Source: a virus. Taken from it: a DNA stretch of 64,000 bases. Positions 1 to 64,000 of this stretch are shown one piece after another. Where the stretch lies: positions 1-64,000 of IMG/VR virus record IMGVR_UViG_3300032286_000272, one strand, 5' to 3'. The first letter of the stretch is position 1. Each line of letters opens with the position of its first letter. The notes under the pieces are model-generated. The model was not told the DNA's origin, searched no databases, and worked only from the letters and a program-made list of their open reading frames with translations. The position numbers and the translations under genes are program-made.

Positions 1-1
1 A

Positions 2-304
2 GAAGATATTTTGGCAGGCAAAGTTAAGAAGTGCGATATCAAAGAAATCTCCGCCATGTACTCGCTGACTGTTAGTATGTGTTACGAACTTCAAACTGCC
101 TACGAAAAGAAAGTTAAAGATTGGGACGGTATGGCTGACAACTTCTTTGGCTTTATGATGGGTAATTTTCCAACTGAGTTGGTTGTTATGGGTGCCAAAG
201 TTGCACTTACTAACTATCAACTGCCGTTTGATGCGTCTAAACTCAAGAATTTTGATGAGTTCCACGACAAATACGGCAAGTATATTATCCAAGCAATGGA
301 ATAA
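2..304 (+). CDS. C-terminal part of a gene cut by the window edge, probably a MoxR-type AAA+ ATPase
   Basis: The frame is open through the left window edge, so this is the 3' part of a longer gene; the TTG at 11 need not be a start. About 100 residues are visible, mostly helical and charged, ending in KYGKYIIQAME. No Walker motifs are in the visible part, so the ATPase assignment is inferred. It rests on the helical lid-like C-terminus and on the next gene, a metallopeptidase/VWA protein of the kind usually paired with a MoxR ATPase. A hairpin terminator follows the stop codon directly, so the upstream transcription unit ends here. It could also be an unrelated helical protein. Confidence 0.5.
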   Translation, partial: EDILAGKVKKCDIKEISAMYSLTVSMCYELQTAYEKKVKDWDGMADNFFGFMMGNFPTELVVMGAKVALTNYQLPFDASKLKNFDEFHDKYGKYIIQAME

Positions 305-329
305 AAATAGGCCCGCAAGGGCCTATTTT
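304..329 (+). terminator. Rho-independent-type terminator
   Basis: The arm AAAATAGGCCC and its complement GGGCCTATTTT enclose a GCAA loop, an 11-bp stem whose 3' arm ends in TTTT. It lies directly after the stop codon at 302-304. The A-rich 5' side makes it potentially bidirectional. Confidence 0.85.
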
Positions 330-331
330 AC

Positions 332-360
332 TTGTATTTTTCCAGTTTTGAGTATATAAT
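332..360 (+). promoter_or_regulatory. Sigma70-like promoter for the VWA gene
   Basis: TTGTAT at 332-337 and TATAAT at 355-360 are separated by 17 bp. The -10 box is perfect and the -35 box is a 4/6 match. The promoter lies between the terminator and the Shine-Dalgarno of the next gene (TTTAGGAG at 373-380), and suggests early or middle expression by the host polymerase. Confidence 0.6.
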
Positions 361-386
361 ATATACATCGCATTTAGGAGCACCCC

Positions 387-1640
387 ATGTCAAGCAAATC
401 TACAACCGCAGTAAAAGACAAAAAGATTGAAAAACGAGAATTCTCGCAGGCAGAGAAAAATAAAATTCTAGAAAGGTTGATCACAGCTCGCGTAGGGTTG
501 TTACTGCGCCATCCGTTTTTTGGCAATCTGGCTACACGAATGAAGTTAGTCGATGCTAGCGAATGGCTCAATACTTTGGCTACTGACGGGCGCAACTTTT
601 ATTACAGTAACGACTTTGTTAATCGTCTTACTGCTAAAGAAGCCGAATTTGGTTTTGCTCACGAAGTGTTACATAATGTGTTTGATCATATGGGACGTCG
701 CGATTTTCGCGATCCGCAACTGTCCAACATTGCCGCTGACTATGCCGCTAATCAAATCTTAAAAGATGAGCGTATCGGTGAAGTGCCTAATTTTATTAAA
801 ATCTATCAAGATAACAAATATCGTGGTTGGAGCTATGAGCAGATTTACGACGACGTAGAAAAAACCTCAATTAAAATTGACATGAGTCAGCTCGGCGAAT
901 TACTTGACGAGCATTTGGACGGCGAAGGCGACGGTGATAGCGATGGGGACGATGATGGCAAAGATGGTAAAGGTCGTCCAAAACTTAGTCCAGAAGAAAA
1001 GAAAGCAATCCGCGACGAGATTAAGGAAGCCATGGTAGCGGCTGCACAGGCCGCAGGTGCTGGTAAAGTGCCTGCTGGTGTTCGACGCATGATCTCAGAT
1101 TTTACCGAGCCTAAGATGGACTGGCGCCAACTATTGCGTATGAGCATTCAAAGTATCTTTAAGAGTAACTTTAGTTTTTCTCGCCCTAACCGCAAGAGCC
1201 AACACTGTGGTGCTATTTTGCCAGGCATGATGAACGAAGAAACTATCGATGTGTCAGTAGCAATTGATATGTCGGGTTCTATCAGCGATGCAATGGCCAA
1301 AGACTTTCTTAGTGAAGTTAAAGGCATCATGGACGAGTACAAAGACTTTAAACTGGATATCTGGTGCTTCGATACGGAAGTTTATAACTACGCTCAATTT
1401 ACTGGCGATACTGCCGACGAGGTCATGGATTATCAAGTCAAGGGTGGAGGCGGAACTGCCTTCGAAGCTAACTGGGAATTTATGAAAGACAATGACATTG
1501 TTCCTAAGAAATTCATTATGTTTACAGACGGCTATCCTTGCGGTAGTTGGGGCGATGAGGACTACTGTGACACACTGTTTATTGTTCACGGAAATGATTC
1601 CATTATTGCTCCGTATGGTCAAACTGCATATTATAAATAA
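387..1640 (+). CDS. Putative metallopeptidase / von Willebrand A domain protein (DUF2201-like)
   Basis: A 417-residue protein with two parts. The N-terminal half carries a zinc-metallopeptidase-like HEVLH motif at residues 92-96 inside FAHEVLHNVFDH. A very acidic Asp/Gly linker follows at about 175-200. The C-terminal half is a VWA-like domain with the metal-coordination signature AIDMSGS (Asp294, Ser296, Ser298). This matches the family with a putative metallopeptidase N-terminus and a VWA-like C-terminus that usually accompanies MoxR ATPases. The start at 387 has a good Shine-Dalgarno (TTTAGGAG). Known relatives are thought to act in protein remodelling, but the phage role is unknown. A late-promoter core overlaps the stop codon. 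Confidence 0.8.
   Translation: MSSKSTTAVKDKKIEKREFSQAEKNKILERLITARVGLLLRHPFFGNLATRMKLVDASEWLNTLATDGRNFYYSNDFVNRLTAKEAEFGFAHEVLHNVFDHMGRRDFRDPQLSNIAADYAANQILKDERIGEVPNFIKIYQDNKYRGWSYEQIYDDVEKTSIKIDMSQLGELLDEHLDGEGDGDSDGDDDGKDGKGRPKLSPEEKKAIRDEIKEAMVAAAQAAGAGKVPAGVRRMISDFTEPKMDWRQLLRMSIQSIFKSNFSFSRPNRKSQHCGAILPGMMNEETIDVSVAIDMSGSISDAMAKDFLSEVKGIMDEYKDFKLDIWCFDTEVYNYAQFTGDTADEVMDYQVKGGGGTAFEANWEFMKDNDIVPKKFIMFTDGYPCGSWGDEDYCDTLFIVHGNDSIIAPYGQTAYYK
1632..1639 (+). promoter_or_regulatory. T4-type late promoter core TATAAATA
   Basis: An exact match to the T4 late consensus TATAAATA overlaps the stop codon of the VWA gene, 12 nt before the next ATG (1652). If transcription starts about 6 nt downstream, the leader would be only about 7 nt and without a Shine-Dalgarno. 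It could drive 1652-4172 late in infection. Confidence 0.5.
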
Positions 1641-1651
1641 GTACATAGTTA

Positions 1652-1933
1652 ATGTCATTAAGTAGAGGACAAGTTAACCCGCTAAGTGTTTTGGGATTTA
1701 GGAAATTAACCTTTATTCCAGAACACTTTGCTAGAATTAAGGTCAACAAAATAGTCGATCTCAAACTTCTTGACCAGTGGATTAACTATAACTTAAATAG
1801 TAGGTACGCACTAGTTAAGAGGTTAGATCTCGATAACGATAAAAAGATGGTTGAGGTTGTAGAAATTGGAATTGAAGATCCGAAAGAAATTACCATACTT
1901 ACACTAGGTTGTCCCTATATACACAAAAACTAA
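1652..1933 (+). CDS. Conserved hypothetical protein
   Basis: A 93-residue protein that I do not recognise. It is mixed alpha/beta by eye, rich in Val, Ile, Asp and Lys, with no signal peptide or membrane segment. It reads like a small single-domain protein (LKLLDQWINYNLNSRY, then DNDKKMVEVVEIGI). No Shine-Dalgarno precedes ATG 1652, and a late-promoter core lies 12 nt upstream. The next gene follows after 11 nt, which suggests co-transcription with 1945-4172. Confidence 0.65.
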   Translation: MSLSRGQVNPLSVLGFRKLTFIPEHFARIKVNKIVDLKLLDQWINYNLNSRYALVKRLDLDNDKKMVEVVEIGIEDPKEITILTLGCPYIHKN

Positions 1934-1944
1934 AAGGAATAATA

Positions 1945-2187
1945 ATGGAAAATCAAGAACAACAAGTTGAACAGCAAGTTGAGCAACCAGCTCAACCAGA
2001 GTTAGGTATTGCTGATTTGCAAAATCTAAAAACTTTGGTAGAGATGGCTATTCGTCGTGGGGCGTACAGCCCTAATGAAATCAGTTCAGTTGGTGCAGTT
2101 TATGATCGAGTAGCAGCATTTTTAAATGCAGTTGCTCCGGTGCCTACACCAGAAGGCGAGCAGGCTCAAGAGCAAGCCGCTCAATAA
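1945..2187 (+). CDS. Small conserved hypothetical protein, Gln/Glu-rich N-terminus
   Basis: An 80-residue protein. The start at 1945 is preferred over the in-frame ATG at 1909 because 1945 has a Shine-Dalgarno (AAAAGGAAT at 1932-1940) and 1909 would overlap the preceding gene. The N-terminal 20 residues are Gln/Glu/Pro-rich (QQVEQQVEQPAQPE). They are followed by a compact helical domain (LGIADLQNLKTLVEMAIRRG, then VYDRVAAFLNAV) and a charged tail. Small proteins of this kind are common in aquatic T4-like phages without assigned function. Confidence 0.75.
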   Translation: MENQEQQVEQQVEQPAQPELGIADLQNLKTLVEMAIRRGAYSPNEISSVGAVYDRVAAFLNAVAPVPTPEGEQAQEQAAQ

Positions 2188-2197
2188 GGAGAATTAC

Positions 2198-2809
2198 ATG
2201 GCCATGAAACATGTGGGCAAAATGAAAAACAACGGCGCTAGAGTCGTTGTGGTATTTAGGACTCTGCCCGGAGATCCCTATAATGCTCTAGTCGTAGGTA
2301 CAGGAAATCTTGGTGAATCTTATCACGATTCACTTATGAGTCTCGTGCAAAGTGATGCCGCCCAGCAAACTTACGAACTAGGTGAGATATTATCTGTACG
2401 TAAGTTTCCAGACGGAAACAACATGTTGTCATATTTGCACGGTCTGGGGTTACTTAAAAAAGTACCCACTACCGGCGTATTGATGAACCCTACCCCTAAT
2501 ACATCTATTCCATTAGATGAATTAAATGTTCTAATTGCAGAGCAAAAAGGTATTTCTTTAGAAGATCTTGCTCTTAATGAGAACGGTTCTCATGGTACTC
2601 CTAAAAAGAAAGACGATGTTACCAGAACAACTAGCTCTAGCGTAAATGCAAGTGCAGATGATTCTTCAGGTACAATTCTTAGTCCTACCCAAATGCGTAG
2701 TAAGGCAGACAAGCTGTTTAAAGAAGCACAGTCTCTTCGCAAACAGGCCGACGAGCTTGACCCACCAAAAAGCAAAAGCAAAAGCAAGAAAACTGTAGAA
2801 GTTGAATGA
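2198..2809 (+). CDS. Conserved phage protein of unknown function
   Basis: A 203-residue protein. ATG 2198 is chosen because AAGGAG (2186-2191) lies just upstream; the longer reading from 2126 would run through the previous gene. The first ~115 residues look like a globular domain (GARVVVVFRTLPGDPYNALV, SYHDSLMSLV, VPTTGVLMNPTP). The last ~75 are a Ser/Thr/Lys-rich linker and a Lys-Ser tail (KSKSKSKK). It resembles unannotated proteins in T4-like aquatic phages; I cannot give a function. Its TGA overlaps the frd ATG in ATGA, which implies translational coupling. Confidence 0.8.
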   Translation: MAMKHVGKMKNNGARVVVVFRTLPGDPYNALVVGTGNLGESYHDSLMSLVQSDAAQQTYELGEILSVRKFPDGNNMLSYLHGLGLLKKVPTTGVLMNPTPNTSIPLDELNVLIAEQKGISLEDLALNENGSHGTPKKKDDVTRTTSSSVNASADDSSGTILSPTQMRSKADKLFKEAQSLRKQADELDPPKSKSKSKKTVEVE

Positions 2810-3291
2810 TTAGCTGTATTGTAGCAGTAGGTCGCAACCAGGGCATCGGATTTAATGGTCAAATGCCCTGGCCTCACCTTAAAGGTGACATGTCTTGGTT
2901 TCGAATGATAACTACCAAAAATATTGTTATTATGGGATCAACTACATGGAAGAGCCTCGGATGTAAGCCTTTGCCAAACAGAGTAAATGTTGTTTTATCA
3001 AAAACACATCATTGGCCCGATGCCGATCATGTATTCAGCGATCATGAAACTGCATTGGTATTTTGTCAAAACGAATACCCCGACTCTGAAATTTTTATCA
3101 TAGGCGGAAGTGCCGTTTACACCGCCTATATGAATATGATTGATCGTTTTTATATTACAGAAATAGACGAATCGTACGACAGTGATACATTCTTTAATTT
3201 ACAGTACGTTCAAAAACACTTTACAAAAGTCAAAGAACGTGCTACATTTAACGAACCAGTAAAATATACTATAAAAGAATATAATCAATGA
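2806..3291 (+). CDS. frd: Dihydrofolate reductase
   Basis: A 161-residue protein of normal DHFR length. It shows the N-terminal ISCIVAVGRNQGIGFNGQMPW segment of the folate site, the NADPH-binding IVIMGSTTWKSLG motif and the conserved IIGGSAVY near residue 105. It reduces dihydrofolate to tetrahydrofolate with NADPH and regenerates the cofactor consumed by the thymidylate synthase encoded next. The genes are in T4 order (frd-td). Both junctions are ATGA overlaps (2806 and 3288), so the three genes are probably translated as a coupled set. No intron is present. Confidence 0.95.
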   Translation: MISCIVAVGRNQGIGFNGQMPWPHLKGDMSWFRMITTKNIVIMGSTTWKSLGCKPLPNRVNVVLSKTHHWPDADHVFSDHETALVFCQNEYPDSEIFIIGGSAVYTAYMNMIDRFYITEIDESYDSDTFFNLQYVQKHFTKVKERATFNEPVKYTIKEYNQ

Positions 3292-4172
3292 CACATCCAG
3301 AAAAAGTTTACCTAGACGCACTAAAGAATATTTTAGAAAACGGTGAAGAACGGCCTGATCGAACAGGTGTCGGTACTATTGGCCTATTTGGTATGCAAAT
3401 GAGATTTGACTTAACAGAAGGATTTCCTGCCATCACAACTAAAAAACTAGCATGGAGAGCATGTGTAAGTGAGCTACTTTGGTTCATCGAAGGCAGCGGT
3501 GACGAATATCGTTTAAGAGAAATTCTTTACGGTGAACGGTATATTGATAAAAAAACTATTTGGGCAGATAATGTCACTGCTCAATATTGGGTCGACAAAC
3601 GTCTAAAGAAACATCCTGGAGATTTAGGTAGAATTTACGGAGTACAATGGCGCAAGTGGAGAAGGCCGTTGATTCGTATCAATAAAGTTATTCTTCAAAA
3701 TCACGATCAACTGATTGATCTCCTCAACGGCATTAAGGAAGATCCTTACAGCCGTAGACATATTATTTCAGCATGGAATCCTGGAGAGCTAGATCAAATG
3801 GCATTGCCACCATGTCACATGATGGCACAATTCTATGTGAATAACGGCAAGCTGAGTTGTCACATGTATCAACGAAGTGCAGATATGTTCCTCGGAGTTC
3901 CGTTTAATATTGCATCATATGCACTGTTTACTCATATGATTGCACAGGTATGTAACTTAGAAGTAGGTGATTTAATTATTAGTTTTGGTGATGCTCATAT
4001 CTATAAGAATCATGTTGAGCAGGTTAAAGAACAGCTTAAAAGAAAACCTCTACCGTTACCAACACTAAAGTTGAATCCCGAAATAGAGGTTATTACTGAT
4101 TTTGGTATGGAAGATATTGAACTAGTAGATTATCAATGCCACGATGCTATCAAAGCACCAATGGCAGTTTAA
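3288..4172 (+). CDS. td: Thymidylate synthase (ThyA type)
   Basis: A 294-residue protein close to T4 Td in length. It shows RPDRTGVGTIGLFGMQMRFD at the N-terminus, the catalytic cysteine in PPCHMMAQF (Cys176), and the folate/dUMP-binding run QRSADMFLGVPFNIASYALF. It converts dUMP to dTMP with methylene-tetrahydrofolate, which fits a phage that makes DNA precursors. T4 td carries a group I intron; this gene is uninterrupted. Its stop overlaps the stop of the converging fibre gene (4169-4172), and no terminator is visible between them. Confidence 0.97.
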   Translation: MTHPEKVYLDALKNILENGEERPDRTGVGTIGLFGMQMRFDLTEGFPAITTKKLAWRACVSELLWFIEGSGDEYRLREILYGERYIDKKTIWADNVTAQYWVDKRLKKHPGDLGRIYGVQWRKWRRPLIRINKVILQNHDQLIDLLNGIKEDPYSRRHIISAWNPGELDQMALPPCHMMAQFYVNNGKLSCHMYQRSADMFLGVPFNIASYALFTHMIAQVCNLEVGDLIISFGDAHIYKNHVEQVKEQLKRKPLPLPTLKLNPEIEVITDFGMEDIELVDYQCHDAIKAPMAV

Positions 4173-5422
4173 ACTTTAACTTCGATTACTCCAAAGCCTT
4201 CGGATTTATCTTCGAGGGCTTTTCCTATTACGGCGCCGCCAAATACAGATTGTCCGACACATGCATGTCCTGGATGAGCACTTGTTACTAGTAGATCTCC
4301 CTTTTTAATAGGGCCAATAACTTTGCAAGGAACACGGCCTTTTAAGGCAATATAGGGGTGAGTTTCGTCGGTTCCTGCCGCAGAATTCATCATATAGGCC
4401 GGGTTTTTACTCACTATGCCCGCTACCCTTGTATCAGCATAAATTGCGGTTGTTGTAACTTCTTTTTCGCCGCCAATAACTAAAACGGTTCCAGGTTCGT
4501 ATACTGCATCTGCTTCGTAACGTTCTGCTAAGTCAGCATAGAAAGCCGCAGTGGCCGTGGCATTCAAAACATCAGTAGACGGATTGTAAAATACATTTCC
4601 ACTAATTGACAAACTTTGACTATTAGTAGATGTACCAACAAATGTTAAGAAATAATTAGTAGTTGTTGACCCAACATTTGTCACGGTAATATTTGTTGCT
4701 GTAGTTGCATAAGAAGCAGTGGTTGCTCTACTGGCAAAATCAGAGTTATAAGAATAAAAACTATGAGCTGCGGTGCCCCATAACATATAACCCGCATTGG
4801 TATTAGTAGCACTAACACCAGTTGTATCGTTTGCTCCGGGTAGTGTAATACCAGCCTTAACGGTTGTGAATCCGTCATTATAAAGGCTTAGTGCGTTGGT
4901 AACTGTAAAGTCTCGATAAGATACTACTGAAACAATCTTATTATCCAATGTTGCTTTTAGAATAGGCAGGTCAGAGTAAAAATCAGTAGCAACTGTATCT
5001 GGACTCCAAAACGCTTTTTGTGTAGCAGCAGAAATTGGACCAATTACAGGAAAAGTTGTGCCGTCGTATAATTTTAACTGAGCCGTAGATGTATCCCACC
5101 ACATGTCTCCTACATTTAAAGAAGATACAAGAGGTGCTTGAGTTTGTACAAATAAGTTTGCTAGACCTTTAAAATCTTGTCCGTTGTAAGAAAATCTCAG
5201 CGTGCCTGTGCCGCTATCAAACCAAATTTGTCCCTTTAGAGGCTTTGAAGGTGCATTAGAATTACTAAAGTTTTCTAATAGCTTTAAAAAGTTTTCGTTT
5301 TGTACTTGACCATATCCAGAATAATTTCTACCAACGAACTGCAAGTCCGTAGTTGAATCTAAGCCAGCATCTTCGACGGTTGTTAATACCGTTCCGTTTG
5401 TTTTATACAGTATATAAGGCAT
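4169..5422 (-). CDS. Tail fibre protein with C-terminal peptidase-G2-like assembly domain
   Basis: A 417-residue protein. The N-terminus has the module shared with the two upstream fibre genes: FVGRNYSGYGQVQNENFLKL, then GQIWFD and GDMWWDTSTAQLKLYDG repeats. The middle is Thr/Asn/Ser-rich beta structure. From about residue 295, LAERYEADAVYEPGTVLVIGG begins a domain resembling the self-cleaving intramolecular chaperone (peptidase G2) found at the ends of phage fibres and spikes. It is the last gene of the long minus-strand operon, 10 nt after its neighbour. The Shine-Dalgarno (ACGGA) is weak. The adhesin role is inferred; the receptor is unknown. Confidence 0.75.
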   Translation of the reverse strand: MPYILYKTNGTVLTTVEDAGLDSTTDLQFVGRNYSGYGQVQNENFLKLLENFSNSNAPSKPLKGQIWFDSGTGTLRFSYNGQDFKGLANLFVQTQAPLVSSLNVGDMWWDTSTAQLKLYDGTTFPVIGPISAATQKAFWSPDTVATDFYSDLPILKATLDNKIVSVVSYRDFTVTNALSLYNDGFTTVKAGITLPGANDTTGVSATNTNAGYMLWGTAAHSFYSYNSDFASRATTASYATTATNITVTNVGSTTTNYFLTFVGTSTNSQSLSISGNVFYNPSTDVLNATATAAFYADLAERYEADAVYEPGTVLVIGGEKEVTTTAIYADTRVAGIVSKNPAYMMNSAAGTDETHPYIALKGRVPCKVIGPIKKGDLLVTSAHPGHACVGQSVFGGAVIGKALEDKSEGFGVIEVKV

Positions 5423-5432
5423 ATTTTTTCCG

Positions 5433-6398
5433 TTAATTAATAATATTCTTTAGTGCAAATTCTGGTAAATTCCACGCTTGCCAGTTGCTGCTTTCTACAG
5501 TCCCTACTGTTCTAAACAATCTTACCTGAGATGAGGTGCCGTTTGTTTTCCAAACTGCTACCCTAGCCAAAGAGCCCAATGGCATTCCTGGATGGCGATA
5601 TGTTCCTGTAGTTTTGGGTGTAGCCGGAAACATCTTATCTAAGAAATTAGAAATTAAACTATTTTGGTTGTCAATCTGTGCAGGATCTGTTACATCGCTA
5701 TTGCCGAGTGGAACAATTTCATCTATATTAAATCCCGCAGTCATAGCGTGGTTTGACATCTGTCCATACACTCGTAGATCGTTTGGAATTGTTAATCCGG
5801 TTACAACGTCTGGATTAGGATAGGCTGTAGGGAGATAAGTTGCGGCTGTACTAGTAGTAGTCTCAAACGCAGGACCTCCGTTAATAATTGCTACAGATTC
5901 GTCGTATGATCTTAAAATTAAAACATCTTGAGCAGAATTTGTATCTACGTCATTTACCGTTACGCTTTCAGTAGGAATTAGTAGACCATTTTCTCCAGCT
6001 GTAGCAGGATATGAAGGTCCTATAATTACAGATACTAGACCGTCATACAATTTTAATTGATTATTAGTAACATCATACCAAAGATCACCTGGTATGAGTG
6101 TTGCAGGAACTTGTCTCGAAAACGGTACACCGTTGACTGCTCTAAAACCGCCATCATAAATTTTTAATCGCTTTATAGCGGTATCGTACCAAAGTTGCCC
6201 AGTAAGAGGACTCCTTGGAGGACGAGATGTGCTGCTTGCAGAGTTAGAAAGTAACTTAACAAAATTATTGTTAAAAAATTCTCCATACCCACTATAATTT
6301 TTTCCTACCAAGGCTAAACTGGTAGCAGACTGATCTACAACATTGTCTGCAAGAGTTATTAATGTTGTTCCGTCGGATTTAAGAATCTTGTATGCCAT
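5433..6398 (-). CDS. Tail fibre paralog 2
   Basis: A 321-residue protein with the same N-terminal module as its neighbours: LVGKNYSGYGEFFNNNFVKL, GQLWYDTAIKRLKIYDG and GDLWYDVTNNQLKLYDG at about residues 30-125. The C-terminal ~90 residues (GMPLGSLARVAVWKTNGTSS to NWQAWNLPE) differ from both paralogs and probably form its own tip. It lacks the G2-like and collar domains. It is adjacent to 6400-8433, with TAATATG between stop and start, so it is co-translated. Confidence 0.7.
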   Translation of the reverse strand: MAYKILKSDGTTLITLADNVVDQSATSLALVGKNYSGYGEFFNNNFVKLLSNSASSTSRPPRSPLTGQLWYDTAIKRLKIYDGGFRAVNGVPFSRQVPATLIPGDLWYDVTNNQLKLYDGLVSVIIGPSYPATAGENGLLIPTESVTVNDVDTNSAQDVLILRSYDESVAIINGGPAFETTTSTAATYLPTAYPNPDVVTGLTIPNDLRVYGQMSNHAMTAGFNIDEIVPLGNSDVTDPAQIDNQNSLISNFLDKMFPATPKTTGTYRHPGMPLGSLARVAVWKTNGTSSQVRLFRTVGTVESSNWQAWNLPEFALKNIIN

Positions 6399-6399
6399 A

Positions 6400-8433
6400 T
6401 TATGTCTTTATAATGTAATAAATTGGATAACCGCCCGTAGCAGAGGCGGTATAATCTGGGACCTTAAACGTGCCAGGGGGTGCTGATCCGTAGTCATCTC
6501 CTATTACAGCATACAAATTAGCATAAGTTGTTGTTGAATAGCTGGTGCCATTGCATAGTAACCAACCTGGCGGAATAGTTGTAGATGAGCCAAATGCTGT
6601 TATCATTCCGGGCATAAGCATATTGGCAATCAGATTAGGAAATGTAATTTTTCCTAATGTGTCAGTGGCTGTGTTTAACGTTAAAAAAGTTAAATTGTTT
6701 GTCACTGTAAATTCAGTTTGACTACTAATTGCAGAATTGGTCAATGTAGCATTGAATGTTGCCGGTGCAGCATAGATAGTGCCCGATGCGGAAATTGTTG
6801 TAACTGTAGAACCTGGATTATAGTAGGTAATTGATGTAGCTGTTGTAGAAATAATTAAAGTATCGAGAACATCAAAAGTTGAATTTGAACATTCTACGGT
6901 GATGGCTGTACCTGTATCTAAATTGTGAGCCAACGTTGTTTTAATTGTTGCTAATCCAGTTGATCCATTTCTTGTAATTTGAGAAATAGAAGAACTTGTT
7001 GGTTCACCGTTGAAAACAAAACTATTAGATTCTATTTGACCTTGCAATTTAAATGTAGTACCGTATTCTAACGACGTCGCGGTACCTTTGACTTTCCCGT
7101 ATACAATAGTGCCAGTTGTAGATGTTCCTACGTAGCTAACAAACAATTGATTGAAATAGTTAGTCTGACTTCCAATATCATAAATTCCACTTGTATAAGG
7201 AACTAGTGCAGGACCAGGAATTGGATTGTTAAATGTGTTTTGATTCTTAATGGTTAACTGTCCATTGACCGTCAAATCATTTAATGTAGTCACTCCGTCT
7301 ACCATTAGTTCATTGGCAATGGTTGCAGTAGTTCCTACATTTAAATTTCCAGATATATTAGTATTACTGGATAAAGTAGCAGTATTGTTTACTATCAATG
7401 GTGTATTGATTGTAAAACTAGAATAATCAACTTCTGCTGCGCGGACAAGAGTCGAATTAACATCAGTAACTTTTAAGACAATCTTTCCGTTTGGGTGATT
7501 ATTTAAAAGAACTGCATTACTGGCTCCTTTGTAAAACTGTACATATTTTGAGTCAGTGTTACTAGACTGATTATTGATTACAATACCATATTCACCTTGA
7601 CCAAATTCTTCGTTATTGATAGAATCAGTTGGTGTCTTGAAGAAAACTTTTCCGGTGACAATTTGTCCACCAAATTCTCTAGTTGTATTATCGTCTATTC
7701 TTAAAAATTTACTGGCATTATATACAACCGATCCTACTTGCAAATTTCGAGCTGTTACGGCGGTGCCGTTTAAAATAGGAACAGCATTTGATCCGCTAGC
7801 TGTTTTTCTTAAATTAATACCGGGAACAAGTTCCGGAAATCCTGACATAACAGATTTTGGAATAAATGCTTTATTAGTGATAACAGCAACAATGTCACCT
7901 TCTGACCATAATTTAATAACAGGATGTCCTTGGGCTATTCCGGGTATATCAGCACTACCGTATAATGTTTCTACTGCAAGTCCGGTAGTACTGCCTTGTG
8001 TAATCATAGGACCTACTAGAGTCCAACCATTATTATTAAAAATCTTTAATTGATAATTTGAAGTGTCAACCCATATATCACCTGCACGTAGTCTGGCAGG
8101 AGCTTCTGCACTGGTCCTAGGGTCGTCGCTTTGTTGATAAATGCCGCTAGAATTTGACCAATTTATTCCATCTCTAACACGGAGAACTTTATGATTAGGA
8201 TCAGTTGTATCATACCATAATTGACCCTCAATAGGATTATTAGGGCCTGGATACGGTCCAGTAAAATTTTCTAATAGGTGTAGAAAGTTTTCAGCAGTCT
8301 TCTCGCCGTAGTTTGGATATCCTTTTCCAACAAGAGTAAGGCTAGTATCAACTGCATTTACTCCAGGAGGCATGTCCGGTACGGTTAGCGTATTTGGATT
8401 AGATGGATCAGAAAAATTAAGTGTATAAGGCAT
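6400..8433 (-). CDS. Tail fibre paralog 1 with tail-collar domain
   Basis: A 677-residue protein. The N-terminal module is shared with the next two genes (LVGKGYPNYGEKTAENFLHL, GQLWYDTTDPNHKVLRVRDG, GDIWVDTSNYQLKIFNNNG). A long Thr/Asn/Ser-rich beta region follows, with tandem 'NNTATLSSNTNISGNLNVG' segments at about 350-400. The C-terminal ~65 residues (GMITAFGSSTTIPPGWLLCN, then GTFKVPDY) match the phage tail-collar domain. It lies 3 nt after the preceding gene's stop. Confidence 0.75.
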   Translation of the reverse strand: MPYTLNFSDPSNPNTLTVPDMPPGVNAVDTSLTLVGKGYPNYGEKTAENFLHLLENFTGPYPGPNNPIEGQLWYDTTDPNHKVLRVRDGINWSNSSGIYQQSDDPRTSAEAPARLRAGDIWVDTSNYQLKIFNNNGWTLVGPMITQGSTTGLAVETLYGSADIPGIAQGHPVIKLWSEGDIVAVITNKAFIPKSVMSGFPELVPGINLRKTASGSNAVPILNGTAVTARNLQVGSVVYNASKFLRIDDNTTREFGGQIVTGKVFFKTPTDSINNEEFGQGEYGIVINNQSSNTDSKYVQFYKGASNAVLLNNHPNGKIVLKVTDVNSTLVRAAEVDYSSFTINTPLIVNNTATLSSNTNISGNLNVGTTATIANELMVDGVTTLNDLTVNGQLTIKNQNTFNNPIPGPALVPYTSGIYDIGSQTNYFNQLFVSYVGTSTTGTIVYGKVKGTATSLEYGTTFKLQGQIESNSFVFNGEPTSSSISQITRNGSTGLATIKTTLAHNLDTGTAITVECSNSTFDVLDTLIISTTATSITYYNPGSTVTTISASGTIYAAPATFNATLTNSAISSQTEFTVTNNLTFLTLNTATDTLGKITFPNLIANMLMPGMITAFGSSTTIPPGWLLCNGTSYSTTTYANLYAVIGDDYGSAPPGTFKVPDYTASATGGYPIYYIIKT

Positions 8434-8435
8434 TT

Positions 8436-9107
8436 TTAAATTCCAGCGGTGAGACTTTGTACCCTTACAGTATAATCAATTTGAATCATTCTGTTTAAGC
8501 TCTTTTGAACAGGATGGAAAATAACGTGAGTTAAGAGATCGCCTTGTCCAGGGCCTGCTGCACTATACGCACGTAGACCAATTTCGTCAAATACATACAG
8601 ACCTTCGCTGTTTGTTGCATTATCAAATGCGGCTTGACCGCTTGGTTCTCCAAAGTCTAACAAACAACTAACAGAAACGTCTGCATAAGCAGTACCAGCA
8701 ACGTGCCTAACTTCCATATAATTTCTAGCAGGATCAACGTTATTATCAATGTCCCTAGGATTTACGTTTTTATAATAAGTTTGATTGTATAAGGCTGCTT
8801 CAGAACCAACTACATTAGGGGTAAGATATGTAATAATACCAGTTTGATCTACTCGTGTGCCGCCGTTGCCAAATGCCATTTCTGCAATAAATCCGTAGCC
8901 TTGATTGCTGATACTTCTTGCAAGGGCAATGGCAAAATTTTCATAATGAATAGCATTACGTTTATCTACAAATACTTCTTTACTTTGAGGATCGTAAATT
9001 TTAAGGTGGCCAATTACGCCAACACCGCTTTGTTCGTTGGGTTTATAATTAGTTTGTTGAGTTTCTTGGGGAGATTTCTGCATGTTTGTTGGCTCTTTAT
9101 TATCCAT
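8436..9107 (-). CDS. Virion structural protein (baseplate/fibre-attachment candidate)
   Basis: A 223-residue protein from ATG 9107. The frame extends to 9242, but that start would overlap the protease gene by 104 nt and has no ribosome site. ATG 9107 lies 5 nt after a late-promoter core (GATAAATA, 9120-9113), in the same geometry as three other late genes here. The first ~30 residues are polar (KEPTNMQKSPQETQQTN). The rest is a globular domain with HLKIYDPQSKEVFVDKRNAI, FGNGGTRVDQTGIITYLTPN and FHPVQKSLNRMIQIDYT. It resembles structural proteins of aquatic T4-like phages; the exact position in the virion is unknown. Confidence 0.7.
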   Translation of the reverse strand: MDNKEPTNMQKSPQETQQTNYKPNEQSGVGVIGHLKIYDPQSKEVFVDKRNAIHYENFAIALARSISNQGYGFIAEMAFGNGGTRVDQTGIITYLTPNVVGSEAALYNQTYYKNVNPRDIDNNVDPARNYMEVRHVAGTAYADVSVSCLLDFGEPSGQAAFDNATNSEGLYVFDEIGLRAYSAAGPGQGDLLTHVIFHPVQKSLNRMIQIDYTVRVQSLTAGI

Positions 9108-9112
9108 ATCGA

Positions 9113-9120
9113 TATTTATC
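9113..9120 (-). promoter_or_regulatory. Late promoter core GATAAATA abutting ATG 9107
   Basis: On the minus strand GATAAATA is followed by TCGAT and then ATG. There is no Shine-Dalgarno. The predicted transcription start (about 5-7 nt after the core) falls on the start codon, implying a leaderless mRNA. Confidence 0.6.
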
Positions 9121-9138
9121 CATCTATTTTCTGTGCTG

Positions 9139-10791
9139 TTAACTTCCGTAACGGATTCTAGTCCTAGGAAAAACTGATCCGGAACTAGGTCTTGTTTTTC
9201 TAATTGCAGTTGGGAATACATTTCCAGAACTTTGACGATCAATGTAATAAAACAGGTATCTATTGTTCGAAGAATCTCCTAATGATTGGTAGAGACTTTG
9301 ATTGACAGATCCCGTTGTTCCTAATTGATTAGTAGTAGCGTGGGCTATGATATAGGCCAATGCTTCAGCTTGTGTTAAGTTTTGATAGGTTTCTGCCAAA
9401 GAAGCAATATAACCACAGACTTGTGGACTCGCCATACTTGTTCCGCTAATAGATCCAATTTTATAAACAGAATTTCTAGGATCATTTGCCAATGTTATTC
9501 CAAATTCAGATGCTGCTGTGGTGTCGTAAACTGCACTAACAATATTTTCTCCGGGCGCATATATATCAATCCTACTGCCAAAATTACTAAAATTAGTCTT
9601 GTATTCTTGTGTTTGTACACCGGCTGCACCTACACAGATAACGCCCGGAGCATTTCCCGGACTCATTCCTCTAGAGTGCGATATAGTTTGCCCAGAAGAA
9701 ATAACATAATTATTGTAATCAGTAGAAGTAGGTGTTCCTATAGGCCAGTAACTGTTTCCAGCTGCTGCTACTACTATAACTCCATCTGCAATAGCATCTT
9801 GTACGTCAGCATTTAATGCCGGGTAAGTGTACGGTGTTGCATATAGATACGTATTACCTGGTACAGGTACTCCATTATTTTCTAAAATTGTTTTCTTTTG
9901 AGGATCAGTGCCTGATACCGCAGTGATGACACCTCTATAATTTACAGAACTTATTCCTGTAAGATTAATAGGATTATAACTGTATCCCCAACTATGATTA
10001 GTTACAGTTGGGTTTCTTCGACCAGTTGTAGGATTAATTGGTTTGTTTTTATGAAATGCTCTCAAATAGTCAAATATACGCAACTCCCAACTAGACGGAC
10101 TGTTAGCTCCAGCATAAGAAAATTCCATATGATATATGTTTGCATCTCTTGCCCAACCTTGTGTATTACCGGCTACTGTCCCGGCTACATGTGTTCCGTG
10201 ATTGCTAGAAATATTAGTATAACTATATGCACCCGATGTACTGATTCCTACAATTCCACTGAGTGTAAACCAATCAAATTGATTTACCCTTGAGCCGCCG
10301 GTGCCGTCGGAGTTAACTGCAAATTCAGGATGGTTAGGATTTATGTGTGCATCAACAACTACCACGTCGACATTCTTTCCGCTAAAAGGCGCAGTAATTG
10401 TAGAAGCTGTCTGAGTAAATGATCCGTTTGTTCCCCAATTTGTTAAATTACTACCGGCTGTTACTCGAAGTAACCCCCAGTTTTTATCATTGGTATCAAT
10501 AGTAAGAGATTTTTCAAAGTTTCCAGTTTGAGTCCAAAGTCTAACCACTTCAACTCCTAACTCTCTAGGCAATCTTTCTACTGCAATTACTCGAGGATCT
10601 TGTCTTAATTGCTCTGCTTCTTCATCAGTAAGATAATAATGCGTATTTCTACTTAGAGGTCGCAAGTCAGCTACTTCAACTGCTCGGTTAGGAATATAAA
10701 GATTACCATTCGGACTTTCTATATCAGAACATAGATCGTCTAGTATTTCGTAATTTAAAGCAGTAACAACATATTCTTTTAAATCACTCAT
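9139..10791 (-). CDS. Subtilisin-family (S8) serine protease in the tail operon
   Basis: A 550-residue protein with the complete S8 triad: Asp147 in VVVVDAHINPNHPEF, His198 in SSNHGTHVAGTVAG and Ser452 in SGTSMASPQV. The oxyanion asparagine is in VVAAAGNSYWP. Residues 1-75 (EYVVTALNYEILDD to DPRVIAVERLP) resemble an I9-type inhibitory propeptide, so it may self-process. No signal peptide is seen. Residues 500-550 form a basic tail. It lies 2 nt from the collagen-like gene, inside the late tail operon. It may be a virion-associated protease that matures fibres or degrades host surface protein; neither is shown by sequence. Confidence 0.85.
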   Translation of the reverse strand: MSDLKEYVVTALNYEILDDLCSDIESPNGNLYIPNRAVEVADLRPLSRNTHYYLTDEEAEQLRQDPRVIAVERLPRELGVEVVRLWTQTGNFEKSLTIDTNDKNWGLLRVTAGSNLTNWGTNGSFTQTASTITAPFSGKNVDVVVVDAHINPNHPEFAVNSDGTGGSRVNQFDWFTLSGIVGISTSGAYSYTNISSNHGTHVAGTVAGNTQGWARDANIYHMEFSYAGANSPSSWELRIFDYLRAFHKNKPINPTTGRRNPTVTNHSWGYSYNPINLTGISSVNYRGVITAVSGTDPQKKTILENNGVPVPGNTYLYATPYTYPALNADVQDAIADGVIVVAAAGNSYWPIGTPTSTDYNNYVISSGQTISHSRGMSPGNAPGVICVGAAGVQTQEYKTNFSNFGSRIDIYAPGENIVSAVYDTTAASEFGITLANDPRNSVYKIGSISGTSMASPQVCGYIASLAETYQNLTQAEALAYIIAHATTNQLGTTGSVNQSLYQSLGDSSNNRYLFYYIDRQSSGNVFPTAIRKTRPSSGSVFPRTRIRYGS

Positions 10792-10792
10792 A

Positions 10793-11761
10793 TTAGCTCT
10801 CTAGTTGTAGTAGTGTCAATGTTACAGTAACCGCGGTGCTTGCTCCACTATTATTCACTACTTTTAGGTAGGTCTTGGTCGAAACAGGACTATCGTTATT
10901 AAATCCAATTGTTGCAGGTGTAATTAATTGAGTTAAACTGCCAGCAGTAGTAATAACTTCGGCGAGCACGCCCGATCCAGGAATTGGATCAACGCCAATT
11001 GTTCGAGTTGTATCAGCTGTTTGGCTAGCTGTATCTGAGTAGATTACAATCCAAGCAGATGTATTAGTTTCAACTTTTTGCAGTACATAAGATTTATAAC
11101 CAACTACGTGAGTCGATGCTGTAGTGCCTGCTGCAAGGACTGCGGTACTAGTCGATGCTGTTGCCCTCGAAGTTAGCCCTACGCCAATACTGCCGGTATA
11201 ACCTAAACTACCAAAGTATCCCAAACTACCAAAGTATCCTAAACTACCGGTATATCCCAAACTACCGGTATATCCTAGACTTCCGGTGTATCCACGGCTA
11301 CCAGTATATCCCAAACTACCGGTATATCCTAGACTTCCGGTGTATCCACGGCTACCAGTATAGCCTATACTGCCCAAAAATCCTTGACTACCAGTATATC
11401 CACGACTGCCCGAAAATCCAACATCGCCTCTACTACCGTGATATCCTTCACTACCAAAAAATCCAGGTAATCCAGAGCTTCCTGAAAAGCCTCGACTACC
11501 AATAAAACCTGTCCCCCCAGATCCTACATATCCTACACTACCAAAGAATCCTGTGCTGCCTGTAAACCCACGACTACCTATAAATCCTCGACTGCCGTTA
11601 TACCCTACAACAGCACTTCCTGTATATCCTTTATCTCCTCTAAAAGACCCAGAAGTAAAGGTTCCCCAGGTAAGTCTACGAGTTTCTCCCTGGTCAAAGA
11701 TAACAAAGGAAGCGTCGTTTGTTAATGTTGATACAACTGGTAATTGAGTGATTTTTGTCAT
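10793..11761 (-). CDS. Collagen-like (GYTGS repeat) fibre protein
   Basis: A 322-residue protein. The N-terminal ~45 residues (MTKITQLPVVSTLTNDASFV) are a short attachment domain. Residues ~46-200 are an uninterrupted Gly-X-Y array built of GYTGSL/GFxGSR/GYFGSL hexapeptides, expected to form a collagen-type trimer. The C-terminal ~120 residues (VGLTSRATASTSTAVLAAGT to TLTLLQLES) are a beta-rich head. The Shine-Dalgarno AAGGA lies 9-10 nt before ATG 11761. The same repeat type recurs in the plus-strand gene at 62679. Confidence 0.85.
   Translation of the reverse strand: MTKITQLPVVSTLTNDASFVIFDQGETRRLTWGTFTSGSFRGDKGYTGSAVVGYNGSRGFIGSRGFTGSTGFFGSVGYVGSGGTGFIGSRGFSGSSGLPGFFGSEGYHGSRGDVGFSGSRGYTGSQGFLGSIGYTGSRGYTGSLGYTGSLGYTGSRGYTGSLGYTGSLGYTGSLGYFGSLGYFGSLGYTGSIGVGLTSRATASTSTAVLAAGTTASTHVVGYKSYVLQKVETNTSAWIVIYSDTASQTADTTRTIGVDPIPGSGVLAEVITTAGSLTQLITPATIGFNNDSPVSTKTYLKVVNNSGASTAVTVTLTLLQLES
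11190..11400 (-). repeat. 18-bp collagen-coding repeats with a 54-bp higher-order repeat
   Basis: Near-identical 18-bp units encode GYTGSL/GYTGSR. A 54-bp block beginning at 11257 recurs at 11311. Such arrays are prone to slippage and length change. Confidence 0.8.
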
Positions 11762-11762
11762 T

Positions 11763-14700
11763 TTAAAGTCCTTGCAACGGATTACTAAATTCAGTAGTTA
11801 GAGCCAATCCATTTTCTAAATAAATTACATAATCGGGCGGGAAATACGGAACTACTGGAGTATAGTAGAACTGTGTCGGAAGTTCTGCAGGTCTAGACTG
11901 TAGGAAGTTGGCAGGTTTAGTATCACTATCCATTAATGTTCTAGTCTGATTCCATCCTAAGACGTCGTTCCATACTGTACTAGTTGTAGCTTCTCGTTTG
12001 ATTATCTCTAATTTAATATTCTGTTGAACACCTCCATTGATATTCAAGGTAATTTCTTTTGTTGATGTATTTACTGTAAATTCAGGTTCTAAATAGTTTA
12101 GTCCCTTATAAACATATCCGTTTATAGCATTCTTTTCAATGCTTCCAGAATATACCCAAATTTGTTTAGTGTCTGCTACTTTGTACGCATCACCGATATT
12201 AATTCCAGCAGGTAGCAGGCTAACGGTGCTGGTTGTACCCAATAACTGATACTCTAAGCTATCGTAGGCCACTGTAAAATCATGATAGACATAATCATCC
12301 TTACGTAGCACACGGCCGCCGTAGGTAACTATAACTTGATCTTTAGCTGAGATTGTTTCTAGAGAAGTAGCTGTTGGCTGATACTGTAAAGTAATACCGT
12401 CACTAATAACTGTAGATAGACCGTTTGTGGCTGTAGATGTTACGGTACTTATAATATACGTATCGGTAGTCGAAGTAGTCCATTGAGTTTGTCTATAAAT
12501 TCTATCTTCATACGGAACTGTCTGTTCAGGACTTTGGTCAATTACTTTGGTTCCAATTGGTAGATAATCACTAGATCCTGTGCCTAAAGTTCCTCTTCTA
12601 AGCTGACTTAATACATTGCCATTTATTTTGTAGAATTCAATACGCTCTTTGTTGATTAATACAACTCCTGGAATATTTTTTCCAGTGATTGGAGGAATTA
12701 ATACTGTAGCATCCTCTACTACAATCTGAGTACCTGTACTATACAACGGCTCTGCAAGAATTGTGGTATTTTCTTTACTTAGACGTTTAAAGTGAGTCCT
12801 GTTGAAAATATCTGTAAAAATTCGGTAGCCTAGAACTTCGTCAGTAGGTTTACTATTGTCAACAGTAGTAACAACTACTTTACTGATCTTGCTCATGGGT
12901 ACTTCTTTTCTTAATTGTATTGTTTGATTATCATCTAACATTAGATAATCAAACTTATTAATCAAAGGAATACCGTCAACTTCAACCCATAAATAATTAT
13001 CATCAATAATTTCTCTACTTAGTTTAAATTTTCTATGTGTCTTTCCTGGAAATCTTTCAACTCTTAACTGCAAATTGTCATGATTATTAAATGTTACAAT
13101 CCTTAGCTGAGAGCCCGGTGGAATATTTCCAGTATTAAGTATTGTTATTTGGTTATTTTGAATGTCATAATCTGGAACAGAATTATCAATACTAATCATC
13201 AATATAGCCAATACATCGCCTACATTTATTATACCTGCTGTGATATTGACAATATCTTCAGTTGACGGTTTAGTCCAATCTGCACCGTATGATAGTTCAG
13301 CGCCGTTTTTGTAAACTCTAATAGTCCTATTTGCAATATTGGTATCTACATCAGATTTATATTTGTCTACTACATAAGACAGTTGAGCAGGATCAGTGAC
13401 TTTATAATAACTGATAATAGGGGGAATAAGTCTCTTATTTCCATTATTTGTTTTAATTTCTACAATTGCGTTGGCTGCTGCTGGTTCTATAATTCCCGGA
13501 GGAAATGTCAAGTTGTAAGTATTAGTAGACAGTGTGGTGGTAATAAATTGCTCAATTGGTTCATTGTAATACTTGAATGAGTTACCGAAGAACCAGGCCT
13601 GAATAGTTGCAGTCGTAGCCGTGTTTAAATTGTACACTCTAGCTGCAACTCTATTATTATATTCGCCTGCTGATTCTATTCTATATCCGTAAACAGATGT
13701 AGATGTAGTTTCAGATATAACTTCTCCATTGACAGTAACATAAGCACTCTTGATTGTTCCTATAGAAGATAATCCAATAACTTCAGCTGTTGAAGTTCCT
13801 ACACTTACTGCGGCTGCTGTGTCAATAGCGCCAATTTCTACATTTGGACCAGCACTGCCTATTCCCATTATAGTATAGCCAACTGGTCCGGATGTTGTTT
13901 GAGGAGGGATAATAAGATTTTCTGTTGCCCAATCTACTGTAAATTCAGTGCTTGTAGTAAATTCAGTTGTAGTTGAATATTGGAAGACTTTTCCATCAAA
14001 GGTAACATAGATACTGTCCTTGTTAGGAGGAAGCATCATTAACTTTGCAGAAGTAGTTGTGCCTGTTTGAATTCCTATATAATTGCTTACAATTTTAGAT
14101 GACAATGCACCTGAATTTCTCGTGTAGACATTAATTCCAATGCTCTCTGTTACAAAGCCGGGAACCATTTCATCTGGGGCATAGCTTACTGCTGAAGAAA
14201 TAAACTGATCGCCGTCAATTATTATATCTTCAGGATTAATTCCCAAAGAGTAAGTATTGGCTAGATCTCCTGCATCAAAGGCAGTATCCAATAAACTAGA
14301 ATTAGTATCGTAGTTCCAAAACTCAATAATATCGCCCGGAACTAGTGTCCTAGAAGTTAGTGTGCTAAATGTAACAGCATTAGTAATTGTATTAATTGCA
14401 GAAATACTTACATCAGTAGTTGTTGTAATAAAAGAAGTTTCTGTAGAACTAATAACGTTTGCAATCAGTCCCACAGCAAGACCATTAGTAGATGTTACAA
14501 TTACTGTAGCAGTACCGATTGATGCTGTAGAAGATACTTTAACTTTTTTGTAGTAAGAAACTTCATCTGCCCAAACGCCCTTGTCATAATTTGATGTATA
14601 ATTTGTAAACGTTGTTCCCCACTTGGTAGAATAATCAAAAGGAAGTCCTTCTAAAGTAACTCCTGGATATTCAATCCCGGCCATTAACTGTTCTAATGTG

Positions 14701-17700
14701 CCAGGCATTCCGGAAGTAGCAGTGTAATAATTTACAATTCGATCAACAGCATTAAACAATTCAATATTTTTATTATAGGAAATGTCTAATTGTTTTCCAG
14801 CTGTAGGAATTTCTTTAGTAAGAACAATCTTAGAATATTTTTTATTGTAATCTTTAAATTGCTCTTGATATTGTACTACCCTATAATCAGTTGACAATAC
14901 AAGATCACCGTCTAAAGTAATTTGTATGTTTGACTTAGTTGGTTCAGCATACCAAGTTAAAATAAACTCATTTGCCGATCCATCGCAGATAAACGAGTCT
15001 GACGTAACAACATTTCCTATACTAGACGATTTGCTAGTCCTATCAAATTTAATTCCAATAAGATTAGATCTAACTTTGTTATTTGATAATCGAGCGTACA
15101 GAATGGCATCTTTTGATGCGCCACCACCTATAGCTTTTACAACAGGGGGCAATTTATATCCAGAACCAGAATTAATAATTTCAATACTGCTAATTTTTCC
15201 AGAAGAAATATACGCAACTGCGGTTGCGCCAGTTCCATAATCTCCAGGAGCAGGTTGAATTAATATTTCTGGGTTGTAAAGATATGTTTCTCCTGGATCT
15301 CCTATGCTAATACTGCCAACACCGTAGAGATAATTGTCAGACCAACTCTTCCAAGGATACTCAGATAACATGCTGTTAGTTACTTCATACAATCCTGTAT
15401 TTCTATTGTAATCAGTAGGTAAATCAAAATCTGTTGTATAAGTGTTAGATTCTTCTAAATTTTTATAATTGGTAGTGTATGATCTTAACTGTGTATGATA
15501 CGGTTTAACTTCTTTTAAATATTCTTCAAAAGATGTATCATTTCTTAACTTGTAAGACGGTGTTTGATCTAATAGACCAGAGTAGTTTGTAACATTGATA
15601 AAGGATGTTTTGAATGCCCAGTCAAGTATTTTCTGCTCTGTCAGTGCATATCTTACAGATTTAAAGAACAACAAGTTCCAGTTAACTTTTAATTCGTTGA
15701 CAAAAATATCTTGTTTTAATGCTTGTAAAATGTATTGCAATTCTAGATCAGGTGTTTGATCGTATAGAGTTTGATCATACCTAGTATCAATATCATCAAA
15801 TCCGTAATTACTATTTTTAATATTCCAAATATCATCAGAGATCTGAATCGTTCCCTGTTCTTTATAAAGCAGATTATAATCTGTGTCAAACGTTCCATAA
15901 ACATCAGATGTAGTTTTTTCTAAGATAATATATCGTCCATCACCGCCATCTTTAACTTTAACATACTGTCCAGGAGTAATATCAGTCAAGGCCATTAGCT
16001 CATATACTTCGTTAACAGTATAAGCATAGTCAATAAATTGATTGTAATCAGCAGAAGCCCAATCTATGTAATTCCAGTATAAAGTAGTATTATACTTTTG
16101 TGTTTGTGATCTTATCCACTGACTAGACATGGTGTTCCACTCGAACAGTGTCCATTTTCCGTTATATAAATTATCGGCGATTACTATTACACTGTACGGT
16201 CTTACTTCTAAAGTAGGCGGTTGATTATCGGGATAGCCAATTCCAGCATTTTCTATATTGCAAGAAATAATTCTGCCATATAAATCTATTTCAGTTTTAA
16301 TAATTGAATGTCCTTTATTGCCTAAAATAGTTACAGCTGGTGCAGTTTTATAACCAAATCCAGGTTCATCAATTACTACTGCACGTATCTTACCATTATA
16401 AACAGTACAGCTTAATTTTGCCTGCTTTAGTCTCAAAGTATTGACTAATAATAGGCCTTCGTTGTCTTCAACAAGTTGATCCCACTCTCCACTATATTCG
16501 TCAGGATAAGATTCCTGCGTATTTAAATTTTTAAAATTATAATTTCCAGTAATAGGATTAGCAAGAAGTATCTGATTTGCAAATTCAACCACGTTTCTCA
16601 AAGCTTCTGTTCTATTTTTAAACATACTTTGACGAGGTCTAATTTCTATACCGCACTTCTGTCTTGCTGGTAGATTAGGATCTGGTACTAGATTACCAAG
16701 ACTATCATGACCAATTAAGCTGTCTAACAGTTTCTTTTCTAATAGAGCGTTAGGCAAGCTGTACGTTGAATTCTCTTGTAGGAGCAACCACTCAGTATGT
16801 CTCGGAATATCGCTTTTGGTATTATCATAGCCAATATTTAGATGCATTCTATCTGAGACTAAAAGTCCTTCAATATTTGACAACATCAATGCATTGTTAT
16901 CTATTACACTAAGGTAACGCAACCCGTATGACGTAGGATCTAAAATTATTGAAGATACTTGGCTGGCGCTAATTCTTCTATTTTTAGCATTAGGAACAGT
17001 AACTTTATTTTTTACCCAATAGTAATAATAATCAGTAAAAGAATTAGTTGCAGAATTATAAACAGGTTTAACAGAATAAACAGAATCATTTGCATATCTA
17101 GGCTGTCCGCTAATTCCTTCTGTTAAACCTTCGGAAGTATCTGCTAATGCAGCCCATTCACTAGGAAGGTAAACACTGCCTACCCATTCATAAATGTCAA
17201 TAGAGCTTCCTGGAAATAGTTTGCCCCAGTTGTTTTTTCTATAAAGCAGAGAACTTTGTTCATACAACACATATTTTACTGTGCTTAAATCCCACCATAA
17301 GTCTCCAACTCGTTCGTCTAACCAGTTAGACGTTGTATCGTTAACAGTTAATACTGTGCCTGTTGAATAAATTGCAGGATCAAAGTTAGATCTATATTTG
17401 AGTTCTTGTTCTGCAATACCTGCAATTTTTCCTTTTGCAGGATCAATGACTTCTAAGAACTCAACAATACTTTGATCATAAAGGTCGTATATTGCAGCTT
17501 TTTCTATAACATGTACATCTATAGGATCTTCATAAGTCTGTATTGCAGTTAAACTGTTTTTGGCCAAATCAACTTTATTAAAATAATAAAATTTACTCGT
17601 AGACGAAGTACCGGGTGCTCCGACATAAATTGTATTGTTTTCTACAAGTACATCAAATCCAAATCTTGTTTCTACAATATCACTTAATGTATTAACTTTA

Positions 17701-20700
17701 GGTTTGAGTTCTTCAGCTAGTACATAACGAGTTCCGCTAGATTTCTTTTGATATATATACGCAGTGCCGTAATTTTCTACAATGTCTAAGAATTGAGTAC
17801 TGTTTGAATCAAACGTTGTATCGTCATTGTCAAATGTTACATAAACAGAATTATTTCTACCTACTGACCCTATAACCAATGTTTCAGTTGCTGCATCATA
17901 ATCTAAAGATACGCCAAATCGCATTCCCTGTCCAGGAATAGGATTAGATAATATTTGAGGATTAATATTATCAAATGTTCCGTTTTCTTGTCTCGAATAG
18001 ATTAAGACGGCGCCAAACGAGTTATTGATGTTTCTATGTTCGGGACTAGATACAAACAATTTGTCTCCAGCATCAGTTAATAAAACAATATGTCCAAATC
18101 TGCCATAGTCTAGACCTTCTTCTGCCCAGTTAGGAAAATTAACAGTTTCAGGTGTAATAACCTGAGGCACAGTATCACCTATTCCATCATAGATAGCAAC
18201 AAATCCAGTACCAGCTGTTCCGGGTGCGCCGATTGCATATAATCCTACTTCCGAACTAGAAATAGAATAACCAAATTGTGATCCAACTGTAATAGGTACA
18301 TCAGATGTGTCTAACATATAGGCAGACGACGTTGTAATAAATGTAGACGAAGTTAGATCTACATTATAAGACCACACTCTGCCTGTTCCTGTATTTTCTG
18401 TTCCAGGTTCACCTATTAATAAACTAGTGCCGCTATTGCCAACGCTAATTGATTGACCAAATCTATAATAACTTGTAGGGTCTGGACTTAACAGAACTAA
18501 TTCTGTGTTATCTGTAAACAATATAGGATCTATACTGCTAATTTTAACTGCACCTTCTTGAGCAAGTCCGCTGGCAGATCCTGAAACTGTAGCATATCTA
18601 ACTCCGCCTGGAAGTCCTGTTCCTTTGGCATTATTAAGTCCAGGGGCACCTGCAAATATTAATCCATGCGTAGACGTGCTGAATTCGACAGGAGAAAGTA
18701 CTACCTTAAACCCAAATTCGCTATTTGACTTATCGTCGTAATAGGCAGTTTGATTTTCATTTAGATTAAATTTAAATCTTCTTGATACAATGCCGTTGGT
18801 AGATCTAGTGTAGACAAAAACACTGCCTGTGCCCTCAGAATTATAAAATCCAGGAGCACCTGCTAGAAGTATATTACTACTTGTAGTTTTACTTAAAGAA
18901 TGTCCTAACTTCTGATTAGTAGGCGAAGCTGGTGTGACTACTGCTGTTCCATTGTAGTTTTGAATTTTTTCATATACTGACCAAATATTATCGTCTATTG
19001 CTTGGTCGTTATCTATCCAAAATTTAGTACCTGCAGGATATCTTACCATTTCAGAATCTGCTGGCAAGTTATCAAATATATCATATCTAGCAGTACTCAA
19101 TTTGAATAGAGCGCCACTAGGTGTTTCAGGAACACTTACAACCGATGTCAATGTTGTTGCAACTGTAAACTGTTCCAAAGATGGAATATTTTCTACTTGA
19201 TAGATCCTGTTAATAGTATCATTAAGCTGTGTGATAGACACATAATCGCCTACCGATAAACCGTGCCTATCAGTAGTGGTAAAAGTTAAACTGGTTCCTA
19301 TAACAATATTAATACCAGTTATACCAATATCATGAATACGATCATAACGAGAAACGTTCCAGTCTCCGTTATCAGTAAATCCTATCCAAAAAACGTCGCC
19401 TTCTACAAATTCTCGATTGTTCTCATAAGACAATAAAAAGCTGTCATTATAGAATTGGTAAGTTACATCATTTGTATTTGCATATCCTGCAAAATTAAAC
19501 TCAAAAACATTAGTGGACGTAGTGGCAAAAATGTTATTACTTGTATAATCAGTTGGTTTAATTGATAAATTAGAAGGAACTATATAATTAATTAGATCAT
19601 TAGATGCTGCTGGTACACTATCTACAAAAGTTATTACTTGAGGATTTTCTAAAAATGAACCTTCAACTAGTGGTAACTCTAATTCTTGGAAACTCGAATA
19701 TGATCCATAATTTCCAATCCTAAATGCCCATTCTTCAGTATAATCAATTTCTCCCTGGCGATTGAATATCGAAGCTTTGGCAATTTTGTTAACTGCGTTC
19801 TTAGTACCTTTTTCTTTAATATAACCTTGATAGAATTTGTACTGAGCGATAGGATTTGTAAAAATACTATTGAGATAAACCCTCGGTGTATACCCGACTA
19901 GGTGTTGTGCCATCTTCTGCTGAGAAGAATCAAAGTTATCAATGTCAAGACTATAAAAGTCTTCAAACTGATTAATTTTATAATCAAAGTTTGGTAATAA
20001 TCCAGAAACCGGCTTTTCGTTTAACAAGACCCAACCATCATCTGTTGAGAAATATTGTTTGCCCTGTATACTTTTAGCAGCAATATAATATCTTCCAGAG
20101 AATTTTATTACATCTGCATATTTGTAATCAACATATTTGTCCCAGTTTTTAATTTTTACATCGTCGTAAACAAACCCAGGACTATAATAATCGCCATCCC
20201 ATCCACTGGTCCTAAAACCAGAAAGTTTCATTCTTAATTGTCGATACCCAGTTTCAATATTATAAATGGTGTCGTTGAATACTGTGTTGTTATTGAAGAT
20301 AATTGCATGTTCTTTCTGAACAGAATTTATTGTAGCAAAATAAATTCCGTCTTGAGAACCGGTTACCTCAAATTTACAAACACCGTCAAATCTCGAAACA
20401 TTTAAAAACGATTGAGGAAAAGTTAATCCGCTAGCATTTAAAATGCTGTAGGAATAATAATTATCAAATAAATTATCTACAACACTTGTTGGATAAGAAT
20501 ACTTTAATTGTGTAGCAAATGGACTGAGAGTAATGATACTGTTATCTGCCCAATTTTGAGTAGACCAATATAAGAATTCTTTAGCAGACAGGTCCCAATC
20601 TAAAGATTCTCCTAACTCTACATCATAATGATCGAATATAAATCCTTGATCAGATAACCATTTTCCGTATCCAATAATTAAATCGTAAACAGCTTGAATA

Positions 20701-23700
20701 TTTTCTAATTTTGTGCCGTAAGAAATTTTACGACTAGTTTTATTAAAATTAATCGATGTCTGTACTGTGGCGCCGCCTTTTACTGGCAAGATAGGAATTA
20801 TCTGGAATAACGCATCATTGAACGTGTCTTCTGCTAAATGATCTACTTTTACTCTATAAAATTTATTTTCATATCTAACTACTGAACCAGACGAGTAAAA
20901 ATGATTTCCAAACGCTGCTTTTGCTGTGGTAGTATCAACTGCATCTAACCCAGTTGCTCCACCAGTTGTAGTTGGTGACCAATTTACATAATTTTCTGAT
21001 ACGCCGCCTACAGTGATTGACGGAGTTGTACTGTTCCTTATAGAATCATAAATTTCAAAATAAGGTTTATAAGTGTCGTACCCTTTGATAATATAACCGT
21101 CAGTTGCTCTCTGAACAATAATACCGCTAATATTAAGAGATTTAATTGGGTTACTAATATTCAAAATTAGTTGATAATCTTCTTGAGGTAAGATACTTCC
21201 TAAATTAGTACTGTCTGGTGATACTGCATCTATCAATAATTGAACTTTTTGTTTATTGATAAATCCACCAACTTTGTAGAATAAATTAAAATCAAGATTT
21301 TTTAAATCTGTTGTCAAAGAATCCAAGTATGTGGTCAGACGCTGTTTGCCTACTTCACTAATATAAACACTGTAGCCACTTGTCAATGTGTCATTGTATC
21401 CAAAGATTTCTACAGCTTTGAGATTTAAATATACTTTGTCAGTACCGTACACCCACTGTCCTGCTGAATTTTTAGATATGCGACTTGGGTCGTATAATAA
21501 ACTAGAATAGGTAGCAGGCTGAGTCAAAGCTAACATGCGTTGAACGGCGAAAGGCCAGTAACTGCTACGGCGCCATGCAGTTTCTCCTGCGCCTTGATCT
21601 CCAAAAATCCATGGTTGTCTACGATTATAACTTGTTATGTTTGAAATAAGATTTACAGACGGATTTAAAAGATTACCAAATTGGTCTACGGGAATAATAG
21701 AACTTAGTCCTGGGCGAGCATAATCTACATGTACACCCACACGATCACCTTGACGAATTCTGCCTTCTTCAAGATCGTTCCAAAGAAACACATTTCCTAG
21801 AGTGTAAGGTGCGGTTCCGTATTCGTCTTTCCACCAATTAGGTTCTTCGCTGAATCCTAACATTTCCCATGGTGCAGTGTGCGGTTTATCTGTACCGTAA
21901 AAATATTTGTAGATGCTCCTCCAATTACCTCTAACATTAATTCCTAAAGTAGAATTATATCCGTTAAGGTAATTATAGGTCCACGGATCTGATTCGTCAA
22001 AAGGAGAATTATTAGTATACTCTATTCCGTAGAAGCCAGCCCATTTTATAAAATCTTGTTGTAGAATTGTGTTTACTTCATCTAAATTGTAAAGATTAGT
22101 GGACTTAAACGCATTAGGTAAAACAGAATTAATATCTAGTATGTCAAAATTGTATTGACTCTTTATATTATTATAAATTCGTTTTTCTAATTCTAAAATT
22201 ATATTATCTCTATAATCGTCGTAAGCAATAGTAATACTGCCGTCATGGCCTTGTATAACAGCAGTCTCATTTAGATAGGTGTCATCTAGATAGATAGCAG
22301 GTGTGAATTTAGGATAAAGACCTAATTTAGTAGGTGTTGAAGGTACATACGAACCGGTAGTGTCAGTATAATCGTCAATAACTATTATGTCTCCCTTTGA
22401 TAAAGGAATTAAAAACTGAACTGCCGAGTCAACAGTAAATTCATAAGACTGGCCAAACAATAACTGTTCACCGTTTAGATAAACTAAAACAGCTCTATTG
22501 CTTAGTTGTGTTAGATTAAAGTCAGTAGTTATAGGATATACTGTATTCCTACTGTCAGTCACTGTCCATGTTCTTCTAATTTTATCTGCACCATATGGTA
22601 CCATATCAGAAATATGCCAAGGACTATTAACATCTTTATCTTTGTTAAGATCTTTAAGAACAACGTCAACTGCAATTGACGGATCTAATGCAATGTCAAT
22701 CTCAGTAATTTTCTTTAAGAATGCAACTTTAAATTGATTATACTGGTCGGCAGATTTTTCGATAGCATCGAGTAGACTGTGTTCTTTAATGCCAATAAAG
22801 AAATTTGCAAACGAAATAGGATTTACATTGGCAATTAATCGTGTTCCGTATGACGAAAGATTAGCCGCATCTCGAACAGCAGGATTGCTAAGACTATAGC
22901 TTTGATTGACCATAGATTTTAAATGGTCACTTAATTCCGAAAAACTTAGAGAATTGATATTTCCATTCAACGGATTATTAGTAAGGCTTAAAGGCGGCTC
23001 GTACCAACCATTTTCATTATCTTTGGCTGTAGTCCTAATTTTTAAAAGTATATCTGATCCTGCAGAAATTGGATCAAGAAATTCAACATATGATTTATAA
23101 TTTTCAGTAATTACATCAAACTGTGTGTTAGTTAGTCTAGCATTATTGACATATACTTCTAAATCAAAAGTAGCACCTACTGGATTTTCAATCGCATTAA
23201 TTTCAAATAAAGTAGTTTCTTCAGATACAGAACCAAATTGAAGAATAGGAATTTGATATTCTTTAGCAGGTTTCCAAACATTTCCAAAATAAGATTCGTA
23301 TGGGTCATTTACTTTAATAAATGTATTACTAGAGAGGACTGGAGAAACAACAGAATTTTCAATTACATTAAATGTGTCTGAAGAGAAATAATTTTTAAAT
23401 AACCAACTTCCGACTCCTGTTGCTGCATTTGATTTGTATTTGATACCAAAGTCTAATACTGCATCATAGATAGATCCTGTATCATACCCAAATATCTTAT
23501 TTCCTTTAAAACTACTATCATATAATGTTGTATTTGAATAGCTAGAGCCAATACTATCAAATAGATCAAATAAGGGAGCCTGATTTAATTTTGTATGTTG
23601 TTGTGCGTACTTCCAGCTGCTGCCATTGTACCACCAACTTGATCCTTGATACTCAGTTCCGTGATTTACAGTAATAGAGACTCCTTCAACAATCAAGTCC

Positions 23701-25199
23701 TCAATAGGAACTAATTGTAGTTTAGATTCAATAGCAAGTGTAATACGGTTAAAAATATTAACAAAGTTTACCTGATAAATTTTATTTCTTACATCTGCAT
23801 CTCTATCAGCATTAAAAATTACTCGTTGACCTTGTTCAAGTAACCTGCCGTCGACATAATATCCATAAGAATTTTCAACAGTGCTGAATACATCGGTTAT
23901 TACATTATCAAAAAGATCAACATTACTATATCCTATCGATCCAAAATTATATAATTTTAAATCTGGTTTAAATTCAATAATAGGACGCTGTGCTCTTTTA
24001 GACGCAGGATAAGCAGGAGTTTGTCCCGTTAATTCTGCGCTTACTTTAATAATATCTTTATGGAACCAACGATTATAACGTGTCCAAGGATTTAAGTCCT
24101 GACTTGCTTTGTTAATAGTTACATATTCTGGTATGATAGGAAGTATTTTAAAATTATCAAACGGATATAAATCAAACGGTTCTGCATCAAAATTATCATT
24201 ATACTCGGGGCTTAATTTTTCAGAAACTGTTAATAGACTAGCGTCAACAAGTCTAATTGCCGAACCTACCCCTTCTACAAAAAATTCTTTATTTCTATAA
24301 GTTTCTGGATAGACTTCTCCGCTAAACTGAATTCTCATTCCATTAGAAAGTTTGACTCCATTCCCAGACATATAGGAAACTTTGCCTATTACTTCTGCTT
24401 CTACGTCAATTGTAGAATTTTCAGTTGCACTCTTGACATTAATTTCTCCCACAAAATAAGGATTATCATCTGTAGTATAATAAAGAACTGAAGGAGTATT
24501 GTCATCAATAACAATAGTAACTGTTCCAGAAGAAATGCCGTTATTAATGACACCACCTATATACTGATCGCCTGTACCCAGGCTTGGAAAATTCTTTATA
24601 TAGAATTTATGATTAGAATTTATTACAAAAGAAACTTCACTAGTCCTGTAAAGAGTAATGAGTGGATCTTCAGTTAATCCGTCCGGAGTAAAGATCCAAC
24701 CTGTATCTGTTTCATTATCATTAACGGCATAGGTACTGTTAGATGCTGCCAATGTGCCGGTAATAGTAATAAGATTAGGTCCGGTAACTAACCAGTAGTA
24801 ATCTTGATAGTTAACAAATTTATCCCAGTCAATAAACGGATCAAAACTGTAGTGTTCTGTTCTAAACAGTCTATCTAGATTGTTGTTAATTCCGCCTTCT
24901 ACATTTATTTGATTAAGCAGATCGTCTATAGCAATAACGTCTTTTACCTCACCTGCTTCATTTTTTACCACTAAAGAGGGATTAAGTTGATAATCTCTTC
25001 GTAATTCAAGAACTTCGGGAATGTAATTATCAGTAGTGCTTACATACGTTGGTGTTAATTTAGATCCAATGAATCCGTCTAATCTTTCAATTTGGGGTGG
25101 TTCCATTAATTGATCAATAGTACTTGCTAAGAATTTAGAATTCTTGTCTGTTCTCAAGTACTCAGGTAATAAATCAACTGATTTTATTTTTTTTGCCAT
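11763..25199 (-). CDS. Giant baseplate-region structural protein (4478 residues) with an FG-GAP beta-propeller
   Basis: An uninterrupted 13.4-kb reading frame starting at ATG 25199, with GGAAG as ribosome site, 2 nt after gp6. The N-terminus (LLPEYLRTDKNSKFLASTID; PFIDWDKFVNYQDYYWL at 121-137) looks like a conserved wedge-binding domain. Residues ~2090-2545 hold seven FG-GAP-like units, for example LLAGAPGFYNSEGTGSVFVY and LLIGEPGTENTGTGRVW. GFGY/GSGY beta modules lie near 2940 and 3300-3360. The remainder is Thr/Ser/Asn-rich beta structure. Its place after gp6 is where T4 has gp7/gp8/gp10, so it probably forms the outer baseplate or adhesin. No enzyme motif was recognised. Confidence 0.8.
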   Translation of the reverse strand: MAKKIKSVDLLPEYLRTDKNSKFLASTIDQLMEPPQIERLDGFIGSKLTPTYVSTTDNYIPEVLELRRDYQLNPSLVVKNEAGEVKDVIAIDDLLNQINVEGGINNNLDRLFRTEHYSFDPFIDWDKFVNYQDYYWLVTGPNLITITGTLAASNSTYAVNDNETDTGWIFTPDGLTEDPLITLYRTSEVSFVINSNHKFYIKNFPSLGTGDQYIGGVINNGISSGTVTIVIDDNTPSVLYYTTDDNPYFVGEINVKSATENSTIDVEAEVIGKVSYMSGNGVKLSNGMRIQFSGEVYPETYRNKEFFVEGVGSAIRLVDASLLTVSEKLSPEYNDNFDAEPFDLYPFDNFKILPIIPEYVTINKASQDLNPWTRYNRWFHKDIIKVSAELTGQTPAYPASKRAQRPIIEFKPDLKLYNFGSIGYSNVDLFDNVITDVFSTVENSYGYYVDGRLLEQGQRVIFNADRDADVRNKIYQVNFVNIFNRITLAIESKLQLVPIEDLIVEGVSITVNHGTEYQGSSWWYNGSSWKYAQQHTKLNQAPLFDLFDSIGSSYSNTTLYDSSFKGNKIFGYDTGSIYDAVLDFGIKYKSNAATGVGSWLFKNYFSSDTFNVIENSVVSPVLSSNTFIKVNDPYESYFGNVWKPAKEYQIPILQFGSVSEETTLFEINAIENPVGATFDLEVYVNNARLTNTQFDVITENYKSYVEFLDPISAGSDILLKIRTTAKDNENGWYEPPLSLTNNPLNGNINSLSFSELSDHLKSMVNQSYSLSNPAVRDAANLSSYGTRLIANVNPISFANFFIGIKEHSLLDAIEKSADQYNQFKVAFLKKITEIDIALDPSIAVDVVLKDLNKDKDVNSPWHISDMVPYGADKIRRTWTVTDSRNTVYPITTDFNLTQLSNRAVLVYLNGEQLLFGQSYEFTVDSAVQFLIPLSKGDIIVIDDYTDTTGSYVPSTPTKLGLYPKFTPAIYLDDTYLNETAVIQGHDGSITIAYDDYRDNIILELEKRIYNNIKSQYNFDILDINSVLPNAFKSTNLYNLDEVNTILQQDFIKWAGFYGIEYTNNSPFDESDPWTYNYLNGYNSTLGINVRGNWRSIYKYFYGTDKPHTAPWEMLGFSEEPNWWKDEYGTAPYTLGNVFLWNDLEEGRIRQGDRVGVHVDYARPGLSSIIPVDQFGNLLNPSVNLISNITSYNRRQPWIFGDQGAGETAWRRSSYWPFAVQRMLALTQPATYSSLLYDPSRISKNSAGQWVYGTDKVYLNLKAVEIFGYNDTLTSGYSVYISEVGKQRLTTYLDSLTTDLKNLDFNLFYKVGGFINKQKVQLLIDAVSPDSTNLGSILPQEDYQLILNISNPIKSLNISGIIVQRATDGYIIKGYDTYKPYFEIYDSIRNSTTPSITVGGVSENYVNWSPTTTGGATGLDAVDTTTAKAAFGNHFYSSGSVVRYENKFYRVKVDHLAEDTFNDALFQIIPILPVKGGATVQTSINFNKTSRKISYGTKLENIQAVYDLIIGYGKWLSDQGFIFDHYDVELGESLDWDLSAKEFLYWSTQNWADNSIITLSPFATQLKYSYPTSVVDNLFDNYYSYSILNASGLTFPQSFLNVSRFDGVCKFEVTGSQDGIYFATINSVQKEHAIIFNNNTVFNDTIYNIETGYRQLRMKLSGFRTSGWDGDYYSPGFVYDDVKIKNWDKYVDYKYADVIKFSGRYYIAAKSIQGKQYFSTDDGWVLLNEKPVSGLLPNFDYKINQFEDFYSLDIDNFDSSQQKMAQHLVGYTPRVYLNSIFTNPIAQYKFYQGYIKEKGTKNAVNKIAKASIFNRQGEIDYTEEWAFRIGNYGSYSSFQELELPLVEGSFLENPQVITFVDSVPAASNDLINYIVPSNLSIKPTDYTSNNIFATTSTNVFEFNFAGYANTNDVTYQFYNDSFLLSYENNREFVEGDVFWIGFTDNGDWNVSRYDRIHDIGITGINIVIGTSLTFTTTDRHGLSVGDYVSITQLNDTINRIYQVENIPSLEQFTVATTLTSVVSVPETPSGALFKLSTARYDIFDNLPADSEMVRYPAGTKFWIDNDQAIDDNIWSVYEKIQNYNGTAVVTPASPTNQKLGHSLSKTTSSNILLAGAPGFYNSEGTGSVFVYTRSTNGIVSRRFKFNLNENQTAYYDDKSNSEFGFKVVLSPVEFSTSTHGLIFAGAPGLNNAKGTGLPGGVRYATVSGSASGLAQEGAVKISSIDPILFTDNTELVLLSPDPTSYYRFGQSISVGNSGTSLLIGEPGTENTGTGRVWSYNVDLTSSTFITTSSAYMLDTSDVPITVGSQFGYSISSSEVGLYAIGAPGTAGTGFVAIYDGIGDTVPQVITPETVNFPNWAEEGLDYGRFGHIVLLTDAGDKLFVSSPEHRNINNSFGAVLIYSRQENGTFDNINPQILSNPIPGQGMRFGVSLDYDAATETLVIGSVGRNNSVYVTFDNDDTTFDSNSTQFLDIVENYGTAYIYQKKSSGTRYVLAEELKPKVNTLSDIVETRFGFDVLVENNTIYVGAPGTSSTSKFYYFNKVDLAKNSLTAIQTYEDPIDVHVIEKAAIYDLYDQSIVEFLEVIDPAKGKIAGIAEQELKYRSNFDPAIYSTGTVLTVNDTTSNWLDERVGDLWWDLSTVKYVLYEQSSLLYRKNNWGKLFPGSSIDIYEWVGSVYLPSEWAALADTSEGLTEGISGQPRYANDSVYSVKPVYNSATNSFTDYYYYWVKNKVTVPNAKNRRISASQVSSIILDPTSYGLRYLSVIDNNALMLSNIEGLLVSDRMHLNIGYDNTKSDIPRHTEWLLLQENSTYSLPNALLEKKLLDSLIGHDSLGNLVPDPNLPARQKCGIEIRPRQSMFKNRTEALRNVVEFANQILLANPITGNYNFKNLNTQESYPDEYSGEWDQLVEDNEGLLLVNTLRLKQAKLSCTVYNGKIRAVVIDEPGFGYKTAPAVTILGNKGHSIIKTEIDLYGRIISCNIENAGIGYPDNQPPTLEVRPYSVIVIADNLYNGKWTLFEWNTMSSQWIRSQTQKYNTTLYWNYIDWASADYNQFIDYAYTVNEVYELMALTDITPGQYVKVKDGGDGRYIILEKTTSDVYGTFDTDYNLLYKEQGTIQISDDIWNIKNSNYGFDDIDTRYDQTLYDQTPDLELQYILQALKQDIFVNELKVNWNLLFFKSVRYALTEQKILDWAFKTSFINVTNYSGLLDQTPSYKLRNDTSFEEYLKEVKPYHTQLRSYTTNYKNLEESNTYTTDFDLPTDYNRNTGLYEVTNSMLSEYPWKSWSDNYLYGVGSISIGDPGETYLYNPEILIQPAPGDYGTGATAVAYISSGKISSIEIINSGSGYKLPPVVKAIGGGASKDAILYARLSNNKVRSNLIGIKFDRTSKSSSIGNVVTSDSFICDGSANEFILTWYAEPTKSNIQITLDGDLVLSTDYRVVQYQEQFKDYNKKYSKIVLTKEIPTAGKQLDISYNKNIELFNAVDRIVNYYTATSGMPGTLEQLMAGIEYPGVTLEGLPFDYSTKWGTTFTNYTSNYDKGVWADEVSYYKKVKVSSTASIGTATVIVTSTNGLAVGLIANVISSTETSFITTTTDVSISAINTITNAVTFSTLTSRTLVPGDIIEFWNYDTNSSLLDTAFDAGDLANTYSLGINPEDIIIDGDQFISSAVSYAPDEMVPGFVTESIGINVYTRNSGALSSKIVSNYIGIQTGTTTSAKLMMLPPNKDSIYVTFDGKVFQYSTTTEFTTSTEFTVDWATENLIIPPQTTSGPVGYTIMGIGSAGPNVEIGAIDTAAAVSVGTSTAEVIGLSSIGTIKSAYVTVNGEVISETTSTSVYGYRIESAGEYNNRVAARVYNLNTATTATIQAWFFGNSFKYYNEPIEQFITTTLSTNTYNLTFPPGIIEPAAANAIVEIKTNNGNKRLIPPIISYYKVTDPAQLSYVVDKYKSDVDTNIANRTIRVYKNGAELSYGADWTKPSTEDIVNITAGIINVGDVLAILMISIDNSVPDYDIQNNQITILNTGNIPPGSQLRIVTFNNHDNLQLRVERFPGKTHRKFKLSREIIDDNYLWVEVDGIPLINKFDYLMLDDNQTIQLRKEVPMSKISKVVVTTVDNSKPTDEVLGYRIFTDIFNRTHFKRLSKENTTILAEPLYSTGTQIVVEDATVLIPPITGKNIPGVVLINKERIEFYKINGNVLSQLRRGTLGTGSSDYLPIGTKVIDQSPEQTVPYEDRIYRQTQWTTSTTDTYIISTVTSTATNGLSTVISDGITLQYQPTATSLETISAKDQVIVTYGGRVLRKDDYVYHDFTVAYDSLEYQLLGTTSTVSLLPAGINIGDAYKVADTKQIWVYSGSIEKNAINGYVYKGLNYLEPEFTVNTSTKEITLNINGGVQQNIKLEIIKREATTSTVWNDVLGWNQTRTLMDSDTKPANFLQSRPAELPTQFYYTPVVPYFPPDYVIYLENGLALTTEFSNPLQGL

Positions 25200-25201
25200 T
25201 A

Positions 25202-28200
25202 TTAACTTCCGCTAGATGTAACAATTGTTGCTGTAGTGTTTAACTGTGATGCAGTGATTGCATTGATTACCTGTATGTCGTTTACGGTTGCGCCGCTTAT
25301 AAAAATCTCGTTACTTAAACAAGCTACTTCGTATAAACTTCCAAAATTGTTTATTTTTGGAACAACGACAAAGTTTGTAATGTAAGGACTAACTTCATTC
25401 ATGACATAGGTAACTAATTCACTAAAATAGAAAGATTGTCCAAATTCCCAATTTTCTAAAGCAAAGAAATTATTAATAGTCTCTAAGATTCTTGTTTTAA
25501 TTTCATTATCACTAATAGGTATTGCGTTGTTTTTAACAGCTTTAAAAGTAGCCTGTAAATTAATATCAGCTTTTGAGCCAAACAATATTTTATATTTTAC
25601 CGGCTGAAACACAATCTCGTCGCTTATTGTCTTGATGTTTTCAAGACCACTGGCATAGTTTTGTTCTAGACTTTGGCTCGTAGGAGTTAATGGTTCAGTT
25701 CCTATGCCAGTACTTAGCCATGTTCTAAAATCTAAATCATATCTGTTTGTTAACAAATATAGATCCATAATATTACTCTTACTAGGGTCAACTCGGCGTG
25801 TTTCTCCGCTGTTATGAATGTATTGGAATTTTACATTATTTCTGCCAAGGTATGCAGAATATTCTGGTTGATATGTCCATAGTGTCGACGTAGAATATTT
25901 CTTTACCACATTTTCAGAAGGATTAGAAAAATAATATAATTGATCGTTAATTGGAGAAGAGACAGAAGCCTGTGTAGAGGTTGTTATAATATCATCATTA
26001 GACAGCTGGGTTCGCAACCCGTTGGTCATTGTTTTAAAGAAAATATAGTTTGTGCCTGTTCCTACTATGTTTTCAAAAGTGTCAGGATCTTCAATTTGTC
26101 CTGCATTATTATAATCGTAAAAACTTACTTTGACTTTTTTAGGTTCTACATAACCGTCAGGTTCAATAATTGACGAATCAACTTGCCATAGATAATCTTT
26201 TCCTAAACTAACAACTGGAGAAACATTGCTTGCTGTATTAATAGATAATACTGTAATTTTATCTTTAATTACTGTATTAGTAGTGTAATCATAGTTGACA
26301 TTGTTGCTATCAATGTAAAACGCAGTCTGTTGCTCGCTTTCAAAGATATAATCAGTAATTCTATACCTGACTCGATATCCTTTACCGTTCCAATTAAAAC
26401 AAACTAGCCAGCTGGAATCTTGTTGAGTATTGGTTTTGTCGCCTTGCTTAAAAAGATCAAATGAGCCAAAAGAATTTAAGTTTGTGTCGAGTATAATTGA
26501 CCATTCTCTTGTTGTATTGTTAATAGTTAAACCAAAGTTACGCTGAGTCCGGCATAGATTTACTATTTCGTTTTCAAAAGCATACGAATATGCACTCTTA
26601 TATTTGGGGATAACTTCAATGGGTTGAGCAGTAGAAGCAATAAGTGTACTCAATACTATAGGACCTGTGCCGTCTGATAATGTGCCTTGGCCGCTGTTAG
26701 ATCCGTCGCTAACAACTTTTGTAACTGTAGCCCAAGTTATAGTATTGTCTTGATTCAAAAATTTAATCATCGAACCTACAGAAACATATTTTAAATTATT
26801 AGTTGTAAAAGATCCTACACTCTGTGGTGTTGACGGAGACGAGTCTGGCTGTGTCTCAAAATAACCAGAACACTGTCCAGACATCTTAGTAATCTGTTTC
26901 CATTGTAAATTTAAATCAACTAATGTAAATCTTTCAAAATTATCTAAGTAGAAAGATCTCATTGCTGTAGAACTAATAATAGGACCCAGGCGTTCATTAA
27001 CAACAGAATACACCTCATTACTGTTCGTAAATTCAAAATCAAAATATTCTTCGTAAGAATTTTTGTAGAGCATTCCGTCAGTCGCAAATATATTTGTTTG
27101 GCCGTATTTGCTGCTTACATCACTTAGGTCAAAATACTTGCTAAGACCACTAGTAACGCGGTTAATACTTTTTATTTTTAAAATATCATTGCTAAGAGAC
27201 AAAGGAGCAATATTATAATCTTCAGCAGTGACCATTCTGTTTTGCGTATAATAAACTTGAGGAGCCTTGCTTCGAATACTTGCATTACTTTCTGTGGCAG
27301 AACTATTAGAAACTGTATATTGTAAACTAAGAGTTAAAGAAAGCGTATGGCTCTGACCAATTTTATTAACATAAGGTATTTGAACAATAATGCCGTTCAT
27401 TTGTTCTGGTTTAATACTATATTCAGATCCGTTACTTTGACGATATAATAGTCTAAATTCTCCCTTAGGAAGATTACCAAATGCGCCGTCTGCAAAGTTT
27501 AAATCAATTTGATCGCTGTCTCTGCTGGTAACACTGTAGATGTTTCTTTCATTTTTACTTAGACTATTATAGATAATATTATTACCAGTAATAGCAGACA
27601 CTTTATTCCAAAGAGTTGAATAGTTAGCATTGCCGTCTAATTGCCATAACCAAACATCTGTATCGTTGATATTGCCTGTATTAACACCGATTATCTCATT
27701 AGGTACAGGATTAGTAACAGAAAAACTAGCCAGCCCTAAAGTTCCTTGACGAAAGTGAGTAAAGAAACCTGTGTTAGAACTTCCATATCCTTGATTGTCA
27801 TTTTTCCAAATTAAACTAAATGCATTTCCGGGGGAAGGAGGTTCTTCATATACAGTGCTAGATCCAGAAAATGTGCAGCTGGTTACTTCAAAATTCATGT
27901 TGGCGCCGTTGATATTTTTTAAAAAACTAAAAACAGGAACATCAGTATTAGAGCTGCTAATTCGATATTGTTCTGTAAAAATTCCATCAACTGTTCCACG
28001 ATCGTACGGCTTACCAAATACAAAACTTCCAGGCATTGCCGAGTTAATAACTGTGATAAATTGCTGGTACCAATCTGCATTGGTAGAATCATTCCAAGAT
28101 ATTGTGGTGTTGGCTAGGTTAATTCTATTTGCATCAACAACAGAATCTGTTGTAGAAATTCCAACTAATTTTAAAAATCCATTTGACGGTACGTTACGTT

Positions 28201-28522
28201 TAGGAACATAACTGATAAGCTGGGCCAAACGCAACACACTGTCTCTACGTTCAGCAGTTTCTAAGAAGTTTTCTCTTGCATTAAGATCAACTCGAAAACT
28301 TAAATTTTGTCCTAGGTAAGCAATAAGGTCGATAAGTGCAACATATTCACTACTGTCGATAAAATCGTTAAAATCTTCGGGATAGTTTTCACGAAGATAT
28401 TGAATCATCGTGCGGCGGAGTGTTTCAAAGTCGTAACTTTGGAAGTCTGCATTGCGGAAGCTCTGATATATCTTCTTCCAATCTTCTGCAACAAGTAGTT
28501 TAGTGTTTGTCGATGGGATCAT
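25202..28522 (-). CDS. gp6: Baseplate wedge protein gp6
   Basis: A 1106-residue protein, much longer than T4 gp6 (660). The N-terminus carries the gp6 signature: LRENYPEDFNDFIDSSEYVA, LIDLIAYLGQNLSFRVDLNA and ENFLETAERRDSVLRLAQLI. The C-terminal part (NEIKTRILETINNFFALENW, GQSFYFSELVTYVMNEVSPY) resembles the baseplate J-like domain. It forms the wedge ring around the hub. It sits between gp25 and the giant protein, all co-directional. ATG 28522 lacks a clear Shine-Dalgarno, and a late-promoter core lies 19 nt upstream. Confidence 0.92.
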   Translation of the reverse strand: MIPSTNTKLLVAEDWKKIYQSFRNADFQSYDFETLRRTMIQYLRENYPEDFNDFIDSSEYVALIDLIAYLGQNLSFRVDLNARENFLETAERRDSVLRLAQLISYVPKRNVPSNGFLKLVGISTTDSVVDANRINLANTTISWNDSTNADWYQQFITVINSAMPGSFVFGKPYDRGTVDGIFTEQYRISSSNTDVPVFSFLKNINGANMNFEVTSCTFSGSSTVYEEPPSPGNAFSLIWKNDNQGYGSSNTGFFTHFRQGTLGLASFSVTNPVPNEIIGVNTGNINDTDVWLWQLDGNANYSTLWNKVSAITGNNIIYNSLSKNERNIYSVTSRDSDQIDLNFADGAFGNLPKGEFRLLYRQSNGSEYSIKPEQMNGIIVQIPYVNKIGQSHTLSLTLSLQYTVSNSSATESNASIRSKAPQVYYTQNRMVTAEDYNIAPLSLSNDILKIKSINRVTSGLSKYFDLSDVSSKYGQTNIFATDGMLYKNSYEEYFDFEFTNSNEVYSVVNERLGPIISSTAMRSFYLDNFERFTLVDLNLQWKQITKMSGQCSGYFETQPDSSPSTPQSVGSFTTNNLKYVSVGSMIKFLNQDNTITWATVTKVVSDGSNSGQGTLSDGTGPIVLSTLIASTAQPIEVIPKYKSAYSYAFENEIVNLCRTQRNFGLTINNTTREWSIILDTNLNSFGSFDLFKQGDKTNTQQDSSWLVCFNWNGKGYRVRYRITDYIFESEQQTAFYIDSNNVNYDYTTNTVIKDKITVLSINTASNVSPVVSLGKDYLWQVDSSIIEPDGYVEPKKVKVSFYDYNNAGQIEDPDTFENIVGTGTNYIFFKTMTNGLRTQLSNDDIITTSTQASVSSPINDQLYYFSNPSENVVKKYSTSTLWTYQPEYSAYLGRNNVKFQYIHNSGETRRVDPSKSNIMDLYLLTNRYDLDFRTWLSTGIGTEPLTPTSQSLEQNYASGLENIKTISDEIVFQPVKYKILFGSKADINLQATFKAVKNNAIPISDNEIKTRILETINNFFALENWEFGQSFYFSELVTYVMNEVSPYITNFVVVPKINNFGSLYEVACLSNEIFISGATVNDIQVINAITASQLNTTATIVTSSGS

Positions 28523-28541
28523 AATTTTTAACTTTATACCA

Positions 28542-28549
28542 TATTTATT
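28542..28549 (-). promoter_or_regulatory. Late promoter core AATAAATA upstream of gp6
   Basis: Minus strand AATAAATATGG, in the 47-nt gap between gp25 and gp6. The core ends 19 nt before ATG 28522. The predicted leader is about 13 nt, A/T-rich, without Shine-Dalgarno. It gives gp6 and the giant protein an internal late start. Confidence 0.5.
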
Positions 28550-28569
28550 GTAAAAATAAAGTTGGTATT

Positions 28570-29010
28570 TTATTGTTGCACAACAAGGCCTATTGATTGA
28601 TCAAACTGCAAACGCATATTTGAGGTTTGATCTGTATTTTTTAACAAAAGTGTTAATTCTAAAAAATATCCAGTTTCGTATTCTGTGAGATCCATTTGTA
28701 TAGGTGTTACTCTAGGATCACTTGTACAAATAACTTGAATATCGTCCATAAATTGTTGTCGGGTAATTGGAGTAGCCGGTTCCATTATAAGGTCCCATAT
28801 TGCACTACCAAAAGTAGGATTCATTACTCGTTCACCTCTACGAGTTCGAAAACTGTTTATAATATCTTGTTTTACTAAATCAAAATCAAATAGTTTGGTA
28901 GCCGAGGTAGTATCATCAACAGAGCTAAATCCTTTGTAATACTGGGACTGTTTTACCAGTGCAGTGTTTACAGCACCCGTATCATTAATTTCAATGTTTT
29001 TGTATGGCAT
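28570..29010 (-). CDS. gp25: Baseplate wedge protein gp25
   Basis: A 146-residue protein, near T4 gp25 in size. It shows the gp25/lysozyme-like family hallmark RTRRGERVMNPTFGSAIWDL followed by LIMEPATPITRQQFMDDI, and a beta-rich C-terminus ending in MRLQFDQSIGLVVQQ. It joins the baseplate wedge near the sheath. A perfect TATAAATA core lies 4 nt before ATG 29010 and no Shine-Dalgarno is present. Confidence 0.93.
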   Translation of the reverse strand: MPYKNIEINDTGAVNTALVKQSQYYKGFSSVDDTTSATKLFDFDLVKQDIINSFRTRRGERVMNPTFGSAIWDLIMEPATPITRQQFMDDIQVICTSDPRVTPIQMDLTEYETGYFLELTLLLKNTDQTSNMRLQFDQSIGLVVQQ

Positions 29011-29014
29011 GGTA

Positions 29015-29022
29015 TATTTATA
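29015..29022 (-). promoter_or_regulatory. Late promoter core TATAAATA abutting gp25 ATG
   Basis: An exact T4 late consensus on the minus strand, followed by TACC and the ATG at 29010. The predicted transcript start coincides with the start codon. Confidence 0.65.
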
Positions 29023-29042
29023 GGTCTTTGATTTACAGATTA

Positions 29043-30377
29043 TTACCCGTTACTTTCGTGCTGTACATATGGCTCGTGTGTAGGGGCACGTTTTACAATA
29101 GTATTTAGGCTTCCTGCAGATCCGCCGGTATTAGGTAAACTGGTTGTTCCTATAGCAGTAGCAACAGCAGCAGATTCTGCTGCAGGTCCATTCATATGTA
29201 TCTGGTTGGCACTTTCTAAATGTTGACCGCCTGATCTAATATTAGTACTTCCACTAGCTGTAAAATTATTATTACCGGTAGCACTTACTTCTAAATTTTT
29301 TCCTACCGTGATGTAACCGCTGTCATTTACAATTAAAGATAGATTTCCTGCAGACTCTATCTTAACTCCAGCTGTACCAGATTTAATATTAACTGCTCCG
29401 CCAGCTTCAAGATTTATATCGCCGCTGGCTAAGAAATTAAAATCTTTTTCGCTGTGTATGCTAACACTGTCTTGTGCATAGATATCAATTTTTCCATTAC
29501 TGGTCATTTCAATCCATGCTGTGCCTTTACTGTTGGCAATGTAGATTAAATCTTTGGTGTTGTGCATCAAGATTTGATGCCCTGTTCTTGTTCTAAGTCT
29601 TATCAGTTCATTGTCACCGTTGACATCGCCGTCATCCATAACAAATGACGACCCGCCCAATCTACTGATTGGTGCACGTCTATCACCGCTATAACCAATT
29701 TTTGCTTTTGGACCGTTGGGATCCAATGGTCCAGGAGTACTGATGCCGAACACACCGCTGGGCACTTCTCTTCGAGCACTGCTGCTGGTGGTGCCTCTGA
29801 CAGTATCTAATAATAGGCCTTGCTCAAGAAGTCTGTCTGCAAAAGGATGCACAGGCCTGACTATGGTATTAATGTTAGTTTTCTTTGCCTGTTGATCGCC
29901 TTTGTTAAACTCTGCAACAGGCAAGTAGTCAGTTCCGTATTTTCTTTTCTGTTCAGGAGTAAGGGCTACATATTCACTGGCAGCAATACCGGGTATCATA
30001 TGATTCTGGAATGTATCCTGTACGCAGCCAAACCAATAACCTTGATTAGGATCTCCGTCGACAAAGATAACCATAATCATTGTGCCAATGTCGGGAGGTA
30101 CCATCCAAAAACCATAACTCTTTTGTACGTCGTTATAGTCAAAAGCGTTGTTTCCTTCCCAACGAACGCTGGTAGCTCCCGAAAACGGACTAAGATATTT
30201 TACAATATAAGTGCCGCCTTGAAGAGAAACAGAAGTAGAATTAAAAGGGTTTGTTACGCCCTGGGTTAATACCACTTCTAGACTACCCATGTAGCTAGGA
30301 TCGAGGTGGTTAGTTATTTCTGCCAGGAAAGGTCCCGGAGATGGTAATCGTCCTTTTTTTCTATTATCTATTGCCAT
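29043..30377 (-). CDS. gp5: Baseplate hub/spike protein gp5-like, without lysozyme domain
   Basis: A 444-residue protein. The N-terminal ~150 residues form the OB-fold type domain of gp5/VgrG proteins (GPFLAEITNHLDPSYMGSLE; SYGFWMVPPDIGTMIMVIFV; NQGYWFGCVQDTFQNHMIPG). A middle region contains SSFVMDDGDVNGDNELIRLR and TRTGHQILMHNT. The C-terminal ~130 residues (VSIHSEKDFNFLASGDINLE to LESANQIHMNG) are the repetitive beta-helix of the spike. No T4-type lysozyme domain lies between these parts, as in known cyanophage gp5. Adjacent to the hub gene (3 nt). Confidence 0.88.
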   Translation of the reverse strand: MAIDNRKKGRLPSPGPFLAEITNHLDPSYMGSLEVVLTQGVTNPFNSTSVSLQGGTYIVKYLSPFSGATSVRWEGNNAFDYNDVQKSYGFWMVPPDIGTMIMVIFVDGDPNQGYWFGCVQDTFQNHMIPGIAASEYVALTPEQKRKYGTDYLPVAEFNKGDQQAKKTNINTIVRPVHPFADRLLEQGLLLDTVRGTTSSSARREVPSGVFGISTPGPLDPNGPKAKIGYSGDRRAPISRLGGSSFVMDDGDVNGDNELIRLRTRTGHQILMHNTKDLIYIANSKGTAWIEMTSNGKIDIYAQDSVSIHSEKDFNFLASGDINLEAGGAVNIKSGTAGVKIESAGNLSLIVNDSGYITVGKNLEVSATGNNNFTASGSTNIRSGGQHLESANQIHMNGPAAESAAVATAIGTTSLPNTGGSAGSLNTIVKRAPTHEPYVQHESNG

Positions 30378-30379
30378 AA

Positions 30380-32587
30380 TTAATCTGGAAACTCTGGTTC
30401 TAAGAAACTAACTTCGAGCGGAGGAAGTGGAGTAGATTGAATTACTACTTGTCTAATCGGTTGAGTTACTACTCCTTCTCTTAGTGTTTCAGTTTCATAT
30501 TTCAGATTGGGGTCAGTTGCTGGACTGTTATCAATTATTTGTCCCGACATTCTTACAACTTGTAATCGTTGTTTAAATATTCCATCAGAAAAAGTACTGC
30601 GAGCAGTGTTGACTCTATAAATTCCACTGAATGGTACTTTTTCGTCGCTAAATGCATATAGGCCTCCTTCTTCTAAACTCTGTATGCCAACAGGATTATT
30701 AAATTTGATCTGTATTAAAACTTCACCTAACAAGTGATTAACATCCCCTAATTCGTTCATTTTATCTGAATCTTTAGAAGTTTTGGGGTTATAACTGCCT
30801 ATTCCCCCTTGTATTAGGTAGAAAGGGTCTCCTATAATCTCAAGCTCTCCACTAACCATACTAGTTTGAGAATTTATAATTGCATCATGCATATTCCTTG
30901 CCAATGCCAGATACGGATCGTCACTGGGTTGGCCTGCATTACCACCGCTTTGCTGAACGCTAGTTGGTGCATCACTAGTCCTAAACATAGGTGTACCCAC
31001 AGTTTCCTTCTTCAAAGTTTCTTGATTATCTCCTACAATTTTCCGATCATCTTTTTCTCGTTCTTCAGAAGAAAATCGAGATGTAGGCAAATCATTGTCT
31101 CCCAATGCTTTAGGTATAGCTTCAAAATATAGTGTATTAAAATTAAGTTTAAAATTTAATATATCGTTGTTGCCGCCTGTATAGATATAATTATATTCTT
31201 TAAGAACTATATTTTTAAAATTGCTTACGTCGATCTTTTGACTATGATATCCAGGTATTCGAGTAAAGTGTGTCAGATAAGGAACTACTGAATATGTAAA
31301 ATCTTGGAAAGGTTTTCTTGATACAGTGTCAATAACTGACCTATTGGTTACTTCTACTTTAATAATAAAATACTCAAAATATCCGTAATTATCAAGATGC
31401 GGCTTTAAGTCTTTTAATTTTTTTTTAATGTATTCACTATCTCTAACTACTGAACTAATAATTTCATGAATCTTTGCACCTTCTCTATATTGAACTTGAG
31501 AATCTGTAGTCTCAGGTGATTCTTTTCCTTGAACTTTTTCTCCAACAATTTTGTAGGCATTTTTTACACCTTGAGAAGCATCTCCAGGATCCCTAAAACT
31601 GAATAATCGATTAGATTTGTCAATAGATACAAGATTAGACTTACCAATGCTATTAACTTCTTTGTAGTTAAAACTACCGTCTTTATTTCGTGTTGGAAAT
31701 TTTATAAAATATCTATCAGAAGTAGATGCTAGTTTATTTTCAGCTTTTGACGATTTATCATCGTCCGAAGCTAGCTCATTTAAGTTATTACATAAATCTC
31801 CTAAAATCTTTTCTATAGTTGTTCCATTCATAGACACCGGAGATTTAATGGTGTTAGGTAATCCTAGAGCTTTTTCATTAAATGATACCGCTTTGCATCT
31901 ATAGAGGGTCCCGCGTTCAGTAATTTCAACATCAACTCCTGTAAAACCTAATAAAAAATATCTAGTACTAAGTGGTATAACTTCTGAAGGAGCTAGCGGA
32001 GCTGTCGACGGATATCCTTTAAATTCCATTTTTAAAACATAACTAGCATGAGTATAAGTTAAGTAACCAGCTGCTACGGCAGCTACATGTAGTGCTTCAA
32101 TAAATCCGTTTACACTATAAGGCTCAATAACTTCAAATTTAATAGATGTAGCAGTAGTTGCGCCGCTGGCTTCATTTGGTCCCATGACAGTGTCAATTTC
32201 AACATTGTCAATAAACATGTCAAACCGGCCAGGACTTTTTTGATTAAAACTTTTTACTAACTCTGATCCGGAAAAATCCTTCTCGATTGAATTAACAGGA
32301 GTATATGTATCGCCAGTTTCTGTATTAATTCTTTGTGTTACTATACGATCAACTACTTCAACTTTAGTGCTTAACCCGGTAAATCCTTTGCCGCCAGTTT
32401 TTAAAATTACTAAATCTAATTCAGTATCCATATAAGTATCTGGAGTGTTGGCATCGGTTTTTCTTACAGCAGCCAGAGTAAAATTATAAGTGTATGAAGA
32501 GTATCCATAAAAAGGATTCTTTACAAGTTTAGTTTCTGCTGTTGGTTGAGTTGATCGAGAAGCTGTTTTGAATTTGACATCTGTCAT
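30380..32587 (-). CDS. Baseplate hub protein candidate (gp27-equivalent position)
   Basis: A 735-residue protein between gp53 and gp5. It has Lys/Ser/Thr-rich segments and beta-rich blocks (YTYNFTLAAVRKTDANTPDT; IKFEVIEPYSVNGFIEALH; TRYFLLGFTGVDVEITERGT), a charged loop near 495-560, and a final domain (GELEIIGDPFYLIQGGIG; GIYRVNTARSTFSDGIFKQR) typical of hub proteins that bind the spike. In T4 the neighbour of gp5 in the hub is gp27, which is about half this length, so the role is inferred from position and C-terminus. Good Shine-Dalgarno (AGGAAG) before ATG 32587. Confidence 0.55.
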   Translation of the reverse strand: MTDVKFKTASRSTQPTAETKLVKNPFYGYSSYTYNFTLAAVRKTDANTPDTYMDTELDLVILKTGGKGFTGLSTKVEVVDRIVTQRINTETGDTYTPVNSIEKDFSGSELVKSFNQKSPGRFDMFIDNVEIDTVMGPNEASGATTATSIKFEVIEPYSVNGFIEALHVAAVAAGYLTYTHASYVLKMEFKGYPSTAPLAPSEVIPLSTRYFLLGFTGVDVEITERGTLYRCKAVSFNEKALGLPNTIKSPVSMNGTTIEKILGDLCNNLNELASDDDKSSKAENKLASTSDRYFIKFPTRNKDGSFNYKEVNSIGKSNLVSIDKSNRLFSFRDPGDASQGVKNAYKIVGEKVQGKESPETTDSQVQYREGAKIHEIISSVVRDSEYIKKKLKDLKPHLDNYGYFEYFIIKVEVTNRSVIDTVSRKPFQDFTYSVVPYLTHFTRIPGYHSQKIDVSNFKNIVLKEYNYIYTGGNNDILNFKLNFNTLYFEAIPKALGDNDLPTSRFSSEEREKDDRKIVGDNQETLKKETVGTPMFRTSDAPTSVQQSGGNAGQPSDDPYLALARNMHDAIINSQTSMVSGELEIIGDPFYLIQGGIGSYNPKTSKDSDKMNELGDVNHLLGEVLIQIKFNNPVGIQSLEEGGLYAFSDEKVPFSGIYRVNTARSTFSDGIFKQRLQVVRMSGQIIDNSPATDPNLKYETETLREGVVTQPIRQVVIQSTPLPPLEVSFLEPEFPD

Positions 32588-32588
32588 A

Positions 32589-32891
32589 TTAACTTCCTAA
32601 TGCAGATTTAATAGTGGTGATTTTAGGAAGATAAATTTTCTTACCTGCGGTCAGATCAAATATAGGATCTTTAATTAAAGATCTATTTCTAACTGCAAAC
32701 ACCCACCAATAGTCTACAGTGTTGTATGTGTCATAGGATAGTAAATCCGGCCTATATTGGTATCGTGCATCAACTTCGTATAAGATATCGTCTGTTTCTG
32801 CAGGAATATTTCTAAAATTCAAAACATCAAGATAACCACTTTCTGTGATAGGTGTTTTGTAGTAAAGACTGCTATTACTGTAGGTTGTCAT
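32589..32891 (-). CDS. gp53: Baseplate wedge protein gp53-like
   Basis: A 100-residue protein. Its core, QYRPDLLSYDTYNTVDYWWV then FAVRNRSLIKDPIFDLTAGK and KIYLPK, is the pattern of the gp53/LysM-like baseplate family (a Tyr-Arg-Pro-Asp-Leu run, a Trp pair, then D-P-(I/L)-x-D-x-x-x-G). T4 gp53 is about twice as long. It would clamp wedges at their junctions. Its start overlaps the stop of the preceding gene by one base at 32891. Confidence 0.7.
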   Translation of the reverse strand: MTTYSNSSLYYKTPITESGYLDVLNFRNIPAETDDILYEVDARYQYRPDLLSYDTYNTVDYWWVFAVRNRSLIKDPIFDLTAGKKIYLPKITTIKSALGS

Positions 32892-33658
32892 TATAATAAT
32901 CCTGTTTTTCTAAGTTGATCGCCGGCAATCCACTCAGTTACTGAATAACTTTGCATCTCTGTTCTACTATACATAGGTGTGCAGGTTATAGAAATTGTGC
33001 TTATTGTAGGGACAGCCGTTGTTCCGAATTTCTTAACATCTTTTCCTGTACTAAAATAATCAACACCTTCCGGTAGCTCAACTCGTAAACTGCTAATAGA
33101 CACAGGTACATTGTCTAACATAAATGAGCCATAGGCAAATAATCTACATACGGGCGGCGGGCTTCCCGCGCCTTGGTCAAATCCAGTACGCATTTTAGTC
33201 AACGAACGAAGAAGGTGTACTGTAGACAAATAAACTGCGGCATCTTTTTCATTTTGAACAGTAAATTTTCCTTGAATACTGATTGGAGTAATAGAACTTC
33301 TTTGATAAAAATAAATTGCTTGATTGCTGTGCATTGGACTTAATGAACTATAATCGGCTTTTTGCTCATAGCTTATCGCTGGAGTATAAGGAAAAACAAT
33401 TCCCGCATTCATTAATAATTCAAAATTGTTACCGCCTGTTGTAAATGTCTGTAGATAACTTGTCGGAACTTTAATCCTCACTCTAGTATCATCTGGTGGA
33501 GTTGTTCCAGCAGCAGTGGTATAATTTACAGTACCGGGTTGCGGCGGAGTCGGCAAACCTCCAGTTGGCGGTCGTCCAGATAAGATTCTTCCAGCAGCAA
33601 TAGCAGAAGGTGCCAATACACTGCCTATAAGAAGAGATGAGATTATTGTGTTAGCCAT
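32891..33658 (-). CDS. Baseplate-tail tube junction protein (gp48/gp54-like)
   Basis: A 255-residue protein. The N-terminus has a hydrophobic stretch (IISSLLIGSVLAPSAIAAG) and a Pro-rich linker (PPTGGLPTPPQPG). The core has IVFPYTPAISYEQKADYS, SITPISIQGKFTVQNEKDAA and VYLSTVHLLRSLTKM. It ends with SLRVELPEGVDYFSTGK and SITCTPMYSRTEM. This resembles the tube-initiator proteins of T4-like aquatic phages, but I cannot separate gp48 from gp54. It is the first gene of the minus-strand operon, with Shine-Dalgarno AAAGGAAC and a late promoter upstream. Confidence 0.6.
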   Translation of the reverse strand: MANTIISSLLIGSVLAPSAIAAGRILSGRPPTGGLPTPPQPGTVNYTTAAGTTPPDDTRVRIKVPTSYLQTFTTGGNNFELLMNAGIVFPYTPAISYEQKADYSSLSPMHSNQAIYFYQRSSITPISIQGKFTVQNEKDAAVYLSTVHLLRSLTKMRTGFDQGAGSPPPVCRLFAYGSFMLDNVPVSISSLRVELPEGVDYFSTGKDVKKFGTTAVPTISTISITCTPMYSRTEMQSYSVTEWIAGDQLRKTGLL

Positions 33659-33676
33659 TCTTGTTCCTTTATAGCG

Positions 33677-33683
33677 TATTTAC
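33677..33683 (-). promoter_or_regulatory. Late promoter core GTAAATAC for the tail operon
   Basis: Minus strand GGTAAATACGC. The core ends 18 nt before ATG 33658, with a Shine-Dalgarno between. It heads the ~29-kb minus-strand operon. Confidence 0.6.
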
Positions 33684-33685
33684 CG

Positions 33686-33693
33686 AATAAATA
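33686..33693 (+). promoter_or_regulatory. Possible late core AATAAATA upstream of gp55
   Basis: The core is on the plus strand 75 nt before the gp55 ATG, back-to-back with the minus-strand late promoter. If active, gp55 would activate its own gene. The ATG is distant, so this is tentative. Confidence 0.3.
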
Positions 33694-33717
33694 ATGTGCT
33701 ACTTTAATTAACATTGG

Positions 33718-33745
33718 TTGACAATAACCAAAATCATGTTATACT
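33718..33745 (+). promoter_or_regulatory. Strong sigma70-like promoter of gp55
   Basis: TTGACA (perfect) at 33718-33723 and TATACT at 33740-33745, 16-bp spacer, 23 nt before the gp55 ATG. It indicates pre-late transcription of the sigma factor by unmodified host polymerase. Confidence 0.8.
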
Positions 33746-33768
33746 AAACGTGAGGGATTTTAATAACA

Positions 33769-34704
33769 ATGACAGATATCATACCAGTAATAAAGAAAGT
33801 TAAATACTTAAACAACAGAGATTTATTAGCAGAGATACATAGAAGCAAGTGCTCTTTCTCAAGTTTTACCAAATCAGAATACAGTCAGCACGATATTATT
33901 CTAACTAATTTGGATAAAATTAACATTCGAACTGTAGCAGACGCAAAACGTGCTAGAGCTAAAAGAATGGGCATACAGGCCTTTGCAGAAGCTAGATTGT
34001 CCGGGGATAAAAAGATAAAGTTATCCGAAGTTACTCCAGATTACAAAACCATAGCCAAAACCGATGTGGTTATTAGAATTATGACTTTTGATCATATTCC
34101 ACTGGCGCCAGGTCGCAAGAAGACAACCAAAACTGTTGCAGATGCACATGACAAGGTTAACTTTCCACCCTTCCAACATTGGAAGTTTGATGATAATGAC
34201 GAGCTAATATGTGTGGGTAAAAGTCATTGGACTGGCGGAATTAAAACTGGTAAATTCAGTAAGGATCACGGACGTATTACAGAAAACTTAGGTCGCATGT
34301 ATATCAAACTAGCCGATAGATATGCTCAAAGAAGCAACTGGAGGGGCTATACCTACATTGAAGAAATGAAGGGGCAGGCCATTCTACAACTAAGTCAAAT
34401 TGGTCTACAGTTCGACGAATCTAAGTCAGAAAATCCATTCGCCTACTATACCGCAGCAGTTACCAATAGCTTTACTAGAATCCTAAACCTAGAAAAGAAA
34501 AGTCAAAATATTCGAGACGATCTGTTAGAAGAAGCTGGTTTAACACCTAGTTTGACAAGACAAAACAGCCAAGAATATGCAGAAGAAATTGCTCGACAGG
34601 CCGAACTGTATAAGAACATGCGGATGCCAAAAGCCGAAGCTGCTGATTATGTAGATGAGACAGACGGCGAAACAGAGAGCGAAGACGAGGATACTAAGGC
34701 TTGA
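33769..34704 (+). CDS. gp55: Late transcription sigma factor gp55
   Basis: A 311-residue protein. The N-terminus VKYLNNRDLLAEI matches the T4 gp55 start (YVNNKELLQAI). Residues ~168-265 (GRITENLGRMYIKLADRYAQ; YTYIEEMKGQAILQLSQIGL; ENPFAYYTAAVTNSFTRIL) are the sigma-like core that binds polymerase and recognises the late -10 element. T4 gp55 is 185 residues; here about 135 extra residues (~30-165, including FDHIPLAPGRKKTTKTVAD and NFPPFQHWKFDD) sit between the two parts. The C-terminal tail is acidic. Transcribed from a strong sigma70-like promoter. The many TATAAATA-type sites in this window are its expected targets. Confidence 0.92.
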   Translation: MTDIIPVIKKVKYLNNRDLLAEIHRSKCSFSSFTKSEYSQHDIILTNLDKINIRTVADAKRARAKRMGIQAFAEARLSGDKKIKLSEVTPDYKTIAKTDVVIRIMTFDHIPLAPGRKKTTKTVADAHDKVNFPPFQHWKFDDNDELICVGKSHWTGGIKTGKFSKDHGRITENLGRMYIKLADRYAQRSNWRGYTYIEEMKGQAILQLSQIGLQFDESKSENPFAYYTAAVTNSFTRILNLEKKSQNIRDDLLEEAGLTPSLTRQNSQEYAEEIARQAELYKNMRMPKAEAADYVDETDGETESEDEDTKA

Positions 34705-34729
34705 CTTTACTCGTTTTAACCGCTAAACT
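34701..34729 (+). promoter_or_regulatory. Sigma70-like promoter directly abutting gp47
   Basis: TTGACT at 34701-34706 and TAAACT at 34724-34729, 17-bp spacer. The -10 box ends 6 nt before ATG 34736 and there is no Shine-Dalgarno, so the transcript would begin at or next to the start codon. Confidence 0.5.
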
Positions 34730-34735
34730 ATTGAG

Positions 34736-35752
34736 ATGAATAATTTGTTTAAAAAAGTAGCGGTATTCACCGATCTACATGTGGGATTAAAATCCAACAG
34801 CGCAACACATCTTCGCGATTGCCAAGAATACGTAGATTGGTTTATTGAACAAGCACAACAACAAGGGTGTGAAACTTGTATCTTTATGGGGGACTGGAGT
34901 CATAATCGCAACAGTCTTAACCTAATCACGCTGAACACATCTTTAGAACTACTGGAAAAATTAGGGGCTGCTTTTGAGCAGTTTTTCTGGTTTCCAGGCA
35001 ATCATGATCTGTTCTATAAGGACAAACGAGACATCCATAGTTCAGCATTTGGGCGACATATTCCAGGCGTGACTGTGGTCGAAGGAGTAACTACCATAGG
35101 TGATGTGACCTTAGTGCCGTGGTTGGTAGGTGACGAATGGAAAGCTATGAAGGATGTCAAGAGCAAATATATCTTTGGACACTTTGAATTGCCACTGTTC
35201 TATATGAACGCCATGGTACAGATGCCCGATCACGGTGAACTTAAAGCTGAAGATTTTAACGGGCCGGATTATGTCTTTAGCGGGCACTTCCATAAACGTC
35301 AAAGCAAAGGCAGAGTGCACTATATTGGCAATGCGTTTGCACACAACTTTGCAGACTCCTGGGATGACGATCGGGGCATGATGGTGTTAGAGTGGGATGG
35401 TGAGCCAACCTACTTCAATTGGCCAAATGCTCCCAAATATCGCGTTATCAAACTCAGCGACCTAATTGATCGCGCAGATGAAGTTATGAAAAGCAAGATG
35501 AATCTTAAAGTACATCTTGACATTGATATCAGCTACGAAGAAGCTAACTTTATCAAAGAAACATTTATCGCAGATTACGACATTAGAGAGATTAGTCTAA
35601 TACAGGATAAGACCAATCTCGAAGGCACCATTGAAGACAACCCTGATCAAAAGTTTGAAAGTGTGGATCAAATTGTCATAGAGCAGTTGGTGAATATTGA
35701 TTCAGAACAGTTTGATAAAAATGTCCTGCTAGAAATCTATAACAGCATTTAA
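34736..35752 (+). CDS. gp47: Recombination endonuclease subunit gp47 (Mre11-type)
   Basis: A 338-residue protein with the calcineurin-like phosphoesterase motifs in order: FTDLHVG (Asp13, His15), GDWSHNR, WFPGNHD and SGHFHKR, which bind two metal ions. It pairs with gp46 to resect DNA ends for recombination-dependent replication and host DNA degradation. It lies directly upstream of gp46, as in T4. The start lacks a ribosome site and may be leaderless. Confidence 0.95.
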   Translation: MNNLFKKVAVFTDLHVGLKSNSATHLRDCQEYVDWFIEQAQQQGCETCIFMGDWSHNRNSLNLITLNTSLELLEKLGAAFEQFFWFPGNHDLFYKDKRDIHSSAFGRHIPGVTVVEGVTTIGDVTLVPWLVGDEWKAMKDVKSKYIFGHFELPLFYMNAMVQMPDHGELKAEDFNGPDYVFSGHFHKRQSKGRVHYIGNAFAHNFADSWDDDRGMMVLEWDGEPTYFNWPNAPKYRVIKLSDLIDRADEVMKSKMNLKVHLDIDISYEEANFIKETFIADYDIREISLIQDKTNLEGTIEDNPDQKFESVDQIVIEQLVNIDSEQFDKNVLLEIYNSI

Positions 35753-35765
35753 TGGTATAAGAACA

Positions 35766-37550
35766 ATGTTTAAATTAAAAAATATCAGTGTTAAAAACTT
35801 TCTGAGTGTGGGTAATCAGACTCAGGCAGTAGACTTTGACAAAGAGCATCTTACATTAGTATTAGGCGCTAACTTAGATCTAGGCGGAGACGATACAGGA
35901 AGCCGAAACGGTACAGGAAAAACAACCATTGTTAACGCATTAAGTTATGCTCTATACGGACAAGCGTTAACCAATATTAAAAAAGAAAACTTGATCAACA
36001 AGACCAATGGCAAGAACATGCTGGTTGCTGTTGAATTTGAGAAGTCTAGCACCAAATACAGGATTGAACGTGGTCGTAAACCCAACGTGCTTAAACTATA
36101 TGTTAACGATCAAGAAATCAAATCCGAAGGTAAAGACGGAGAAGACGAAAGCCAGGGCGACAGTCGAGAGACACAGAAGGCAATCGAACAGATGCTGGAA
36201 ATGTCGCACACCATGTTCAAACATTTGGTTGCACTAAACACCTACACAGAACCGTTCCTCAGCATGAAGGCTGCGGATCAACGTGAAGTAATTGAACAAC
36301 TATTAGGCATTACCCTACTGTCAGAAAAGGCAGAAGCTCTTAAAACACTTGTCAAAGAAACCAAGGACAAGATACAGCAAGAAGAATTTAAAATTCAAGG
36401 CATTAAGACTGCTAACGAAAATGTACAAAAGAGCATTGATAGTTTAGAATTAAAAAATTCAGCTTGGGAAACAAAGAAAGATCGTGATTTAGAAAATCTC
36501 GGCAAAGCCATTGTTCAGTTAGAAAGTGTTAACATTGAAGACGAGCTGGCTGCACACATTGCTCTCAAGGCATGGGATGAACTTGATACTAAGATTCGAA
36601 ACTTAAACAAGCAAAAGTCTACTTTAGAAAGCGCTGTTGTTCAAGCGCAAAAGACACGCGACAAATATATAAAAGAAGCCGAAGCTCTAACCAACAAGAC
36701 TTGTCCTGCATGTGAACAAGAATTACATGATCATAAGCACGGAGAAATGACCAATACTGCTGTGCAGCACCTTGCAGAAGCACAGACATATTTTGATAAG
36801 GTTGCAGGTGACTTGAAAAAGATCTTAACTGAACTGGGCACAGGCGAAATGCCTCACAAACCCAACACATTTTATGATACAGAGGCAGAAGCACTGGGAC
36901 ACAAAAACAATCTCAATAACTTAGAACGCCAGTTGACAGAAAAGATTAACGAGCGAAATCCCTATGCTGAACAGATCGAAGAATTAAAAAAGACAGCCAT
37001 TCAAGAAATCAACTGGGAAGGTGTCAATATTTTATCCAAGGCCAAAGACCATCAAGAATTTTTACTCAAGTTATTAACTAACAAAGACAGCTTTATCCGT
37101 AAAAAGATCATTGATCAAAATCTTGCCTACTTGAATAAACGGTTGGGCTACTATATTGATAAGCTAGGTCTTCCACATCGAGTGGTATTCCAAAACGATC
37201 TAAATGTAGAAATTACACAGCTAGGACAAGATTTAGATTTTGATAACCTAAGTCGAGGTGAACGCAACAGGCTAATTTTATCTATGAGTTTTGCTTTCCG
37301 CGATGTATGGGAAGGACTATATCAAAGTATCAATTTATTGTTTATTGACGAGCTGATGGACTCTGGTATGGATTCTGCAGGTGTTGAATCCGGACTTGCG
37401 GTCCTAAAAAAGCTGGCCAGAGACCGCAATAAGAATATATACTTAATATCACACAAAGACGAACTCGTAGGACGGGTAAACAATGTGCTACGTGTGATTA
37501 AAGAGAACGGTTTTACCAGCTATTCAAACGATGTAGACTATGTCGAATAA
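35766..37550 (+). CDS. gp46: Recombination ATPase subunit gp46 (Rad50-type)
   Basis: A 594-residue SMC/Rad50-like protein. The N-terminal P-loop is in GSRNGTGKTTIVNALSYAL (~residues 46-64). Two long coiled-coil arms flank a zinc hook (CPAC, about residue 313). The C-terminus has the ABC signature LSRGERNR (~495) and Walker B NLLFIDELMD (~520). It drives gp47 nuclease action on DNA ends. Length is near T4 gp46 (560). Its last codons overlap the start of the next gene at 37540. Confidence 0.95.
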   Translation: MFKLKNISVKNFLSVGNQTQAVDFDKEHLTLVLGANLDLGGDDTGSRNGTGKTTIVNALSYALYGQALTNIKKENLINKTNGKNMLVAVEFEKSSTKYRIERGRKPNVLKLYVNDQEIKSEGKDGEDESQGDSRETQKAIEQMLEMSHTMFKHLVALNTYTEPFLSMKAADQREVIEQLLGITLLSEKAEALKTLVKETKDKIQQEEFKIQGIKTANENVQKSIDSLELKNSAWETKKDRDLENLGKAIVQLESVNIEDELAAHIALKAWDELDTKIRNLNKQKSTLESAVVQAQKTRDKYIKEAEALTNKTCPACEQELHDHKHGEMTNTAVQHLAEAQTYFDKVAGDLKKILTELGTGEMPHKPNTFYDTEAEALGHKNNLNNLERQLTEKINERNPYAEQIEELKKTAIQEINWEGVNILSKAKDHQEFLLKLLTNKDSFIRKKIIDQNLAYLNKRLGYYIDKLGLPHRVVFQNDLNVEITQLGQDLDFDNLSRGERNRLILSMSFAFRDVWEGLYQSINLLFIDELMDSGMDSAGVESGLAVLKKLARDRNKNIYLISHKDELVGRVNNVLRVIKENGFTSYSNDVDYVE

Positions 37551-37854
37551 TGAACTAGACAAATATAAGGAACTACATAACGAATTTACTACTAGATTCG
37601 TAAAGTATTATAATAGGAACTTAGAATTTATAAACAAAGTTAGCCATGACGGCAACACTGATCTAAAGAAGATTCTCAGAGAGATGATGGCCATCAACAA
37701 GGAGATGAGAGACAGTGTTACCGCAGTTTGGAAAGAGATGAGAGAAAACAGGAAAGAAGAATTAGCTGCTGCAAAAGCAAAACGAAAGTTTACCAAGCCG
37801 CAACATAAACCCCCAGGAAAACCAAGGAAAATAAAAAATGACAACAACCAATGA
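37540..37854 (+). CDS. Small basic helical protein, unknown function
   Basis: A 104-residue protein. ATG 37540 lies inside the end of gp46 (11-nt overlap), so translation is coupled. It is predicted to be helical (HNEFTTRFVKYYNRNLEFIN; LREMMAINKEMRDSVTAVWK) with a Lys/Pro-rich basic tail (KFTKPQHKPPGKPRKIK) that could bind nucleic acid. I do not recognise a family. Its 3' end overlaps the next gene by 17 nt. Confidence 0.7.
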   Translation: MSNNELDKYKELHNEFTTRFVKYYNRNLEFINKVSHDGNTDLKKILREMMAINKEMRDSVTAVWKEMRENRKEELAAAKAKRKFTKPQHKPPGKPRKIKNDNNQ

Positions 37855-38035
37855 ACAACTACAACAACAATTTGCAGAATTTCTAGCAGAGGATGCAAAG
37901 TTTACAGGCGGCAATAGTGCTGCTGGTACACGCAGTCGCAAAGCATTAGCTGAATTAGGTAAACTAGTAAAGGCTCGCCGTAACGAGATCACTGCTGAAA
38001 AGAATGCCCGTAAGGAAGCAAAAACGGCAAAATAA
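37838..38035 (+). CDS. Small conserved hypothetical protein
   Basis: A 65-residue protein, overlapping the previous gene by 17 nt in another frame and so probably coupled. It is Ala/Lys-rich and helical (TRSRKALAELGKLVKARRNE, then ITAEKNARKEAKTAK) after a polar N-terminus. Short proteins with this KALAELGKL-type helix are frequent in aquatic T4-like phages, function unknown. The GIY-YIG gene starts 3 nt later. Confidence 0.7.
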   Translation: MTTTNEQLQQQFAEFLAEDAKFTGGNSAAGTRSRKALAELGKLVKARRNEITAEKNARKEAKTAK

Positions 38036-38038
38036 TCG

Positions 38039-38467
38039 ATGACTTGGACCCACAAAGGATCTATAGTTAACGAACTACCCGAAGACTGTATTGGTTTTGT
38101 TTATTGCATAACCAATACAACTTCGGGACGCCAATACATTGGCAAAAAATTAGCAAAATTTAGTAAAACGACCTACAAAACTGTAAAGTTAAAGAACGGC
38201 ACAAAAAAAAAGAAAAAGATCCGCAGTAAAATTGATTCGGATTGGCAAGAATATTACGGCTCCAGTGTTGAGCTGACAAAAGACATAGACGCCCTAGGCA
38301 AACAAAACTTCTCCCGCGAAATTCTCTACTATTGTAAAAGTAAAGCAGAAACATCGTACATTGAGGCCCGCGAACAATTCGACCGCAAAGTATTAGAATC
38401 AGATGAATACTATAACGGACATATACAAGTCCGTGTCCATGGCTCTCACATAAAATCTAAAATTTAA
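38039..38467 (+). CDS. GIY-YIG-type nuclease-like protein
   Basis: A 142-residue protein. The N-terminal GFVYCITNTTSGRQYIGKKL fits the GIY-YIG core (Phe-Val-Tyr replacing GIY, ten residues, then YIG). A Lys-rich insertion (NGTKKKKKIRSK) and an acidic helix (KAETSYIEAREQFDRKVL) follow. Domain length allows only the nuclease fold with no DNA-binding extension. Found in T4-like phages as putative Seg-like endonucleases. It ends directly before the non-coding structured stretch, which may or may not be functionally linked. Confidence 0.75.
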   Translation: MTWTHKGSIVNELPEDCIGFVYCITNTTSGRQYIGKKLAKFSKTTYKTVKLKNGTKKKKKIRSKIDSDWQEYYGSSVELTKDIDALGKQNFSREILYYCKSKAETSYIEAREQFDRKVLESDEYYNGHIQVRVHGSHIKSKI

Positions 38468-38840
38468 TCTAACACTTAAGGTTGGCGGGCCAGTTTGTAA
38501 TACCGCTGTGGAAAAACCGGGGAATAACCGGACACGTGACATGATGATGCACTCCCGTCAGTTGATCTGACTATCTTGAAAAAGAAGCGAGTTTGAGGGT
38601 ACGAACCATACGCCCAACGCATTGTTATAGTATGAATGTTGGCATACGAAATCACCGGCTAAGAAAACTTAGACACTAGGAACGAGGTCTAAGACGCAAT
38701 ATGCGAGTCGATGTAGGTTGGGAAAGATCAGAGCCCATTAGCTTACGGTGAATAACAAATACCTACTTCCAATGTCTAGGCTGTGACAACTCACATGAAG
38801 ACAACAGACGGAACCGCTCAAAACGGTTCCGTCTGACTAA
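38468..38840 (+). ncRNA. Candidate structured RNA
   Basis: No reading frame of useful length crosses this stretch, and it is more GC-rich than its surroundings. It is dense in short complementary segments: GTCAG/CTGAC (38557-38571), CCAAC/GTTGG (38614-38642), CTAAG/CTTAG (38659-38672), an alternative CTTAGAC/GTCTAAG (38668-38693), CGCA/TGCG (38695-38705), GTAGGT/ACCTAC (38713-38766) enclosing TGGG/CCCA, TGTGA/TCACA (38782-38795), and a final 12-bp hairpin. Strand is assumed from the upstream genes. I find no tRNA, group I intron, RNase P or tmRNA signature. It could be a large phage RNA of the GOLLD/ROOL sort or a new one. Confidence 0.55.
38805..38835 (+). terminator. 12-bp GC-rich hairpin (possible terminator or 3' boundary of the RNA)
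   Basis: CAGACGGAACCG and CGGTTCCGTCTG form a perfect 12-bp stem around a CTCAAAA loop. No U-run follows, so it is not a classical terminator; it may be an RNA 3' end or a processing site. Confidence 0.45.
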
Positions 38841-38858
38841 AACAATCTACATGAATCT

Positions 38859-38937
38859 TAAAGCTTCGCTTTATATCATATATAAAAACAATTGTTTCGA
38901 AGCGTTAGCTGAAGAAACAAGTGAACGCAGTTCACTT
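38859..38937 (+). other. Cluster of nested hairpins before the late promoter
   Basis: GCTTCG (38863-38868) can pair with CGAAGC (38898-38903), enclosing TTTATAT/ATATAAA. A second hairpin, AAGTGAAC/GTTCACTT with loop GCA, lies at 38919-38937. Also possible is TAAAGC/GCTTTA around TTC (38859-38873). Together with the RNA candidate these fill the gap up to the next gene. Confidence 0.5.
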
Positions 38938-38946
38938 CAAGTATTA

Positions 38947-38954
38947 TATAAATA
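38947..38954 (+). promoter_or_regulatory. Late promoter core TATAAATA
   Basis: An exact T4 late core 27 nt before ATG 38982, with a weak TAGGA ribosome site between. It drives the Ala/Gly-rich gene. Confidence 0.7.
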
Positions 38955-38981
38955 AAAATAATCCACTTATAGGATAATACC

Positions 38982-39758
38982 ATGAAAATTACACAACTCC
39001 TTACTGATCTAAATGAAGCAGGTGCAAGAAGTGCGGTTCAACAAGCATCAATGAAATCAGCAGCTACAGGAACCCCACAAGCAAATAACCCTTTTAATTT
39101 AAAGGTTGTGCCTGGTGGTAAAGGAGTTGCACCTTCAACTACTGCACCTGCTGCAACAGGAACAACTACTGCTCCGGCAGTAAAGTATAATGTTCCTACG
39201 GGTGGTGTACCTTCTGTAAAAAGTAATTTACCTCAACCAACAGTAGCTCCAAAAACTACTACTCAGCCCGCGACAGCACCAACAACTGCTGCCCAACCTA
39301 AAGGTCCTGGTGCAATGAAGAAAGCATTAAACTATGCCAATTCTGCACAATCCGGACAAGATATTGCAAAGTTTGGCAAAGGAATGGCAGATGCTGGCGG
39401 ATCACTAAATCGAGGTGCTCAAACTGTTGTTAAAGGCACAGGTAACCTAGTCAAGGGAGTTGGTCAAGGTATTGGGTCAGCGCTTAGTGGAGTAGGTTCT
39501 GCGGTTAAAGGTGTTGGAGATGTGGCTGCTCAAACAGTAGGAGGAGTTGCACAGACTATAGGTGCTGCTGCTGGTGGCTTAAAGCATGGTTATCAAAGTG
39601 CAGGTAGTGGACAGAAATTTGGCGGAGGTGGATATAGTGGAACACCGACTGCAACACCTGCATCTGGCGGAACACCTTCAGGCGGAAATGACGAAGTTGC
39701 AGGATTAAAAGCCACACTACAAGCCATGGATGCAAGGCTTAAGAAAGCCGGAATTTAA
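38982..39758 (+). CDS. Ala/Gly/Thr-rich low-complexity protein, probably virion-associated
   Basis: A 258-residue protein. The N-terminus is MKITQLLTDLNEAGARSAV. Residues ~55-105 are a Pro/Ala/Thr linker. Residues ~140-205 are a glycine-zipper-like repeat (TGNLVKGVGQGIGSALSGVG, then SAVKGVGDVAAQTVGGVAQ) of the kind seen in membrane-active or internal virion proteins. The C-terminus (EVAGLKATLQAMDARLKKAG) is a helix. It has its own late promoter and converges on the gp26 pair. I do not recognise a family; the virion association is inferred from late expression. Confidence 0.65.
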   Translation: MKITQLLTDLNEAGARSAVQQASMKSAATGTPQANNPFNLKVVPGGKGVAPSTTAPAATGTTTAPAVKYNVPTGGVPSVKSNLPQPTVAPKTTTQPATAPTTAAQPKGPGAMKKALNYANSAQSGQDIAKFGKGMADAGGSLNRGAQTVVKGTGNLVKGVGQGIGSALSGVGSAVKGVGDVAAQTVGGVAQTIGAAAGGLKHGYQSAGSGQKFGGGGYSGTPTATPASGGTPSGGNDEVAGLKATLQAMDARLKKAGI

Positions 39759-39973
39759 ATCAACGGCATACCAGTAGTTTTACTGTTTTCAATATTTTCT
39801 AAAATTATCTTTGAGATAATTTCTCTATCTTCTTGATCGAGCATGTAGGCCTGCTCTATGCTCAGGCTTCCCCTCATAAACCAAGCCATTTTAAACAATT
39901 CATGTTTTAAGGCTTTTGACTCTCTTTCTAGTTTCTTAACCTCTTGGTCAATCTCATCTAGAGTCAGTGTCAA
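39755..39973 (-). CDS. Small helical protein beside gp26 (possible baseplate assembly factor)
   Basis: A 72-residue protein starting at TTG 39973; no ATG is available upstream of the domain, and TTGA overlaps the gp26 stop. It is a coiled-coil-like helix (TLDEIDQEVKKLERESKALK) followed by FMRGSLSIEQAYMLDQEDRE and IISKIILENIENSKTTG. In T4, gene 51 (a baseplate hub assembly factor) lies next to gene 26, so a gp51-like role is possible by position only. Its stop overlaps the stop of the converging 38982 gene. Confidence 0.65.
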   Translation of the reverse strand: MTLTLDEIDQEVKKLERESKALKHELFKMAWFMRGSLSIEQAYMLDQEDREIISKIILENIENSKTTGMPLI

Positions 39974-40848
39974 AAGCCTCGAGCGAAAAAATCTGAATTG
40001 TTAAAGTTGATAGGAATAGTATAGGTTGCGGGAGCACCGCGAGCTTGTTGATCTTCAGTAGTGGTAAATTCTAAAGATTTAAGATTGTTTTGTTCTTTTA
40101 ACTTGCCTAGATGCTTGTTAATCTTTTCAAAAATATCTTTGTCAACATTGTTAATAAACTCTTTAATGAACACAGGTTCAGTAACATCTTCGCCATTGGC
40201 CACAATCTTATAGACACTATCTGCGGTTAACTCAACAGTTACTTTGGTTAACATGTTAAAACTTTGATTGAACAGTTTTAATTTTTCTTCATCGGAGATC
40301 TTTTCGTCATTGACCATGGCTAATATTCTATTGGTCTCAAATGTCTTGATACTGGTCTGTGTTAAATGCTTGTATGACAATGGCTTGACAAACAACACAA
40401 GATCTGGACTAACAGCAATTTGATTGATCCATGTATTTTGACTCTGTTGATCTAAGATCACACGCAGATCTAATTCAAAATCAACTTCTTCATTAATTAC
40501 TGGAATATTATGAGTGAACGGCATTTTTTCGCCGTAGGTTGCTAGTCTAATGGCAACAAGAATTGTATCTAAATCTACTGTAGGAACATCCCAAGCATTT
40601 TTAATGTTGGGCATACAACTTTGTATAACATCTACAATAGCCTGTCCGTTCATCAATGCATCCGGAGTCTTAAACAATAATTCGTCTTTGGCAGTCATGG
40701 AGTAAACTGGCAATTCTTCATTGTCTGGATAGTCGATACTGCTGTCTGGCCAATATCTTCCACGACTGGGCAGCTTGATATAAATTTTGGGCTGACGCAT
40801 GAACATGGTTAGTGGATTTTTTTTAGGAGAAAAGGTGTTGTTTTGCAT
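39970..40848 (-). CDS. gp26: Baseplate hub protein gp26-like
   Basis: A 292-residue protein with the T4 baseplate gp26 family N-terminus: IYIKLPSRGRYWPDSSI, EELPVYSMTAKDELLFKTPD and ALMNGQAIVDVIQSCMPNIK, then DTILVAIRLATYG. T4 gp26 is 208 residues; the extra length is C-terminal. It belongs to the hub assembly group. It is encoded on the opposite strand to the tape measure, with divergent late promoters in the 77-nt gap. Confidence 0.85.
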   Translation of the reverse strand: MQNNTFSPKKNPLTMFMRQPKIYIKLPSRGRYWPDSSIDYPDNEELPVYSMTAKDELLFKTPDALMNGQAIVDVIQSCMPNIKNAWDVPTVDLDTILVAIRLATYGEKMPFTHNIPVINEEVDFELDLRVILDQQSQNTWINQIAVSPDLVLFVKPLSYKHLTQTSIKTFETNRILAMVNDEKISDEEKLKLFNQSFNMLTKVTVELTADSVYKIVANGEDVTEPVFIKEFINNVDKDIFEKINKHLGKLKEQNNLKSLEFTTTEDQQARGAPATYTIPINFNNSDFFARGF

Positions 40849-40860
40849 ATTTTTATATCC

Positions 40861-40868
40861 GATAAATA
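40861..40868 (+). promoter_or_regulatory. Late promoter core GATAAATA for the tape measure gene
   Basis: Plus-strand core 57 nt before ATG 40926, in the divergent intergenic gap. Confidence 0.5.
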
Positions 40869-40890
40869 AACTTACTAGGATTCTTATATG

Positions 40891-40898
40891 TATTTATA
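40891..40898 (-). promoter_or_regulatory. Late promoter core TATAAATAC for gp26
   Basis: Minus strand TATAAATACATAT, an exact match to the extended T4 late consensus, 42 nt before ATG 40848. It lies downstream of the plus-strand core, so the two late promoters face each other and their transcripts overlap. Confidence 0.65.
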
Positions 40899-40925
40899 TA
40901 CGCAGAAAATGGTGATTTTTAAACT

Positions 40926-43208
40926 ATGAACGGTGCAGCTGAAGCAATTTTAGAAGATCTATTACGACAAGCACAGGTCACTAACGCTCATTTGGTTAAC
41001 TTGCTCAAGCAAGGTGCGTCTGGCGCTGGCGGAGGGGGCGGGGGCGGCGGAACTGCAAGTTTGGTAAAAGGTATGGGACTAGCTACTATTGCAGTAACCG
41101 CAGTAGCCGGCGTGTTTAATACATTGAGTAATATTGTAGGTTATGTAACTAATGTAATAGGTCAAACTGCTAGTAAGATGGTGGACTTTGGCAAGGCCGC
41201 TGCTGAGGGTCGAGCCCAACTAAGTGATCTGTTTAGAGTATTTGATCAATTACCGTTAATTGGAAAGTTATTTGATTTATTTGCACAGATTGTTTCTTAT
41301 CAAGAAAATCTTTTAAGATCGTATCAAGATCTTACCAAATCTGGTGCAAGTTTTAGCGGAAGTCTATATCAGATGCGCACCATGGCCTACAGCGCATATA
41401 TGACCTTAGACGAATTTGGTAGAGTAGTAAAAGATAACAGTGGTGTATTTGCTACAGCTATTGGTGGAGTAGATGCAGGATTAAAAACATTTGTTGCAAT
41501 ACAGAAAAAATTAGTTGATCCTAATAGTGAATTAGGCAGAAGTCTAATGGGTCTAGGAGTAACAGCAGAACAAGCTGCTAGTGTATTAGGTACTTTTATG
41601 AGTTTACAAGGCAATATGAGTCGAGTAAATCGTATGAGCACAGATCAACTTGCTGCTGGAACCGCCGGACTTATAAAAGAATTAGATGCTTATGCTAAGT
41701 TAACAGGAAAAAGTAGAGAAGATCAAGAAAAAGCAATGAAACAGGCTGCGTTTGACGAAAATCTAAAAAGATTTATGTCTAGTCTAAACGCCGATGAGAT
41801 GACAGCAATGCAGGCAAAATTGACACAGGCAATGGATCAGGGAGGAAAAGGTTTTCACGATCAAGTTGCATTATTGGCAATGTCTGGTGGAAGAATATTA
41901 ACACCACTTACTGATGCAATGAGAGACATTTACGTGCAAACTGGAGGTGCGTCTTTAGAAGCAGCTAAAATCCACTACGAATCTGCTATGACTCAAAAAT
42001 TAGGTAGTGAAGAAAGTGTAAAATCATCAGAAAAAGCAGCACGTCTCTTAGCACAAGGATACAATGATCAATTGTCTCGTATGGGAGAAACAACTAGGGC
42101 TGTAACATTTGCGTTGGGAACATTTCCTGCTACAATGGAACTGGCTCGCAATTCTACACGACAGGGAGCCGCTACTACTGAAGCTAGTAATAAAAAAGTT
42201 AGTTCTGCATTAGAACGGGCTAGCGAACAATATAAAGGTAACGCGGCAGCATTAGCCGCTGCCCAGCAACAGATTAAGATATTTGGATCGGCTATAGGAA
42301 CAAGTTTTTTAACTTTAGTTGGTAAATTGCAACCAGCAATTACAACAGTTGCAAATTTATTATTAGATACCTTTGGCAGTGCAGTTAGAGCATTAACTGA
42401 AGGAGACGACAGTCCGATGAATAAATTAGGAACATTAATAACAAATTATTTTGTTCCCGCAGTTCAAGGTGCAGTTAAGTGGTTTAAGGATACATTTAGA
42501 TATCTTTCTAAATCAGAAGACGGAAAAGATTTTTGGAAAAGACTTGGTATTGTTGCAGAGAGTACTTGGTACAGTATGAAACCTTATATAATGTCTGCTA
42601 TTAATACAGTTGTAGATTTTATGAAACCTCTTTTTGAACGAATGTTAGAAGTTATTGGAGACGCTCTTAACGCATGGGTGTTTAGTTTACCAGGCGGCAA
42701 AAGAATATTAGGTGCTGAAGATCCTGCAGAACGAGCAAAAAGAAGAGAAAAAGAAGCTCTAGAACGAGATGCAAATTCCAAAGTAGATGATATACAAAAT
42801 CAATTAAGATTAGCTAAAGAACTGGAAAATAAAGATAGTAAGAAAATTAAAGAATTAGAAGACCAACTAAGAGATGCCTTAGATGCTCGCAATCGTATAA
42901 TGAATCCTGGAGAAACTCCAAGGCAAGGAGCAGCACTAATTCCTACGCGAGCCAGCGGAAGTCTAGGAATGACTGGCAATTTATTTGAAAATTGGGGAGC
43001 AGGCACTGATGTAACACTTCACGGTAAAGAAGCTGTGGTGACTCCTGAACAGATGGGCGGCATTGTTAATAATAGTTTAGCGGTTGGTATAGAAACGTTA
43101 AATATGCAGGTAGCAGAATTAATTAGATCAAACAAGGAAATTGCGGACTACGCCAGAAGAAACGTCGATGCTACACGTTCTTTAAATGGCGATTTGTTTG
43201 CAATGTAA
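40926..43208 (+). CDS. Tail tape-measure protein
   Basis: A 760-residue protein. Features in order: a polar N-terminus; a run of nine glycines (~34-43); a hydrophobic stretch (LATIAVTAVAGVFNTLSNIV); a long helical body (SYQENLLRSYQDLTKSGASF; GVTAEQAASVLGTFMSLQGN); a second hydrophobic helix near 450-480 (AIGTSFLTLVGKL); and a charged coiled coil (EDPAERAKRREKEALERD). The C-terminal domain contains AGTDVTLHGKEAVVTPEQMG, common in tape measures. It sets tail length and enters the host membrane during ejection. It sits beside the baseplate gene gp26. T4 gp29 is 590 residues, so this tail should be longer. Confidence 0.8.
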   Translation: MNGAAEAILEDLLRQAQVTNAHLVNLLKQGASGAGGGGGGGGTASLVKGMGLATIAVTAVAGVFNTLSNIVGYVTNVIGQTASKMVDFGKAAAEGRAQLSDLFRVFDQLPLIGKLFDLFAQIVSYQENLLRSYQDLTKSGASFSGSLYQMRTMAYSAYMTLDEFGRVVKDNSGVFATAIGGVDAGLKTFVAIQKKLVDPNSELGRSLMGLGVTAEQAASVLGTFMSLQGNMSRVNRMSTDQLAAGTAGLIKELDAYAKLTGKSREDQEKAMKQAAFDENLKRFMSSLNADEMTAMQAKLTQAMDQGGKGFHDQVALLAMSGGRILTPLTDAMRDIYVQTGGASLEAAKIHYESAMTQKLGSEESVKSSEKAARLLAQGYNDQLSRMGETTRAVTFALGTFPATMELARNSTRQGAATTEASNKKVSSALERASEQYKGNAAALAAAQQQIKIFGSAIGTSFLTLVGKLQPAITTVANLLLDTFGSAVRALTEGDDSPMNKLGTLITNYFVPAVQGAVKWFKDTFRYLSKSEDGKDFWKRLGIVAESTWYSMKPYIMSAINTVVDFMKPLFERMLEVIGDALNAWVFSLPGGKRILGAEDPAERAKRREKEALERDANSKVDDIQNQLRLAKELENKDSKKIKELEDQLRDALDARNRIMNPGETPRQGAALIPTRASGSLGMTGNLFENWGAGTDVTLHGKEAVVTPEQMGGIVNNSLAVGIETLNMQVAELIRSNKEIADYARRNVDATRSLNGDLFAM
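41022..41050 (+). repeat. G-rich tract encoding polyglycine
   Basis: Runs of two to five Gs separated by single bases encode Gly residues ~34-43 of the tape measure. It is strikingly G-rich in an AT-rich genome and could form a G-quadruplex. Confidence 0.6.
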
Positions 43209-43211
43209 CAT

Positions 43212-43766
43212 ATGAATAATGCGATCTTCTATGTTTATCAATATCTAAGAGAAGACGGGTCTCCGTTTTACATAGGTAAAGGTTCTAACGATCGAATTAA
43301 TGAAAGTCATGACCCTTGGGTTAAAATACCTAAAAAAGAACTAAGACAGTTTATTAAAACCGGATTAACTGAAAAAGAAGCTTTTGATTTAGAAATAGAA
43401 CTTATTAAAACTTACGGTCGAAAAATGGATGGCGGAATTTTGGAAAATAAAAGATTGTCTCGTTGGGTGGCTCAAGCCGGTTGGAAACAAAGTGAACAAG
43501 CTAAAGAAAAGATATCTTTAGGGAACAGAGGTAAAGTTAGAACCGAAGAGCAAAAACTAAAACTTAGAACTCCTAAAACAAAAGAACATGCTGAAAAAAT
43601 ACGGCTTGCAAATCTAGGTAGGAAAGACGACGGTAGATATAAAAAAATTAGTGATACAATGAAATTAAAAAAATGGTACAGTAATGGTACTATAACAAAA
43701 ATGTTTGTACCGGGCACAGAAGAAACGGGGTTCTACCCAGGAAGAATACTTAGGAGTATAAACTAA
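43212..43766 (+). CDS. GIY-YIG homing-endonuclease-like protein with NUMOD3 motifs
   Basis: A 184-residue protein. The N-terminus FYVYQYLREDGSPFYIGKGS is a GIY-YIG nuclease core. Residues ~95-140 carry repeated NUMOD3-type DNA-binding motifs (SEQAKEKISLGNRGK; TKEHAEKIRLANLGRK). The C-terminus is basic and aromatic. The gene fills the space between the tape measure and portal genes, and its TAA overlaps the portal ATG (TAATG). It looks like a free-standing homing endonuclease inserted in the operon; its likely target is the matching site in relatives lacking the gene. No intron is present. Confidence 0.85.
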   Translation: MNNAIFYVYQYLREDGSPFYIGKGSNDRINESHDPWVKIPKKELRQFIKTGLTEKEAFDLEIELIKTYGRKMDGGILENKRLSRWVAQAGWKQSEQAKEKISLGNRGKVRTEEQKLKLRTPKTKEHAEKIRLANLGRKDDGRYKKISDTMKLKKWYSNGTITKMFVPGTEETGFYPGRILRSIN

Positions 43767-45502
43767 TGACATGGCGTAGATATTTTACCCCTGTTAGCAC
43801 CGGCGGACAATTTGGTCCGATTAGCGGCTCAATGAGTTCGGGCAGCGCTAACCCCACTAGAACTAACTACTCTAGCTATCTTCCTGACGTTTATGCAGGA
43901 CATCCTAATCGTTTAGAGCGCTACGGCCAGTACGATACCATGGATACAGACAGCGAAGTTAACGCTGCTTTGGATATTTTAGCTGAGTTTTGTACACAAG
44001 AGAACGACGAAAACGGAACTCCTTTTCAAATCTTCTTTAAAGACAAGGCAACTAATAGCGAAATAACAATTATTAGAAAATTGCTACAGCAGTGGACTAA
44101 ACAGAACAAGTTTAACAAACGAATCTTTAAAATTGTACGCAATTCATTCAAGTATGGAGACGTTTTCTTTGTTCGAGATCCGGAAACACAAAACTGGATG
44201 TACGTAGATCCGCAAAAAGTAGACAGAATCATTGTTAACGAATCAGACGGCAAGAAGCCGGAGCAGTATCATATTAGAGATTACAACCCAAACTTTGAAA
44301 CTCTAGCTACAACTGCTATACAACCTAGCAATACACAAGGCGGAGCTAGTCAATTTGGCTCAAGTTACGGAACAGGACAAGGCGGCGCTGGCGGATCACG
44401 TGGCATGGTTGGAGCATTTCCTACCAATACCAACGGCAGTAGATTTAGTCAGCAACAGAATCAATACGCAATTGATGCCAATCATGTGATTCATATCAGC
44501 ATGAGCGAAGGATTAGACAACAATTATCCTTTTGGCAACAGCTTGTTAGAAAGTATCTTTAAAGTATTCAAACAAAAAGAACTATTAGAAGATGCTATTA
44601 TCATCTATCGTGTACAACGTGCTCCAGAACGTCGTGTATTTTACATTGATGTGGGTAACATGCCCAGCCACTTGGCCATGGGCTTTGTTGAACGTGTCAA
44701 AAACGAAGTAAATCAGCGCCGTGTACCCAGTGTTACGGGTGGTAGTCAAACAGTTATAGACAGTAGTTATAACCCGTTAAGCATTAACGAGGACTATTTC
44801 TTTCCGCAAACAGCAGAAGGACGTGGAAGTAAAGTTGAAATTCTTCCTGGCGGCACTAATTTAGGAGAGATTGATGACCTTAAGTATTTTACTAATAAGC
44901 TGTTTAGGGCTCTACGCATTCCTAGCAGTTATCTACCTACTGGTTCCGACGACGGAGGATCTAACTTTAATGATGGTCGAGTTGGAACAGCCTACATCCA
45001 AGAGCTTAGATTTAACAAATACTGTGAACGACTACAGAGTTTAATCAACGAAACATTTGATACAGAGTTTAAACTGTATCTGCACAACAAAGGTATTAAT
45101 GTTGACAACAATATCTTTGATTTAAAGTTCAATCCGCCACAAAACTTTGCCAGCTATCGTCAAGCAGAGATGGATACTGCTCGAGTTAACACTTTTGGTG
45201 CATTGATTGCTGTTCCGTTTTTAAGCAAGCGATTTGCAATGAAACGATTCTTAGGCTTGACCAGCGAAGAAATTGCGGATAACGAGCAACAATGGCGCGA
45301 AGAAAACGTAGATACTGACGTTAGCCTCAGTGCCAGTGCTGAATTACGCAGTCAAGGTGTTACTGCCAACAACATTACTGGCGATCTATCTTCGCTAGCA
45401 GGCGCAACTAGTGCATCAATACCAGGCAGTGAATTTCCAGCGGGTGATCCAAGTTCGGGTGGAGACATGGGAGAAGCACCTGCCGGAAGTCCGCAAGTCT
45501 AA
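43766..45502 (+). CDS. gp20: Portal vertex protein gp20
   Basis: A 578-residue protein (T4 gp20: 524). It shows the portal landmarks DTDSEVNAALDILAEF, FKYGDVFFVRDPETQNWMYV, EDAIIIYRVQRAPERRVFYI and FFPQTAEGRGSKVEILPG. The N-terminal 40 residues (TGGQFGPISGSMSSG) and the Ser/Gly-rich C-terminus are variable. It forms the dodecameric DNA entry ring at one capsid vertex and nucleates the prohead. It starts the head operon, with translational coupling to the homing-endonuclease gene. Confidence 0.96.
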   Translation: MTWRRYFTPVSTGGQFGPISGSMSSGSANPTRTNYSSYLPDVYAGHPNRLERYGQYDTMDTDSEVNAALDILAEFCTQENDENGTPFQIFFKDKATNSEITIIRKLLQQWTKQNKFNKRIFKIVRNSFKYGDVFFVRDPETQNWMYVDPQKVDRIIVNESDGKKPEQYHIRDYNPNFETLATTAIQPSNTQGGASQFGSSYGTGQGGAGGSRGMVGAFPTNTNGSRFSQQQNQYAIDANHVIHISMSEGLDNNYPFGNSLLESIFKVFKQKELLEDAIIIYRVQRAPERRVFYIDVGNMPSHLAMGFVERVKNEVNQRRVPSVTGGSQTVIDSSYNPLSINEDYFFPQTAEGRGSKVEILPGGTNLGEIDDLKYFTNKLFRALRIPSSYLPTGSDDGGSNFNDGRVGTAYIQELRFNKYCERLQSLINETFDTEFKLYLHNKGINVDNNIFDLKFNPPQNFASYRQAEMDTARVNTFGALIAVPFLSKRFAMKRFLGLTSEEIADNEQQWREENVDTDVSLSASAELRSQGVTANNITGDLSSLAGATSASIPGSEFPAGDPSSGGDMGEAPAGSPQV

Positions 45503-45509
45503 ATAAATA
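45502..45509 (+). promoter_or_regulatory. Late promoter core AATAAATA abutting ATG 45515
   Basis: The core overlaps the gp20 stop codon and is followed by AAAAC and ATG. No Shine-Dalgarno is present, predicting a leaderless mRNA. Confidence 0.6.
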
Positions 45510-45514
45510 AAAAC

Positions 45515-45760
45515 ATGCTCTTAAAAGAATTCATTTATTTTGATGACAAACGTTCAGAACCTCAAGATGACGGCCGTTATCTAAGTCGTAATGACACAGG
45601 CGTCCTGCGTTCTTCAGACACGAGAAAAACTAGACTAACACTTCGTATGTTAAACGACGCTCGTAAAGCTAGTGAAGCTCATGAAAAAGAAAAGCAAGAA
45701 GAGCTGGGATTAGTTAGAACAATGTATGCTCAGCCTCCAGCTGAGCAGGCAGCAGTGTAA
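45515..45760 (+). CDS. Small prohead-operon protein (gp67-position)
   Basis: An 81-residue protein, charged and mostly helical: LLKEFIYFDDKRSEPQDDGR, TRKTRLTLRMLNDARKASEA, and the tail LVRTMYAQPPAEQ. T4 has the small core protein gp67 (80 residues) between gp20 and the scaffold genes, so size and position agree, but sequence similarity is not evident to me. It has its own late core promoter 5 nt upstream. Confidence 0.7.
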   Translation: MLLKEFIYFDDKRSEPQDDGRYLSRNDTGVLRSSDTRKTRLTLRMLNDARKASEAHEKEKQEELGLVRTMYAQPPAEQAAV

Positions 45761-45842
45761 TCTATTAAGATAACTTTTTCTTTTAAAATCTTAAATATTT
45801 TAGACAATCGTATATCAAACAAGGTTAAAAACCTACCATCTC

Positions 45843-45868
45843 AGGCCAAAAAGAATCGTTTTTGGCCT
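45843..45868 (+). terminator. Hairpin terminator before the scaffold operon
   Basis: AGGCCAAAAA and TTTTTGGCCT form a 10-bp stem with a 6-nt loop. The flanks are A- and T-rich but no long U-run follows, so it is moderate. The rest of 45761-45941 holds a weaker possible hairpin (TTAAGAT/ATCTTAA) and the next promoter. Confidence 0.65.
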
Positions 45869-45892
45869 ATATTGCATAAGTATTACACATTG

Positions 45893-45906
45893 CCTGTAAA
45901 TACAGG
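45893..45906 (+). promoter_or_regulatory. Late promoter core GTAAATAC inside a palindrome, for the capsid operon
   Basis: CCTGTA-AA-TACAGG is a perfect 14-bp inverted repeat containing GTAAATAC (45896-45903). The core is 38 nt before ATG 45942, with Shine-Dalgarno AAGGAGA at 45927-45933. It probably drives the scaffold, gp21, gp22 and gp23 genes. Confidence 0.55.
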
Positions 45907-45941
45907 TACTATATTGCCGCAACCTTAAGGAGAACCACGCG

Positions 45942-46955
45942 ATGTCAACTAAATTTGAACAATTGCTAGACCTACTTGTAAACGAAGAAATGGATAAAGC
46001 CAATGAACTATTCCATACTATTGTTGTAGAAAAGTCTAGAGAAATCTACGAAAATATGATTGCTGAAGAAGCAGATGAAGAAGAAATGGACGAAGCCAAA
46101 GCCGAAGACGATGAAGAAATGGACGAAGCTAAGGAAGAGGACGACAAAGAATTAGACGAAGCAGCCGAAGACGATGAAATGGATGAGGGTGCTGAAGAAT
46201 TAGAAGACAGCTACATGATGGACGCCGACGACGAAGAAGACGACGGTATGGGCGGCGATGCTGCTGACGACATGTTAGGCGACGTTGAAATGGACGGAGA
46301 CGCCGATGAAGAAAGCAGCGAAGACGAAGCCATTATGGATATTAAGAATGCTATCGCTGAACTAGAAGCAGCATTTGCTGATCTAGAAGCTGCCCAAGGC
46401 GGAGAAATGGATAGCGACATGGATTCGGAATTCGGCGACGAAGATGAAGACGAGACAGACGAAATGATGGGTATGGGTCTACGTGAGTACCGTGAGACAG
46501 TTGGTAACGACTGGGAAAAGAGCGGAAGCCAAAAGACACCAGGACCAGTTGGTTCAGGTAAAGGCGACCTAGCAGGCCAGACCAGTGTTGACAACGGCAA
46601 GAGCCCAGTTAGCAGTGGTAAAGGCAAGCCTACAACAGGCGCAACTGCTAAGAATATTCTAGGCGACCAAAAAGCAGGCGAAGGCACTAACGTTGGTACA
46701 AAGCCAACAGGCAAAGCTGGCGGACTAGTTGGCAGTGTCAAAGGTGAGTTTACCAAAGGTGTTGAAAAGAACATCGCAGGTAGTGCTAATGCTAAAATGA
46801 AAAGCGGTTCTGATCTAGGCAAGCAAGGTGCAGGTTACCCAGGTAACAACAAGACTGCTGGCCCAGTTGGATCTGGTAAAGGTGATAAAGCTGGTCAAAC
46901 CAGCATTCACAATGCACCAAGCCCACTTAACGGCGCACCTAATCGTAACTCTTAA
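45942..46955 (+). CDS. Prohead core / scaffold protein (gp68-like), highly acidic
   Basis: A 337-residue protein. The N-terminus STKFEQLLDLLVNEEMDKAN then ELFHTIVVEKSREIYENMI resembles the prohead core protein of aquatic T4-like phages. Residues ~45-180 are extremely acidic (Asp/Glu/Met repeats). The C-terminal half is a Gly/Lys/Ser-rich repeat region in which a PGPVGSGKGDLAGQTS-like unit recurs. It has no enzymatic motif. It is probably an internal scaffold removed by gp21; I-A-E and similar motifs occur in it. It starts the gp21-gp22-gp23 operon with a strong Shine-Dalgarno. Confidence 0.75.
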   Translation: MSTKFEQLLDLLVNEEMDKANELFHTIVVEKSREIYENMIAEEADEEEMDEAKAEDDEEMDEAKEEDDKELDEAAEDDEMDEGAEELEDSYMMDADDEEDDGMGGDAADDMLGDVEMDGDADEESSEDEAIMDIKNAIAELEAAFADLEAAQGGEMDSDMDSEFGDEDEDETDEMMGMGLREYRETVGNDWEKSGSQKTPGPVGSGKGDLAGQTSVDNGKSPVSSGKGKPTTGATAKNILGDQKAGEGTNVGTKPTGKAGGLVGSVKGEFTKGVEKNIAGSANAKMKSGSDLGKQGAGYPGNNKTAGPVGSGKGDKAGQTSIHNAPSPLNGAPNRNS

Positions 46956-46968
46956 TTAGAGAAGCAGG

Positions 46969-47598
46969 ATGCAACATTCATTTTTAAGAGAACACCTAAG
47001 TTTTGATCAGGCTCAAGTCATACTTGAGTCTGACGATAAGGACGGCAAGAACCTACATTTGAAAGGAATTGCAATCCAAGGTGGTATTCGTAATGCTAAC
47101 GGCCGTATCTATCCCGTAGATGAAATTGAGAAAGCTGTTAAGACATTAAACGATCAACTACTTAACGGATATAGTGTTCTAGGTGAAGTAGACCATCCTG
47201 ATGATTTGAAAGTAAATTTAGATCGTGTATCCCATATGATTACTCAGATGTGGATGGAGGGTCCAAATGGTTATGGAAAGATGAAAATCCTTCCAACCCC
47301 TATGGGTAATTTAATTCGCACAATGCTTGAAAGTGGTGTAAAACTTGGCGTTAGTTCTCGCGGTAGCGGTAATGTTAACGATTCGAACGGCCATGTATCT
47401 GATTTTGAGATTATCACTGTGGATGTAGTTGCTCAACCGAGCGCTCCAGGTGCTTATCCTACTCCTGTGTATGAACATTTAATGAACACACGCGGCGGTA
47501 TGAGAGCACTAAAAGTTGCTAAAGAAGTAAAAGAAGATCCAAAGGCCCAGAAATATTTGAAGGAATCCCTCCTACAAATTATTAAAGGTCTAAAATAA
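46969..47598 (+). CDS. gp21: Prohead core protease gp21
   Basis: A 209-residue protein, the size of T4 gp21 (212). Conserved segments are GGIRNANGRIYPVDEIEKAV, the histidine of GEVDHPDD (His76) and the serine of LGVSSRGSG (Ser130), fitting the herpes-assemblin-like fold of prohead proteases. It cleaves scaffold and capsid precursors at (L/I)-x-E sites inside the prohead and then itself. It follows the acidic scaffold gene by 13 nt and precedes gp22 by 16 nt. Ribosome site GCAGG is weak. Confidence 0.95.
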   Translation: MQHSFLREHLSFDQAQVILESDDKDGKNLHLKGIAIQGGIRNANGRIYPVDEIEKAVKTLNDQLLNGYSVLGEVDHPDDLKVNLDRVSHMITQMWMEGPNGYGKMKILPTPMGNLIRTMLESGVKLGVSSRGSGNVNDSNGHVSDFEIITVDVVAQPSAPGAYPTPVYEHLMNTRGGMRALKVAKEVKEDPKAQKYLKESLLQIIKGLK

Positions 47599-47614
47599 GC
47601 CCGAGGAGAAAGAG

Positions 47615-48700
47615 ATGTTGGACGCATTCAAACAATTAGTTGAGTCAGGAGTAATGTCAGAAGAAACACAATCTGTCATTGAATCTGCCTTTGCTACAAA
47701 AATTCAAGAGAATCGCGACCAAGTCAGCGCTGAACTTCGTGAAGAATTTGCACAAAAGTATACACATGACAAGACTGTTATGGTAGAAGCAATCGACAAG
47801 ATGTTAAGCGAGAGATTGGCCGCAGAAATGGCCGAGTTGCTTACTGATAGAAAGGCTCTAGCGGAAGCTAAAGCTCAATATGAAGGAAAAATGACACAGG
47901 ACTCTAAGAAGTTAGAGGGCTTTGTTATCAAGCAATTAGGTAAAGAGTTGGTAGAATTCCAAAGTGATCGCCGCAAGGTATCTGAGAATTTTACTAAATT
48001 AGAACAGTTTGTTGTACATGCTCTAGCCAAGGAAATCAACGAATTTGCAGAAGACAAGCGTGATCTAGCTGAAACAAAAGTTAAGTTAGTACGTGAAGCT
48101 AAAGGCAAGTTTGAAGAAATCCGTACGGCATTCATCAAGCGTAGTGCTAAGGTAGTTGAAAGCGCAGTAACTAAGAAGCTTACAACCGAGTTAACTCAGT
48201 TGAAAGAAGACGTAGAAGCTGCTCGTAACAACGATTTTGGCCGCCGCATTTATGAAGCATTTGCACAAGAATTCAGCGCTAGTTTCTTAAATGAAAAGTC
48301 TGAAACAAGTAAATTGTTAAAGATTATTCAGAAGAAGGAACAAGAGCTAGCTGAAGCACAACAGAGTGTTGCAGAAACGCAGCAACTTGCAGAATCTAAG
48401 GACCGTGAATTACGTGTCACTAAAGATCTCATGGAGCGCAAATCTGTAATGTCTGAAATGTTAGCACCGTTAGGCGCTGACAAAAGAGAAGTAATGCAAC
48501 AGTTGCTTGAAGGTGTACAAACTTCCAAGTTAAATGATGCATTTAACAAATACCTACCCGCAGTAATGGAAGGCGAGAGAAAAGTTACCAAAAAAACTGT
48601 GCTTGCAGAAAGCATGGAAGTAACTGGTAACCGTGAGACAAAGCCAGAGGTAGGCTTAGATAACATTTTAGATATCCGCAAACTTGCGGGCCTAAAATAA
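47615..48700 (+). CDS. gp22: Prohead scaffold protein gp22
   Basis: A 361-residue, almost wholly helical coiled-coil protein (T4 gp22: 269). The C-terminal half has VTKDLMERKSVMSEMLAPL and SKLNDAFNKYLPAVM, resembling the gp22 end. Five L-A-E tripeptides (ALAEA, DLAET, ELAEA, QLAES, VLAES), the sequence preferred by gp21-type proteases, are spread through it, which fits complete digestion at maturation. Shine-Dalgarno GAGGAG. gp23 starts 20 nt after the stop. Confidence 0.92.
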   Translation: MLDAFKQLVESGVMSEETQSVIESAFATKIQENRDQVSAELREEFAQKYTHDKTVMVEAIDKMLSERLAAEMAELLTDRKALAEAKAQYEGKMTQDSKKLEGFVIKQLGKELVEFQSDRRKVSENFTKLEQFVVHALAKEINEFAEDKRDLAETKVKLVREAKGKFEEIRTAFIKRSAKVVESAVTKKLTTELTQLKEDVEAARNNDFGRRIYEAFAQEFSASFLNEKSETSKLLKIIQKKEQELAEAQQSVAETQQLAESKDRELRVTKDLMERKSVMSEMLAPLGADKREVMQQLLEGVQTSKLNDAFNKYLPAVMEGERKVTKKTVLAESMEVTGNRETKPEVGLDNILDIRKLAGLK

Positions 48701-48720
48701 TTATATTCAAGGAGACATAA

Positions 48721-49905
48721 ATGTCACAATTATTAAATGAAAGATGGTCCGAGACCAAAGGAGCTCTGCTTGAAGGCCTATCCGGTAACCGTAAAGCTTC
48801 TATGGATGTGTGCCTAGAAAATACACGTCGTTATTTGGCTGAAAGCGCTACAGCAGGTTCTACAAGTGCAGGTAACATTGCAACACTTAACCGTGTTATT
48901 CTTCCAGTAATTCGTCGTGTTATGCCGACAGTTATTGCTAACGAAATCGTTGGTGTTCAGCCAATGACAGGTCCAGTTGCTCAGATTCATACACTACGTG
49001 TACGTTATGCTGACAGCGACAACCTAGTAAGCGCAGGCGAAGAGGCATTAAGCCCATTCAAGATCGCAGCTGGTTACTCTGGTAACGCTGATAGTGCATC
49101 TAACCCAAAGGCTAACACAACAGCCGCAATGGAAGGTACACCTGGTAAGCGTATGAGCATCCAGATTCTAAAGACTCCAGTTGAAGCAAAGAGCCGTAAG
49201 CTCAGCGCTCGTTGGACTTTTGAAGCTGCTCAAGATGCACAAGCCCAACAAGGTATTGACATCGAAGCAGAAATCATGGCCGCTCTAGCACAAGAAATTA
49301 CTGCTGAAATCGACCAAGAAATCTTGGCTAGCCTACGTGGCTTGGCTACTGTTGAAGAAACATATGACCAGTCATTAGTTTCTGGTACAGCTACGTTCGT
49401 TGGTGACGAGCACGCTGCTCTAGCTATCCAAATCAACCGTGTTGCTAACTTAATTGCTCAGCGTACACGTCGTGGTGCTGGTAACTGGGCTGTTGTTTCT
49501 AACCAAGCATTGACAATCCTACAATCTGCTACTACCAGCGCTTTTGCTCGTACTACAGAAGGTACATTCGAAGCTCCAACAAACACCAAGTTCGTTGGTA
49601 CATTGAATGGTGCATTGCGTGTTTACGTTGACGCATACCTAGCTGACACAACTGCTCAGAACGACAACCAAGTTCTAATCGGTTACAAAGGCGCTAGCGA
49701 AGCTGATGCTGCGGCATTCTATTGCCCATACATTCCGTTGATGAGTTCTGGAGTTGTTCTAGATCCAGCAACATTCGAACCAGTCGTTGGTTTCTTAACT
49801 CGTTACGGTTACGTTGAGTTGACAAACACTGCTTCTAGTTTGGGTAACGCTGCTGACTACCTAGGTAAAGTGTCTATCACTGCTGCCAAAGTTAGCTTCA
49901 AATAA
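48721..49905 (+). CDS. gp23: Major capsid protein gp23
   Basis: A 394-residue protein with HK97-fold features of gp23: VILPVIRRVMPTVIANEI, GVQPMTGPVAQIHTLRVRYA, KTPVEAKSRKLSARWTFEAA and LMSSGVVLDPATFEPVVGF. It is clearly shorter than T4 gp23 (521). The N-terminal segment ends at L39-A40-E41, a likely gp21 cleavage site, leaving a ~353-residue mature subunit. It is strongly expressed: AAGGAGAC ribosome site and a good terminator after the stop. Confidence 0.96.
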   Translation: MSQLLNERWSETKGALLEGLSGNRKASMDVCLENTRRYLAESATAGSTSAGNIATLNRVILPVIRRVMPTVIANEIVGVQPMTGPVAQIHTLRVRYADSDNLVSAGEEALSPFKIAAGYSGNADSASNPKANTTAAMEGTPGKRMSIQILKTPVEAKSRKLSARWTFEAAQDAQAQQGIDIEAEIMAALAQEITAEIDQEILASLRGLATVEETYDQSLVSGTATFVGDEHAALAIQINRVANLIAQRTRRGAGNWAVVSNQALTILQSATTSAFARTTEGTFEAPTNTKFVGTLNGALRVYVDAYLADTTAQNDNQVLIGYKGASEADAAAFYCPYIPLMSSGVVLDPATFEPVVGFLTRYGYVELTNTASSLGNAADYLGKVSITAAKVSFK

Positions 49906-49929
49906 TCAACTGCTAAAAGCAAAACAATC

Positions 49930-49951
49930 AACCCGCTTCGGCGGGTTTTTT
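49930..49951 (+). terminator. Terminator after gp23
   Basis: AACCCGC and GCGGGTT flank a TTCG tetraloop, with a run of Ts (49946-49951) at the 3' side. A textbook intrinsic terminator ending the head operon. Confidence 0.95.
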
Positions 49952-49962
49952 GTTGATCAAGC

Positions 49963-49971
49963 AATAAATAC
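49963..49971 (+). promoter_or_regulatory. Late promoter core AATAAATAC
   Basis: Directly after the gp23 terminator, 79 nt before ATG 50051. It starts the transcript for the next structural gene. Confidence 0.65.
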
Positions 49972-49979
49972 ACTGTTCG

Positions 49980-50015
49980 CTCCGAAAGGGGAGTTTATGC
50001 GGTCCCCACCGCGTA
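49980..50015 (+). other. Possible pseudoknotted 5' leader
   Basis: GCGGT (49999-50003) and ACCGC (50008-50012) form a hairpin whose CCCC loop can pair with GGGG at 49988-49991, itself in a CTCC/GGAG hairpin. It could influence translation or stability of the 50051 mRNA. Confidence 0.4.
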
Positions 50016-50050
50016 GGCAATAGAACTGTCTATATTTTAAGGAGAAAAAA

Positions 50051-51220
50051 ATGGGACGTCCAATTAAAAAGAGTTTTTTTGCTAACTTGAGCAGCCCTTA
50101 TCAGGATCATGCTACAGGTGGCCCAACAGGTGAAGGCGGTGAAGGAGTTGCTAGTGTAACAATTACTACAACTGGATCTTACACAGCTACAATTCCTACA
50201 GTGAGTTTTGCTACTCCTGATTTATATCTAGGAACAACAGCAACTGGTGTTGTGCATGTTAAATCATTAAGTGCTAGCACAACAGCAAATGGTAATGGTT
50301 ATACACTGGGTCAAACATTAAGTGTTTCTGGTGGTACAAAGAGTACTACAGCAACTTTTACAACAACCGCAGTTGTAGTTGCAGCCATTACAAAAACAGC
50401 TAACGGATCGCTTTATGACAACGACAATGAAATTTGGTTTGACAGCGCAGGCTGGTCAGTACCTCTAAAACTTGATGTTGTTAGTAATATAGGCGGTGCA
50501 TTAGATACATTTACAGTATTGCAGTACGGTGTATGGAATGGCCCCGGCGCTGCTCCAACTACTCTGACTGCTACTACAAGTAACACTCGTGGTGGTGTTG
50601 ATCAAAACGCTACTGGCGCGGTATTCACATTGACATACGGTGTTTATTCTTTCAGCAGCCCAGTAGTAGTCGGTGATTATACAGCTATTCCTGCTAATCC
50701 AGCAAGCTTCACAGGAGCATCAGGTTCAGGAGCAACTGCTGAAATAGCATGGGGTGTACGCAGTGTTGAAGTTACTAATTCAGGTAGCCACTATGTTAGT
50801 GTAGCCGATGCAGCAGTAACATTTTCTAGCGGTACAGCAGCAGGTACATCTGTATTAACTGCTTTAAATGATCAAGGTATTGCAGCTTACGCTTATATTG
50901 TTGACGGTGTAGAAGGTTCTATTGTTGATATCATGAAACAAGAAGCTAGTCGTCGTTATCTAGTTAAAGAGCGTTCTGGCGTACAAGGTCAGTGCAAACT
51001 AGTTGCTAAAGCAGCCGGCGATTTAAACGTAGGCGAAATGTGCATCATTGCAACAGATACATTAGGTAGCACATATTATGTTACAAAATTAACAACACAC
51101 AGAGCAGTCTTATCTCGAGCTAACAACGGCGGCAGTGGATATTCTTTTGCCACAGGTGATGTAGCAGGATGGAATATTACTACTCCAGCAACAGGTGTTG
51201 TTACTATTACCACTGTCTAA
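50051..51220 (+). CDS. Virion structural protein, capsid-decoration candidate
   Basis: A 389-residue protein, Thr/Ser/Gly/Ala-rich, almost all beta. The N-terminus MGRPIKKSFFANLSSPYQDH is basic. It contains GSGY-like beta segments (ANGNGYTLGQTLSVSGG; VEVTNSGSHYVSVADAAVTF), also seen in the giant protein. The C-terminal ~110 residues (GIAAYAYIVDGVEGSIVDIM; SRRYLVKERSGVQGQCKLVA) form a distinct domain. Position after gp23, its own late promoter and a strong AAGGAG ribosome site suggest an abundant virion protein such as a decoration protein; this is inferred. Confidence 0.65.
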   Translation: MGRPIKKSFFANLSSPYQDHATGGPTGEGGEGVASVTITTTGSYTATIPTVSFATPDLYLGTTATGVVHVKSLSASTTANGNGYTLGQTLSVSGGTKSTTATFTTTAVVVAAITKTANGSLYDNDNEIWFDSAGWSVPLKLDVVSNIGGALDTFTVLQYGVWNGPGAAPTTLTATTSNTRGGVDQNATGAVFTLTYGVYSFSSPVVVGDYTAIPANPASFTGASGSGATAEIAWGVRSVEVTNSGSHYVSVADAAVTFSSGTAAGTSVLTALNDQGIAAYAYIVDGVEGSIVDIMKQEASRRYLVKERSGVQGQCKLVAKAAGDLNVGEMCIIATDTLGSTYYVTKLTTHRAVLSRANNGGSGYSFATGDVAGWNITTPATGVVTITTV

Positions 51221-51238
51221 AATTTATTTTAGCACAAC

Positions 51239-51263
51239 AAAAAGGCTCTTTGGAGCCTTTTTT
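51239..51263 (+). terminator. Terminator after the 50051 structural gene
   Basis: AAAAAGGCTC and GAGCCTTTTTT pair around a TTTG loop, with a T-run at 51258-51263. Confidence 0.9.
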
Positions 51264-51289
51264 ATTGACTGCGTATAAAAAATATTTAG

Positions 51290-51298
51290 GTAAATACT
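51290..51298 (+). promoter_or_regulatory. Late promoter core GTAAATACT abutting ATG 51302
   Basis: GTAAATA is followed by CTGGT and then ATG. No Shine-Dalgarno; predicted leaderless transcript. Confidence 0.6.
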
Positions 51299-51301
51299 GG
51301 T

Positions 51302-51829
51302 ATGACTACTCCTTGGACCAATCCCACAACTGTAATTCAATTTGCAGAAGCTAGCGCAGAAAATGTTCATATACCGTGGGATAGTTCTAATAATTTTGCA
51401 GGAATGATGAACGACAACGAACAAGGTGTTGGATCAATGGATCCTTTATATCATCACGCTCGCAGTCCCGAAGTTGACATAAACAGTAAAACTTATTATA
51501 TAAGAGCAACTGGATATAACTTTCAAAACTTACCAAATATTATTTTGGGTATAGCAGTAAGATTAAAAACTAAACGTGGCGGGAGAGTTACAGACGATAC
51601 TGTTCAGCTTTGTTTAAGTGGAGAAGAAATTGGAGATAATCGTGCGGATTTAATAGTAAATCCGTTAAAGTATTATGGAGGAAATAGTGATTTGTGGGGA
51701 ATAGAAAGTATAAGGCTAGTCGATGTTCAAGACAGCTCTTTTGGAGTAACACTTCGATTCAAGAGTCATCCTCGATACCCACATCGTGATGCTGTATTCA
51801 TTGACAGCGTACAAATACGAATTTACTAA
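51302..51829 (+). CDS. Virion structural protein, unknown
   Basis: A 175-residue protein. Visible features are PWTNPTTVIQFAEASAENVH, then ARSPEVDINSKTYYIRATGY and a beta-rich C-terminus (LWGIESIRLVDVQDSSFGVT, SHPRYPHRDAVFIDSVQIRI). No membrane segment or signal peptide. It looks like a small head or collar/tail accessory protein; I do not recognise the family. It sits between the structural gene and the adhesin, with terminator upstream and a second late promoter directly downstream. Confidence 0.65.
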   Translation: MTTPWTNPTTVIQFAEASAENVHIPWDSSNNFAGMMNDNEQGVGSMDPLYHHARSPEVDINSKTYYIRATGYNFQNLPNIILGIAVRLKTKRGGRVTDDTVQLCLSGEEIGDNRADLIVNPLKYYGGNSDLWGIESIRLVDVQDSSFGVTLRFKSHPRYPHRDAVFIDSVQIRIY

Positions 51830-51832
51830 TCT

Positions 51833-51841
51833 AATAAATAC
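51833..51841 (+). promoter_or_regulatory. Late promoter core AATAAATAC for the plus-strand fibre cluster
   Basis: The core ends 17 nt before ATG 51858, with Shine-Dalgarno AAAGGAAT between. No further late core is seen until 62635, so it probably transcribes 51858-62580. Confidence 0.65.
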
Positions 51842-51857
51842 TCTAAAGGAATAGATA

Positions 51858-54800
51858 ATGGCCATTAGAAGAGTCACTGGAACAGTACAGTATAATCCAA
51901 CAAGCAACGAAACCGTTATTCGATCGCCTAATAGTACCGTTTCTATTGAAGCATCGAATTTTACAGTTCAGAACGCTGCCACCAGTCCTGCGTTTAATGT
52001 GGCTGCAACCGGTACAATTGGAAGCAACAGTATATATGTTGCCAGCAAGACATCTATTAGACCGGGTCTTGTAGTAACGGGTCAAGGAATTACTAGTCCT
52101 ACAACTGTTACCAGTGTAAGTTCAATTACCAACGAAGTAATTTTACTAGACGCTAACACTGCAACGTTCAGTTCTATCTTAACATTTACAGATTACGGAT
52201 CTGGTGTATACTCTGCATTTCCTAGCTCGTTAAGAGTTACAGCAGACGCAAGTAACGTAGGAAATCCTACTGGACGACCATACGATCCTAACAATATTTA
52301 CGACACACCACAAAATCGTCAATTAGGTTCTGTGTACATTGCTGGCGGTGTAGGTATTGAAAAAGACTTAAACGTAGGTGGTTTCATTTATGGACGTATT
52401 TCAGAGGCTATTACCAGTACACAATTAGTAGTTACTGCTACTAATATCGATGCAACATTCTATCCGACGTTTATTCAAAATTTCTCCAGCGGTGCAGGCA
52501 ATCAACTTTTTGGAGATAACACTGGTACCTTTAGTGGCTTAACTTATAATCCTGCTAAGGGGTTGTTAAGAGTTGAGCAGGTCAATGTTACTTCTAGCAC
52601 ACAAAGTACCAGTACAACTACTGGTGCACTGACCGTAAAGGGCGGTGTTGGCATCGAAGGCAATTTGACTGTTGATGATATCTATACCAAAGTTCTTAGC
52701 AGCTTAGGAAGCAAGATACAGATTCGTCCTGAAGAACCTCTAACAGAAATTTACGGTGACATTAGAGTACTCAATGGAACTAATCCTATCGGTACCGCTC
52801 CAGTAGTTACTAATGTATTATATGTTACAATGGATGGCGATGATACCAATGACGGCCGCGCACAAGATCCTAGTCGCGCATGTCGTACCATTAATGGAGC
52901 AACTAATAGTCCATATTATCAACCTGGTACACAGATCCGTGTGTCGCCCGGAATCTATTTAGAAGACAATCCAATTAGACTGAAGCCGTATACCAGTGTC
53001 ATGGGTAGTGATATCCGTACTACTAGTGTTGAGCCTATCAACAAAACACAAGACCTGTTTCATTTAGATAGCGGATGCTATTTGGCGTTCATGCAATTTT
53101 TAAATGGACGCAGTGGATTGTTAGAAGGCAATTATGCTCCGGGAACTAATAGAGGTGCTTATGCAACAGCATTTCCTCCATTAGAAGGCGATGCACGTAT
53201 TGACCTATTCCACTCGCCGTATGTACAAAACTGTACCAATTTAAGTGGACCTTGGCTAAAGGATGGAACAATATTTGTTCCTAACCAAACGGTACAAATT
53301 CCGTTGGCAGTTGGCACAGGAACTTGGGCTGCATACACTACCACTATCGTAGTTAATGCATCAACCGGCACTATAGAATTAGGTATGGCAATTAATGCAG
53401 GGCAACAAAATCCTGGATTCTTTAATGCACGTACTTTGATGTTGGCTAACAAACCGTTCCTTCAAGAGCAAGTGATTGCTTATATCAATCAAGAGATTTT
53501 AGCCAACGTTGCCAATACATCTAGCATCTGGTACGGGTTCACGTATGCACAGGAAGAATACTATCGAGACATTGGTATTCTTCTAGAAAACGTTGCATAC
53601 GATGCTGCATTTGGCGGCAACCAAAAGTCAAGAGAGACTGGACTATCATATTATGACGGTGTCATAAGTGCGATTGCTGGCGAAGAACAACAAACCGCAG
53701 CAGCCATAACGTATCTAAATACTCTTACTCAGCAGGTTATAACAAATACTACCTGTACTGACTTATTAGTGGGTGCAGGCGATTATGATCAAATTATTAA
53801 TTGGGTCTTAATTGATGGACAAATTTCAAGTTCTAGTATTGACAGTCTATTTGCGATCATTAAAGATATTATTATTAATGGTCCAGATGTTGCACCTGCT
53901 CCTTATACCAGTACAGGACCAGACGCTGCCTACGTTAGTGCAGAAATATTAATGCAGGCTAATCGTGCTTTTATTCAAGAAGATACGATTAACTACATTA
54001 ATCAAACAGTTAAGCAGTTTCCGTATAGTAAAGTTGAATATAAAAGAGACTTTGGTCTAACTATTGATAGTATTGCAAATGACTTGTTGCATCCTACACC
54101 AGAGTTTAGTCAAAGTAATTTTTCTGGATTACAATATTGGACTCAGACTAGTTACGCCGGAACTATTGGTCAAGAAATAACTACAGCAACTGCTGCTATT
54201 AACTATCTAAAAGAGTTAACTAGAAAAGCAATCTTGCATGTAACTGAAGCAGATGATGCTATTATTGGAGTTACACGATATCAAACAGGTACTGTACAGG
54301 TTACTACAATTCAACCAGGAACACAGGTAGAAGTAGATACTGTTTATGGGTTATTCAACAAGTTTATTTCTATAATTGGCGGCAACAAATTAGGCTGGCC
54401 AGATAAAATTATTGCTAACGGTACTGCTAGTAATTTCTTAAGTGTGCAACAGAGCTACGATCTATTACAAGCTAACAAAAATTATTTTAAAGAAGAAGTA
54501 ATTGCTTATATAGAAACAGAAAGTCCTGGCTTCGTATATTCGAGCTCTACATATAGAACAGAAATTAGTAATTTAGTTGATAGTATTAGTTTTGATCTAT
54601 TGCACGGCGGAAATCGCCAAAGCATCCAATCTGGATTAGAATATTATACATTTACATCTACTGCTTCTTTAATTCAAGGTCAAGAAGTTCAGACAGTTGC
54701 TGCATATAATCGTCTAGCTAGCTTGGTCAGTAGTGTTATTCAAAACAATCCAATTACGCCAATTCAAACCGATGTAGTTCAAAAGTTTAATTATGATTCA

Positions 54801-57404
54801 GCTACCGTAAGCGAAGTTAATAAATTGACACGGGCTATTAATACTGTAACTGCTATTATTTCTAGTGGGCCAAGTGTTGCAAATCCTCTAGTGCCAATTA
54901 GCACAGCAACTAGCACAGATATAAATGTTATAAATGCTTGGTACAATATTTACGATAACAAAGAATTCTTAAAAGAAGAAATAATTGCATGGATGGATCA
55001 AACATATAATCCTAACAGCTTCCAATACAATGAAGAAAAATGTTATAGGGACATTGGATTAATTGTTGATGCAGTGAGTCAAGACATTCTTTTAGGTGGC
55101 AATCAACGCAGCGTTGAGGCAGGGTTAAGCTATTGGAATTTAGGTTTTAATTATGTTCAAGGACAGGTTACCACAACAACAATGGCAATTAACTATGCTA
55201 AAGATCTAGCGTTAGATATTATTGCCAATACTTCTATTACACCGCAGACTCAAACTAATGCTGTACAGGTGATCAATACTTTCTTCCAATACGGCGGCGA
55301 TTATATGCCGCAACAGGCAGTAACTCGTAATTTTGGAATCATCACTGATATTATAACAAGAGGTCCTTTGTATGCGCCTCCGGTCTATGCCGGCGGTGGC
55401 GTGTTTGCATTGACAGGTATTAATGGATTAGATGTTAAAATTTCTCCTACAATTACCAGCGTTAATACAATTACTACCGGCACATATTTGTTAGGACTAA
55501 GCACAGCTACAATCGGATTTGGTAATAATGCTACATTGTATTTTGGTAATACAGCAGTGTATCCTGCATTAGACAGTGAAGTTGATGAACTAAGTCTAGA
55601 ACTTACAGGCAGTACCAGCACATGGAATCAGCGTAAAGTTGATCCAATAGGCGGTATGGGAGGTAGTCTTGTAGATGGTAAAGTTATTAGTACACGCAGT
55701 CCTATCCAATCATTTGTTTACGATGCGTATACACAGCTGACACAAGGCGGCCGAGGCATACACATTACTAATGACGGGTACGCTCAGTTAGTTTCTGTGT
55801 TTACTATCTTCTCATCAGTTGGTGTTCAAACAGATAATGGCGGCATTGCTTCTATTGTTAACAGTAATGCTAACTTTGGTGACATTTGTTTATTGTCCAA
55901 GGGATACGGCAAACGTAAATTCTCTGGAACAGTTTTCAATCCTTCATTTAGAGCGTACCCAAGAAGTTCAGGACCAGACGGATTTGATCAATACTTTCCA
56001 TTTGGTTACTGGCCAAATGGTGCAAGAGTAGAAATATTCTGTCCTAATTTAGACAACAGACCTCACATCAGTTTGGTAATGGAAGTAGAACCTCCAGACA
56101 ACTATTTTGATGCATCGGGTAACACAGTTCCATTTATAAATGAACAGGGTTTTCCGGGGTTCTTGAATGCAACTCCAAGCAAGCCAGCTCTTAATACAGG
56201 AACTATTACAATTACTGACATAGATACTGACGGTGTTTATGTAGGTAACACTGTTTATATTAGAGATCAAAATAACAGCATAACAGGACCAGGCGGCAAC
56301 TTATACGCCGACACCGGCACAGTGGTCACCGACATTGGTTATAGAAGCATCACTCTAAGTAATGCTCTAACAGATGGCGGTAGTGATCCTACTTTTGGAG
56401 AAGCCAACACAGAATGGTTCACGTTATATTTCTGCGGTAATAGTTATTACACAGTATTAAGCAGTACAATTGCTGATAATCCAACAGAAACTGGTACCAA
56501 TGTACTTGCAGTATCTACATTGACTGGAATTACAGTTAGTCAAGTTGCCGCACACATTGATTCTATACAACATCTTAATGTAATTGTAGATCAAATAATT
56601 GATAATCAAACAGTGTCTTCAGCAGCCGGCACAACTGAAACTCAAGTTAAAGATTTATTAATTTCTGGCGGAGCAAATGCAACAACGTTTATTGACACTA
56701 GATTTACAGAAATAGTTAATATTTTAGGTGCTGCTAATGTTACTGCTGCTGAAGCTGTTGTTCCTGCTAAATTTAGATCAGCAAACGGAACAATTCCTAC
56801 AGGCGCAGGCAGTGCTGTTGCATTGTTAGAAAAAAATAGAACATTTATTGTTGACGAAGTTTCTAACTATGTTATAAACACTAACTTAGGTGGAGTTGTA
56901 GGAACTTACAATATTGAAAAATGCAAGAGAGATATTGATTTAATCTTAACAAGATTAATTTACGATCTTGAAAGTGGTGGCAACTTAAATAGCGTACTTG
57001 TAGGTCTAAGTTATTGGTCTAGAAACGGTACTCATCACATTGTTCAGTTGGGCGAAAACGTAAGGCGTAACGACTTGTTCCCAGACGGCTCCGTTGTTAA
57101 TTTCTATCAACGAAGCTATATGAGTGCAAGCGGATATGTATTTGAATATGTAGGTGCTGGAACTAATTACGGTAGTCTGCCACAGGTTGGACGAGCTGAT
57201 CCTGTACAAGGTAGGGAAGTTGTTCAGTTAAATAGTGGTAAGGTGTTCTTTACCAGCACTGACCAAAACGGCGATTTCCGTATTGGCCCAGGGTTAGTAA
57301 TCAGTCAAGCAACTGGCGTATTATCAGGAAGAACATTTACCAAGAGTTTATTTGCTAACATGACACCGTTTATTCTAGCAATTGAAGGTGTCGGCGGAGG
57401 TTAA
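51858..57404 (+). CDS. Large adhesin/virion protein with pectin-lyase-like fold and five helical repeats
   Basis: A 1848-residue protein. Order: a beta N-terminus; two GGVGIE fibre modules (~160 and ~255); a parallel-beta-helix-like region opening with NVLYVTMDGDDTNDGRAQDP (~319-420); four tandem helical repeats of ~168 residues beginning near 523, 693, 861 and 1026 (for example LMQANRAFIQEDTINYINQ, LLQANKNYFKEEVIAYIE); a second beta-helix-like region (~1180-1420, with DGYAQLVSVFTIFSSVGVQT); a fifth helical repeat near 1653; and a C-terminal cap (SGKVFFTSTDQNGDFRIGPG). Similar proteins occur in aquatic T4-like phages as virion structural proteins. Probably a fibre or spike; the receptor or enzyme activity is unknown. 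Confidence 0.75.
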   Translation: MAIRRVTGTVQYNPTSNETVIRSPNSTVSIEASNFTVQNAATSPAFNVAATGTIGSNSIYVASKTSIRPGLVVTGQGITSPTTVTSVSSITNEVILLDANTATFSSILTFTDYGSGVYSAFPSSLRVTADASNVGNPTGRPYDPNNIYDTPQNRQLGSVYIAGGVGIEKDLNVGGFIYGRISEAITSTQLVVTATNIDATFYPTFIQNFSSGAGNQLFGDNTGTFSGLTYNPAKGLLRVEQVNVTSSTQSTSTTTGALTVKGGVGIEGNLTVDDIYTKVLSSLGSKIQIRPEEPLTEIYGDIRVLNGTNPIGTAPVVTNVLYVTMDGDDTNDGRAQDPSRACRTINGATNSPYYQPGTQIRVSPGIYLEDNPIRLKPYTSVMGSDIRTTSVEPINKTQDLFHLDSGCYLAFMQFLNGRSGLLEGNYAPGTNRGAYATAFPPLEGDARIDLFHSPYVQNCTNLSGPWLKDGTIFVPNQTVQIPLAVGTGTWAAYTTTIVVNASTGTIELGMAINAGQQNPGFFNARTLMLANKPFLQEQVIAYINQEILANVANTSSIWYGFTYAQEEYYRDIGILLENVAYDAAFGGNQKSRETGLSYYDGVISAIAGEEQQTAAAITYLNTLTQQVITNTTCTDLLVGAGDYDQIINWVLIDGQISSSSIDSLFAIIKDIIINGPDVAPAPYTSTGPDAAYVSAEILMQANRAFIQEDTINYINQTVKQFPYSKVEYKRDFGLTIDSIANDLLHPTPEFSQSNFSGLQYWTQTSYAGTIGQEITTATAAINYLKELTRKAILHVTEADDAIIGVTRYQTGTVQVTTIQPGTQVEVDTVYGLFNKFISIIGGNKLGWPDKIIANGTASNFLSVQQSYDLLQANKNYFKEEVIAYIETESPGFVYSSSTYRTEISNLVDSISFDLLHGGNRQSIQSGLEYYTFTSTASLIQGQEVQTVAAYNRLASLVSSVIQNNPITPIQTDVVQKFNYDSATVSEVNKLTRAINTVTAIISSGPSVANPLVPISTATSTDINVINAWYNIYDNKEFLKEEIIAWMDQTYNPNSFQYNEEKCYRDIGLIVDAVSQDILLGGNQRSVEAGLSYWNLGFNYVQGQVTTTTMAINYAKDLALDIIANTSITPQTQTNAVQVINTFFQYGGDYMPQQAVTRNFGIITDIITRGPLYAPPVYAGGGVFALTGINGLDVKISPTITSVNTITTGTYLLGLSTATIGFGNNATLYFGNTAVYPALDSEVDELSLELTGSTSTWNQRKVDPIGGMGGSLVDGKVISTRSPIQSFVYDAYTQLTQGGRGIHITNDGYAQLVSVFTIFSSVGVQTDNGGIASIVNSNANFGDICLLSKGYGKRKFSGTVFNPSFRAYPRSSGPDGFDQYFPFGYWPNGARVEIFCPNLDNRPHISLVMEVEPPDNYFDASGNTVPFINEQGFPGFLNATPSKPALNTGTITITDIDTDGVYVGNTVYIRDQNNSITGPGGNLYADTGTVVTDIGYRSITLSNALTDGGSDPTFGEANTEWFTLYFCGNSYYTVLSSTIADNPTETGTNVLAVSTLTGITVSQVAAHIDSIQHLNVIVDQIIDNQTVSSAAGTTETQVKDLLISGGANATTFIDTRFTEIVNILGAANVTAAEAVVPAKFRSANGTIPTGAGSAVALLEKNRTFIVDEVSNYVINTNLGGVVGTYNIEKCKRDIDLILTRLIYDLESGGNLNSVLVGLSYWSRNGTHHIVQLGENVRRNDLFPDGSVVNFYQRSYMSASGYVFEYVGAGTNYGSLPQVGRADPVQGREVVQLNSGKVFFTSTDQNGDFRIGPGLVISQATGVLSGRTFTKSLFANMTPFILAIEGVGGG

Positions 57405-57415
57405 AAGGAAGAATT

Positions 57416-57835
57416 ATGGCATTAATACCATTAAACACATTTAAAACAAAGACGACAAAAATAACATCGTCAACTGCATACACGGCATATCAAACAGGGA
57501 TGACTACCTCTACTGTATATACCGCACCAGTCGGAACAACTGCTATTATTCTAATGGCACAGATTTCTAATCTCGGAACACAAACAGAAACGGTTAGTTT
57601 TATACATCACAGACGAATTGGAATTTTACCAGACGCTCAGGGCAACGGTTCTCAACCAGGAAATGTTGATACTTTCTTAGTAAGAGATTATCCAATTCCT
57701 CCAAATGATGCCGCTAATCCTATCTCAGGTAAGTTAATTTTAGAAACTTTGGACAGTATTAGATGTTACGGATCTAGTGTAAACACTCAAACTTTACAAT
57801 TAACATTAAGTGTTCTAGAAACAGCTAACGAATAA
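57416..57835 (+). CDS. Small structural protein of the fibre cluster
   Basis: A 139-residue beta-rich protein: TKITSSTAYTAYQTGMTTST, APVGTTAIILMAQISNLGT and QTLQLTLSVLETANE. It resembles small capsid-fibre or tail accessory proteins with a single jelly-roll-like domain; I cannot assign it more closely. Good Shine-Dalgarno (AAAAGGAAG) 11 nt after the adhesin stop; co-transcribed with its neighbours. Confidence 0.65.
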   Translation: MALIPLNTFKTKTTKITSSTAYTAYQTGMTTSTVYTAPVGTTAIILMAQISNLGTQTETVSFIHHRRIGILPDAQGNGSQPGNVDTFLVRDYPIPPNDAANPISGKLILETLDSIRCYGSSVNTQTLQLTLSVLETANE

Positions 57836-57849
57836 TTAGAGATAAAAAT

Positions 57850-60006
57850 ATGCCTAAACTTATTAGTGGATCAGTATTAAGAAATGGAGGTAGCGGTGAG
57901 TTTCTTAACTTACGAGGTGCTATGCCTCAGCTTACTACCTCAACTTCGACTACCACAGGCTTCACGGTATTTACAGACGACTTGTTAAGAACGTTCTACC
58001 GTTCAAGTTTAGGTAATATTGAAATGTATGAAGGAGAGATGTGGAGCAATCTCTCACAAGGAACAATTAAATTAGTAGGAACCGGAACTGGAAATATTCA
58101 AATTCTGGGCGGTACTTTATCTACTGGGACTGATACTGGTGCACTGGTTGTTCGTGGCGGCATTGGTGTTGATGGCAACCTTCATACTAGAGATGATATA
58201 ACAGTTAACGGAATTACAATTGGACAGGGATATGAAGGTATTAATAACATTGCTATCTACAGCTTGACATCTGAAGAAGCAGATTCTTATACCTATCCTA
58301 ACGGTCAGAACAACGTGGCAATTGGCCGAGAAGCTCTTAAAAATATGCCATATGCCAGTAATAGCATTGCTATTGGTAGGCAAGCACTAAGCTCTGGTAC
58401 TGGATTTATAAACTCAATTGCTATTGGAGACAACAGTCTAACTAAAAATGGATACATTTCTCCGCAATTAATTTTTAACATTACTGGCATAACAGCTTAT
58501 ACTCCAGTTGCTATTACAGGAGCAACCAATAACAATCCTGTAGTAGTTACTGCGGTTTCTCATAATTTTTCAACCGGCACACGAGTAACTATTCAAGATG
58601 TTCAAGGATTAAGTACTGGCTCTTATAGCTTGGTTAATAATCAATCTTTTTATGTAGATGTACTAACAGCAGATACATTTGCACTTTACAATTCATCAGC
58701 ATTTAGCACTTCTACTAGTGTTAATGGTACAACAACTTCCTACAGTTCATACAGCACTAGCGGTACTGTATTTGTCCCTACGCTGATAACTGCACCAGGT
58801 CAAGCATTTAGTACAGGCACCTCAGTGTTTGTTGACAATGTACAAGGTGCGGTTGATCCAATTGAAGAGTATAATGCCAACATTTTCTGGGTTGATGTTT
58901 TAGATACTAGCTCTTTTTACATTTACACTGACAACATTTTAGCAAATGGATTTAATGGATTTACTGCATCAACTTATGTTAGCGGTGGTATTGTTCGCAA
59001 AAATTTCTTAAGAGACAATAATATTGCAGTCGGTACAAATGCAGGAACTAGATTATATGATGGAGAACAAAACTTCTTCTTTGGCGATAATATTGCACCA
59101 AATTTAACTACTGGTAGTTATAACTTCTTTATGGGTCATAATGTTGCAACGTTTATGACAACGGGAACAGGCAACATCAGTATAATGGGAGATAACCTAG
59201 TAGACGGTAAAAACAATCAGGTAAACATTGGCGGTGTATTTTATTATAATGGTGACGGTCTATTAGATTTTAATTCGGATGTAACATTAGGATTAGGTAC
59301 ACAAAGTACTGGAACTGACACGGGATCGTTAACAGTATTTGGCGGCGTTGGTATTAGTCACGATTTATGGGTTGGTGGAGTAATCCACGGTATTGTTTCT
59401 GGAGCTGGAACTGCTTCGAGTGCAACTAATTTAAGCACAGGTACTACCGGCAGTGTTGTCTACCAAATAGGTCCGGGTGTGACTGGTTTCTTACCTATAG
59501 GAGCTACAGGCACAGTTTTAATATCTAATAGTACAGCACCTTATTGGGAAGTTCCTGCCGCAATTACCGTAGGTACTGCTACCAATGCCAACAACGTTTT
59601 GATCAACAGTACTAGTTCTGGTGTTTATAACTTAGACTTCAGTAACGGACCAATTGGGTATAGTCCGGTATTCAATAAGAACTCTTTAACGTTTAATGCT
59701 AATACAGATCTGTTAACAGTTAATAAATTATCTATCACTAGCACAGATGCTAATGTTAGTACAACCACAGGTCAAGCCCTGCTGGTCGCAGGCGGCGTTG
59801 CAGTAGCCAATAGCGTCCGAAGCAAAGACGGAAACATAGACGAAAACTTCCTACTATATAGTCCAAAAGTAACAGTTAGTCCAACACCTCCAACTACTGC
59901 TACTAATCACGTTGGAGATTTTTGGATTGATTCAAACAATGCAATTACTCTACAGTGGGTCAAAGATGGCTTGGCCTACTTCTGGCTACAGATAGGATCA
60001 ATTTAA
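57850..60006 (+). CDS. Tail fibre with YadA-head-like repeats and shared GGxG modules
   Basis: A 718-residue protein. N-terminal attachment segment (PKLISGSVLRNGGSGEFLNL), then the fibre module DTGALVVRGGIGVDGNLHTR (~95-120). Residues ~154-198 carry NNVAIGREAL/NSIAIGRQALSSG repeats of the trimeric-adhesin head type, with degenerate copies near 391-460 (NNIAVGTNAG, YNFFMGHNVA). A second module, DTGSLTVFGGVGISHDLWVG, lies near 485-510. The C-terminus has a third module and LWVKDG-like end (ITLQWVKDGLAYFWLQIGS). Expected to be a trimeric fibre. Confidence 0.75.
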   Translation: MPKLISGSVLRNGGSGEFLNLRGAMPQLTTSTSTTTGFTVFTDDLLRTFYRSSLGNIEMYEGEMWSNLSQGTIKLVGTGTGNIQILGGTLSTGTDTGALVVRGGIGVDGNLHTRDDITVNGITIGQGYEGINNIAIYSLTSEEADSYTYPNGQNNVAIGREALKNMPYASNSIAIGRQALSSGTGFINSIAIGDNSLTKNGYISPQLIFNITGITAYTPVAITGATNNNPVVVTAVSHNFSTGTRVTIQDVQGLSTGSYSLVNNQSFYVDVLTADTFALYNSSAFSTSTSVNGTTTSYSSYSTSGTVFVPTLITAPGQAFSTGTSVFVDNVQGAVDPIEEYNANIFWVDVLDTSSFYIYTDNILANGFNGFTASTYVSGGIVRKNFLRDNNIAVGTNAGTRLYDGEQNFFFGDNIAPNLTTGSYNFFMGHNVATFMTTGTGNISIMGDNLVDGKNNQVNIGGVFYYNGDGLLDFNSDVTLGLGTQSTGTDTGSLTVFGGVGISHDLWVGGVIHGIVSGAGTASSATNLSTGTTGSVVYQIGPGVTGFLPIGATGTVLISNSTAPYWEVPAAITVGTATNANNVLINSTSSGVYNLDFSNGPIGYSPVFNKNSLTFNANTDLLTVNKLSITSTDANVSTTTGQALLVAGGVAVANSVRSKDGNIDENFLLYSPKVTVSPTPPTTATNHVGDFWIDSNNAITLQWVKDGLAYFWLQIGSI

Positions 60007-60017
60007 AGAGATAACAA

Positions 60018-60725
60018 ATGGCGCTACTTAATTTTCCAACAAATCCTAACACGGGCGACACGTGGGTAATAGGCACTACTACATGGCGATGGAACGGCTA
60101 TGCTTGGGCAAAGTTCAATACAATTAACATTGGGACTCAAACAACTACAGTAACTAACATATTAACTATCAACTCTACAACTAATTCTACCGGTACAGAT
60201 ACAGGTGCATTAGTTATAGGTGGTGGAATTGGTGTTGCTAAGGATATAAATGTAGGCGGAACATTAAAAGTCTTAAGTACTGCATCCAGCACCAGTACAG
60301 ACACAGGAGCAATTACTGTTGTGGGAGGATTAGGAGTTGGCGGAACAGCTAATATTCAAGGTAGAATAACAGCAGAAAGTCTTCGTATTGCAGAAAGTGT
60401 TTTTGACTCTACACAAAGTTTTACCAGTACAACAGATGCTACCATAATTGATATGTATGATGTTGCAGACTATCGCGGAGCAAAATATTTGATTCAAATT
60501 GACGAAGGGCACAATCCTAATGCAGATTTTGTGTTTTTAGAAATGCTTTTATTAGTTGATAATGACGGCGACGTTTGGAAAACAGAATATGCACAGTTGT
60601 CCACTAGTGGAAGTCTTGGAAATTTTACAGCCACGGTAGCAGGCGGAAATCTGCAACTATTTTTTACAGCTAATACTGCAACAAGCAAGCACATCACAGT
60701 TCTTAGAACTGCTATGCTAAAATAA
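60018..60725 (+). CDS. Short tail fibre paralog
   Basis: A 235-residue protein. The N-terminus MALLNFPTNPNTGDTWVIG then TWRWNGYAWAKFN is a fibre-attachment-like WNGxxW segment. Two GGxG modules follow (DTGALVIGGGIGVAKDINVG; DTGAITVVGGLGVGGTANIQ). The last ~100 residues (IIDMYDVADYRGAKYLIQID to KHITVLRTAMLK) form a terminal domain also found, diverged, in the next gene. Close spacing (11 nt on each side) shows one operon. Confidence 0.7.
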   Translation: MALLNFPTNPNTGDTWVIGTTTWRWNGYAWAKFNTINIGTQTTTVTNILTINSTTNSTGTDTGALVIGGGIGVAKDINVGGTLKVLSTASSTSTDTGAITVVGGLGVGGTANIQGRITAESLRIAESVFDSTQSFTSTTDATIIDMYDVADYRGAKYLIQIDEGHNPNADFVFLEMLLLVDNDGDVWKTEYAQLSTSGSLGNFTATVAGGNLQLFFTANTATSKHITVLRTAMLK

Positions 60726-60735
60726 GGTTTAGTAA

Positions 60736-62580
60736 ATGGCATCGACTACTGATTTTATTGTCAACGCTGGCCTGCGTGTTTCGGGCACAGGAACTGTTAC
60801 TAGTTCAACAGGACAAACAAATGTTCTTCAAACATTAGGCGGCGCAGCCTTTGCTAAAAATATTATAGTAGGTTCTACTGCTGATGTTTACGGAACTGCT
60901 ACTTTTTATTCTTCAGTTAACATAACTGGCACAACTAGTCTTTTAGACTTAACTGTATCAGGAGTTATAAACAGTACTAATACAACACTTGCATCAACAA
61001 CCGCTGGAGGAACCGGCGCACTAGTTACTCAGGGTGGCGTATACTTAGGCAATAATCTCATTGTAATGAGCACGGCTAGCAGCACGGCTACTGGATTAGC
61101 TAATGCACTTTATGTTAACGGTGGTACTTATGTAAACGATCAGTTTACAGTTGCAGGTCCTACACTATTTAAAGATACAGTATTATTCAGCGGAACAGCT
61201 ACTTACGTTTACAGTACTAATACTCTTTATACAGACAATATTTTAGAATTGCATATACCACCTGGCGGTGCTGACAGTCAATGGAATTTTGACGACGGCA
61301 AAGACATAGGCATTCGTATTCGTTATTATAACGGCACAGATACCAACGCTGCATTACTTTTTGCCAACGATACTAAAAGTTTTGAATTTTATAAGAGTGG
61401 AGCCGAAGGAACTAGCACTTTTAGTAGCGGTGTTTACAGCGGGTTAAAAGCTGGATCTCTTTGGTTAGTTGATACTACCGCGTCAAATAATACCTATAGT
61501 GGAGCTCTAATTGTCAACGGCGGCGCAGGCATTGCTGGTAATGTTAATGTTGGTAATTTAGTTTCGGCCGGCATTCTACAAGGAAGAAACTTAACTGATA
61601 CACAGGTAGCAGTTGCAGGGTTAAATGGATCTCTCTACAGCTATGGTAGTCTATCATTTAACACCAGTACAGGTATAGTACAAGGTACAATTACCACAGC
61701 AACTTTAGCCCACAGTGCGTTAACTGCTACATTAGCTATTAATGCTAATAGTGCATATAATATTTTTGGCGGCAGTGCTGGAGCACTAGTTTATCAAACT
61801 GCCACAGGCGCAACTAGTTTTGTAAATTTAGGTACTGCAACCCATGTGTTGACCAGTAACGGAGTTAGCCCTTATTGGGCTCCTGTAGGCAATGCAGGAA
61901 ACGCAGATTCTGCAGACAATCTTACCGGTGGACAAACAGGGCAAATTCCGTTTCAAAGTGCGCCAAATACTACAATTTTTAGTTCTACTTTAAGTTTTAG
62001 TACAGTTACTAACACATTAGAAATCAACGGAGGATCTACAGCCAGCGGACATATAGCAGTCAGTGGTAATATTTCTAGTAGCAGCACTGTTAGTACAAAA
62101 TATCTGAGAGTAAACGACTCTGAAAACAGTCAAGGAACTAGCACAGGCGCAATGACAGTGGTTGGCGGCGCAGGCATAGGTAGGAACCTTTATGTCGGCG
62201 GAGAAATAACTGTAGGATCAGTGACCACAAATACTGTGGTATCTATCCTAACTGGTAATAATTTAAATCTATCCAGCTATACTAAGACTGGTATTACAGG
62301 ATCTGGAATGATTAATTTAGATTATTATAATGGCTCTGCAATTAGATCTAGCAAATATTTTGTTCAAATTACAGACGGTCCCGACATTCACGTGACGGAA
62401 ATAAGTATGTTTCACGATGATGTAGATGCTTATAAAACTGAATATGGGTTTCACAGTAACAATGGAGTTCTAGGTTCTTTCGATGCTATATATACTGCTT
62501 CAAATGTAATATTAACATTTCAACCGTTAGGTGCTACAGATATGACGATCAAAGTTATCAGGTGGAGCATAACAGTTTAA
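60736..62580 (+). CDS. Tail fibre paralog with terminal domain shared with the previous gene
   Basis: A 614-residue protein. Thr/Ser/Gly-rich shaft with several GGxG modules (TGALVTQGGVYLGNNLIVMS; SGALIVNGGAGIAGNVNVGN; STGAMTVVGGAGIGRNLYVG). A globular segment near 165-225 contains LELHIPPGGADSQWNFDDGK. The C-terminal ~100 residues (MINLDYYNGSAIRSSKYFVQ to TIKVIRWSITV) align by eye with the end of the 60018 gene. A strong terminator follows. Confidence 0.75.
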   Translation: MASTTDFIVNAGLRVSGTGTVTSSTGQTNVLQTLGGAAFAKNIIVGSTADVYGTATFYSSVNITGTTSLLDLTVSGVINSTNTTLASTTAGGTGALVTQGGVYLGNNLIVMSTASSTATGLANALYVNGGTYVNDQFTVAGPTLFKDTVLFSGTATYVYSTNTLYTDNILELHIPPGGADSQWNFDDGKDIGIRIRYYNGTDTNAALLFANDTKSFEFYKSGAEGTSTFSSGVYSGLKAGSLWLVDTTASNNTYSGALIVNGGAGIAGNVNVGNLVSAGILQGRNLTDTQVAVAGLNGSLYSYGSLSFNTSTGIVQGTITTATLAHSALTATLAINANSAYNIFGGSAGALVYQTATGATSFVNLGTATHVLTSNGVSPYWAPVGNAGNADSADNLTGGQTGQIPFQSAPNTTIFSSTLSFSTVTNTLEINGGSTASGHIAVSGNISSSSTVSTKYLRVNDSENSQGTSTGAMTVVGGAGIGRNLYVGGEITVGSVTTNTVVSILTGNNLNLSSYTKTGITGSGMINLDYYNGSAIRSSKYFVQITDGPDIHVTEISMFHDDVDAYKTEYGFHSNNGVLGSFDAIYTASNVILTFQPLGATDMTIKVIRWSITV

Positions 62581-62600
62581 TTCTTAATCGATCTTAGATA

Positions 62601-62626
62601 AAACGGAGCTTGAAGCTCCGTTTTTT
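62601..62626 (+). terminator. Terminator after the 60736 fibre gene
   Basis: AACGGAGCT and AGCTCCGTT form a 9-bp stem around TGA, followed by a run of Ts (62621-62626). Confidence 0.92.
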
Positions 62627-62634
62627 GTTTTTGA

Positions 62635-62643
62635 CTAAATATT
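62635..62643 (+). promoter_or_regulatory. Late promoter core CTAAATATT
   Basis: Directly after the terminator and 35 nt before ATG 62679 (12 nt before the mini-ORF ATG 62656). It matches the TAAATA core of the other late sites, with C at the first position. Confidence 0.5.
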
Positions 62644-62655
62644 AGAATTACTACA

Positions 62656-62679
62656 ATGCCTGGTGGAAAGGGAAGCTGA
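62656..62679 (+). CDS. Possible seven-codon leader peptide
   Basis: ATG to TGA encodes MPGGKGS. Its TGA shares its last base with the fibre ATG (TGATG, 62677-62681), and its body overlaps the fibre's AAGGGAAG ribosome site. It could couple translation or be chance. Confidence 0.25.
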   Translation: MPGGKGS

Positions 62680-64000
62680 TGGCAATCAACAACGATTTTA
62701 AAGTTAAACACGGCCTTGTGGTCTCAACAACGGCCACAGTTCTCGGCACAACTAATTCCACCAACACAGAAACAGGCGCATTAATTGTATCCGGCGGCGC
62801 AGCCGTTGGTCAAGATCTTTGGGTTGGCGGTAAAATTTACGTTGATACCATAGTTGGTAACCCTGGCTATCTTGGTAGTTCTGGTTACACTGGTAGTCAA
62901 GGCATCACCGGTTACACTGGTAGTCAAGGTGATCTAGGCTATACAGGATCAGTAGGCTACACTGGCAGTGATGGTTATACTGGATCAGTAGGCTACACCG
63001 GCAGTGATGGTTATACTGGATCAGTAGGCTACACCGGCAGTGATGGTTATACTGGATCATTGGGTTACGTTGGATCAGTAGGCTATACTGGTAGTTCTGG
63101 TTCAAGTGGTACCGAAGGTTACACTGGATCAGTAGGTTATACTGGTTCAATTGGTTTTACAGGTAGTATTGGCTACACAGGTAGCGACGGATACATTGGT
63201 TCAGTAGGCTACACAGGTAGCGACGGATACATTGGTTCAGTAGGCTACGCTGGTAGTCGTGGTCCTAGCAATGCTATTACCGCAGCATCTGACACAAGCA
63301 CTACCGTTTTATATCCGGTTTTAGTTGATCAACTAGACAGTCCGGATAGATTACCTAAAGGTAATAGTAATCTATACTTTAATGCATCTACAAATGCTCT
63401 AATTGTTAACGGCGATATTATCGCTAATAAGTTAACAATTCAATATACCACAATCACAACTACACAAATTATAACTGATGATATATTCACAGTTTATAAT
63501 ACAACCAACAGCACCGGTACAAATAGTGGTGCATTAGTTGTTGCTGGCGGCGTGGGTATTGAGAAAGATCTTTGGGTTGGTGGTGTAATTTATAGAAATG
63601 GTATATCTGTCGGCTACGGCTATACAGGTAGTGAGGGGTTTACTGGTAGCATTGGATATACTGGCAGTGATGGCTATACAGGTAGTGTCGGTTATGACGG
63701 ATCTGTAGGATACACAGGTAGTGAGGGGTTTACTGGTAGTATTGGATATACTGGTAGTGATGGCTATACAGGTAGTGTTGGTTATGACGGATCTGTAGGA
63801 TACACAGGTAGTGAGGGGTTTACTGGTAGTATTGGATATACTGGTAGTGATGGATACACTGGTAGTCAAGGTGAAACGGGTTTTACCGGTAGTTCTGGTT
63901 CGTCGGGAGAAATAGGATTTACAGGCAGTCAAGGTTATGACGGCAGCGTAGGTTTTACAGGATCGGTTGGTTATATTGGTAGTGTAGGACCACAAGGTAT
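62679..64000 (+). CDS. Collagen-like tail fibre, 3' end beyond window
   Basis: The frame is open from ATG 62679 (ribosome site AAGGGAAG at 62668-62675) to the right edge, at least 440 residues. The N-terminus MAINNDFKVKHGLVVSTTAT leads to a fibre module (TETGALIVSGGAAVGQDLWV). A long GYTGS/GSVGYTGSD collagen-type array (Gly-X-Y triplets) follows to about residue 200. Next comes a second beta block with another module (NSGALVVAGGVGIEKDLWVG) near residue 282-305, and then a second collagen array to the window end. It is the sister of the minus-strand collagen-like gene at 10793. The missing C-terminus may carry the receptor-binding head. Confidence 0.85.
   Translation, partial: MAINNDFKVKHGLVVSTTATVLGTTNSTNTETGALIVSGGAAVGQDLWVGGKIYVDTIVGNPGYLGSSGYTGSQGITGYTGSQGDLGYTGSVGYTGSDGYTGSVGYTGSDGYTGSVGYTGSDGYTGSLGYVGSVGYTGSSGSSGTEGYTGSVGYTGSIGFTGSIGYTGSDGYIGSVGYTGSDGYIGSVGYAGSRGPSNAITAASDTSTTVLYPVLVDQLDSPDRLPKGNSNLYFNASTNALIVNGDIIANKLTIQYTTITTTQIITDDIFTVYNTTNSTGTNSGALVVAGGVGIEKDLWVGGVIYRNGISVGYGYTGSEGFTGSIGYTGSDGYTGSVGYDGSVGYTGSEGFTGSIGYTGSDGYTGSVGYDGSVGYTGSEGFTGSIGYTGSDGYTGSQGETGFTGSSGSSGEIGFTGSQGYDGSVGFTGSVGYIGSVGPQG
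62935..63245 (+). repeat. 36-bp collagen-coding tandem repeats
   Basis: Units encoding GYTGSVGYTGSD recur with a 36-bp period (copies starting near 62971, 63007 and 63043). A second 36-bp duplication (GYTGSDGYIGSV) lies at about 63174-63245. Confidence 0.85.
63631..63850 (+). repeat. 90-bp near-identical tandem repeats
   Basis: The block beginning GTGAGGGGTTTACTGG starts at 63631, 63721 and 63811, a 90-bp (30-residue, ten Gly-X-Y triplet) period with very few substitutions. The first two copies are complete and the third is partial. Confidence 0.9.

Follow-up and report, generated by a model that had tools for sequence, protein, structure and literature searches.

Late promoter boxes set against start codons point to leaderless late mRNAs in large T4-like phages

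The window analysed here is a 64,000-nt stretch of a 66,961-base IMG/VR virus record, and its structural genes are T4-like according to profile matches. At four places in it a late-promoter box stands almost directly before a start codon, and at other places the box is followed by an ordinary leader and a Shine-Dalgarno sequence (SD). The genes and elements concerned are listed below by position and strand.

8436-9107, minus strand: 223-aa gene, phrog_11259, function unknown, predicted leaderless, start less certain
9105-9119, minus strand: late-promoter box ATAAATA (9119-9113), spacer TCGAT (5 nt), ATG at 9107
28570-29010, minus strand: gp25 baseplate wedge subunit (PF04965, 3.1e-8; phrog_43, 3.5e-16), predicted leaderless
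29008-29022, minus strand: late-promoter box TATAAATA (29022-29015), spacer TACC (4 nt), ATG at 29010
33656-33682, minus strand: leadered late promoter with 18 nt between box and ATG (33682 to 33658), SD AAAGGA
33769-34704, plus strand: gp55, late-transcription sigma factor and expected reader of the box (phrog_12791, 2.3e-82)
45503-45517, plus strand: late-promoter box ATAAATA (45503-45509), spacer AAAAC (5 nt), ATG at 45515
45515-45760, plus strand: 81-aa ORF immediately behind the portal gene; phrog_13986, function unknown; predicted leaderless
45897-45944, plus strand: leadered late promoter, 39 nt (45897 to 45942), SD AAGGAG
49965 to 50051: leadered late promoter, box at 49965, 80 nt, SD AAGGAG
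51239-51264, plus strand: intrinsic-terminator-like hairpin, AAAAAGGCTC TTTG GAGCCTTTTTT, folding energy -13.6 kcal/mol, z -4.4
51290-51304, plus strand: late-promoter box GTAAATA (51290-51296, core 51291-51296, read directly), spacer CTGGT (5 nt), ATG at 51302-51304, predicted leaderless start
51302-51829, plus strand: 175-aa ORF, predicted leaderless
51835-51860, plus strand: leadered late promoter with 17 nt between box and ATG (51835 to 51858), SD AAAGGA

A sequence-only reading had reported TAAATA cores 4-5 nt before the ATG of four genes, and direct inspection of the letters found all four. It had also described these sites as devoid of any SD, which is slightly too strong at 51302, where an AGG stands 11 nt before the ATG; this AGG lies beyond the box core, is conserved among homologs of the gene and sits upstream of the predicted transcription start. 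In the window, 4 of 42 TAAATA sites are located 4-5 nt before an ATG (ORF of at least 60 aa), whereas the 14 other hexamers that share its composition have 6 of 1641 sites so placed (binomial p ~2e-5). The box at 45503 coincides in part with the TAA region that ends the portal gene. For the gene at 9107 the start is less certain because another in-frame ATG follows 8 codons into the gene and the N-terminus shows little conservation.

Profile searches gave no PHROG or Pfam match for the 175-aa gene at 51302. Its family carries a variant box, AGGTAAATA, at 51288-51296 in the window and also in homologs, and the GG of this box may replace the first two box bases or may be a weak ribosome site. 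Boxes of the form GGTAAATA, which resemble this variant, stand before some homologs of the gene at 45515. The structural region of the window also holds a single ORF of 4478 aa (11763-25199, minus strand); in the corresponding region of Pseudomonas phage Cassandra a giant gene is annotated as virion structural protein.

The genes at 33658, 45942, 50051 and 51858 had been described as leadered late genes with good ribosome sites, and the positions of their boxes and SDs were confirmed. The coexistence of both architectures is thereby borne out, and many gene families keep one of the two across genomes. The gene for gp55 is in the same place in phage GAP32.

To describe box spacing genome-wide we used the window together with six related IMG/VR jumbo-phage contigs (G001, G002, G003, G006, G010 and G013; 112-332 kb), which were scanned whole or nearly whole. 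The group consists of large T4-like freshwater phages, and its main-clade genomes are metagenomic contigs, some perhaps incomplete. Among the 280 ATAAATA boxes of this sample, 92 had the ATG of an ORF (50 codons or longer) 4-8 nt downstream; spacings of 4, 5, 6, 7 and 8 nt accounted for 11, 49, 10, 14 and 8 boxes, respectively. No box was found at 9-11 nt, nine were found at 12-16 nt, and a second, leadered mode of 84 boxes occupied 17-30 nt. Permutations of the same seven letters, with overlapping registers left out, gave about 0.5-3% at 4-7 nt, in a control that keeps composition and not higher-order structure; TATAAATA-like boxes were enriched before ORFs at the two spacings in comparison with permuted motifs. 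A chance origin of the close spacing was ruled out by the permuted motifs and by reversed-pattern controls. Since sites within one gene family are not independent, protein clusters and divergent pairs are reported separately, and the 92 genes of the close class fall into 44 clusters. Spacing 5 dominates the close spacings; in the family alignments spacing 6 is rarer than spacing 7 (2 versus 9 for gp25, 0 versus 6 for the 81-aa gene), and the cases at spacing 7 often read ...ACT-ATG.

The close class (spacing 4-8) differs from the leadered late genes in what surrounds the start codon. Its start codons comprise 92 ATG, 2 GTG and no TTG, and 4% of its genes carry an SD of 4 nt or longer, versus 64% of leadered late genes. 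A separate gene set defined by the core TAAATA gave SD frequencies of 7% for box-adjacent genes versus 51% for genes without a late box. Moreover, at spacing 5 a pyrimidine occupies position -1 of the ATG in 48 of 49 genes, compared with 65 of 102 leadered genes (p 7e-7), which corresponds to the -1/+1 preference usual at transcription starts. The composition of the leadered promoters gave no clear signal for the +1 base.

In T4, the late box comprises 8 bp about one helical turn upstream of the transcription start, and the same review numbers its first two bases -13 and -12 (PMC2988020). With the box at -13 to -6, a spacing of 5 puts the A of ATG at +1, a prediction that was taken from T4 and not fitted to the present data. 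The sequence-only reading had transcription beginning at the A of ATG, and the observed peak at 5 is the very value that the T4 box geometry requires. Spacings of 6-8 would yield a leader of 1-3 nt, and spacing 4 would need the start to be shifted by one base.

It had further been suggested that the same loci be aligned in related phages, and in homologs taken from viral contigs by tblastn the spacing was kept in all four families. The box was part of the definition of these family alignments, so perfect conservation within them is meaningless and the fraction of homologs with a box is the result. The arrangement was present in 53 of 60 homologs of gp25, in 65 of 71 homologs of the gene at 8436-9107 (55 at spacing 5) and in 74 of 77 homologs of the 81-aa gene (64 at exactly 5), whose three exceptions are cultured phages of other groups, namely GAP32, Kaldavass and Cassandra. 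A peptide-pattern search returned no relatives of the gene at 51302, and tblastn of fetched loci found 16, all of which have the arrangement, mostly as AGGTAAATA; these homologs show 32-50% identity. Flanking DNA has diverged strongly in many homologs, which indicates that the spacing itself is being kept. Other families are leadered in every genome in which a box was found, among them 39970-40848 (7 of 7) and the baseplate wedge gene 25202-28522 (6 of 6), and a few families show both architectures. Whether a late gene is leaderless or leadered in type is largely a stable property of its family.

The amount of room available for a leader bears on the alternative that these genes are expressed from read-through mRNAs that begin upstream, with coupled or non-SD initiation, and that the box is incidental or serves only downstream genes. 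Many of the genes do closely follow a codirectional gene, and the stop codon of the gene upstream often overlaps the box or lies right next to it. However, these contigs contain 13 divergent pairs in which both genes are of the leaderless type; 28-41 bp separate their start codons, and two boxes stand back to back in that interval, an arrangement that read-through cannot serve. Permuted hexamers gave no such pairs unless they were the motif itself in a shifted, overlapping register. In one pair that recurs, the gene for a 252-aa neck protein (head-tail adaptor, phrog_211) is joined with that for a virion structural protein of about 400 aa, and the sequence between its two ATGs reads, for example, AGTGATGTATTTATAGGTAAATAATCGT. 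Back-to-back boxes between divergent starts can be seen at L269:2804-2833 (G002:182804/182833), and similar pairs occur in G001, G003, G006, G010 and G013. At 51302, moreover, the hairpin at 51239-51264 separates the upstream gene from the box at 51290, and the promoter core starts about 26 nt past it. None of 200 shuffles folded as well as this hairpin, which was found by folding and was not listed by a scan for consensus terminators. The divergent pairs and the terminator together make read-through mRNA hardly the main source of these proteins, and the spacing peaks at one value, which is conserved. We therefore consider read-through improbable as the explanation of the class, although it could add to the expression of codirectional genes.

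A second alternative takes the box together with the ATG as a promoter motif and places the true start codon further downstream, so that a leader exists after all. The late motif of phage phiKZ is indeed TATG (PMC5312081), and 49 of the 65 homologs with the arrangement in the 8436-9107 family have a second in-frame ATG within the first 15 codons. In the gp25 family, by contrast, the ATG leads directly into a conserved MPYKNI and a second early ATG occurs in 0 of 53 cases, and in the 81-aa family an N-terminus M-x-L-R-E-F is conserved right after the ATG, with a second early ATG in 4 of 74. Conserved residues that directly follow the first ATG support it as the start codon in these two families. 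Leadered boxes lack an ATG at spacing 5, GTG and TTG are nearly absent there, and the RefSeq starts of Pelagibacter phage HTVC008M agree with the box-proximal ATG, so a downstream start is very unlikely as a general account. Least likely of all is that the sequence before the ATG is an A/U-rich initiation element of an SD-independent host and no promoter: Bacteroidota do without an SD and use base identities before the start codon (PMC6847099), but most of the other same-composition motifs are not enriched in this way, the box motif is also found 17-30 nt ahead of genes that have an SD, an SD accompanies about half or more of the remaining genes, and gp55 is encoded.

The arrangement is not a feature of all T4-like phages, a possibility that was ruled out by the counts in T4, P-SSM2, GAP32 and Syn9. 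Boxes at spacing 4-8 number 0 of 65 in T4, where the nearest is at 12, 1 of 59 in P-SSM2, 1 of 59 in GAP32 and 0 of 30 in a partial Syn9 genome. The spacing-5 pattern was not clearly commoner than its reversed control in KVP40, Kaldavass, Aeh1, S-PM2, phiM12, phiW-14, slurp01, XbC2, Phosso, DLP6, RL38J1, S-CRM01 or Mel-JY01, and Atu_ph07 showed only a slight excess (5 versus 2). In Cassandra 4 of 142 boxes are in the close range, all at spacing 5, and these are perhaps a weak trace of the class. In HTVC008M (NC_020484) the close range takes in 12 of 45 boxes, and nine of these have a spacing of exactly 5. Eight of these nine sites fall within the RefSeq annotation that was compared, and all eight are annotated CDS starts. 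These eight include the genes for the tape measure, the DNA end protector and a baseplate wedge subunit about as large as gp25; the head-tail adaptor gene of this phage has spacing 8. Thus at least two separate groups of T4-like phages have the class, and one of these groups has a cultured host.

Taken together, we conclude that gp55-type late promoters very probably give leaderless late mRNAs in these phages. As we infer the mechanism, the box is read by gp55, RNA +1 falls on the A of AUG, and initiation is of the leaderless (70S) kind: the gp55 holoenzyme would open the box, RNA would start directly on the A of AUG or at most about 3 nt from it, and ribosomes would load on the 5'-terminal AUG rather than by way of an SD. 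A second set of late genes keeps leaders of roughly 12-25 nt, mostly with an SD. In E. coli, leaderless mRNAs are likely to be initiated by 70S ribosomes, with stimulation by IF2 and inhibition by IF3 (PMC4633059). Leaderless translation is weaker there than leadered translation (PMC4633059). The sequence-only reading had suggested that the architecture serves the expression of minor virion proteins. This fits only in part: several head, neck and baseplate genes belong to the class, but it also includes homing endonucleases and unknown genes. That leaderless expression times or sets the level of the minor virion proteins is plausible. Homing endonuclease genes with a leaderless-type late promoter lie at L302:12491-13267 and L292:17133-17804.

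An IF3 gene is encoded by six related jumbo phages without a clear class, GAP32, Kaldavass, XbC2, slurp01, Phosso and Atu_ph07 (loci L407 for Phosso, L408 for Atu_ph07 and L409 for GAP32), and no such gene turned up in HTVC008M, in Cassandra or in 15 records from the leaderless clade. T4, P-SSM2, S-PM2 and phiM12 have neither IF3 nor the class, so absence of IF3 is not sufficient, and the pattern may be explained by shared ancestry. A wider reading, which we regard as doubtful, would go beyond the promoter class. An entire T4-like lineage would have shifted many of its late genes, family by family, to leaderless expression, back-to-back divergent promoters included, within a late-infection change in ribosome initiation; in view of the IF3 distribution, the phage would then set its own balance between leaderless and leadered translation.

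Late transcription in T4 is textbook material, and in E. coli and similar bacteria leaderless mRNA is usually deemed a rare exception. Here, a late promoter class is apparently built for leaderless expression and has been kept over large divergence. Since the class is present in a cultured Pelagibacter phage, it is directly testable. Prediction of late promoters has been reported to fail in pelagimyophages (PMC7029224), and the leaderless arrangement might help to explain this failure. In annotation, such sites may be overlooked or wrongly called by promoter scans designed around a leader. A search of the literature on T4-like phages, with most subscription journals outside its reach, found no report of a leaderless late class.

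T4 late promoters have the sequence TATAAATA and work with gp55, gp33 and gp45. The phages described here share with T4 the box core, a gp55 homolog, boxes before structural genes and a T4-like leadered class, but none of the 65 ATAAATA sites of T4 lies 4-8 nt before an ORF ATG, compared with about a third here. The Thermus phage phiYS40 has a class of leaderless transcripts and is an unrelated phage with another promoter system and a thermophilic host. The leaderless genes of lambda, P2 and Tn1721 (via PMC4633059) likewise have AUG-first mRNA without an SD, but these are isolated cases with other promoter types, whereas here a large class would be attached to a T4-type late promoter. The leaderless transcripts of mycobacteria (PMC4633059) are alike in that many genes have their transcription start on the start codon and no SD; these, however, are cellular and use GTG as well as ATG, whereas in the present phages ATG is nearly exclusive and a phage late promoter drives expression.
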